A model generated the notes under the pieces. That model worked only from the letters and a program-made list of their open reading frames with translations, was not told the DNA's origin and did not search any database. Shown here one piece after another: positions 1-38,723 of a stretch of DNA of 38,723 nt. Position 1 is the first letter of the stretch. Every line of letters begins with the position of its first letter. Made by a program: the position numbers and the translations under genes. The stretch covers positions 56,213 to 94,935 of the forward strand of contig PLMS01000031.1 of the NCBI GenBank assembly GCA_003142575.1, in the 5' to 3' direction. Source of the DNA: Ignavibacteriota bacterium (GTDB lineage: Bacteria > Bacteroidota > Ignavibacteria > UBA10030).

Positions 1-899
1 ACCTCTGCTACGATTCTCTGCAAGGCTATTTGAGTGATCGATCGTATTTCGGAGCAATCGTTGGGAGATATGGAAACCGCATTGCCAAAGGCAGGTTTCA
101 ATTGCACGGACAGACATATCAAGTAACTGTGAATGATGGACAGAACCACATTCATGGAGGAATAATAGGATTTAACAAAAAGCTCTGGGAAGGAAAAATA
201 ATCGACAGCGGGAGTGAACCTTCTGTTGCATTAACATGCATCAGCCCGGATAAAGAAGAAGGCTATCCCGGAACAGTTATTCTCACAGTCACGTATACAC
301 TCACAGAAAAAAATGAATTACGCATTGAGTACAAAGGAACGACCGATCAAACGACCATACTCAATCCAACGCATCATTCCTATTTTAATTTATCTGGTTC
401 CTTTACGAATTCCATTCTTGATCATTTCCTGAGCATCGAATCTGATTTTATTACGACGGTAGATCAGGAGCTCATCCCTACTGGTGCGCATACCGGTGTG
501 AAAAATACACCGTTGGATTTTCGCCTTCCTCTTTCGGTTGGGTCGCGCATCAACGAGAACCATCGGCAGTTAGTGTTTGGAAACGGATACGATCATAATT
601 GGATTTTGCGAAATCATAATGGAAAGGTTCGCAAAGTTGCAGAACTTTACGAACGGCAAAGCGGACGCCTCATGTCTGTTTTCACCGACCAACCGGGTCT
701 TCAATTCTATTCCGGAAATTTTCTCGGCGGGACTGTGAGAGGGAACGATGGCTTTGTGTATAAAAATAGATCGGGCCTTTGCTTAGAAGCCCAATGCCCT
801 CCTGATTCCCCCAACAAACCTGAATTTCCTTCTGTTGTTTTGAAAGCAAACGATATATATAGACAAACGACAGTTTATCAATTCTCAACTAAACAATAA
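1..899 (+). CDS. galM: Aldose 1-epimerase (galactose mutarotase), 5'-truncated by window edge
   Basis: Frame 3 is open upstream of the listed TTG start and reads LCYDSLQGYLSDRSYFGAIVGRYGNRIAKGRF; also NPTHHSYFNLSG and GYDHNWIL motifs of aldose 1-epimerases. Confidence 0.93.
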   Translation, partial: LCYDSLQGYLSDRSYFGAIVGRYGNRIAKGRFQLHGQTYQVTVNDGQNHIHGGIIGFNKKLWEGKIIDSGSEPSVALTCISPDKEEGYPGTVILTVTYTLTEKNELRIEYKGTTDQTTILNPTHHSYFNLSGSFTNSILDHFLSIESDFITTVDQELIPTGAHTGVKNTPLDFRLPLSVGSRINENHRQLVFGNGYDHNWILRNHNGKVRKVAELYERQSGRLMSVFTDQPGLQFYSGNFLGGTVRGNDGFVYKNRSGLCLEAQCPPDSPNKPEFPSVVLKANDIYRQTTVYQFSTKQ

Positions 900-917
900 C
901 TGGAAAGGAACTCTCGC

Positions 918-2543
918 ATGGAAATTCTTGGAGTCATAGATTGGGTCGTTGTTGGGCTCTATTTTGTGCTTATCGGCGGCATTTCAGTATGGTCGATAAG
1001 ACAAAAGAAAGATTCTCCAACTGATTATTTCCTAGCCAATCGCAATCTCGGTTGGTTCGTTATTGGAGCATCTATTCTTGCATCCAATGTTGGTTCGGAA
1101 CATATCGTTGGACTCGCTGGTACAGGTGCCAAATCTGGACTCGTCATGGGACACTATGAGCTTCATTCATGGATAGTCCTTATGCTGGGATGGGTATTTG
1201 TTCCGTTCTATATGCGGAGCCAGGTATTTACTATGCCCGAATTCCTTGAACGACGATACAACGAGAAGACTCGCTGGCTGCTTTCTATTGTACAAATGCT
1301 GAGTTATGTAATCGCAAAGGTTTCTGTAACAATCTTTGCAGGCGCCGTTGTATTCGAATCGTTTTTGGGAGTAGATTTTTGGACGGGTGCCATAGTTCTC
1401 ATTGTCATTACCGGAATTTACACAATCTTTGGCGGGCTTCATGCAGTTATGTATACAGAAGCCCTGCAAGCAATTATTCTATTAGGTGGTTCCATCATTC
1501 TGACCATATCCGGCCTTATTCAAGTTGGCGGATGGGACAATCTTATGCACTCAGTAACATCCGATCATCTCAATATGTTCCGCCCGTTATCGGATCCGGA
1601 TTTTCCATGGTTAGGCATTCTCTTTGCTTCTCCCATCGTTGGTGTCTGGTATTGGTGTACAGACCAGCATATTGTGCAACGGTGCCTTGCAGGACGCAAT
1701 GAACAACAAGCACGGAGAGGAACAATTTTTGCTGCATACTTAAAACTACTTCCTTTTTTTATATTTTTGATTCCTGGATTGATAGCATATGCGTTAGTAA
1801 ACAGCGGCAAAATTCAACTTGCTGATTCCAACCAGGCATTTCCTACACTGGTAAAGACTTTACTACCCGTAGGATTACGCGGCATCCTCGCCGGCGGTAT
1901 TCTCGCAGCATTGATGAGTTCTCTTGCATCAGTATACAATGCATGCTCCACTCTGTTCACGTTGGACATTTATAAAAAGATCAAACCGAAAACAACTGAC
2001 AAAGAATTGGTCAAAGTAGGACGTATAACCACTGCTGTTGTCGTCGTTTTGGGAATGGTATGGATTCCGATGATGAAAGGAATTTCCCCCGTTCTATATC
2101 AATATCTGCAGAGTGTTCAATCATATCTTGCTCCGCCTATCGCATCCGTTTTTCTGCTTGGTGTGTTTTTCAAACGGATCAACGGTACAGGCGCTTTAAC
2201 CACGATGATTGTCGGATTCATCATCGGCATTCTTCGAATCTTTCTTGAACTTATCAAGAGTCACCTGAGTGGGTTCCTCTATGCATTTGCAACTATTAAC
2301 TTTCTTTATTTCTGTATTCTCCTTTTCGTTTTTTCTGTGTGTCTCTTAATCGCCGTAAGTCTTCTCACCGCCAAACCGTCTGAGATACAATTGAACGGAC
2401 TAACATACGCAACAACAGTTGCAGCAGATAAGGAAAAATCTCGCGCCAGCTGGAATACGACGGATCTTGTTCTCTCATTGATTATTCTCGTCTTCATCGT
2501 GGCTGTGTTTATTTATTTCTCACCGCTCGGTATCGCAGGCTAA
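918..2543 (+). CDS. Sodium:solute symporter (SSS/SGLT family)
   Basis: 541 aa multi-TM protein; DYFLANRNLGWFVIGASILASNVGSEHIVGLAGTGA and WYWCTDQHIVQRCLAGRN motifs; purine-rich RBS just upstream. Confidence 0.93.
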   Translation: MEILGVIDWVVVGLYFVLIGGISVWSIRQKKDSPTDYFLANRNLGWFVIGASILASNVGSEHIVGLAGTGAKSGLVMGHYELHSWIVLMLGWVFVPFYMRSQVFTMPEFLERRYNEKTRWLLSIVQMLSYVIAKVSVTIFAGAVVFESFLGVDFWTGAIVLIVITGIYTIFGGLHAVMYTEALQAIILLGGSIILTISGLIQVGGWDNLMHSVTSDHLNMFRPLSDPDFPWLGILFASPIVGVWYWCTDQHIVQRCLAGRNEQQARRGTIFAAYLKLLPFFIFLIPGLIAYALVNSGKIQLADSNQAFPTLVKTLLPVGLRGILAGGILAALMSSLASVYNACSTLFTLDIYKKIKPKTTDKELVKVGRITTAVVVVLGMVWIPMMKGISPVLYQYLQSVQSYLAPPIASVFLLGVFFKRINGTGALTTMIVGFIIGILRIFLELIKSHLSGFLYAFATINFLYFCILLFVFSVCLLIAVSLLTAKPSEIQLNGLTYATTVAADKEKSRASWNTTDLVLSLIILVFIVAVFIYFSPLGIAG

Positions 2544-2567
2544 TTGCAGAGCACTATTCTTCATGTC

Positions 2568-2610
2568 ATATCTGACCGAAGTTCATTCAACTTCGGTCAG
2601 ATATATTTTT
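2568..2610 (+). terminator. Rho-independent terminator
   Basis: Perfect 16-bp stem atatctgaccgaagtt / aacttcggtcagatat (2568-2583, 2589-2604), 5-nt loop cattc, followed by atattttt. Confidence 0.85.
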
Positions 2611-2633
2611 CGCACATTTAATCAATAAATATT

Positions 2634-5450
2634 ATGAAAAATAAAATCGCTTTATTTACATGTTGCTTCTTATTTTTTGTCAGCATCCAAATATCTTTCA
2701 GCACTAACACTATAAAGCGTATTCCCAACGGTATCCAGTTAGAATTCAGTGATCAACATGTGAAAGCACAGTTTTACGCTGGCAATATCGTTCGAATTAC
2801 CAAGTGGCTGCCTGAGACAACACCTGATTCGTCAAGCTTGGTAGTTATTCAAAAAGAATTTCCATCCATCGCCCTTGCCATAGACGAAAATGACACAGTC
2901 GTCACAGTGGGATCGGAGAAATTGAAACTCTTAATTTCTAAAACAGATGGTACAATCAAATTCTTCTCCGGTGATGGCAAAACACTCCTCAAGGAAAGTA
3001 AAAAGGCTTCCCTGACTCCTGTAGATACAAAAAAAGAAAAAGCCTACAGCATTAAGCAGCCATATCAACTGACTTCAGATGAAGGCATCTATGGTTTAGG
3101 TCAGCATCAATATGGTTATATGAATTACCGCGGGCGAACTGTCAAACTTGTACAAACCAACACCGATGCGGTTACTCCGTTTCTCATATCGACGATGAAT
3201 TACGGAATTTTGTGGGACAATTATTCTAAAACAATTTTCACTGATAACGAACAAGAAACTTCACTTTGGTCTGATGTCGCCAGCAGTCTGGATTACTATT
3301 TCATTTATGGAAAAAATATGGATAGCGTCATTGCCGGTTACAGAAATCTTACCGGCCAAGCGCCTCTGTATGGTAAGTGGGCATATGGATATTGGCAAAG
3401 CAAAGAGCATTATGAGAACAGAGATGAGTTGTTAAGTGTTGTGAATGAGTATCGCAAACGTCAAATTCCCATCGACAATATCGTTCAGGATTGGGATTAT
3501 TGGGATGGTGCACAAAATTGGGGGCAATTATTTTTCGATGAAAAGAAATACCCAAATCCGAAAGAGATGATTGATATAATTCATAAACAAAATTTTCACA
3601 TTATGATTTCAGTCTGGCCAGGATTAGGTCCGAACACACCGGTATATAAAGACATGCAGCAAAGGGGTTTTCTCTATCGTCCTGTCGGTTGGGCTGGTTT
3701 TCGGTATTATGATGCATACAATCCTGCTGCAAATGACTTATTTTGGCAGTACGCAGAAAAAGGATTGTTCTCCAAAGGGATTGACGCATGGTGGTTTGAT
3801 TCAACCGAACCAGACGTCATCAATGCTTTGACCAAAGAATCTACCGAGTACGAACTAAAAAGAATGGACAACAATTATTTGGGTTCTTTTGCTCGATATC
3901 TTAATCCGTATTCGCTTCGTATCACTGAGGACATGTACAAAAATCAACGGAAAGTCACAGATCAAAAACGTGTTTATATCCTCACACGGTCTACATTCGC
4001 CGGTCAGCAACGGGCTGCCGCAACAACATGGTCGGGTGATATTGGAGCTAACTGGAATGTATATAAGAACCAAATATCGGCGGGATTGAATCATTGCATG
4101 TCCGGTATTCCCTATTGGACATTTGATATCGGTGCGTTTGTCATCGGCAGCTATGAAGGCGTGTTCTCCAATGGCGGTAAAGACCCGGCTTATCAGGAAT
4201 TGTATACTCGAATGTTCCAGTTCGGATCCTTTTGTCCAATATTCCGATCTCACGGTTCTGAGACACCTCGTGAAATATGGCAATTCGGAGATTTTACTCC
4301 GACGCTGATAAAATTCGACAATCTTCGATACCGCTTGCTTCCGTATATTTATTCTTTAGCTCATCAAGTGACAGAGAACGGGTATACCATCATGCGCGGC
4401 TTGCCAATGGATTTTGGCAATGATAAAAAGACATTTTCCATCGACGATCAATTCATGTTTGGTCCGGCACTGATGGTATGCCCCGTCACCGAATACATGC
4501 TCCATCGTCCGCCTGAGCAGAGTATTCCGATTACGTCTGAACATTTTAGAACAAACGACGGCAAGAAAGGTCTGAATGCCAAATATTATAAAGACACACA
4601 ATACAAAAATCTGACACTCGAAAAAATTGATTCAACGATAAACATTTTCTGGTATTCTGGGCGTCCTGATTATGTGACTGATTCAACGTTATCCATCCGA
4701 TGGGAAGGGAAACTCGTACCAACACAAACAGGAAAACATCAATTTCATATAAAATGCTTCGGACCAAAACGAATCTTCCTGAACGGGAAACAACTCCCCT
4801 TCATATATCAAAGTGTTGAAGTGTATACTGACTTTGTAGAGTTGGAAGCCGGAAAAGAATATGACTTCGCATTGGAAACTGAGAATTATTCCAGCGGCGC
4901 ATTGCGAGTTTTACTCTACTGGAAAACTCCGGAGATTTTCGCAAAAGAGAAGACTATCGAGGAAAGACAACAAACACGAAATGTTTATTTACCTGCCGAT
5001 CATCAATGGTATGATTTCTGGACAGGTGAAACCTTTTCAGGCGGTCAAACCGTTACTTCTGCCGCACCTATAGATAAAATACCTCTGTTTATAAAAGCCG
5101 GTTCAATCATTTCGATGGGACCGTTCGTTCAGTATGCTGCAGAGAAACCTGCCGATCCAATCGAATTGCGCATTTACCCCGGCGCTGACGGCAGCTTCAC
5201 TCTTTACGAAGACGAAAACGATAATTATAATTATGAAAAAGGTATCTTCTCCACTATTTCTTTTTCCTGGAATAATACAACTCGGCAGTTGACCATCGGC
5301 AAGCGGCAAGGTTTATTTCCGGGAATGTTGGAAAAACGCAATTTTCAAGTTGTCCTCGTAGGAAAAGATAAAGGCAGCGGGATAGAAATTTCAAAGAGAC
5401 TAGATAAAGTAATCCAATATCAAGGTATAAAAAAGGTTATACAGTTTTAA
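2634..5450 (+). CDS. GH31 alpha-glycosidase (alpha-glucosidase/alpha-xylosidase type) with PA14-like domain
   Basis: DAWWFDSTEPD nucleophile motif, ILTRSTFAGQQRAAATTWSGDI acid/base motif; PA14-like segment GLNAKYYKDTQYKNL...VLLYWKTPE at about 4569-4932; N-terminal signal peptide. Confidence 0.92.
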   Translation: MKNKIALFTCCFLFFVSIQISFSTNTIKRIPNGIQLEFSDQHVKAQFYAGNIVRITKWLPETTPDSSSLVVIQKEFPSIALAIDENDTVVTVGSEKLKLLISKTDGTIKFFSGDGKTLLKESKKASLTPVDTKKEKAYSIKQPYQLTSDEGIYGLGQHQYGYMNYRGRTVKLVQTNTDAVTPFLISTMNYGILWDNYSKTIFTDNEQETSLWSDVASSLDYYFIYGKNMDSVIAGYRNLTGQAPLYGKWAYGYWQSKEHYENRDELLSVVNEYRKRQIPIDNIVQDWDYWDGAQNWGQLFFDEKKYPNPKEMIDIIHKQNFHIMISVWPGLGPNTPVYKDMQQRGFLYRPVGWAGFRYYDAYNPAANDLFWQYAEKGLFSKGIDAWWFDSTEPDVINALTKESTEYELKRMDNNYLGSFARYLNPYSLRITEDMYKNQRKVTDQKRVYILTRSTFAGQQRAAATTWSGDIGANWNVYKNQISAGLNHCMSGIPYWTFDIGAFVIGSYEGVFSNGGKDPAYQELYTRMFQFGSFCPIFRSHGSETPREIWQFGDFTPTLIKFDNLRYRLLPYIYSLAHQVTENGYTIMRGLPMDFGNDKKTFSIDDQFMFGPALMVCPVTEYMLHRPPEQSIPITSEHFRTNDGKKGLNAKYYKDTQYKNLTLEKIDSTINIFWYSGRPDYVTDSTLSIRWEGKLVPTQTGKHQFHIKCFGPKRIFLNGKQLPFIYQSVEVYTDFVELEAGKEYDFALETENYSSGALRVLLYWKTPEIFAKEKTIEERQQTRNVYLPADHQWYDFWTGETFSGGQTVTSAAPIDKIPLFIKAGSIISMGPFVQYAAEKPADPIELRIYPGADGSFTLYEDENDNYNYEKGIFSTISFSWNNTTRQLTIGKRQGLFPGMLEKRNFQVVLVGKDKGSGIEISKRLDKVIQYQGIKKVIQF

Positions 5451-5489
5451 AAATCTATTTTAAGACTCATCACTTTGAGGAAAACGCTT

Positions 5490-7196
5490 ATGACTAAGAG
5501 ATTCGTTGCAACATGTTTTTGTGTATTCATAATCATAATTCTCGGGTACGGACAAAACGCAGAAATAACCGGCAAGTGTGTTATTCCCGATGGTCCGGAA
5601 TGGACACGGCATGCTGTGTTTTACCAGATCTATCCACAGACATTTTACGATTCTAACGGAGATGGCATTGGAGATCTGAATGGTATCATTCAAAAATTGG
5701 ACTACGTTAAAAGCCTCGGCGTTAATGCAATATGGCTCAATCCGTTTTTTGATTCGCCCTTTCATGACGCCGGATACGATATCCGTGATTATTACAAAGT
5801 GGCGCCCCGATATGGAACCAATGAAGATGCGAAACGACTATTTCAAGAAGCCCATAAGCGCGGCTTAAAAGTGATCTTCGATTATGTCATCACCTATACC
5901 GCCATCGATCACCCATGGTTCATCGAGTCATGCAAACAAACACCAAACAAGTATTCGAACTGGTATGTGTGGAATGATAATGTTTGGAAAATGGAAGAAG
6001 GTGAATTTGCAAATCGATTTATCCAAGGATATGGACAACGAAACGGTAATTTCATGCGGAATTTCTACTGGTCGCAGCCGGCATTGAATTTTGGTTTTGG
6101 TCAACCTGATACGAATAAGAAATGGCAGCTTCCGACAAATCACCCCGATGTTCTGGCAATGCGCGAAGAATTAAAAAAGATCTTCTGCTACTGGATGGAT
6201 ATGGGAGCCGACGGCATACGCGCTGACATGGCAGGAGCACTTGTCAAAGGGACAGATGTAAACGGTGACACGAAAAAGTTTTGGAAAGAGATACGTCAGA
6301 TCGTCAAAGAAAAATATCCACAGGCGTTCATGGTTTCCGAATGGTCATATCCGAAAGATGCGCTTGATGGAAATTTCCATGCCGATTTCTTCCATTGGTT
6401 TGATGGCTACAATGATCTTACGCAAAAAGAAAGCTGGCGCATCCTGAATGGATATTCCGAAGGGCATAGTTATTTTGACAAGGAAGGCAAAGGGAACATT
6501 GCGTATTTCCTTTCGAAATACATGGAGCAATACAACGAAACAAAATCCAAAGGATATATTTTATTACCGCTCGGCAATCACGATAACGCACGATTGAACG
6601 TGAACCGCACCCCTGATGATCTGGAACAAATCATGGTTTTCGGAATAACTATGCCGGGGATTCCATTTATATATTATGGAAATGAAATTGGTATGCGTGA
6701 ATTGTACGACATGCCTCAAATCGAAGGCGCATATAAACCTCGCGCAGGTGCACGTACTCCTATGCAGTGGACATCGGGAATGAATCGTGGCTTTTCGACA
6801 ACCGACTTCTCCAAACTCTATCTTCCAGTTGATACCAGCAACGATGCGCCAAATGTTGAGACCGAGCAAAAAGATCCTACTTCACTACTGAACCGCGTGA
6901 AAAAGCTCATACAATTAAAGCTTGATGAACCGGCATTGGCTGCTTATGCTGAATTTATCCCACTCTATGCAAAAGAAAATACATACCCCTTTGTCTATGC
7001 TAGAGCCAACGGGAAAGATGTAATTTTGGTGATTCTCAATCCTGCTGAAAAAGCAGCAACAGCTGAGTTCCAAATGAATGTGCCCTACAAAAAGCTGCAA
7101 TTACTTGCCGGGAAAGAAATAATAATTACTAAGAAAGTGAAAACACTGAGTTTCAAGGTGCCCGGAACGACCTATGCGGTGTATAAGTTGAAGTAA
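5490..7196 (+). CDS. GH13 alpha-amylase-family protein, secreted
   Basis: VFYQIYPQTFYDSNGDGIGDLNGI, GADGIRADMAG (region II), FMVSEW (region III), LGNHDNAR (region IV). ATG at 5490 preceded by gagg is preferred over the listed TTG 5475. Region I is atypical (see findings). Confidence 0.9.
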   Translation: MTKRFVATCFCVFIIIILGYGQNAEITGKCVIPDGPEWTRHAVFYQIYPQTFYDSNGDGIGDLNGIIQKLDYVKSLGVNAIWLNPFFDSPFHDAGYDIRDYYKVAPRYGTNEDAKRLFQEAHKRGLKVIFDYVITYTAIDHPWFIESCKQTPNKYSNWYVWNDNVWKMEEGEFANRFIQGYGQRNGNFMRNFYWSQPALNFGFGQPDTNKKWQLPTNHPDVLAMREELKKIFCYWMDMGADGIRADMAGALVKGTDVNGDTKKFWKEIRQIVKEKYPQAFMVSEWSYPKDALDGNFHADFFHWFDGYNDLTQKESWRILNGYSEGHSYFDKEGKGNIAYFLSKYMEQYNETKSKGYILLPLGNHDNARLNVNRTPDDLEQIMVFGITMPGIPFIYYGNEIGMRELYDMPQIEGAYKPRAGARTPMQWTSGMNRGFSTTDFSKLYLPVDTSNDAPNVETEQKDPTSLLNRVKKLIQLKLDEPALAAYAEFIPLYAKENTYPFVYARANGKDVILVILNPAEKAATAEFQMNVPYKKLQLLAGKEIIITKKVKTLSFKVPGTTYAVYKLK

Positions 7197-7326
7197 ATGC
7201 AAAGAGGTAACATCAGAAATTTAAAACAAGCTGAATTTTCTTTTGTAGGGACGTTCCATGGAAAGTCCCTCTTGGAATAGATGGATCCCTTCTTCGAATA
7301 TCTCATTATTATTCTTTTTTATATCC

Positions 7327-8325
7327 TTAGCGATATACCGCTTCCTTCATTAACCATTTCTTCCAGTTGAGAGACCATTCCTCTAGGTTTTCTTTCGAAA
7401 CTCGTGTTAATATTCCGGCGGTTATCTTTTTTGGCGTACTGTCAGTGATAGTGATCTTATCCAAAAGAAGTTCTACAGAATGATATCCCCATAAAAAACA
7501 ATTTTGAGCAATGAGCACCTGCACATGCCCGCTCTTGAGATATTCTAATTCTTCCGGAAGAGCATCTGCAGCAACTATTTTTATCTGTCCCGGTTTCCAT
7601 TTAATAGCATCTTTCTCCCAGAGAGGCCAGCCACCGACAAATGCCCATCCCCCAATTTGAGGATGTGCTTTCTGCACACGCGCCACTACTTCAGCAGCCT
7701 TTTTTGGAATTTCCTCATGGTAACATACCCCGCTTTTCACAAGCTTCATGGAAGGATATTTTTTGAGCTCATCAAGAATAGCCTGAACTCTCTGTTTGAG
7801 ATTCGGTGCATCCTTATTTCCACCAAGAATTGCAATAACTCCTTTTTCATTCATTACTCGTGCAAGTTCCTGCATGATCATTCGACCAAATTCTATATTG
7901 TCAGATCCATAGTAAGCGAACCGCTTGCTCTCGGGCGCGTCAGAATCAAAACAAATAACTGGAATTCCATGATCAACAGCATTATCTATAGGCGAGGTAA
8001 GAACATGTTCATCGCTGCAAGCTACAGCAATTCCTGAAGCACCTGAACGTGCAAGTTGTTCTATTGCCCGGGCTTGTTCCTTTGGAGACTCTTCTTGTGG
8101 AGTCTGCCAATCAATTTTGACTTCTAAATTACGCTTTTCACCAATTTCCTTCGCCGCTACTCGAGCACCGGCGTATGCAGCTATAAATACAGGATTCGAT
8201 TGACTTTTGCCAATAAGTCCTATTGTGATATTTTTTTCATTTTTTTGTGCATAGCATGTAAGCATTACAATCAATGATATACTGAGGAATACAAAACAAT
8301 GGAATGAAATAGATTTGCTATTCAT
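7327..8325 (-). CDS. Periplasmic sugar-binding protein (RbsB-like, substrate-binding protein family)
   Basis: N-terminal signal sequence; NITIGLIGKSQSNPVFIAAYAGARVAAKE, IEQLARSGASGIAVACSD, GIPVICFDSDAPESKRFAYYGSDN typical of type I periplasmic binding proteins. Confidence 0.85.
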   Translation of the reverse strand: MNSKSISFHCFVFLSISLIVMLTCYAQKNEKNITIGLIGKSQSNPVFIAAYAGARVAAKEIGEKRNLEVKIDWQTPQEESPKEQARAIEQLARSGASGIAVACSDEHVLTSPIDNAVDHGIPVICFDSDAPESKRFAYYGSDNIEFGRMIMQELARVMNEKGVIAILGGNKDAPNLKQRVQAILDELKKYPSMKLVKSGVCYHEEIPKKAAEVVARVQKAHPQIGGWAFVGGWPLWEKDAIKWKPGQIKIVAADALPEELEYLKSGHVQVLIAQNCFLWGYHSVELLLDKITITDSTPKKITAGILTRVSKENLEEWSLNWKKWLMKEAVYR

Positions 8326-8563
8326 GGTTGATCCCTTTTTATTAGGTTCGATAGTTTTTTATTATGAATACATAACTCTATTTTTTTTCATGTAGGGACT
8401 GAGATAATTTATCACTTAATGATGGCAACAAGCTTACACCTGCTCTGTATTACAGAAATAATCCACACCAGATGAATAATGTGACAATATACAGATATTA
8501 TCCTAAATACATATTTATTCAATATAGTTTTTTTTACTGCCAACTCAAATTCTTCAAAGGCCT

Positions 8564-10999
8564 CTAATTCGACAAGATTGAAATATTTCCGCTATTGAAT
8601 GTTTCTGATTCAGCGATCAATCGAATTGTTCCACTTTGACCTTCAATAGATCGAACGACGACCAGACATTGTCCATGAAATGCTTGAGATCGATCGGACT
8701 GAAATGATTCATGACTCGTTGGATCTCCATTCCCTACTGCTACAATCGTTCCGGGTCCGCTTAATCTGAACCTTATTAGATTCTTCGCCACAGGCACCAT
8801 ATTGCCATCCTTGTCGACTATCCTAACCATAATAAACGAAAGATCAAGTCCATCAGCATGTATCATCGCATTCTCAGTTGAAAGCGCCAAACCTATTGCC
8901 TGCCCTGCTGTCTTCTGGACGTCTGAAGCCCATGTGTTGCCGTTTTTATAAGCAACAACTTTCAATTCCCCAGGTTCATATTTCACATCGTCCCAGCGCA
9001 ACCTGTATTGAAATGGTTCTTTCTTTTTTCGGCCTAGCGATGTGCCGTTCAGAAATAGTTCAGCTTCATCACCTGAAGTATATACATAAACAGGCGTCAC
9101 CATCCCAATTCGCTCCAGCCAGGACCAATGCGGGAGAATATGAACCATCGGCAAGTCTGGCCGCCATCTTGATTGATAGAGATAAAATCTATCCTTTTTA
9201 AATCCACATAGGTCAAAAATGCCAAAATAGGAACTGCGCGAAGCGGATGTGTCATCGAAAAAAGGTGCTGGTTCTCCAAGATAATCAAAGCCGGTCCAAA
9301 CGAATTCGCCTGCAACGAAAGGATTCTTATCCTGACCCTCAAATTCAACATCAGGAATGTTTGCCCACCAAGGTGTATAAAGATCGTATGAGCTTACCTG
9401 ATTATTATGCACACTGTTCGATCTATCTCCGCTGACCGGAAAGAAATATTCGCTTATAGTGCTCACACAAGATGCAGTTTCGCTTCCATATATTGGTACT
9501 TTTGGATTCTCTTCCCGGAATTTCTTGTACATATGCGGTTTATAATTGTAACCAAAGAAATCGACTGAATTCTGAAATCCGTTAAAACCGGCATCCGGTT
9601 TATCGCACCCTGCTGTCACCTGACGCGTTGGATCTTCTGAATTGAAAATCTCTTTCAACTTCTGAGCAAGAATTCCATTCCCTTGCTCCCGCACTTCATT
9701 TCCAGCACTCCAGCCAATGACGCAAGGATGATTCCGATCCCGACGCACAAGTGCACGAATATCTTTCTCATGCCATTTCTTAAATAAGGTACTGTAATCA
9801 TTCGGTGTCTTTCCTTGTTCCCAACAATCAAACGCTTCGTCTAAAACGAGCATTCCCATCCCGTCGCACAAATCGAGCAGTTCCGGTGCAGGTGGATTAT
9901 GACTTGTTCGGATGGCATTGCATCCCATTTCCTGGAGAAGTTTAATTTGGCGCTCAAGAGCTTTTTCATTTACTGCCGTTCCAAGCAATCCAAGATCATG
10001 ATGATTGCACACTCCTTTGATTTGGACTCTTTTGCCATTAAGAACAAATCCATTATCCGATGTGAATTGTACAGCCCTGATACCAAACACTGTGATGGTT
10101 GAATCAACAATGTGTCTGTTTTGTTGAATGTATGTTTTTGCCTGATAAAGATTGGGAGATTCCAGATTCCAGAGTCGAGGATCCTGAATAATAATTTCAG
10201 TCTCTGATTTTTCCGTACGGCCTGCAGAAATTTGAACGGTGGTTTCTCGACTCGATCCAACAATTTTATTTTTTCCATATTCGTTGATTTCCACAATCAA
10301 GGTAATTTCTGTAGATTTACCTGATTGGTTTTCGATTTCATTTTGAATATGCAGTGTTGCTTGATCTTGGGTAATTCTCGGAGTCGTTACAAATGTTCCC
10401 CAGTGCGCAATGTGCACTGGTGCATTCCTCACCAACCAAACATTTCTATATATACCACCGCCTGGATACCATCGTGAAGAATTGGCTGGATTATCTAACC
10501 TTACTGCTAATACATTCTCTTTGTCAAAATAAATGTACGGCGTCAGTTCAAGACGAAATGAAGCATACCCATATGGCCATTCTCCAACATATTTACCATT
10601 CAACCACACTTGTGCGTGAGACATTGCGCCGTCAAAGTCGATGAAGAGATGTTTTTCCTTGTCCTCCTGAGAAAGATTGAAATGTTTCCGATACCATCCG
10701 ATACCAGCCCATGGTAATTTGCCGGTGCTACTCGGAAGGTCCATCCGAAAGGGTCCTTCAATACCCCAATCATGTGGAAGATCGAGCTTACGCCAGTCTG
10801 CATCGTTTAAATCTTGTCTCTCTAATCCGGCAGGCTCTTCTTTTGTAGAGCCATCCGGCATCGACCCAAGACGAGAGAATAGCCATCCGGAATTAAAAGA
10901 TGTGCATGAATGATTCTCACTCGTACGAGGATATGAATGAACAACTACAACTGCATGCGTCAAAACAATTGCCAATGATAGCCATCGAATGTTCTTCAT
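8564..10999 (-). CDS. GH2 beta-galactosidase
   Basis: DLPHDWGIEGPF, IRTSHNPPAPELLDLCDGMGMLVLDEAFDCWE, IGWSAGNEV acid/base motif, PIYGSETASC nucleophile motif; signal peptide. Confidence 0.93.
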   Translation of the reverse strand: MKNIRWLSLAIVLTHAVVVVHSYPRTSENHSCTSFNSGWLFSRLGSMPDGSTKEEPAGLERQDLNDADWRKLDLPHDWGIEGPFRMDLPSSTGKLPWAGIGWYRKHFNLSQEDKEKHLFIDFDGAMSHAQVWLNGKYVGEWPYGYASFRLELTPYIYFDKENVLAVRLDNPANSSRWYPGGGIYRNVWLVRNAPVHIAHWGTFVTTPRITQDQATLHIQNEIENQSGKSTEITLIVEINEYGKNKIVGSSRETTVQISAGRTEKSETEIIIQDPRLWNLESPNLYQAKTYIQQNRHIVDSTITVFGIRAVQFTSDNGFVLNGKRVQIKGVCNHHDLGLLGTAVNEKALERQIKLLQEMGCNAIRTSHNPPAPELLDLCDGMGMLVLDEAFDCWEQGKTPNDYSTLFKKWHEKDIRALVRRDRNHPCVIGWSAGNEVREQGNGILAQKLKEIFNSEDPTRQVTAGCDKPDAGFNGFQNSVDFFGYNYKPHMYKKFREENPKVPIYGSETASCVSTISEYFFPVSGDRSNSVHNNQVSSYDLYTPWWANIPDVEFEGQDKNPFVAGEFVWTGFDYLGEPAPFFDDTSASRSSYFGIFDLCGFKKDRFYLYQSRWRPDLPMVHILPHWSWLERIGMVTPVYVYTSGDEAELFLNGTSLGRKKKEPFQYRLRWDDVKYEPGELKVVAYKNGNTWASDVQKTAGQAIGLALSTENAMIHADGLDLSFIMVRIVDKDGNMVPVAKNLIRFRLSGPGTIVAVGNGDPTSHESFQSDRSQAFHGQCLVVVRSIEGQSGTIRLIAESETFNSGNISILSN

Positions 11000-11088
11000 A
11001 CTTGGAGGTCTCCTGATGATCAGATTTGTTAGAATACTGTAGGATCAAATAAATTATTGGTAACCAGTGATATCTCTTTGAGATATAC

Positions 11089-13686
11089 CTACTTCTTCAG
11101 AGAAATTGACTCAATCTCTAATTGTGAATCGCCTTTGCTTCTTTCGTCGTTATTCGGATTTACAACGACCTGAATACAATCCAACAGTCGAAGATTCATC
11201 TTGTTACCGATCGAATCGCTTTGCATTTCCCATTTCTTTGACAAGAATAATGGATAGGAATTAGGCAACAGCAATGCACTTCGGCACAACATTGAAGAAA
11301 TTGGAATCTCAATTTCCTGCCAATGATGTTTGACCCTAACATCTATTCCGTAACTCTTTCCATCTGAGAGTATAAAATTGATTCCGGTTTGGCACATCGA
11401 ATCATTTTCAACGCGCGCTTTGAGTACCACAGTTCTATAATTATCGAGCCGAGCCGCGAACGGTTTTATCAAATCATTGACATTCAATTGAAATCCAAAC
11501 GGAACTATTTGTTTTTTTGAAGATGAACTATGAATTGATAACGATGTTTCATCACTTTTCGATCCATTCAGATATTCAATGGAGTATTTCCTTGATCGAT
11601 CATAATGAGGAAACACGAAATCTTTTCTATCTCTGGTAACATTGAATAGAGCAATCGGTTCATCAGCACCGAGAATTTTTAGATTCCAGTAATTACTCGC
11701 TGTGACATCCCACTTCCCCGGTGTACCTTGAACTCCACCGGGGAATGTATATTCTTCCTCCCCAGATTCTACGCCAACACAATATTCAAGATTTCCTGAT
11801 TGAAGAATCTTGGGCGAATCCGCCACGACATAATTAAAGCCACTGATATATTTCAAAGGATGTTTCTCAAATTCCCGCCAGCCAAGTCGACGGATGTATA
11901 ACGATGCATTGAAAACAGATTGCTCGCCAGCAATCTGAAATTTGAATGCAGACAGATCCGATTCATTTGAATATTTATCGGTTTTATTCACAACATAAAT
12001 ATTAGAAGCAATAGGTAGCGGGGTGTAAAGCCCTTCCAAGAACTTTCCTTTTTTCGAAAGATATTTATGGAGATTTTTATTATCCGCGCTCTTTGCTATG
12101 ACAAGATAATTCCCGGGTTTAAGTAATTGGCCTGACTCAAATGTTTTTGCACTCCTCCACTTTGTATCGCTCAGAGGATAAAGTACGTATTCCCTTCCAA
12201 GGTCAGGAAGATTGATTTTCATCTGTCTCTGGTTCCAAAATAATCGTGCCACTTGCTGAGACATACTTGTAGGTTCAAACGGATCCCGAAGCCATAACAC
12301 ATCTGGATAGATTTCCAACTTCCAAATACCTTGCTCAAGTTTATCTAAAAAGTAAGCACCCGTACCATCATATTGGACAATGGATGAATTTCCACAGCCA
12401 GCAATATGCTGAAGTAATAAGACATTTTTTGGCTGGGTTGAAGTCGAATTGGAATAAATGAATTCAGCATCACCATTCATTTCACTCAAATCTTCTTCAT
12501 AGCTCACACGAAAATCATCGAACTGATTATTCGCCGGATAACTGCCAAATGATTTATTCCTCGGTAAATGATGAAACGCCCTTCCAGCGATCATCAAGCT
12601 CAGTGCTTTTGAAGGTGTGTACAGCAGATTCATAAAATGCGTTGGGTATTCTGTATTACTCCATGCTATCTGCGTTGGATCGTAACTAAACATCGTTGCA
12701 AACTGCATTCCTGCTTCACGAAAACTACGAACAACAGCAGGATACATATACGAGCCACCTACATCAGCGACATCGAATTCGTATACCATCTTCGCCTTCG
12801 TCGAATATCCGGGAACACTCTCGGAAGGGATATCATACTTATTTACATTTAGAAGATAATTCCCCCTAAGCATTTTTTGGTGAACCAGATCCGTGGGATA
12901 CCATTGAAATGAAATCCCATCGACATTTGCTTTGGTGACGGCATTCGCTTGAACATCGCTCCAATTTTGGCTGATGTTATAGAAAATTGGTTTTGTGAAT
13001 CCAGCTTGCCGCAATACACCAACCATTTCGTTGATATAGTCTGTTACTTCCTGGCCATTTTCCGGATGTGTAGGTTCATTGATTATTTCGATCGCAATGA
13101 TCCATGGATCGTTTTTATAGGATACTTTTTTGTATGGATTCGTATGCGCAATGAATTGCTTGAGATAATTTCTTTCGGCCTCTCTGGCTTTCGGATTCGT
13201 AATCAATTCCAATCTTGGATACTTCTGTGAAAAACCTGGCGAAGTCTCTTCAGGTTCTGGATAGCCATTTCCCCACCATGCAATCGGCGTGATGATGCTT
13301 TTAATATTGCGTTCTGCCAACTTTGCCAGGAGGTAATCAAAAAGATCGAGATGCTCATTCTTCAAAATATTTCCGTCTCCATCCGATATCTCTCTGTCCC
13401 ATACATGAACACGAAAGGCATCGAAACCAAGCCGAGCCATCTGCTCAACATCCAAGTCAATCGCTTTTTTAAGAGATAGTCCCAACCTCTTATGTGCCCG
13501 ATATGAGTACGCAAATGGTACAGTGTAATTCACACCAAATAAACTCACTTCATCATTTGAACCATTCCATTTCAGATTTCCTTCCTTGTCAACATACACA
13601 TCCGCCAGTGTTTTTGGATCAGTCTGAGAATGGGTAACGAGAGAAACAACGAAGAGTAGAAGACAACAATGGAAAAGTAACTTCAT
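11089..13686 (-). CDS. Secreted clan GH-A (GH5-like) glycoside hydrolase, 865 aa, family/subfamily uncertain
   Basis: Signal peptide; GFDAFRVHVWDREISD, WIIAIEIINEPTHPENG (acid/base NEP), KMVYEFDVAD (candidate nucleophile E); long beta-rich C-terminal half. Confidence 0.75.
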   Translation of the reverse strand: MKLLFHCCLLLFVVSLVTHSQTDPKTLADVYVDKEGNLKWNGSNDEVSLFGVNYTVPFAYSYRAHKRLGLSLKKAIDLDVEQMARLGFDAFRVHVWDREISDGDGNILKNEHLDLFDYLLAKLAERNIKSIITPIAWWGNGYPEPEETSPGFSQKYPRLELITNPKAREAERNYLKQFIAHTNPYKKVSYKNDPWIIAIEIINEPTHPENGQEVTDYINEMVGVLRQAGFTKPIFYNISQNWSDVQANAVTKANVDGISFQWYPTDLVHQKMLRGNYLLNVNKYDIPSESVPGYSTKAKMVYEFDVADVGGSYMYPAVVRSFREAGMQFATMFSYDPTQIAWSNTEYPTHFMNLLYTPSKALSLMIAGRAFHHLPRNKSFGSYPANNQFDDFRVSYEEDLSEMNGDAEFIYSNSTSTQPKNVLLLQHIAGCGNSSIVQYDGTGAYFLDKLEQGIWKLEIYPDVLWLRDPFEPTSMSQQVARLFWNQRQMKINLPDLGREYVLYPLSDTKWRSAKTFESGQLLKPGNYLVIAKSADNKNLHKYLSKKGKFLEGLYTPLPIASNIYVVNKTDKYSNESDLSAFKFQIAGEQSVFNASLYIRRLGWREFEKHPLKYISGFNYVVADSPKILQSGNLEYCVGVESGEEEYTFPGGVQGTPGKWDVTASNYWNLKILGADEPIALFNVTRDRKDFVFPHYDRSRKYSIEYLNGSKSDETSLSIHSSSSKKQIVPFGFQLNVNDLIKPFAARLDNYRTVVLKARVENDSMCQTGINFILSDGKSYGIDVRVKHHWQEIEIPISSMLCRSALLLPNSYPLFLSKKWEMQSDSIGNKMNLRLLDCIQVVVNPNNDERSKGDSQLEIESISLKK

Positions 13687-13700
13687 AATATTATTCTGAT

Positions 13701-15068
13701 TTATTTCACTAATACAATTTTTTGTGTTTTACTTATACTTCCGACAATCATCCGAATAAAATAGACACCCGAGACAACTTGTTTTCCAGAATCATCATTT
13801 CCCATCCAAGGAATGGAATATTCACCGACATCCTTCATCTCATTCACCAGCGTTCGCACTTTCTGACCTAACAGATTATACACGCATAGGGAGACTTCAC
13901 TTCTTTTGGGAATAATACATTTGATATTCGTTGAAGGATTGAAGGGATTGGGATACACGTTGAGAGCATACTGAGATATAATTTCTTCCCGACTTACAGA
14001 TGTAACAACTGTATCTAAAAAAGCATCCATTGCAACTGTCGGTTTTTTTGTAGAGGGATCCCAGGCACCGAGGTTATAACCCTGCCAGTTATAACATTCG
14101 GGTTCCCAATAAAAAACACCCAATCCATTTACTGATTTTGTTTTCTCTATCAGGTCGAGAAGAAAATGATTCGCAGTAATTGCCTGGTTATACAGATAGC
14201 CTGTTTCACAAACCATGACTTTCGTTTGATACCTGCTGATCATATCCTGCATGGTAGCGAGGGACATGGAATCATCGGTAGCCCAAGGTAAATTAGCCCA
14301 ATAGGGGTACACCGACATTCCAATGATATCCCATTTTGCACCATTGTTTTTCAGGCCATCGAACATCCGTCTGTACATAGAATCGTTGTGACCGTCAGAA
14401 AGATGAACAATTATCTGGATCGTGCTATCAACAGATTTGACCGCATCATAACCGGTTTTAATCATTGCGGCAAAGTTGTTCATATGGGTCGACGCTCTCC
14501 CATCTTCCCATAACATTCCGTCGTTGGTCTCATTACCAATCTGCACCCACGCAGGGACTACGCCGATTGATTTCAGCGTATCCAACACCCCGTAGATATG
14601 GTCATATAGGTGGCTAAGCAACTGCGCGAGCGTGTCGCTTACCCATGCGGCAGGTTTTGCCTGGTGCCCGGGATCAGTCCAGGTGTCGCTACAGTGAAAG
14701 TCCAACATCACTTTGAAGCCTGCGCTGTCGGCACGGTGTGCCATCGTCGCCACATCCTTTTTACCGCACCAACCCCCCCCCGCCGGATTTACCCACACTC
14801 TGAACCGGAGTGCATTAATTCCTTTCTCTTTTAATATCTCCATGCAGTTCTTTTGGATTCCGGAATCGTTGTAAAAGACATAACCGGCCGACTCCATCTG
14901 CGATAGCCATCCGATATCCGCGCCATATGCAAACTGTGAATGTACATCCTGGGGTTGAAATAGAAATAAAAAAAAGAGAATCGATACCGGTAAATGTTTT
15001 ATCAAAAACAATACTTTTGATAGTCTGATGAATACATATACAAAACGTGGTGGAAGGATTTTTTTCAT
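13701..15068 (-). CDS. GH53 arabinogalactan endo-beta-1,4-galactanase with T9SS type A sorting tail
   Basis: YGADIGWLSQMESAGYVFYND, LRFRVWVNPAGGGWCGKKD, WVQIGNETNDGMLW, VMVCETGY; C-terminal YALNVYPNPFNPSTNI...VSGVYFIRMIVGSISKTQKIVLVK. Confidence 0.93.
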   Translation of the reverse strand: MKKILPPRFVYVFIRLSKVLFLIKHLPVSILFFLFLFQPQDVHSQFAYGADIGWLSQMESAGYVFYNDSGIQKNCMEILKEKGINALRFRVWVNPAGGGWCGKKDVATMAHRADSAGFKVMLDFHCSDTWTDPGHQAKPAAWVSDTLAQLLSHLYDHIYGVLDTLKSIGVVPAWVQIGNETNDGMLWEDGRASTHMNNFAAMIKTGYDAVKSVDSTIQIIVHLSDGHNDSMYRRMFDGLKNNGAKWDIIGMSVYPYWANLPWATDDSMSLATMQDMISRYQTKVMVCETGYLYNQAITANHFLLDLIEKTKSVNGLGVFYWEPECYNWQGYNLGAWDPSTKKPTVAMDAFLDTVVTSVSREEIISQYALNVYPNPFNPSTNIKCIIPKRSEVSLCVYNLLGQKVRTLVNEMKDVGEYSIPWMGNDDSGKQVVSGVYFIRMIVGSISKTQKIVLVK

Positions 15069-15091
15069 TGAACTCCAATTTCATCCTGAAT

Positions 15092-15119
15092 TGGGGTTGA
15101 AGCTTATCCTTCAACCCCA
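15092..15119 (-). promoter_or_regulatory. Intercistronic stem-loop between beta-helix gene and GH53 gene
   Basis: Stem tggggttgaag / cttcaacccca (11 bp), 6-nt loop cttatc; no clear U-tract on the minus strand. Confidence 0.5.
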
Positions 15120-15167
15120 TACAGGAAATTTACCCACCAACTTACCGAAGTGGGAAGATGAATGGCA

Positions 15168-16895
15168 TTACTTCATCAAAATCATTTTCATTGTAGTCAT
15201 AGTTTCGGAACTCACCAGTTTGCAGAAATAAATACCGCTGCTTAAATTTTTGGCGGTAAATGTAACGTCGTGAGATCCCGCAATTTGAACTTCGTTCACC
15301 AGAACTGCCACTTCTCTTCCGAGGATGTCGAACACTGAAAGTCGTGTCATACCTTTGACTGCGAGTGTATACGAAATCATTGTGCTCGGGTTGAAGGGAT
15401 TGGGATAGTTTTGACTTAAGGCGAACTTCCCTGGCAATGAATTGGGTGTTCGTGAAACGCCCGTAATCTGTTCCGGGAACCAGTTCAAATCGCCAAGAGC
15501 TTTGCCATCGGTTCCTGCTGTTTTAAGAGTTGTATTTGAATATCGCAGATTTTCTGGTACTGGATAACCTTGCGTTGATGCCCAATTTGATGCCACATTA
15601 GGCCATGTGCTATTGTTTGACGGTGGATCGGAAAGTGGATAAACATATGGACGATAACCACCTGCAACACCACTGACAGTACCACCCCAGCATGTATCTG
15701 CCATAGTAATCATATTGGCGATTGATGTTGCTACAAGTGTAGAGTTAAACCCTGGATCAACGCTGTCGTTGTTTGCAACAGTGATATTGGGCCATGTCGT
15801 TTTATCTGTGAGAATGCCCGGCTGCGCTCCGATGAACTGTGGAACGTGGAGATTAAGCTTTGTCCACTCCGTATAGAATTGTTGTGGCCAGAAATAAGCA
15901 TTATTTGTAATAGTAAGATGACGATCTGATTCTGCCATATTATACGGTGATGATTTTAAGGTAGAAAGTGAATCCAAAATGATTAAACCGGAGTCCCAAC
16001 CGCCTCCGACAATATTCCATGAATTGGGGGCGCTTGGCGCTGAGGCACTGTAGAAGATATTGTTTGCAATAATTGCATGGTGCATCTGATATAGATCGAA
16101 AATACCGCCACCGCTCGACATAAAGACAGTGTTATGCTGGAAATCTAGCCATGAGCAACCATATCCTGCTCCGCCAAGAACATAGCCGCCCGTGAAGAAA
16201 AAGGTGTTATTCCGGAAATAAGCTGTATCACATGGAATATCTGTAGTACTAACTTCGATCCATGCAAATCCTGGATTCTGTGGATTATCATCTTGATTAT
16301 TGCGGAATTCACAGTTCGTCACATAGAAACTGCAATGGCTATGCCCCCATGTGTCAAACAAGTTTGGCGTTCCGGAACCTGAAATGTTTTCGAGGACGCA
16401 ATGATCAAAAAAGAACACATTGTAATCTCCAGATGGATTAACGAAACGACCGGTATTCACGAGACCATCAGGGCGAGTACCAAGGAAATACAATCCTTTT
16501 AATGTAAGAGTGTCATTTCCCTGCGGTTGAAAGAAATATCCAATAGAAGTATTATCAGGGTTAAGATAAGGTGCAATAACCGGCGGATGACTGGTTACCG
16601 GATTAGCACGGCCGATGATTTTGACGCTTCCCTTAACCGTGAGTGGAGCTGTCATATAATATACGGTATCGAGACTACCGGTTTGTTGCAGAAGAAACAC
16701 TGTATTCGGTTTGACATATCCGCCAGCAATAGTATCGCTGTTAATAACATCATCGAGCGATCCCGTAGGCCATGTCGAAGGATATGCACTTATGCGTACG
16801 GTATCAGGAACTCCTGCGATCATTGTTGCTGTTAAGGACAACAGCAACAACACAGTAAAAAACAGTGAAATGAACATCTTTTTCATAATAAACAT
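15168..16895 (-). CDS. Secreted right-handed beta-helix (pectate-lyase-fold-like) protein with T9SS sorting tail
   Basis: Repeated short N/F-x-N-N-x-F coils (NCEFRNNQ, FRNNTFFF, FQHNTVFMSSGG, IIANNIFY, ITNNAYF); C-terminal LSQNYPNPFNPSTMISYTL...LSSGIYFCKLVSSETMTTMKMILMK. Confidence 0.8.
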   Translation of the reverse strand: MFIMKKMFISLFFTVLLLLSLTATMIAGVPDTVRISAYPSTWPTGSLDDVINSDTIAGGYVKPNTVFLLQQTGSLDTVYYMTAPLTVKGSVKIIGRANPVTSHPPVIAPYLNPDNTSIGYFFQPQGNDTLTLKGLYFLGTRPDGLVNTGRFVNPSGDYNVFFFDHCVLENISGSGTPNLFDTWGHSHCSFYVTNCEFRNNQDDNPQNPGFAWIEVSTTDIPCDTAYFRNNTFFFTGGYVLGGAGYGCSWLDFQHNTVFMSSGGGIFDLYQMHHAIIANNIFYSASAPSAPNSWNIVGGGWDSGLIILDSLSTLKSSPYNMAESDRHLTITNNAYFWPQQFYTEWTKLNLHVPQFIGAQPGILTDKTTWPNITVANNDSVDPGFNSTLVATSIANMITMADTCWGGTVSGVAGGYRPYVYPLSDPPSNNSTWPNVASNWASTQGYPVPENLRYSNTTLKTAGTDGKALGDLNWFPEQITGVSRTPNSLPGKFALSQNYPNPFNPSTMISYTLAVKGMTRLSVFDILGREVAVLVNEVQIAGSHDVTFTAKNLSSGIYFCKLVSSETMTTMKMILMK

Positions 16896-17066
16896 CCTTT
16901 CATTGAGGTTTATTTTTTGTTAATTGTGAGCTCACTGCAATAGATATCCGATTAATCTGCTCAATACCGAGTGACCTCACCGGAATCCATTCGAATAAAT
17001 GCTGTTTTACGTTATCCTCCTTTCTGCAATAAAGTAATGAATTGGTTTCATGTGGCTTATTTAGTT

Positions 17067-20000
17067 TTAATTAAATCTCCATCGAATTCCTAAATCCGCA
17101 GTCAAACCATAATTATATTCTGCTGTAGAAAATCCATTTTTTCGAATCGTATAAACATCTGATTCTTTAGTAAGATCGTTCACGTCGAAATATACCTCTA
17201 TATCGTGCCACGGCAACCCTTGCTTTACAGAAAGATCCCATCGAAGGTATTTGGTTTTATCCGATCGGAGAGTCCACCAAAAGTTTGAACCATTAAACAC
17301 GTTTGACTGATAAATCATTGAAGCAAGTATAGAAAATTTACCGTAATCATAACCCAGAGAAAGGTTCACAATATCGTTGGGCTGCTGGTAAAGTCTATCG
17401 GTAAACGATGTATCAAGATACGAAGTCTTAACAGGATAGGTATTTGAAAGAACGGTGCGGGTGAACGGGAATTTACCTTCAGAAAATATATGCGTGTAGT
17501 TAATATTCATAATTAAATTGTTTAGTGGACCCGGTAAATACCAAAAGTGCGTTTGCCACTCGATTTCAATTCCCCATACTTTTAGCTGATATGGATTATT
17601 GATGGAGGTGGTATCGGTGTACGATTTTCCCGTGTAAGCCGGTAAACCATAAGATAATGCTTGGGCAGTGTCGAGGTGGACATTTGCGGGATTGTAGATT
17701 TGGTCATCAATAATCTTTAGAAATGGACTAATTGCGAATAAACCAACTGTATTATCATGTATCGATACTTGAAAATCGTAATTACGTGCCTGCTCCGGTT
17801 TTAATGCGGGATTATTCCACACAACCCACGAACCAGAACTGCCGGCAACATCTTCTCTTGGAATGATGCTAGTAAAATCCGGATACGCTATGGTGTTTGT
17901 ATAAGAAGCTCGAAGACTAATATTTTCGGACAGATTATATTTTATGCTAATATCAGGCAACCAATAACCATGGTACTCGTCTGCTGTATCCAGAGTGTAA
18001 GGGATTGAAAGAGGATATGGATTTGTTTGGTCAGCATTTCCTATGAAGTGAGCAGCTATGTAAGAGGTTCTGAGTGCTTGATATCGTATACCGGGAATAA
18101 TTGTAATCCATGGTCCTATGTTCAATGTTGCCATCAAATAGCCAGCGCTCCGTATTTCATGTCCCGAATAATCATTAGCTACGCTTTGATAATCGTCAGG
18201 ACGAAAATCTGGAACTGTTACCTGTTGTGTTTGTGAGGCTCCAATAGTTCTCATCACACTAATAATTTTATCGATCGTACCTGCATTCACCGCCGAATAG
18301 AGCTTATAGTCACCTCTGAAAAATTTGCCAAAATTCATGTTGGCATTATACAATCCCGAAATAGGAAATCCAGTGTTGCCCGTTGCATCAAAATTATACG
18401 GTGCGTCAGCTAACCACGGAAGAGCTGCCACAATCGATGCTTGGTAACCCTTTGATGCAGCGCCATTATTGAGACTGCCGCCATAGTAATCATAATTGTA
18501 ATATCGAGTGGTGTATTTATAGGCACCGCCGCCTTTTACGCTTACAGAGAGCAGGTCTGAAAGATTGAAATTATTTTCAATATTAAAAGTGGCTTGTTTG
18601 TCGTCCTGCTTATTAAAACTGGTCCATGCATTATTCGTTGTCCAAAACATTCTGCTAAGATTGATTAAACTTTGTGCTTGAGGAACAACTGCCGACGGGG
18701 CAAGATTAGACGGAATATTTTTGGCTCCCGAAGATTGTTGCTGAAAATCCACATACCAACCATTTGGCACATGATTATCGGAATATGCATTCGCTAACTT
18801 TGCCTCTATTTTTAACGTTCCAAATGTTTGCTTATAACTCAAGATATTTGTGACAACATTAAAGTCAGATTTCTCCAACTGTGTTCCCAGTATAATTCTA
18901 TCTTGTGAACTTTGTGCATAACTTGTTGTATACTGATCAGAATGTTGCTCTGTCATCGTGGTACTATGACTGTAGATATTTAAAAGAGCCAGTTCACCAT
19001 TGGGTATCTTATAATCCAATGTTAATGTTCCATCATATCGGTTTTGGATAGATGAAATAAAGGAAAGCTTTGTATATTGCATTCCGATCGTATCGGGATT
19101 TTTTGTTACAGGTAAGTTGCCATTAGTATAATATGCTCCGAGTTGATTCGAAGTTAAGTTTTGCCTTTGTGCAATACCTTGGACAAACACACCAAACTTA
19201 TCATCAAAAAATCTTTTTTCTATGTCTGCAGCAAATTTGTAATCCTTGTACGAATCCATCAAATCTTTGTATCCACCTTGTGCAAGAAGGGAAATTGATG
19301 GCTCACCGTCAGGATTGGATTTTGCACGACGGATATCGAAATTTACGGTGCCGCCAATAACTGCAGCATCCATATCCGCTGTTACTGTTTTATAGACCTC
19401 AATTCCTTCAAGACTATTTGATGAAATCATACTTAAATCGGTGCCGCGATTGCTAGAACCGGTTGCAGGGAGTGCGACACCATCTATTGTGATAGAATTA
19501 TATTTTGGTTCAAGTCCTCGCACAACTATTTGAGTTGCTTCGCCGCCGCTACGTACGAGCGAAACACCAGGCAATCTGCCAATGGATTCCGCAGCATTGG
19601 CATCAGGAAGTTCTTGTATACGCGCAGATGAAACTATATTTGCAATATTATTTGAAGCCAATTGCTGATTGATGGCCGTGTTCTGACCACGTGCCTGGGC
19701 TGTAATAATTACTTCTTGTCCTTCAATTGCCTGAGGCAATAAACGGAATTCCTGTTCAAGAACACCGTTTTCGGGAACTGTCACCTGTATGGTGACCGTC
19801 TGATATCCAACATAGGATATCTTTAATGTTTGCTGTCCAGCCGGTACACCATAGATTGTTATCAAACCACCATTATCTGCAGCAGCTCCCAAACCTGTAT
19901 TGAGAACTACAACATTCGCTCCAATAAGAGGTTCACTTGTTACCTTATCAAAAACATGTCCTTTGATAGACCCAGACCCGAAAGCGTATAAAGATTGAAA

Positions 20001-20069
20001 GGTGAAAGAAAATGTTGCTACGATAGCACAAACAAGTGAAGCCCGTAAACGAAATGTACCAATAGCCAT
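17067..20069 (-). CDS. TonB-dependent receptor with N-terminal carboxypeptidase-regulatory-like domain
   Basis: GSIKGHVFDKVTSEPLIGANVVVLNTGLGAAADNGG; plug RIQELPDANAAESIGRLPGVSLVRSGGEATQIVVRGLEPKYNSITIDGVALPATGSSNRGTDLSMIS; C-terminal barrel ending in RWRFN. Confidence 0.93.
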   Translation of the reverse strand: MAIGTFRLRASLVCAIVATFSFTFQSLYAFGSGSIKGHVFDKVTSEPLIGANVVVLNTGLGAAADNGGLITIYGVPAGQQTLKISYVGYQTVTIQVTVPENGVLEQEFRLLPQAIEGQEVIITAQARGQNTAINQQLASNNIANIVSSARIQELPDANAAESIGRLPGVSLVRSGGEATQIVVRGLEPKYNSITIDGVALPATGSSNRGTDLSMISSNSLEGIEVYKTVTADMDAAVIGGTVNFDIRRAKSNPDGEPSISLLAQGGYKDLMDSYKDYKFAADIEKRFFDDKFGVFVQGIAQRQNLTSNQLGAYYTNGNLPVTKNPDTIGMQYTKLSFISSIQNRYDGTLTLDYKIPNGELALLNIYSHSTTMTEQHSDQYTTSYAQSSQDRIILGTQLEKSDFNVVTNILSYKQTFGTLKIEAKLANAYSDNHVPNGWYVDFQQQSSGAKNIPSNLAPSAVVPQAQSLINLSRMFWTTNNAWTSFNKQDDKQATFNIENNFNLSDLLSVSVKGGGAYKYTTRYYNYDYYGGSLNNGAASKGYQASIVAALPWLADAPYNFDATGNTGFPISGLYNANMNFGKFFRGDYKLYSAVNAGTIDKIISVMRTIGASQTQQVTVPDFRPDDYQSVANDYSGHEIRSAGYLMATLNIGPWITIIPGIRYQALRTSYIAAHFIGNADQTNPYPLSIPYTLDTADEYHGYWLPDISIKYNLSENISLRASYTNTIAYPDFTSIIPREDVAGSSGSWVVWNNPALKPEQARNYDFQVSIHDNTVGLFAISPFLKIIDDQIYNPANVHLDTAQALSYGLPAYTGKSYTDTTSINNPYQLKVWGIEIEWQTHFWYLPGPLNNLIMNINYTHIFSEGKFPFTRTVLSNTYPVKTSYLDTSFTDRLYQQPNDIVNLSLGYDYGKFSILASMIYQSNVFNGSNFWWTLRSDKTKYLRWDLSVKQGLPWHDIEVYFDVNDLTKESDVYTIRKNGFSTAEYNYGLTADLGIRWRFN

Positions 20070-20321
20070 TTTATTCTCCTCAGAACTTCTTGAAAGGTTT
20101 TTGATTTTAGAAGCTTTTCAGTCAGAAACAATTTAGTTGAAAATATTTATCATATTCGCTAAGGCAACTTGCCATCCTTATAAATACATGTAACGACGTT
20201 GAGGATTATATTTCACATCCTCTGATACAATTTTACTTCACTGATTTTTATGGTTTGTAATTATAAATTTTGGAATCAATGTGAATTTTTGGTTTCAGCT
20301 TAATGCGTTTCAAGTTTTTTC

Positions 20322-20335
20322 TGCAAACGTTTGCA
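20322..20335. promoter_or_regulatory. Candidate LacI-family operator 1
   Basis: Perfect palindrome tgcaaacgtttgca in the intergenic region upstream of the TonB receptor. Confidence 0.75.
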
Positions 20336-20500
20336 TAAAACGTTAAAAATTTTTCTCAATGCTCGAATGATTGTTCACTCTTCTTTTTTTGCGAATATTT
20401 TGTTGCAATTACCCATGAGATAACTTCCACTATTTCCTGCTCCATCAAAGGTGGACAATGTGAATCATTGGTTCCAGGATGAGTGCGTCTGAAGGATTCT

Positions 20501-20516
20501 CTGCAAACGTTTGCAG
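20501..20516. promoter_or_regulatory. Candidate LacI-family operator 2
   Basis: Perfect 16-bp palindrome ctgcaaacgtttgcag; same core as operator 1, 180 bp centre-to-centre. Confidence 0.78.
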
Positions 20517-20745
20517 GACAGTGAAAAATAATCCTTCGCCGATATATCTAAAATTGCTTCTGATTCTTAACTATACATTCTCTTATGAAGGTTTACCGAG
20601 AAGAATGCTTGTGGTAGTAATAAATAATATCTTTCTTTCACAAAAATAGGTAATTCTCCTTCCTCGAATTACATTGGATTTTAATGAAGAATAATTGTTG
20701 AAATACTGTCGTTATATACAGGATTATGAATGATTTTGCAAAACC

Positions 20746-20767
20746 AAAACCGTTATAAAACCGTTTA
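20746..20767 (+). repeat. Tandem 11-bp direct repeat aaaaccgttat / aaaaccgttta upstream of the membrane-tethered regulator
   Basis: Two adjacent near-identical 11-mers ending 33 bp before the ATG at 20801. Confidence 0.45.
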
Positions 20768-20800
20768 TGAACAATTTTAGGCATCTATCAAGAGAGAAAT

Positions 20801-22153
20801 ATGGCGTTTGCTTTTGGCTGCGTTTGTTCTATATTTCAATTTATGGGTGAGCAAAACAATGTAAATATACCCTCCAAAAATGAAATAAAATCCATCGTCA
20901 ATGCCGTACTGCAAAGCAAGGATTTTAAAGATTCGCCTATATATTCAAACCTGCTTTCGTACCTTACACAGTCCACTCTATCAAAAAGAATTCCAAAAGA
21001 AATCACTATCGCCATTGATATATTCGGTAAGGATTCCGGTTTTAATTCGAATAAAGATTCGACAGTTCGTCATCACATTCTCATATTACGTAATAAACTG
21101 GATAACTATTATAGAAACGAAGGCAAAGAAGATAAATTCAGATTGGTTATCCCTAAAGGACATTATGAGATTCAAATCATACCTTCAAAAATTGAACATC
21201 CCAAGATATTGGATCGTATCATATCATCATTAAAACGCTGGGAAGTAGTCGTTATCGTCATCCTCTTATTCATTAATCTTTTTGTCATTTTTCGGCAAAC
21301 CAGTGTAAACTCTCTCTCATCCGCTCCTCAAACACCGTATTTTGTTGATTCCCAGGATAAGATCTGGGGTTCTTTTTTTAAAAATGGTTATCCTGTGAGT
21401 GTCATCTTAGGAGATGATTTTTGGCTGGATGAATACAGCCCGGAATTTAAACGCTACCGTCAAGTCCGGGATTGGAAAATATCTTCTGAAAATGACTTAT
21501 CCAATTTTTTAATAAAACATCCTAAAGCAAACTTGGTGAAGTCCGAAATAACAGGAATTCCATTTGGTGCCGCCGATAATTTAGTGGATATTCTTCACAT
21601 TGTATATCATTTTCAAAATGACGTATCTCTCTCTATGTCTTCACTGCTCTCTCTCGATAAAATTCGAGATCACAACATCATTTATATTGGTGAATTCAGA
21701 AACCTGCAAATTTTAAATAAGATTTTTTATAAAACACCTATCCGTTATCAGTATTTCCCGGACGAGCGATTGTTTATTGTTGATGAAAAAAGTAATGTCA
21801 TAGATACATTTCTCCGGGTTGAAGCACCTTACGAGCAGCAGAATAAGTATAATGTTGACTACTCTTTATTAATTAAAATGCCCGGATTCTCGAAGGAAAA
21901 TTTCATGTTTATTGTCGGGTTTGGGTATGGAGGCCGTTTGGAACGAACGAAAATGCTAGCAAATTCTGCATTACGGATGAAGTTTATAGAAGATATTAAT
22001 AAAATAAACAAATCTGTACCGGAATATTTTATTGCTCTCTTCGAAGTCAAGAGCATCGAAAGAACCGGTTTTACCAATGAACTAAAATACTTTAAGGAAA
22101 TACCAGGGAATTTCTTTTCAGAATCCTCCCCGGATAGCAGTAAAAAGGATTAA
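20801..22153 (+). CDS. Membrane-tethered regulator: N-terminal winged-helix-like domain, single TM helix, extracytoplasmic C-terminal domain
   Basis: N-terminal region SKDFKDSPIYSNLLSYLTQSTLSKRIPKEITIAIDIFGKDSGFNSNKDSTVRHHILILRNKLDNYYRNEGKEDKFRLVIPKGHYEI resembles the FxxSxRxxxFLxYVVE...LKExxIGxxVFGRxxxYDxxxDxIVRVxAxxLRxRLxxYY..EG..DxxRIxxPKGxYxP domain I know from Acidobacteria-type regulators; TM WEVVVIVILLFINLFVIF. An alternative start is MGEQ at 20843. Confidence 0.7.
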   Translation: MAFAFGCVCSIFQFMGEQNNVNIPSKNEIKSIVNAVLQSKDFKDSPIYSNLLSYLTQSTLSKRIPKEITIAIDIFGKDSGFNSNKDSTVRHHILILRNKLDNYYRNEGKEDKFRLVIPKGHYEIQIIPSKIEHPKILDRIISSLKRWEVVVIVILLFINLFVIFRQTSVNSLSSAPQTPYFVDSQDKIWGSFFKNGYPVSVILGDDFWLDEYSPEFKRYRQVRDWKISSENDLSNFLIKHPKANLVKSEITGIPFGAADNLVDILHIVYHFQNDVSLSMSSLLSLDKIRDHNIIYIGEFRNLQILNKIFYKTPIRYQYFPDERLFIVDEKSNVIDTFLRVEAPYEQQNKYNVDYSLLIKMPGFSKENFMFIVGFGYGGRLERTKMLANSALRMKFIEDINKINKSVPEYFIALFEVKSIERTGFTNELKYFKEIPGNFFSESSPDSSKKD

Positions 22154-22336
22154 TAGCAAAGAATACTACTGCATTACAGATTCTGTATATTTTAAATTGC
22201 GGAAGTTCCGATTATCAATCCAGGTATATTTCTTCGAAATGAGTAACATCGAATTGTTTTTCCTTCTTGGACAACTCAATTGATATAAAGAATATAAATT
22301 TGTACAGTCATGAAAGTCATACGTTGATACAAGATT

Positions 22337-23395
22337 TTAGTGCTGTGCGACTTTATAGTGAACAAGAGACAATTCTTTTAGTATCTTTGCACTGTATTCA
22401 GGTGTAATATCTCTTTGCGGTTCAGCCAACATTTCATATCCCACCATAAACTTCTTAATACTTGCGGATCTTAGCAGCGGCGGATAAAAATGCATATGAA
22501 GATGCCATTCGCCGTGGTCTTTTCCATCCGTTGGTGCCTGATGCAGTCCGGCAGAATAGGGAAAAGCTGTTTTAAAGAGATTATCATACTTGACAGTTAC
22601 AACACGCAACGCTTGAGCGAAATCTTTTTTCTCTTGTATCCTCAATTCGAGAATATTGGCAATCTTTCTTTTGGATAGGATCATCGTTTCATACGGCCAG
22701 ACAGCCCAGAACGGAGTGACAATGGCAAAGGAGGCGTTTTCGAAGACAACCCTTTCTTTCAGCCGCAGTTCCAGCTTAAGGTAATCTGCTAAGAGGCTGC
22801 GCTTCTTCTTGGAATAATACGATCTGAATTGCTTCAACTCTTTCAGAGGTTCCATAGGAATACTTTCCTGCGCCCAGATTTGTCCATGGGGATGGGGATT
22901 ACTATTCCCCATGATCGACCCTTTGTTTTCGAATATTTGCACATAATTGATATGCGGTTGTTTACCTAATGATTTGAATTCGTCTTGCCAGATAGTGATA
23001 ACATCTTCTATTTCGCTCTCTTTCATTTCTGCGAGAGTGAGATCATGTCTGGGTGAAAAATTGACAACTCTGCAAATTCCATTTTCAGATTTCGCAATCA
23101 ATAAATCATTTTCATTTATCTTTCCCTGAGGAACATCTGCAAGCAGCGCCGAGAAATCATTTGTAAACACATACGTATTTGCATACTGAGGATTGATTTC
23201 TCCGTTCGCACGCTTATTCCCAGGGCATAAATAACATTCGGATTCATACGCAGAGACTGGAACATTCGTCAAAGCAGATATCTCTCCCTGCCAAGGACGT
23301 TGAGTTCTCTGAGGAGAAACCAATACCCATTCTCCGGTCAAGATATTTTTCCTTCGATGAGGAGAATGAATGAGTTCAGACTGTTGCATGTTCAT
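22337..23395 (-). CDS. galT: Galactose-1-phosphate uridylyltransferase
   Basis: NSNPHPHGQIWAQESIP active site (HPH), ECYLCPGNKRANGE Zn-type CxxC, RHDLTLAEM; overlaps galK 3' end by 20 bp. Confidence 0.95.
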   Translation of the reverse strand: MNMQQSELIHSPHRRKNILTGEWVLVSPQRTQRPWQGEISALTNVPVSAYESECYLCPGNKRANGEINPQYANTYVFTNDFSALLADVPQGKINENDLLIAKSENGICRVVNFSPRHDLTLAEMKESEIEDVITIWQDEFKSLGKQPHINYVQIFENKGSIMGNSNPHPHGQIWAQESIPMEPLKELKQFRSYYSKKKRSLLADYLKLELRLKERVVFENASFAIVTPFWAVWPYETMILSKRKIANILELRIQEKKDFAQALRVVTVKYDNLFKTAFPYSAGLHQAPTDGKDHGEWHLHMHFYPPLLRSASIKKFMVGYEMLAEPQRDITPEYSAKILKELSLVHYKVAQH

Positions 23396-24557
23396 TCACA
23401 GCAATAATGTTCGTTCCAGAGCCGATGGAAGTAACATACGTTTTCAGATCTCTCTTGAATTGATGTTTGTACTTTTCGATCACCGTAGTACTTGTTTGTT
23501 CAATGTGATTCGTTTCAATGAGATTGATTGTACAGCCGCCAAACCCGCCGCCCATCATCCGCGAACCATAGACATGCGGATTGTCTTTGACTAATTCCAC
23601 CAAGTAATCGAGTTCTCGACAACTCACTTCATAGTCTTGACTTAATCCTGCGTGTGTTTTTATCATATATGACCCGAAGGCTTTTAAATCACCCTTTTCC
23701 AATTCTCGACACGCATCCAAGACTCGATCATTTTCTTCTACGACATATTTACATCTGCGATATATTGTAGGATCCATCATTTGTTTGCTCTTCTGCAGCA
23801 TTTCGAGAGAAACATCTCTTAAGGAGTTTACTTCCGGATAGTATTTTTTTATGAGAGCCACTCCCTCTCTGCATTCTTCTCTCCTACGATTATATTCCGA
23901 TGATGCTAATGAATGGGAAACTCGTGTATCAAAGAGAACGATGGAAATATTGGGAAAGGCAAAAGGATAATATTTATATTCCAGCGATCTACAATCAATG
24001 CGGAGAACCTTATCTTTCTCACCAAAGATATTGATGTATTGATCCATAATACCACACTGCACACCGACGAATTCATTCTCTGCTTTCTGGGCAAATTTCA
24101 CCAATGCAAGGGCATCAATTCGCAATTCGAAGATATAGTTTAGGGCAAATGCTAAACCCGCTTCGATTGCGGCTGAAGATGACATCCCTGCGCCGATGGG
24201 AATGTCTCCTCCAAAAACACAATTAAATCCTCGTATGCTATACTTCCCTTTGACGAACTGATCTACCACCCCCATAAGATAATTCGGCCATCCTTTTTTT
24301 GAGGACCGAAGATCATCGAGTGAAAACGCATACTCATCGTTCATGTCCATCGCATGCACATTGCACTGTCGATCACTCCGCGGACTCATTGCAAAATATA
24401 TTGCTTTATCGATAGCCGCCGGAAGGACATATCCCATGTTATAATCCGTGTGCTCGCCAATAAGATTCACTCTTCCCGGCGAACGAAATAGGAGGGGTTG
24501 CTCTTTGAATTTTTCCCGAAAGAGTGCTGCAGCAGATTCAACAAGGCTCATAGACAT
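23376..24557 (-). CDS. galK: Galactokinase
   Basis: SPGRVNLIGEHTDYNMGYVLPAAID signature, GDIPIGAGMSSSAAIE GHMP kinase motif, GSRMMGGGFGGCTINLI. Confidence 0.96.
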   Translation of the reverse strand: MSMSLVESAAALFREKFKEQPLLFRSPGRVNLIGEHTDYNMGYVLPAAIDKAIYFAMSPRSDRQCNVHAMDMNDEYAFSLDDLRSSKKGWPNYLMGVVDQFVKGKYSIRGFNCVFGGDIPIGAGMSSSAAIEAGLAFALNYIFELRIDALALVKFAQKAENEFVGVQCGIMDQYINIFGEKDKVLRIDCRSLEYKYYPFAFPNISIVLFDTRVSHSLASSEYNRRREECREGVALIKKYYPEVNSLRDVSLEMLQKSKQMMDPTIYRRCKYVVEENDRVLDACRELEKGDLKAFGSYMIKTHAGLSQDYEVSCRELDYLVELVKDNPHVYGSRMMGGGFGGCTINLIETNHIEQTSTTVIEKYKHQFKRDLKTYVTSIGSGTNIIAVNEHATV

Positions 24558-24773
24558 TTACCTTGTTTGCTTTCTCATTTTCAGATACATCCCCCCACCG
24601 AAGATAATCATAAAACCTCCCCACCAAATATTTGGATGTGTTTCCGCTAATATCGTTTTCACAGCAGGTGGATTAAGAATTTGATAGATACCGCTGCAAA
24701 AGACAAGTCCCCCTATGACCAATAATATCAATCCGACAAAATACCAAATAGGTTTCATTCCTTGTTCAGACAT
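24558..24773 (-). CDS. Small two-TM membrane protein of unknown function in the gal operon
   Basis: 71 aa; TM segments PIWYFVGLILLVIGGLVFCSGIY and WWGGFMIIFGGGMYL; TAA stop abuts galK ATG; 15 bp downstream of the SSS stop. Confidence 0.75.
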   Translation of the reverse strand: MSEQGMKPIWYFVGLILLVIGGLVFCSGIYQILNPPAVKTILAETHPNIWWGGFMIIFGGGMYLKMRKQTR

Positions 24774-24788
24774 TTTTTTTCTCCTTCA

Positions 24789-26465
24789 TTACCAGAACCA
24801 AATATTGAGCAGAATAAAGACGATCAAAGAAATAATTGCATAGAATTCCGGTCTCTTTATGAACGGGATATCCTGATCATGCTTCTCTTTGGTCAATCCT
24901 TTGACCAAGCCGACAAGTTCTTCTTTCGGCCTCTTTTTTGTCCACATGCTTACCCCAACAGTTACGACAACGCAAATCAACCATGCCCACCATGCCCGCC
25001 AGAAGTTTGCTGCCATGTCACTCTGAACACTCGACATCGTGATGATACTTTCTGCAAACCAGTGGAACTTGACAGCTAAATACATGAGGAACGAAGAGAG
25101 CATTCCTGCGATGAGTCCCCAAAAGGCACCATTCGGTGTAATCCACCAGATAAACATACCGAGCAGCATCGTTCCAAAGAGCGGGGCATTGACCCATGAA
25201 AAAATTGCCTGCATATAATCCATGATGCTGGGAAAACCTTTTGCCCAGTATGCAGTTACTAAGGAAAGAATGACACCGACAATAGTCGATGCACGTCCCA
25301 TCCAGAGAAGATTTGCATCGGATGCTTTTTTGTTCAAGACAGATTTATAAATGTCATAAGTCCATACCGTATTGAATGCACTGATGTTCCCTGCTTGTCC
25401 CGCCATAAATCCAGCGAGCAATGCTGTCACTCCTAAGCCAACTAAACCTGGTGGATAATACCGAGCTATTAAGAGAGGCAACGCGGAATCATAATTCACC
25501 TGCCCTCCATCGTGTAATAATTTGAATCCACTTTTTGGATCAATCGAAAGAGCGATTGCTATTAATCCTGCAAGGATAACAATAAAAGGTAAAGCCATCT
25601 TAAAAAATGATGCAAGAATCGGTGTCATACGTGCCGAGCGTAAATCCTTTGCCGAGAATGCACGCTGCACCACGAGAAAGTCCGTCGTCCAATATCCAAA
25701 AGACAATACAAATCCCAGACCAAGCACAATACCGCCCCAGTGAACAAGCATTCCATTTTGCGCTGGATTTGATGAAGATGACCATAATGTGGTGAAGGAA
25801 CCCACAGGGAAGTGGGCATTAATTCGAGCCATAATTTCACTGACACTTCCTATTTCTATTATTCCAAGAATCGAAACAAGAAATAGCCCAAACCAGATCA
25901 AGAAAAATTGTACAATTTCAGTAAAGATCGCCGACATTAAACCGCTCATTGTGACATATCCTGCAACGGTAATTGCGGAAGCCCACATGCTATAATCCCA
26001 ATTCCAGCCGAGGAATGTATGAAGTACAAGTGCCATAGCATAGAGATTAATTCCAGAGACGAGAAGCGTCATAATGGCAAAGGAAATGCCATTGAGCACC
26101 CGTGTCTTCTCATCGAAACGAAGTTTCAGATAGCCCGGAATAGAATTGATTTTGCTGCTGTAATAAAATGGCATCATATAGATGCCAAGAAAGAGCATTG
26201 CAGGAATTGCACCGATCCAATAGAAATGTGCTACGTACATTCCATATTTAAACGTATTTCCCGTCATGCCGAGTAATTCGAGCGCTCCAAGATTTGCCGA
26301 AAGAAAAGCAAGACCTGCAACCCAGAAAGAGTTCTTTCTTCCTGCAAGGAAAAAGTCCTCTTGACTCTTCGTATATCTGCGAAGATACAAACCAATGCCA
26401 AGGACAAAGCCGAAATAGATGATGATTATTAACCAATCAATATGTGAAAGTCCAATAGCTTCCAT
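24789..26465 (-). CDS. Sodium:solute symporter (SSS/SGLT family), probable galactose transporter
   Basis: DFFLAGRKNSFWVAGLAFLSANLGALELLGMTGN, SFGYWTTDFLVVQRAFSAKD; operonic with galK/galT. Confidence 0.93.
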   Translation of the reverse strand: MEAIGLSHIDWLIIIIYFGFVLGIGLYLRRYTKSQEDFFLAGRKNSFWVAGLAFLSANLGALELLGMTGNTFKYGMYVAHFYWIGAIPAMLFLGIYMMPFYYSSKINSIPGYLKLRFDEKTRVLNGISFAIMTLLVSGINLYAMALVLHTFLGWNWDYSMWASAITVAGYVTMSGLMSAIFTEIVQFFLIWFGLFLVSILGIIEIGSVSEIMARINAHFPVGSFTTLWSSSSNPAQNGMLVHWGGIVLGLGFVLSFGYWTTDFLVVQRAFSAKDLRSARMTPILASFFKMALPFIVILAGLIAIALSIDPKSGFKLLHDGGQVNYDSALPLLIARYYPPGLVGLGVTALLAGFMAGQAGNISAFNTVWTYDIYKSVLNKKASDANLLWMGRASTIVGVILSLVTAYWAKGFPSIMDYMQAIFSWVNAPLFGTMLLGMFIWWITPNGAFWGLIAGMLSSFLMYLAVKFHWFAESIITMSSVQSDMAANFWRAWWAWLICVVVTVGVSMWTKKRPKEELVGLVKGLTKEKHDQDIPFIKRPEFYAIISLIVFILLNIWFW

Positions 26466-26601
26466 ATATTATTTCCTTTATTTATTTTATGTGTCAGAAG
26501 ATGAAAACGGTATTGCACCTGAGAACGAATGTTAATCCATTTCTTCAATCCATAGTAACACGTGACAAGGCTTAAAGTTCAATACAATCTATCAGTACTG
26601 T

Positions 26602-26618
26602 TTTGCAAGCGTTTGCAG
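26602..26618. promoter_or_regulatory. Candidate LacI-family operator 3, promoter region of the gal operon
   Basis: tttgcaagcgtttgcag (minus strand ctgcaaacgcttgcaaa), same core as operators 1 and 2 with one mismatch; lies between lacI and the SSS gene. Confidence 0.72.
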
Positions 26619-26632
26619 AAGCATAAAAAAAT

Positions 26633-27646
26633 TTAGGTCGATCCACGAACAATCAACTTTGTTTCCAAAATCATTGTCTCCGGCTCCATGAGCTTGTCTT
26701 CGATAGTATGGACGAGTATTTCCGCAGCCCTTCTTCCCATTTCAAAAGAAGGTTGTTCGACTGTTGTAATCGTGGGATCAACCAAGCTGGTGATCTTGTT
26801 ATTCGAAAATCCCATAATAGCAATATCATCGGGAATTTTCAATTTTGACTCTTTAATTCTTTGGAAAGCTCCGATGGCAACAGGATCATTCACGGCAAAA
26901 ATCGCATCCGGGAGCATATTTTCTTTCAGGAGATCATCCATAGAACTATATCCGTCTTGTTCATGCAATCCCCCGTACCGGATAAATCCATTGTGTGAAA
27001 CAATATGAACTTTTTTCAGCGCATCTCTATAACCGTTTAATCTGTTTTTACAGATGCCCAATTCCTTGGGTCCGGCAAAATGTGCTATCCTTTTATATCC
27101 TTTATTCACCAAATAGGTAACTGCTTCGGAAGCGCTTTGATAATCGTCAATGACAACTTTGCTTGCGTTCACATCATCGCATACACGATCAAAAAACACT
27201 AAAGGAATTTTCCGTCTCAGGAGATCCTGAAAGTGTTCTCCATTCTTTGTGTTCTGCGAGATTGAAACGACAACTCCAGCAACCCGATGATGCATCAGCA
27301 TATTCGTATGGAGGACTTCCCTTTCATAACTTTCATTCGATTGGCAAAGAATGATCGTATACCCAGACTGGTATGCTACTTCCTCTATTCCACTGATCGC
27401 TGAAGAAAAGAAATCGTGTTTAATTTCCGGGACAATAACACCTATGGTCATTGTGCGATTACTTTTTAAACTTTGTGCAATGGGATTTGGCGAGTATCGT
27501 AATTCTTTCGCAACTTTTCTTACAAGCTCTTTTGTTTCATTCTTTATATCCGGGTGGTCGCTTAATGCACGCGATACTGTTGAGGCGGATATTCCCAACT
27601 TCTTAGCGATATCTATGATAGTGACATTTCTTAAGGTATGTTTCAT
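26633..27646 (-). CDS. LacI-family transcriptional regulator
   Basis: VTIIDIAKKLGISASTVSRALSDHPDIKNETKELVRKVAKELRYSPNPIAQSLKSNRTMTIGVIVPEI; ATG at 27646 preferred over the listed TTG 27667. Confidence 0.96.
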   Translation of the reverse strand: MKHTLRNVTIIDIAKKLGISASTVSRALSDHPDIKNETKELVRKVAKELRYSPNPIAQSLKSNRTMTIGVIVPEIKHDFFSSAISGIEEVAYQSGYTIILCQSNESYEREVLHTNMLMHHRVAGVVVSISQNTKNGEHFQDLLRRKIPLVFFDRVCDDVNASKVVIDDYQSASEAVTYLVNKGYKRIAHFAGPKELGICKNRLNGYRDALKKVHIVSHNGFIRYGGLHEQDGYSSMDDLLKENMLPDAIFAVNDPVAIGAFQRIKESKLKIPDDIAIMGFSNNKITSLVDPTITTVEQPSFEMGRRAAEILVHTIEDKLMEPETMILETKLIVRGST

Positions 27647-27662
27647 TTTTTGCAATCGTTCC

Positions 27663-27676
27663 CGCAATCGTTTGTA
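27663..27676. promoter_or_regulatory. Candidate degenerate LacI operator 4 (autoregulation)
   Basis: cgcaatcgtttgta, 11/14 match to tgcaaacgtttgca, 17 bp upstream of lacI ATG; a second gcaatcgtt copy at 27652-27660. Confidence 0.5.
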
Positions 27677-27939
27677 TTGTATGAAAAATTGATTTTTTTG
27701 TCAAGCACTATTTTTCTTTTTTCCATTCTGCTACCTTCGAGAGTCGACGACAATTTCCGCTTTTACGATGTACCAGACTAAAAATCACCAACAGAAGTTT
27801 GAGCTTTGCGTATGAGCGTTAAACAGTTCCTTCCCCTCTGCTAAAAAGCATGGCCTCGGTTCCATTGATCGCCCGGCAATCGGAAGGAAACATTTTCAAA
27901 ACTGAAGCGTCTTATCTTGCGTCCATTAAATTGAAGCGC

Positions 27940-28419
27940 ATGAAGTTTATCAAATCCACCATAGTTCTTTCGGTTGTCATCATCCTGAGTTCCGTTGATT
28001 GGAATGGTTGTAGTGGTTATTATATTCAATTTGGGGCCAACTCGGACGAATCCGAGGCAATAGACGATTCGAACCAACCGCCTCCATCGGGCCCTATTAT
28101 TACAGACCCTATGCCCTATCCGGATCCGGTGTGGCCGCGTCCCCCAAGACCAGTTCATCCTCCTCATCCGGTTGAGCCTCCATACATTCCACCAAGCCAT
28201 ATTGGAGCTCTTCCACCGAAATCCGGAACAGAACTCCCCGCCGATCCTCATCGTCAATCAGGGGACCAGCGGCCATCCAATCCCGGTCAAAGCACTGGTG
28301 GCCGTACTGAATCGCCGCCGTCAAGAACTTCCTGGAGTCCTGCTCCTGCTCCGGCGCCACAAAATCCACCCGCGAGCTCGACTTCAAATACTCGCACAAG
28401 CGGTTCAACGCGCAGATAA
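27940..28419 (+). CDS. Proline-rich secreted protein/possible lipoprotein, unknown function
   Basis: Signal-like MKFIKSTIVLSVVIILSSVDWNGC then Pro-rich low-complexity PPPSGPIITDPMPYPDPVWPRPPRPVHPPHPVEPP; start at internal ATG 27940 preferred over 27850. Confidence 0.5.
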   Translation: MKFIKSTIVLSVVIILSSVDWNGCSGYYIQFGANSDESEAIDDSNQPPPSGPIITDPMPYPDPVWPRPPRPVHPPHPVEPPYIPPSHIGALPPKSGTELPADPHRQSGDQRPSNPGQSTGGRTESPPSRTSWSPAPAPAPQNPPASSTSNTRTSGSTRR

Positions 28420-28489
28420 AAGGACTATACGAAATGTTTCGCTTTTCTGAATTCCATGTAAAAGAATTTTTCCTAAAGGATCTTCCGAT

Positions 28490-29995
28490 ATGAACACAAT
28501 TGCATTGGAGCAAACAATCATGATGACAATTCTCAACAGAACGTGGAAAGGAGCCATACTCCTCTTCACTATTTCACTCGAAGTAGCTTTCGCTCAGCAC
28601 GACACTTCGCAACAACTACCGGCGCGCATTGCGGGATCGATTCTTGTCAACGGGCATTCACTCGACTATCTGCGAGAGTTGACCGACGGATTTGGCGGCC
28701 GCGTTTCCGGTTCTGCCGCTTATCAGCGAGCATCGGAATGGGCTGCCGATCAGTTTCGCGCAGTCGGAGTGAAGGATGTAAAACTCGAATCTTTTACGCT
28801 GCCGAACGGCTGGGAGCGCATTTCTGCCCGCGCCCGTATGATCGCTCCGCTGGACCGACCGCTTCAGGTGCATTCGTACGGTTGGGCTCCGTCGACTCCT
28901 CCGGAAGGCATAAAAGCGGAGGTCGTCTACGTGCGCCATATCTTATCGCAGGATGAAATCAAGCTGCAGGCTAGCAAGATCAAAGGCCGTATCGCTCTTA
29001 TCAACGGCGAAAGTTTTTACCAGGACGAACAATTCCTGGACAGCAAGTATATCGCTTCAAAGCGTCTTCTCAAAGAACTCGGCGCGCTCGCAATGCTCGT
29101 GCGCGGCTCGGCGAATAATAATGTTACTTCAAGTTGGGACGATGTGTGGGGAGGAATGCTCGAGCCGCTTCCGATACTGGAGATCGGGATGGAAGACGGA
29201 AAACTCATCGAGCGTTCCTTAAGGAAAGGTCCCGTGACCATTGAGCTTCAATGTGCAAATAGAGTGACCGGACCCGTCCAGGTGAATAATGTCGTCGCTG
29301 AAATCCGCGGGCGCGAAAAGCCGGACGAATGGATTCTCGTAAGCGCGCATCTCGACTCCTGGGATCAAGGAACCGGGGCACAAGATGACGGCAGTGGCTG
29401 CGCAATGGTGCTGGAGGCCGCCCGTGCCATCACTCAGCTCAATACTGCTCCACGCCGCTCCATCCGGTTTGCGCTGTGGGGAGGCGAAGAACAGGGTTTG
29501 CTTGGATCGAGGGACTATGTTCGTTTGCACGCTTCAGAAATGGGCAAGTGCATTGCGGCCATCACTACGGGTCTGGGCGCCGGTCTTCCGCAAGGGTGGA
29601 TCGTCAGAGGAAACGACGATCTGAGGAAAGCAGTGCGGCCTCTTGATCAGTCCTTAATCGGCCTGGGCGGTGATGGGTTAAAAACAGAAGTGAAATTCGA
29701 GGAATTGTCAAGCTGGGAAACATTCTTTCTCTCCGGCATTCCAACATTAGACCTCTGGACGGATGCGACGTACTACTGGGATATTCATAACAAACCGGGG
29801 GATACGTTTGACAAAGTCGATTCTCATAATCTTGCCGCCGGAACGGCTATTGCAGCTAACACCGCCTACTGGATTGCCGAACAACCTCAGGTGATAGCAC
29901 CGCATCTTGATCAAGCGGCGGTGGAAAAGATTCTTAAGAGCGCGGGAGTCTACGACCGGATCAAGGATCTGCGGGAACTGGGGATTGTAAAATAG
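28490..29995 (+). CDS. M28-family peptidase-like protein (carboxypeptidase Q-like)
   Basis: VSAHLDSWDQGTGAQDDGSGCAMVLEAAR, FALWGGEEQGLLGS, HNKPGDTFDKVD; secretion signal; one metal-ligand position is atypical (see findings). Confidence 0.88.
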   Translation: MNTIALEQTIMMTILNRTWKGAILLFTISLEVAFAQHDTSQQLPARIAGSILVNGHSLDYLRELTDGFGGRVSGSAAYQRASEWAADQFRAVGVKDVKLESFTLPNGWERISARARMIAPLDRPLQVHSYGWAPSTPPEGIKAEVVYVRHILSQDEIKLQASKIKGRIALINGESFYQDEQFLDSKYIASKRLLKELGALAMLVRGSANNNVTSSWDDVWGGMLEPLPILEIGMEDGKLIERSLRKGPVTIELQCANRVTGPVQVNNVVAEIRGREKPDEWILVSAHLDSWDQGTGAQDDGSGCAMVLEAARAITQLNTAPRRSIRFALWGGEEQGLLGSRDYVRLHASEMGKCIAAITTGLGAGLPQGWIVRGNDDLRKAVRPLDQSLIGLGGDGLKTEVKFEELSSWETFFLSGIPTLDLWTDATYYWDIHNKPGDTFDKVDSHNLAAGTAIAANTAYWIAEQPQVIAPHLDQAAVEKILKSAGVYDRIKDLRELGIVK

Positions 29996-30795
29996 TGCCG
30001 ACGATCCTGACCGTTACAAACCTTACCAAACGATTCGACGACTTTACTGCCGTCGACGCCATCTCGTTCAGCGTCGAGCGGGGTGAAATCTTCGCGTTCC
30101 TCGGGCCAAACGGCGCCGGCAAGACAACAACCATCAGGATACTGATCACTCTGCTTGCGCCAACGAGCGGAGAAGCAAAGATTGAAGGATACGATGTAGT
30201 TCGTCATCCTGCCGAAGTCCGGAGGCTTATCGGATACGTGCCGCAAATGATTTCCGTCGACGGAATGTTGACGGCATATGAAAACCTGATGCTCATGGCC
30301 CGGCTCTATGATATTCCTTTCCGTGAGCGCAAGGAGCGCATACAGGAAATTTTGAAATTCCTGGACTTGGAGGACCATGCGCGTGCACTGGTACGAACAT
30401 ATTCGGGAGGGATGATCAGGAAACTGGAGATCGGGCAAACGATGCTTCATCATCCACGGATTTTATTTCTTGACGAACCCACCACCGGCCTTGACCCAGT
30501 CGCGAAACAAAACGTCTGGGATCATTTGCTGGAGCTTCACGATAAGTTCGGAACGACGATTTTCTTCTCGACGCACAACATGGACGAAGCGGAAGACGTC
30601 TGTACCAGAGTCGCAATTATGAACACCGGCAAGATTGCAATTATCGGCACTACTTCCGAGCTAAAAGAAAAGACCGGCAACTCCGAAGCGACTCTTGAAG
30701 ATTCTTTCGTTTTCTTCACGGGAAATTCTCTTCGCGAGACAACCAATTTCCGCGAAGTGCGAAGTGCAAGACGGGCAGAACGAAGACTAGGATGA
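29995..30795 (+). CDS. ABC transporter ATP-binding protein (DrrA-like, ABC-2 export type)
   Basis: Walker A FLGPNGAGKTTT, signature YSGGMIRKLEIG, Walker B RILFLDEPTTGLDP, H-switch STHNMDEAE; GTG start overlaps TAG of M28 gene. Confidence 0.95.
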   Translation: MPTILTVTNLTKRFDDFTAVDAISFSVERGEIFAFLGPNGAGKTTTIRILITLLAPTSGEAKIEGYDVVRHPAEVRRLIGYVPQMISVDGMLTAYENLMLMARLYDIPFRERKERIQEILKFLDLEDHARALVRTYSGGMIRKLEIGQTMLHHPRILFLDEPTTGLDPVAKQNVWDHLLELHDKFGTTIFFSTHNMDEAEDVCTRVAIMNTGKIAIIGTTSELKEKTGNSEATLEDSFVFFTGNSLRETTNFREVRSARRAERRLG

Positions 30796-31577
30796 ACCCC
30801 GTGCCAAAGTATATTTCACAAGTTCTCACAAAGTCGTATGTGATGGCCGAAATGGAAGTGCGCAAACTTCTCCACGACCCCACGGAACTCGCTACGCGCG
30901 CGGTACAACCGATTCTCTGGCTCGGTATCTTCGGAGAAGCAATGAGCAAGGCGCGGGCGATCCCCACGCAAGGATTCACGTACATGCAGTTTATTACACC
31001 CGGTATTCTGACTCAATCGATAACGTTCGTTGCGATTTTTTACGGCATCTCGATCATCTGGGAAAGGGATATGGGGCTGCTTCAGAAAATCCTCGTAACA
31101 CCGACCCCGCGTCTTGCGCTGGTGTGGGGAAAAATGATCTCGGCAGGCGTGCGTGGGTTGAGCCAGGCGGTCATCGTCTTTCTCTTTGCCCTGATTCTGC
31201 AAATCCACCTTCAGCTGACACTCTTCTCCATAACCGGTGTCATCATCCTCACCATGCTTGGAGCAGGATTTTTCACCGGACTGTCTATGATTATTGCAGC
31301 TCTCGTCAAAACGCGCGAACGGTTCATGGGTATAGGTCAGGTAATTACGCTTCCTCTCTTTTTCGCTTCGAACGCGATCTACCCTATCAACATCATGCCG
31401 GAATGGCTGCAAGTAGTCGCAAACGTCAATCCACTCAGCTATATGGTGGATGGCTTGCGCGCATTGCTGGTGACTGGCGATTTCTCTCAACTTCCTCTAG
31501 ACATCGTCGTTCTCTTCGCCGCCACCCTCGGCATATCATTCGCTAGTGCCTATTTGTATCCGAAAGTTATCGAATGA
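30792..31577 (+). CDS. ABC-2 type transporter permease (DrrB-like)
   Basis: Six-TM hydrophobic profile; FMQFITPGILTQSITFVAIFYGISIIWERDMGLLQKILVTPTPR and NPLSYMVDGLRALL; ATGA overlap with ATPase gene. Confidence 0.93.
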   Translation: MNPVPKYISQVLTKSYVMAEMEVRKLLHDPTELATRAVQPILWLGIFGEAMSKARAIPTQGFTYMQFITPGILTQSITFVAIFYGISIIWERDMGLLQKILVTPTPRLALVWGKMISAGVRGLSQAVIVFLFALILQIHLQLTLFSITGVIILTMLGAGFFTGLSMIIAALVKTRERFMGIGQVITLPLFFASNAIYPINIMPEWLQVVANVNPLSYMVDGLRALLVTGDFSQLPLDIVVLFAATLGISFASAYLYPKVIE

Positions 31578-31780
31578 TTCTCTTTGCACTCTTGTCTTCG
31601 GGAGTATAGCTTCCTCCACGAAATTACAATACAACCTGATTCTTATTATGAAATGATGTTGCGAAGATTTATGGAGCCGAGAGGAAATATTTTTCGTTAA
31701 CCAAACATATCTTAAACTTTACACATACATATTGCATCTAACACGAAATTGGTCCATTGCACTAATAAAGAGGGTTTCAT

Positions 31781-32626
31781 ATGTCAAGATGGAAATTTAG
31801 AATGTATGTAAAAGCGACGGCTTTTTCATTTTCATTGCTCCAGACAGTGGTCATTTCGGGGTGTTCCTCGACAAAAGAATTGAACAGCGAATCGTTAAGC
31901 GGGACATATGTTGTCGACGGCCTTGCCGATAAATGGAACGGAAAGAAAATGCTGGATCTAAAAGACTCGGGATTATTGGTCGGCATTCAAAACGACGCGA
32001 GCAATGTTTATGTCTGCCTCATGTCCACCGATAGAACGACAGAACGGCGGATGACTGCAGCGGGAATGATTGTTTGGATCGAACCTGAACATGGGAAGAA
32101 ATTTGGAATTCATTACCCTCTCCCAATGGGCAGGTCTTCAGTTGCCGAAGGGGGCGGCTCTTCCGGTTATCGTACCGAGATGGAGATATTGGGACCTGAA
32201 AAAGATGCGATAACCCAGAGCTCAATACTGACATCCGAAAGCGATTACGGTATTGCTGCTGCATTCCGCGATTCGTCCGGGCTTGCTGTTCTTGAATTGA
32301 AAATTCCGCGCAAAGCAAAACAAGAACCCTATGGAGCCAGCACCGACAACACTTTGAGTATGAATATCGAATCGGGGAAGATCGAAATGCCTTCCGGCGG
32401 AAAACGTCAAGGTGAAAGTATGGGCGGCGGGGGAAGACGAAGGCACGGCGGCAGCACGCCGAACAGTGAAACGCCGCCGACAGGTGGCAGTATGCCGGGG
32501 AACGAAGGGACGCACGGCGGCGGTTACTCTGGCGGTGGAGGAGGAAATTCCGGAGGACACAGCGGCGAAGGAAGAACTTCATCCGAGCCAATTTCTCTGA
32601 GTCTTCGTGTCCATCTTGCGCAGTAG
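31781..32626 (+). CDS. Lipoprotein with CBM9/DOMON-like N-terminal domain and Gly-rich C-terminal region
   Basis: Lipobox-like VISGCSS; VDGLADKWNG...LVGIQNDASNVYVCLMSTDRTTERRM...IVWIEPEHGKKFGIHYPL; GGGGRRRHGG...GGGYSGGGGGNSGGHSG. Confidence 0.75.
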   Translation: MSRWKFRMYVKATAFSFSLLQTVVISGCSSTKELNSESLSGTYVVDGLADKWNGKKMLDLKDSGLLVGIQNDASNVYVCLMSTDRTTERRMTAAGMIVWIEPEHGKKFGIHYPLPMGRSSVAEGGGSSGYRTEMEILGPEKDAITQSSILTSESDYGIAAAFRDSSGLAVLELKIPRKAKQEPYGASTDNTLSMNIESGKIEMPSGGKRQGESMGGGGRRRHGGSTPNSETPPTGGSMPGNEGTHGGGYSGGGGGNSGGHSGEGRTSSEPISLSLRVHLAQ

Positions 32627-32681
32627 CACATAACACATTGAACCTCATCCTTGATCAGCGAATAGTCGGTGCGTTGCCGCA

Positions 32682-35513
32682 ATGAAGAAGAGTGTTGCGA
32701 TATTTCTTTTCTTCCTTATTCCGGCGACGCAGGCACAAAACATCTCAGTGCATGGAATTATTCAGGACTCAAAAAAGATACCGCTCTTTGCTGTAGATAT
32801 TCGCGCTATCAACCTTCAGGATACTACAAAAACCTTTTTTGCCATAACCGAACAGAGTGGATATTTCTTTTTCTTGCTGGCCGAGTCACATCAATATCGT
32901 CTGGAGGCAACGTACATCGGCTATCAAAAAATCGTGAAAACAATTTCTGTCGATAAACACTCTATCGACGTGGGTACGTTGACCATGAAGGAAATTCCCA
33001 TCACTGTGAGAGAAGTCGTCGTCGAAGGCAATGTTCCGGCTGCTGTGCAGAATGGTGACACAACAGAATTTATCGCACGTGCTTTCAAAACCAATCCTGA
33101 CGCGGTTGTAGAAGACCTTATAACGAAGATGCCGGGCATTACAGTGAGTAGTTCAGGTACCGTGAGTGTCGGAGGCGAGACGGTACAACGTGTTCTCGTA
33201 GACGGTAAACCTTTCTTTGGCGACGATCCCACCATGGCATTACGAAATTTACCCGCTGAAGTCGTTGAGAAAATTCAGGTTTTCGATCAAATGAGTGATC
33301 AGGCACAGTTTACAGGATTCGATGATGGTCAATCCGTGAAAGCAATGAATGTCATTACCCGCTCTGCAAATGCACATTCAGAATTTGGAAAATTCTCCGC
33401 CGGATACGGAGATGATGATGGCCGTTATATAGTCGGCGCGGCGCTCAATAAATTTGACGGCGATTCCAGGCTTTCTCTTGTTGGATTAACGAACAATGTG
33501 AACCAACAAAACTTTACTGCGCAGGATGTTCTCGGCACCGGACCAGGTTCGAATACATCGCAGAGGCTTCCTGGAGGACGGCGATCTTCATCGACGGGCG
33601 GCGGCGGGGGACAGGGTGGACGTTCCCCGGGCAGTCAGTTCTCTTTCGGTGGAGGCGGCGGGAGCGCCAATAGCTTTTCCGCCGCACAAGCACAAGGAAT
33701 CAATACAACAAATATGATCGGCGGAAATTATATCGACAGTCTCTCTTCTCAAGTATTTGCGCAGGGGAGTTATTTCTTCAATCAGGTAAACAATGTGAAT
33801 GATCAGACAACGAACAGGCAATATTATGATGCAGGAAGTTCCGGAAGTCTTTATGATCAGCAGACAGATGCCGACAGCAAGAATTATAACCACCGGGCGA
33901 ACGCGCGCATTGTATATACCATGGACTCTTCGAATTCCATCATTGTCACACCGCAGCTTCTTTTTCAACAAAATCAAATATCCAACGTCTTGGATGCGAC
34001 AAGTTCTCTTGCAACGAACGTCCCTCTCAGCGAATCCCAGACCAACAATCAGACAGATGCGTCCGGACACAATCTTACGGGACATATTACTTTACGCCAC
34101 AAATTTGAACTTCCCGGAAGAACACTGTCCTTAGATTTTTCTCTATCGCATAATCAAAAATTGACAACAACACATTTTGATGCCATGACACAGCAAACGG
34201 GGGATTCAACTGCCGCCGATACTTCGAACGACCAAGCACATTCGACAACGCTCGGGTACAGCATTTCTCCAACAATCACCTACACAGAGCCGATAACCTT
34301 CAATAGTCAATTGCAACTGACATACAACGCCTCGTATTCAAGAAATACCGCAGATATAAGAACATATAATTTCAATGCACTGCGGCAACAATATTCGGAT
34401 TTCGATACGCTGCTCTCCAATGTGTATGAAAATGAATATATCACGCAGAGTGCAGGCATGGGTTATCGAATTCGGGGAGATGGACTGAATGCGATGGCTG
34501 GATTCTCCGTCCAATCTGCAGAATTGAAAAACGATCAAACATTTCCATTTACAGGAAACATTTCAAAATCATTTATCGATTACCTTCCCAATGCACTTCT
34601 TAGCCTTGCGCTGAGTGCGCATGAAAATTTGCGTGTGATGTACCGCGCGTCTACACGGCCGCCGAACATTACACAATTACAAAATGTTATCAACAATTCA
34701 AACCCGTTGCTGCTCACATCCGGTAATCCTGATTTGCAGGAATCGTATACTAATTCTCTTAATGTTCGGTATTCGATTACGACTCCCCAAAAAGCCAGAA
34801 GTATGTTCCTCATGCTCTCTGCAACATTTACGAACGAGTACATCGGCAACGCGACAACTCTTGCGACGCGTGACACCGTGCTTTCTGATGGAACAAAATT
34901 AGCACAGGGCTCTCAGTTAACTATTCCCGTCAATCTCAACGGATATGCAAACGTTCGTTCATTCTTTACCTACGGTTTTCCAGTAAATTTTCTCAGCAGT
35001 ATGTTGAACTTGAGTACGGGGTTCACGTATACACGCACACCGGCTGAAATAAATTCTCTTTTAGATATGACAAACACATATGCCATCACTCAGGGATTCA
35101 CGCTTGGAAGCAACATTAGTCCTGAAGTCGATTTCACTCTTGCATACTCAGGCAGCTACAATATCAGCCGCACGAAGCTGCAGCCGGATCAAAACAGCAA
35201 TTATTATTCACATACGGCGAGCTTCAAGTTCAATTGGATTTTTTGGAATGGGATCGTATTCAGAAACGAACTGAACAGCACGGTCACGAGCGGCCTTTCC
35301 AGCGGATACGACCAGAATATTCTCTTGTGGAATATGAGTTTTGGAAAGAAATTTCTTTCGAACCAGCGCGGAGAATTGAAATTAGGCGTGTCCGATCTGC
35401 TCGGTCAAAATAAAAGCATCACCCGCAACATTACCGATACCTACACAGAAGATGTAAGGAATACTGCTTTGACACGGTATGTCATGCTTACATTTACATA
35501 CACGTTAAGATAA
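32682..35513 (+). CDS. Outer membrane beta-barrel family protein (TonB-receptor-like, carboxypeptidase-regulatory-like N-terminus)
   Basis: ISVHGIIQDSKKIPLFAVDIRAINLQDT; VVEDLITKMPGITVSSSGTVSVGGETVQRVLVDGKPFFGDDPTMALRNLPAEVVEKIQVFDQ; Gly-rich loop; barrel C-terminus VMLTFTYTLR. Confidence 0.9.
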   Translation: MKKSVAIFLFFLIPATQAQNISVHGIIQDSKKIPLFAVDIRAINLQDTTKTFFAITEQSGYFFFLLAESHQYRLEATYIGYQKIVKTISVDKHSIDVGTLTMKEIPITVREVVVEGNVPAAVQNGDTTEFIARAFKTNPDAVVEDLITKMPGITVSSSGTVSVGGETVQRVLVDGKPFFGDDPTMALRNLPAEVVEKIQVFDQMSDQAQFTGFDDGQSVKAMNVITRSANAHSEFGKFSAGYGDDDGRYIVGAALNKFDGDSRLSLVGLTNNVNQQNFTAQDVLGTGPGSNTSQRLPGGRRSSSTGGGGGQGGRSPGSQFSFGGGGGSANSFSAAQAQGINTTNMIGGNYIDSLSSQVFAQGSYFFNQVNNVNDQTTNRQYYDAGSSGSLYDQQTDADSKNYNHRANARIVYTMDSSNSIIVTPQLLFQQNQISNVLDATSSLATNVPLSESQTNNQTDASGHNLTGHITLRHKFELPGRTLSLDFSLSHNQKLTTTHFDAMTQQTGDSTAADTSNDQAHSTTLGYSISPTITYTEPITFNSQLQLTYNASYSRNTADIRTYNFNALRQQYSDFDTLLSNVYENEYITQSAGMGYRIRGDGLNAMAGFSVQSAELKNDQTFPFTGNISKSFIDYLPNALLSLALSAHENLRVMYRASTRPPNITQLQNVINNSNPLLLTSGNPDLQESYTNSLNVRYSITTPQKARSMFLMLSATFTNEYIGNATTLATRDTVLSDGTKLAQGSQLTIPVNLNGYANVRSFFTYGFPVNFLSSMLNLSTGFTYTRTPAEINSLLDMTNTYAITQGFTLGSNISPEVDFTLAYSGSYNISRTKLQPDQNSNYYSHTASFKFNWIFWNGIVFRNELNSTVTSGLSSGYDQNILLWNMSFGKKFLSNQRGELKLGVSDLLGQNKSITRNITDTYTEDVRNTALTRYVMLTFTYTLR

Positions 35514-35786
35514 TCCCCCCAACAAAGAGACAGGCACAACGAATTAATTCCTGAAAACGCGGATAAGGTCTTCTCCTGCCTCGATATCAACACCAGAGTC
35601 TTTGTATGTAGTCATGTGAGTTTCATCATCTGAGATTAAGATTGGGATAGGATAGCTGATTTTTTAACGTTGAACAAGGAAAGAACGATTCTTCAGTACA
35701 AAAAAACGCGTATAGATTTACTTGTTCTTTTTTTACAGCTTCCCTATATTGTAGAAAGATTTTTATGATACTCAGAGAGAGGGACA

Positions 35787-36161
35787 ATGATCATAAATCG
35801 ATTTCCTTGGGCGATACTATTGTCCTCAGTTCTCACTCTGCACTGTTCATCAACAAAACCTCTTTCAGAAGCGGAAAAAGCCAAATTGGACCCACCGTTG
35901 CTGCATTTGCTTACCGGTAAACCTATACAAGAAAACCGACTTGATATTTTAACACGGTCGGATGGAACAAAAGAATATGCAGTCATTGTTCAATCAGAAC
36001 ACCCAGAAGCTATTCGCGCACTAGGAATCACCGTAAGCAGTGTTTTTGGAGATGTCATTGTGGTTCACGTCACTCTTGAAGAGTTAAAAAATATCGTATC
36101 ATTACCTACAGTTCAGGCTGTACGAACCGGATCAAGAAGAACTATCCAGCAGCATCATTAA
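35787..36161 (+). CDS. Small lipoprotein resembling a stand-alone subtilase propeptide
   Basis: Lipobox-like VLTLHCSS; LSEAEKAKLDPPLLHLLTGK...RSDGTKEYAVIVQSEHPEAIRALGITVSSVFGDVIVVHVTLEELKNIVSLPTVQAVRTG aligns along its length with the N-terminus of the downstream S8 protein. Confidence 0.8.
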   Translation: MIINRFPWAILLSSVLTLHCSSTKPLSEAEKAKLDPPLLHLLTGKPIQENRLDILTRSDGTKEYAVIVQSEHPEAIRALGITVSSVFGDVIVVHVTLEELKNIVSLPTVQAVRTGSRRTIQQHH

Positions 36162-36171
36162 AAAGGCTCCT

Positions 36172-38723
36172 ATGCTCACTTTGACACGACACACCAGAAC
36201 ATTCATCCTCCTGTTGATTGTTGTTTATGCTGCCTTCGGTACAGATCTCACGGAAAAGCAAAGATCAAAACTGCATCCATTGTTTCGATCATTGATAACA
36301 AAATCGTCGCAGCCATTGTTAAAGACTTCAAGCAGGTCACATCGCATCGCATCAACAGTTTCCAGCGATGGCACTGTTCGTTATGGTGCCATTGTCTACA
36401 CCCGCAATGTTGAAGAGATTCGCTCAATGGGAATACATGTCAATTCTGTTCTTCCGGAATTTGTCACTGCACAGCTCACTCCATCGGATATGGTAAGGCT
36501 CGCTGATCTTGAAAGTGTGAAGTTCCTTGATCCCGGCAAAGTGCATCATCCACTGCTCGATGTTAGTGTTCCCGAAACCGGTGCAGCACTTTTGCATTCA
36601 GGTTTTATCAACAACACTCCCTATAAAGGAGCTGGTGCGATTGTCTTGATCTACGATACCGGCATTGACTGGAAACATTTCGATTTCAGAAAATCGGATA
36701 CGACAAAGTCACGCATACTTTTTATTTGGGATCAAACTCTCACTGCGGGTGTTGACGGATCCGCACCTTCTGGTTTCTCCTACGGTGTTGAGTACACACA
36801 AGCTCAAATCGAAAACGAACTCAAGGGCAATCCGCCAGGTGTTGTGCATGAAAAAGATATTATTGGACATGGAACGCATGTGGCAAGCACCGCCGCTGGA
36901 AATGGTTTTTCATTCAATAATAAATATATCGGTATGGCACCGGAAGCAGATATCATCATCGTGAAAGGCGGAGATGGTACTTTCTCATCAACCGGAGAGA
37001 TCGATGGCTTGACGTATGCACAAAATAAGGCAACGGCATTGAAAGAACCCATTGTCGTCAATATGAGTCTCGGAGGACAAGAAGGCTCGCACGATGGAAC
37101 AAACGACGATGAAGTTGCCGTAACCAAATTTGTTCAAACTCCTGGACGCGCAGTATGTATTGCGGCTGGCAACGACGGATCGGACATGATACATGCCAAC
37201 GGAACTGTGAGCAGTGGATCACCAAGTGTAATCAAAGTAAATGTGCCACAGGGGTATACACCAAATACTGGAACAGATAATGCTTTTTTCATTCTCGATA
37301 TCTGGCTGCCCAACTCAAATGCAGTAAACATGACTATTACATCACCAACGAAGAGTATATATTCTACTCCTACAGATTCGGAATTAGATTCCCTGAAACG
37401 TCCAGAAGGCACGATAGATACATGGAACTACATTGAACAACAAAACCAGCATCGTCACATACAGGTATGGATCCACGATGCAGCTTTCCCAGTGCCTCAA
37501 TCTGGACCATGGATCATTACACTGAGCACAACAGGCACATCGACTACATACGACGCCTGGCTCGATAGCGAACTGGGCGACTTATCTGCAACCATTACTG
37601 GCGGCAATAATAATAAAACAGTTGCGATGCCTGGCACAGCAGATGGTGCAATTACAGTTGGTGCTTATGTAACAAAATGGTTCTGGACGGATTACACAGG
37701 CAGCAATTGGACATACGATAATGCTTCTGATCGAACGGCAAATATTGCATCGTTCAGCAGTATCGGACCGACAGCGGATGGCAGGAATAAACCGGATATC
37801 GCAGCACCCGGCCAGGGAATTGTTGCTGCATTCTCCAGCACTGATATTGATGAATCGACATCAGACATAATTATTAGCAATAAATATCTCCTTATGCAGG
37901 GCACGAGCATGGCAACTCCCCATGTAACGGGAGGCGTAGCATTGCTGCTCAGTGCAAAACCATCATTGACCATTGCGCAAATAAAAAATTACTTACTCTC
38001 GACAGCTCGAACTGATAATTTTACTACTTCTTCCGTCTGGAATGCAACATGGGGTAATGGCAAGATGGATATCTACAAAGCCATGGCAAGTGCAGTCGGT
38101 GCATCGGGAACAAATCGTACAATTCTATCCTATTACAGTGGAACAGCACCAAATTATACGGCAATACCCAGCCCAAATCAGAAGGTTGCTATGCGATTCA
38201 CTCCAACAACAGCTGGCAAACTTGCGAGTGTTGCTGTAAATATAAATAGTGGAGCAAATGCAATCATAGGAACTGGAAATCTGAAAGTTACAGCGATGCA
38301 GAGCGTTGCAGGAAGTCTCGATAGTATCCCCGGCGCACAACAGATAGGTAACAGCGTTCTCGTTCCATTCAATTCATTGAGTTCCGGAGTTGACAATGTG
38401 ATCGATTTTTCTTCGGCAGCAGTATCGGTTACGACCGGAATAGATTTTCAAATTGTTCTCGAACTTACCAAGGTCGGCGATACTCTTCAGCTCTCATTGG
38501 ACGACGGAACACTCAATATCAATCGCACTTCATCATATCGAACAGGTGGAACCGGTGTATTGGGATGGTACAATAGAGCCGATCCTAATTATGGATCTGG
38601 CAAACAACCGGATTACTATAATCTTCTTATAACAGCGGATATCGCAGTACCGGTAACGGATGTCGAACGCATTACTAGTGCTTTGCCAACTTCGTTTATG
38701 CTTAAGCAGAACTATCCCAATCC
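36172..38723 (+). CDS. Subtilisin-like S8 serine peptidase with propeptide and start of a T9SS tail; truncated by window edge
   Basis: Open frame from ATG 36172 to the end, absent from the ORF track because no stop is present. Triad motifs VLIYDTGID, IIGHGTHVAS, MQGTSMATPHV; C-terminal SFMLKQNYPN. Confidence 0.94.
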   Translation, partial: MLTLTRHTRTFILLLIVVYAAFGTDLTEKQRSKLHPLFRSLITKSSQPLLKTSSRSHRIASTVSSDGTVRYGAIVYTRNVEEIRSMGIHVNSVLPEFVTAQLTPSDMVRLADLESVKFLDPGKVHHPLLDVSVPETGAALLHSGFINNTPYKGAGAIVLIYDTGIDWKHFDFRKSDTTKSRILFIWDQTLTAGVDGSAPSGFSYGVEYTQAQIENELKGNPPGVVHEKDIIGHGTHVASTAAGNGFSFNNKYIGMAPEADIIIVKGGDGTFSSTGEIDGLTYAQNKATALKEPIVVNMSLGGQEGSHDGTNDDEVAVTKFVQTPGRAVCIAAGNDGSDMIHANGTVSSGSPSVIKVNVPQGYTPNTGTDNAFFILDIWLPNSNAVNMTITSPTKSIYSTPTDSELDSLKRPEGTIDTWNYIEQQNQHRHIQVWIHDAAFPVPQSGPWIITLSTTGTSTTYDAWLDSELGDLSATITGGNNNKTVAMPGTADGAITVGAYVTKWFWTDYTGSNWTYDNASDRTANIASFSSIGPTADGRNKPDIAAPGQGIVAAFSSTDIDESTSDIIISNKYLLMQGTSMATPHVTGGVALLLSAKPSLTIAQIKNYLLSTARTDNFTTSSVWNATWGNGKMDIYKAMASAVGASGTNRTILSYYSGTAPNYTAIPSPNQKVAMRFTPTTAGKLASVAVNINSGANAIIGTGNLKVTAMQSVAGSLDSIPGAQQIGNSVLVPFNSLSSGVDNVIDFSSAAVSVTTGIDFQIVLELTKVGDTLQLSLDDGTLNINRTSSYRTGGTGVLGWYNRADPNYGSGKQPDYYNLLITADIAVPVTDVERITSALPTSFMLKQNYPN

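Follow-up and report, generated by a model that had tools for sequence, protein, structure and literature searches.

In a galactan locus of an Ignavibacteriota bacterium, sequence comparison identifies a genuine and conserved one-component regulator, membrane-anchored and of the ToxR/CadC kind, with a sensor domain that carries no name, encoded divergently from a TonB-dependent receptor (TBDR). In the reading that we prefer, with a probability of about two in three, this ToxR/CadC-like protein would act on tandem repeats and, in response to a periplasmic signal, alter transcription of the TBDR operon and of its own gene, with a LacI-type repressor as a second input. The argument draws on predicted domain make-up and topology and, by comparison, on homology, divergent pairing and motif enrichment. 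The stretch analysed, called the window throughout, comprises 38,723 nucleotides of contig PLMS01000031.1. Its gene content is that of a galactan locus:

17067-20069, minus strand: divergent TonB-dependent receptor, TIGR01782 TonB-Xanth-Caul (CarboxypepD_reg, plug and barrel)
15168-16895, minus strand: secreted protein encoded after the receptor in the TBDR operon, with a type IX sorting tail and a weak match to a beta-helix
13701-15068, minus strand: GH53 endo-galactanase with type IX sorting tail
8564-10999, minus strand: GalB beta-galactosidase (GH2)
22337-23395, minus strand: galT, galactose-1-phosphate uridylyltransferase
23376-24557, minus strand: galK, galactokinase
24789-26465, minus strand: sodium:solute symporter
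26633-27667, minus strand: LacI-family regulator, probable reader of the palindromes described below

The galactan cluster also contains an 865-aa protein (11089-13686) with a sub-threshold GH5-like match, possibly a glycoside hydrolase, and an adjoining sugar locus (1-7196) carries an aldose epimerase, a symporter, a GH31 with PA14 and an alpha-amylase.

The open reading frame of the regulator spans 20801-22153 on the plus strand (450 aa), and its coordinates, strand, length and divergent orientation from the receptor gene were as the original prediction had stated them. The true start is probably the ATG at 20843, because the congener G004 lacks an ATG at the position equivalent to 20801 and has an in-frame stop upstream. 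The reading frame is not a chance one, since full-length homologues from distant taxa are 25-30% identical over about 400 aa. The regulator gene is single-copy in its own genome and patchy in occurrence, being found in 6 of the 32 genomes of its family and 10 of the 197 of its class. A scan of genome contigs yielded 80 homologous loci, from Ignavibacteria, KSB1, other Bacteroidota, Neomarinimicrobiota, Gammaproteobacteria and one Novosphingobium; the search of viral contigs for relatives found none. The family matches no Pfam or NCBIfam name, and the single-sequence search of the regulator against Pfam, NCBIfam and PDB returned nothing. No description of it was found in the accessible parts of the open-access literature on TTRs and PULs, and the family, its sensor domain and its predicted operator appear undescribed within that literature. 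The parts of the protein are as follows:

20843-22153, plus strand: regulator coding sequence, 436 aa when read from the probable ATG (the nominal ORF begins at 20801)
20870-21190, plus strand: predicted winged-helix DNA-binding domain at the N-terminus (residues about 10-116), a divergent relative of OmpR/PhoB (Trans_reg_C)
21239-21292, plus strand: single transmembrane helix WEVVVIVILLFINLFVIF, from hydropathy and AF2, positive residues on the N side
21362-22114, plus strand: predicted extracytoplasmic alpha/beta domain, unnamed, from AF2; nearest PDB folds BcsB chains (weak)

The AF2 model of the full protein (pLDDT 84) consists of a helical and winged N-domain, one long helix over the transmembrane segment and a C-terminal alpha/beta domain. 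The N-terminus is predicted to lie inside and the C-domain to be extracytoplasmic, because lysine and arginine are denser on the N side of the transmembrane helix: the 15-residue flanks of the 80 homologues hold on average 3.3 such residues on the N side versus 1.5 on the C side, and the N-side count is the greater in 61 homologues and the smaller in 6. Pfam and NCBIfam searches for a kinase or receiver domain in the regulator found none. The layout proposed originally, a winged-helix (wHTH) domain, one transmembrane helix and an extracytoplasmic domain (about 250 aa) with neither kinase nor receiver, is borne out by these results.

The N-terminal domain had been described as wHTH-like and non-OmpR in type. 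The AF2 model agrees with the first half of this description, with helices at 32-46 and 53-59, a recognition helix at 74-92 and a hairpin wing. The novelty claimed in the second half fails on profile comparison and on a member-wise Pfam scan, which together rule out a non-OmpR domain: 75 of the 77 family wHTH domains weakly matched Trans_reg_C at E<=1 (best E 1.2e-6), and hhalign of the 77-domain family profile against 22 OmpR-type domains from related genomes gave Prob 95.9 and E 6e-9 (controls with unrelated profile pairs, Prob 0.3 and 0.03). The former label is explained by the absence of single-sequence matches in Pfam, NCBIfam and PDB, the window member alone falling below the Trans_reg_C threshold. 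A profile search of PDB sequences with the N-domain placed an OmpR-family response regulator first, at a non-significant score. In the model, helices 12-23 and 26-29 occupy the place of the OmpR-type strands beta1-beta4, and the canonical four-stranded platform before helix 1 is absent; the CadC topology, as given in the available text of PMC5430869, was the reference for this platform. Sequence and model together indicate that the N-domain is a divergent relative of OmpR/PhoB effector domains with a trimmed platform, not a canonical member, and because it is homologous to Trans_reg_C the architecture is ToxR/CadC-like. The same wHTH module is carried by many rhizobial plasmid proteins, some annotated as adenylate cyclase, whose N-domain is about 44% identical over about 100 aa to that of one family member in a comparison of N-domains only.

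The divergent arrangement recurs across the family. Neighbourhoods were counted at 53 non-gammaproteobacterial loci, which are related and do not represent independent samples. At 50 of them the gene immediately upstream is divergent, and at 27 it is a TBDR; in 34/53 a TBDR stands within the first two divergent genes. As first downstream gene a TBDR occurs once in 53. Further divergent partners are GH2, GH28/pectate-lyase-like, sulfatase, alginate lyase, sugar MFS and PPIase genes. A recurrent operon (L043, L092, L055, L056, L085, L094) joins the TBDR to an unnamed protein of about 755 aa for which Pfam gives little or nothing; some of these loci have a PorV/FadL-like protein next. At L150 (G004:C43:62000-81000) a lacto-N-biose phosphorylase and GH42 set takes the place of GH53/GalB opposite the regulator-TBDR pair, with a GH88 gene downstream. 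Gammaproteobacterial members mostly lack the divergent TBDR, and those at L059-L109 adjoin DUF2239 and malonyl-CoA decarboxylase genes.

The correlation of regulator and TBDR distances (Mantel r 0.47, p 1e-4) supports co-inheritance of the two overall. Strict receptor-regulator coupling is contradicted by comparison of the window with locus L031 of genome G006, where the regulators are 76% identical and the facing TBDRs 17% identical. Receptors have therefore been exchanged, and neither receptor nor ligand is fixed, since so close a relative faces an unrelated TBDR.

Alignment of the window and G004 intergenic regions revealed one strongly conserved block, also found at G006/L031, amid mostly diverged sequence. 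It contains a direct repeat on which the original prediction was silent:

20746-20765, plus strand: candidate operator, the direct repeat AAAACCGTTATAAAACCGTT with an 11-bp period, shared with the congeners G004 and G006

This site is the sole match with 0-2 mismatches in the window's genome, and exact matches occur in both congeners at the orthologous position. In the family as a whole, AACNGTT is present in 25 of 51 non-gammaproteobacterial upstream regions versus a mean of 5.5 and a maximum of 13 over 200 shuffles. The EM motif nAAtAACnGTTAaTAaCnnG is a 10-bp tandem direct repeat, with a log-likelihood of 189 versus 62-76 when the same start was applied to three shuffles. The tandem motif, AAC-N-GTTAWTAAC, is about tenfold enriched upstream of the regulators relative to other intergenic DNA (2.89 sites per kb versus 0.27, and 0.12 in coding DNA), in a density test whose matrix was trained on the target regions; the fairer leave-one-out figure is 27 of 51 upstream regions versus 30 of 3113 control segments scoring >=12. 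The window site, which shares the half-site and has an 11-bp period, was not recovered in leave-one-out with the 10-bp-period family matrix. Tandem repeats of about 10-11 bp are the operators expected of OmpR/PhoB domains, the PHO box being built of head-to-tail 11-nt repeats according to the available text of PMC4415409, and the candidate motif enriched upstream of family members matches this geometry. At L067 an identical 20-bp candidate operator, GAATAACTGTTATTAACATG, is found both 130 bp upstream of the regulator and at L067:11677; the latter site is intergenic and likely a second target.

The window repeat lies about 100 bp from the regulator start and about 675 bp from the TBDR start, and this proximity makes autoregulation a better fit, in this genome, than direct control of the TBDR. 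The shared intergenic region also contains LacI-type palindromes, on which, as on the lacI gene of the galactan locus, the original prediction had nothing to say:

20322-20335, no strand: LacI-type palindrome TGCAAACGTTTGCA in the shared intergenic region, exact
20502-20515, no strand: second LacI-type palindrome TGCAAACGTTTGCA in the TBDR/regulator intergenic region, exact
26604-26617, no strand: LacI-type palindrome with one mismatch, upstream of symporter-galK-galT

Only 0.19 such palindromes are expected in the window. In G006/L031 the palindrome occurs three times without mismatch, once in the equivalent intergenic region. Together with the lacI gene at 26633-27667 and the position of the direct repeat, these sites would suit a reading, in our judgement unlikely, in which the regulator is mainly autoregulatory or acts elsewhere and the TBDR operon is under the LacI-type repressor through the two palindromes. 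However, G004 keeps the regulator, the TBDR and the repeat, and a search of its TBDR-regulator region found no LacI palindrome there; moreover, across the family the regulator usually has a TBDR or a glycan gene as its divergent neighbour. From the sites in the window, its TBDR operon probably has two inputs, the regulator and a LacI-type protein. The claim that the regulator controls the divergent TBDR operon is well supported comparatively, by the divergent TBDR/glycan operons and the enriched direct repeat, but, given the two LacI-type palindromes in the shared region, control from the membrane is unlikely to be exclusive in this genome. In many uncultured bacteria the regulator gene adjoins divergent glycan-uptake receptor genes, and the protein therefore probably switches these on or off from the membrane.

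The nature of the signal depends on the C-domain, which AF2 folded in isolation with pLDDT 93.4 and pTM 0.90. Its mean column identity is 36%, versus 51% for the N-domain, which makes it the more divergent of the two, and a Pfam search with the C-domain family matched no family. BcsB chains were the best structural neighbours in both Foldseek searches; in the one with the isolated domain they account for 7 of the top ten PDB matches (7l2z, 9fmt, 6yg8), at weak scores (E about 0.008, range 0.005-0.02; best probability 0.97; TM 0.3-0.36 by query length); chains of GH67 and GH115 glucuronidases followed at weaker scores. The available text of PMC11379886 describes BcsB as a periplasmic cellulose synthase subunit with flavodoxin-like and carbohydrate-binding repeats. 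Homology to BcsB was not supported by sequence, either with one E. coli sequence or with a 7-sequence profile (hhalign Prob 0.9), and the similarity kept is one of fold class alone. A PF03170 scan of 148 genomes of the phylum gave one weak BcsB, with no match in the window's own genome. The resemblance is a weak lead from models, not an assignment; with the galactan locus, it makes glycan sensing by the C-domain plausible.

The sensor might alternatively detect the status of the envelope or outer membrane, such as receptor assembly or unfolded outer-membrane proteins. Among the nearest relatives, L031 and L032 have a PPIC-type PPIase gene (SurA-like in L031) as first divergent gene and the TBDR behind it, as this would predict; many other neighbours, however, are glycan enzymes or transporters, and the best structural neighbours, BcsB and GH67/GH115, are glycan-system proteins, which makes envelope sensing quite improbable. 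That the C-domain is cytoplasmic or the N-domain does not bind DNA, the adjacency being incidental, would agree with the lack of a Pfam match for the window member alone but is very hard to reconcile with the lysine/arginine bias, the profile homology and the motif enrichment.

The preferred reading, a signal-responsive regulator acting with a LacI-type repressor, can be put as a sequence of steps, for which we infer DNA binding, ligand, sign of regulation and interplay with LacI. The cytoplasmic, divergent OmpR-type wHTH would bind the tandem 10-11-bp direct repeats near its own promoter in the divergent intergenic region, while the single transmembrane helix would anchor the protein. The extracytoplasmic alpha/beta domain would sense a signal in the periplasm; the likeliest candidates are an oligosaccharide derived from galactan and the state of the cognate uptake system in the outer membrane. 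Sensing would cause the DNA-binding domains to dimerise or reorient, changing transcription of the divergent TBDR operon and of the regulator's own gene, and the LacI-type repressor would probably add a second, cytoplasmic sugar signal at the same TBDR operon. More broadly, and tentatively, it is possible that TBDR glycan operons of Ignavibacteria, KSB1 and their relatives are under a widespread, unnamed class of membrane-tethered regulators separate from HTCS and ECF systems, which would combine a BcsB-like glycan-sensing domain in the periplasm with a conserved tandem-repeat operator, AAC-N-GTTAWTAAC.

Most of what is known about the control of polysaccharide uptake comes from Bacteroides, with its SusR, HTCS and ECF/anti-sigma systems. 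The present family suggests that in related lineages, most of them uncultured, this task falls to a simpler membrane regulator in the style of ToxR; the family's predicted operator makes target genes findable by sequence, and its unnamed sensor domain is a defined target for ligand screening.

The HTCS, SusR and ECF/anti-sigma regulators of Bacteroides polysaccharide loci, as presented in the available text of PMC3878776, resemble this family in being membrane- or periplasm-coupled regulators of TBDR glycan operons. Unlike them, the regulator has no sigma factor and, in Pfam and NCBIfam, none of the histidine kinase, receiver and AraC domains that define an HTCS. The ECF/anti-sigma route was ruled out, as no STN signalling domain was found on the window receptor and no sigma/FecR-type gene among the scanned neighbours. 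With the ToxR/CadC-like TTRs, as far as the available text of PMC10269533 and PMC5430869 describes them, the family shares a cytoplasmic OmpR-related wHTH, a single transmembrane helix, a periplasmic C-terminal sensor and the lack of phosphotransfer domains. It differs from them in the helices that replace the beta1-beta4 platform in the AF2 model, in a sensor domain outside any Pfam family, and in its taxa and context, which are those of glycan and TBDR loci, whereas ToxR and CadC serve virulence or acid stress.

Follow-up and report, generated by a model that had tools for sequence, protein, structure and literature searches.

Several kinds of small protease inhibitor resemble the pair of genes described here. 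Stand-alone I9-type inhibitors include POIA1, the yeast peptidase B inhibitor, plant SPI-1, TgMIC5 and Plasmodium SUB1-ProM, and stand-alone propeptide mimics inhibit subtilases (PMC6993865); propeptides themselves can be tight and selective inhibitors (PMC10580911). The potempins of Tannerella forsythia are small lipoproteins whose genes directly precede those of the KLIKK proteases exported by the type IX secretion system (T9SS), the enzymes that they are stated to inhibit (PMC7296668). Spi, the inhibitor of streptococcal SpeB, is a propeptide analogue encoded beside the protease (PMC2873492), with the cytoplasm as its presumed site of action (PMC3462683). The Bfi and Bti proteins of Bacteroides are small, several of them have lipoprotein signals, and they are encoded beside proteases, with protection of the cell as their proposed role (PMC2873492, PMC3462683).

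The locus that was compared with these systems lies at the end of the window, that is, the whole stretch of 38,723 nucleotides that was analysed, and consists of a gene for a small protein (P0001) followed by a gene for an S8 subtilase (P0002). Its features are as follows.

35787..36161, + strand: stand-alone propeptide-like putative lipoprotein of 124 aa, P0001 (ORF; homology to the neighbour's propeptide; conserved family)
35787..35846, + strand: lipoprotein-type signal peptide, ending at the presumed lipid-acceptor Cys20, codon 35844-35846 (family alignment)
35946..36128, + strand: predicted propeptide/I9-like core domain, P0001 residues 54-114 (AlphaFold2 model; Foldseek matches to subtilase propeptides)
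36129..36158, + strand: C-terminal tail, P0001 residues 115-124 (relatives' ends near the propeptide/mature junction)
36172..38723, + strand: S8 subtilase P0002, propeptide included, open at the contig end (PF00082, E 4.7e-46)
36244..36558, + strand: propeptide of the protease, P0002 residues about 25-129 (alignment with P0001; predicted elements)
36619..38091, + strand: S8 catalytic domain of P0002 (alignment A3)
36655-36657, 36868-36870 and 37906-37908, + strand: catalytic triad of P0002, Asp162, His233 and Ser579, respectively (alignment A3)
38680..38723, + strand: first part of the C-terminal T9SS sorting domain (SFMLKQNYPN...), which runs off the contig (sequence; TIGR04183/PF18962 in relatives)

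An ORF check of the window placed the start of P0001 at the ATG at 35787 and its stop at the TAA at 36159-36161, and the P0002 ORF begins with the ATG at 36172 and has no stop codon before the end of the window, which is also the end of the contig. The initial annotation had reported both ORFs and a gap of 10 nt between them; they were found at these positions, the sequences it quoted agree with the window, and the gap is as claimed.

As in the case of the I9-type inhibitors, P0001 is a small, separate gene product that is not part of any protease and that has, according to its model, the fold of a subtilase propeptide, and SUB1-ProM is likewise encoded beside subtilase genes (PMC6993865). However, SUB1-ProM was recognised through fold prediction, whereas P0001 shows clear sequence homology to the propeptide of its partner; moreover, the listed I9-type inhibitors are eukaryotic and none is described as lipid-anchored (PMC6993865), whereas P0001 is bacterial and has a lipoprotein signal. 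The potempin arrangement is also seen here, in that the gene for a small lipoprotein directly precedes a T9SS protease gene, with the order reversed at a few loci. Potempins, which are set apart from P0001 by description rather than by sequence, differ in fold and are not known to derive from the propeptide of their protease. The pair had been proposed to be an undescribed protease-immunity module, and this can be upheld for the propeptide-derived version only, because potempins already exemplify a lipoprotein inhibitor before a T9SS protease and the general idea is known from them (PMC7296668). Like Spi, P0001 is a propeptide analogue encoded next to its protease; however, the partner of Spi is a C10 cysteine protease and that of P0001 is an S8 protease, and a lipid anchor is not described for Spi (PMC3462683), whereas the P0001 family has a lipoprotein signal. 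Bfi and Bti are staphostatin-like with C10 cysteine protease partners, whereas P0001 is propeptide-like with an S8 partner. In clostridial CspB/CspBA the protease itself supplies the prodomain, whereas here a second, separate copy has a lipoprotein signal; the structures matched by the P0001 model include the CspB prodomain. Propeptides are not mentioned in a paper on polymorphic toxin immunity (PMC3482391). The components are thus known singly, from I9-type inhibitors, potempins, Spi and Bfi/Bti; their combination, as a lipoprotein that derives from a propeptide and is paired with a T9SS subtilase or as a bacterial I9 lipoprotein inhibitor, was not found described in the open-access papers searched.

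To relate P0001 to the N-terminal region of the next gene, pairwise and profile alignments were performed. BLASTP aligned P0001 residues 26-115 with protease residues 26-122 (29% identity over 97 aa, E 7e-11), the local alignment score was 110 against a best of 58 among 2000 shuffles (z about 15), and profile-profile alignment of the P0001 family with the propeptide by hhalign gave a probability of 99.4% (E 1.2e-21, 102 columns). A tblastn search of P0001 against its own genome found two places only, the P0001 gene and the propeptide of the neighbour (E 8e-7). No significant sequence match to P0001 was found in Pfam, NCBIfam or the PDB. Because Pfam Inhibitor_I9 (PF05922) was not matched by P0001, and was absent among the families matching 30 members at E <= 1, the small protein was not filed in the Pfam I9 family; CspB_prodomain was matched weakly by three of the 30 small proteins (best E 0.049).

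AlphaFold2, run on P0001 with 30 relatives, returned a model with a mean pLDDT of 85.9 (about 97 in the core) and the elements E54-56, E62-70, H73-77, E83-87, E90-95, H97-104 and E109-114, and the elements predicted for the protease's own propeptide follow in the same order. Foldseek listed 50 structures, and all matches with a probability of at least 0.89 were subtilases or prodomain chains, among them PAM protease, CspB, pro-subtilisin E, ProteinT, PCSK9 and Tk-subtilisin; no match to the P0001 model had E <= 0.001, though probabilities reached 1.00. Homing endonucleases were also listed, at probabilities at or below 0.33, and were treated as noise. The model suggests that P0001 takes a subtilisin-propeptide (I9-like) fold, with strands and helices ordered as in a subtilase propeptide. 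Both the homology of P0001 to its neighbour and the propeptide or I9 fold on which the initial annotation had staked its proposal are therefore borne out, the former by the BLASTP and hhalign E values and the far lower shuffle scores and the latter by the AlphaFold2 model and its Foldseek matches.

The catalytic residues Asp162, His233 and Ser579 of P0002 are invariant across 20 aligned sequences (alignment A3), and the end point of its propeptide is presumed from alignment with subtilisin. The nearest solved structures to the catalytic domain are the clostridial CspB/CspBA germination proteases (4i0w and others). In full-length relatives of the protease, a type A sorting domain of the T9SS scores above the curated cut-offs (TIGR04183/PF18962), and the type IX marker SprA_N is present in the genome. 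The partner proteases have ordinary signal peptides without any conserved Cys. In the small-protein family, the column of the signal Cys is invariant in all 30 aligned members (alignment A2), and a signal-type Cys was found in 47 of the 49 members checked, the two lacking it being L033, which is truncated at a contig edge, and L124; for L039 the automatic assignment chose a later Cys, and the alignment reveals its signal Cys. A canonical lipobox (PS51257-like rule) is present in 36/49 members. Judged by its family, P0001 is likely, rather than proven, to be lipidated, since its own lipobox, T-L-H-C, departs from the canonical pattern at position -1.

Conservation of the pair was examined in family f1 and beyond. 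The small ORF occurs in 11 f1 genomes, with the cognate protease directly downstream in each (in G002 the small ORF is frameshifted). A protease search at E <= 1e-60 returned 13 f1 genomes, namely these 11 together with G009, whose protease shares 41% identity and beside which the small ORF was not found, and G023, represented by a contig-edge piece of the protease without its N-terminus; G024, with a 63-aa piece only, was left out of the counts. The small ORF was present in 11 of the 12 f1 genomes having the N-terminal part of the orthologous protease (one frameshifted), and an intact small ORF in 0 of the 20 other f1 genomes (Fisher p 9e-8, uncorrected for phylogeny). Profile searches across the class and the phylum gave further stand-alone hits, and 51 hits picked by sequence only were inspected; three weak or contig-edge hits (G108, G457, G654) lie outside this set. 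An S8 gene adjoins 49 of the 51, usually within 60 nt or overlapping; this count includes L090, the contig of which carries only the propeptide part of the S8 gene. An estimate of the adjacency expected at random assumes 12 S8 genes per genome and serves as a rough guide. The small gene is upstream of the S8 gene in the large majority of loci. The two exceptions are L134, which resembles a propeptide fragment and lacks a lipobox, and L135:4469-4906 (G572), a propeptide-like lipoprotein for which about 5 kb of surrounding sequence showed no S8 gene. The conserved neighbourhood with S8 genes that had been anticipated is thus present, and by sequence comparison the small lipoprotein and its subtilase form a pair that is an old, conserved module.

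Several loci depart from the common layout. The order is reversed, with the small gene downstream of the S8 gene, at four f14 loci (L096, L097, L100, L121) and at L127. G004 encodes a further subtilase with a homologous propeptide (L028:8821-11823) immediately after the paired one, and this second enzyme is not accompanied by its own small ORF. The small gene is frameshifted beside an intact protease at L029:5812-6190 (G002) and at L123:5043-5342 (G603, reversed strand), which may reflect either decay or assembly error. An apparent fusion of small protein and protease in G030/G031 (open frame 1091) proved to be separate ORFs 27 nt apart, and a Verrucomicrobia hit from the genome contig scan (L087) was discarded, its match being limited to the signal and linker region inside an unrelated ORF.

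The small gene is under purifying selection, with dN/dS of 0.15-0.32 in several pairs. In a tree of 65 columns, the stand-alone and propeptide labels need 2 changes only, against a mean of 21 when shuffled, and a single clade of stand-alone forms was not rejected (p-AU 0.33, on these 65 columns only). Within the limits of so few columns, these results point to an old split with both genes inherited together, and the stand-alone proteins and the propeptides look like separate ancient lineages. Regarding the proposed origin from a duplicated propeptide, the relation to the propeptide stands; a recent duplication is not supported by the tree.

The C-termini of the stand-alone proteins were placed relative to the propeptide/mature junction, the column of the expected first mature residue, Asp of DVSVPE. 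The exact bond, which we take from comparison with subtilisin, may be off by one. Of 30 stand-alone proteins, 27 end -2 to +3 residues from this column, and many close with the motif ..SKNYP.. (compare ..STNYP.. in propeptides). We predict that the tail of P0001 occupies the non-prime substrate groove of the subtilase. The acidic helix-capping residue of propeptides corresponds to Glu69 in subtilisin BPN' (PMC6993865); here most propeptides of the proteases themselves carry Asp, and many stand-alone proteins carry Gln, Arg or Thr. Because the acidic residue is often not kept, binding by the small protein may be weaker or different, and the departure speaks against full propeptide mimicry.

Altogether, we consider it likely that P0001 is an inhibitor of the neighbouring protease and represents a subtilase propeptide that stands alone and carries a lipid anchor. 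We infer its lipidation, binding, inhibition, membrane side and role as follows. Both proteins would cross the inner membrane via Sec, and the small protein would be lipidated at its Cys and kept on the periplasmic side of a membrane. Its beta-sheet would dock onto the catalytic domain, and its C-terminus would fill the substrate groove like a cleavage product, leaving little or nothing to cut, so that protease matured prematurely would be held inactive in the periplasm. The protease would then exit by the type IX system, with its own propeptide still serving as cis folding aid and zymogen. Such product-like, membrane-tethered inhibition of the cognate T9SS-exported subtilase is probably a safety catch until export. 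Since the protease keeps its own propeptide, a second, anchored copy is best explained as an inhibitor guarding the periplasm; however, the inhibitor is not strictly needed, because G009 has no partner and the small gene of G002 is frameshifted beside an intact protease. More tentatively, and with somewhat less than an even chance, the phylum-wide, unnamed family of propeptide-derived lipoproteins could be a general guard, each member binding its own T9SS-exported subtilase in the periplasm and handing the latent enzyme to the secretion channel. If so, a secreted protease would owe its latency both to its own propeptide and to a partner tethered to the membrane. The module bears on how bacteria survive broad proteases in their own periplasm before type IX export; this small module, found in many lineages of the phylum, implies a clear-cut interaction between two proteins, and it would yield a rule for genome mining, namely a lipidated propeptide copy adjoining an exported protease.

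It is also conceivable, but unlikely, that the lipoprotein is a trans-acting chaperone that aids folding or export competence of the subtilase at the membrane, with inhibition secondary. Subtilase propeptides are folding aids as well as inhibitors (PMC10580911), and co-inheritance and purifying selection fit this equally well; however, every protease has its own cis propeptide, so that a second chaperone is not obviously needed, and in G009 and G002 the protease occurs with no intact partner. Somewhat less probable still is a lipoprotein flipped to the surface, where it would shield surface proteins from the cell's own or a sibling's protease or hold a latent complex. The lipoprotein-type signal in nearly all members would suit such a location, as would the cell protection proposed for the small Bacteroides lipoproteins beside C10 proteases (PMC2873492). 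However, most members lack acidic stretches just after the Cys (e.g. CSSTKPLS, CSSTTELT) that could direct them there. Bacteroidota surface-export signals are acidic stretches immediately behind the Cys, a rule that may not extend to this lineage. Lastly, a functionless, decayed remnant of a duplicated protease gene is very improbable: apart from the frameshifted copies in two relatives (G002, G603), the dN/dS values, which largely refute a pseudogene, the conserved length and C-terminus, and the spread over many families all argue against it. The periplasmic inhibitor remains the preferred reading of the pair.

Promoter and terminator scans around the pair gave scores no better than shuffles. 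Upstream of the pair lie an outer-membrane beta-barrel protein (32682-35513, PF14905) and a Gly-rich, lipoprotein-like ORF of 281 aa without a Pfam match (31781-32626). Positions 1-27700 of the window, where ORFs were judged by reading without family search, appear to hold a sugar-use cluster with apparent galactose-pathway enzymes, sugar symporters, glycoside hydrolases, a LacI-type regulator and two proteins with T9SS-type tails.
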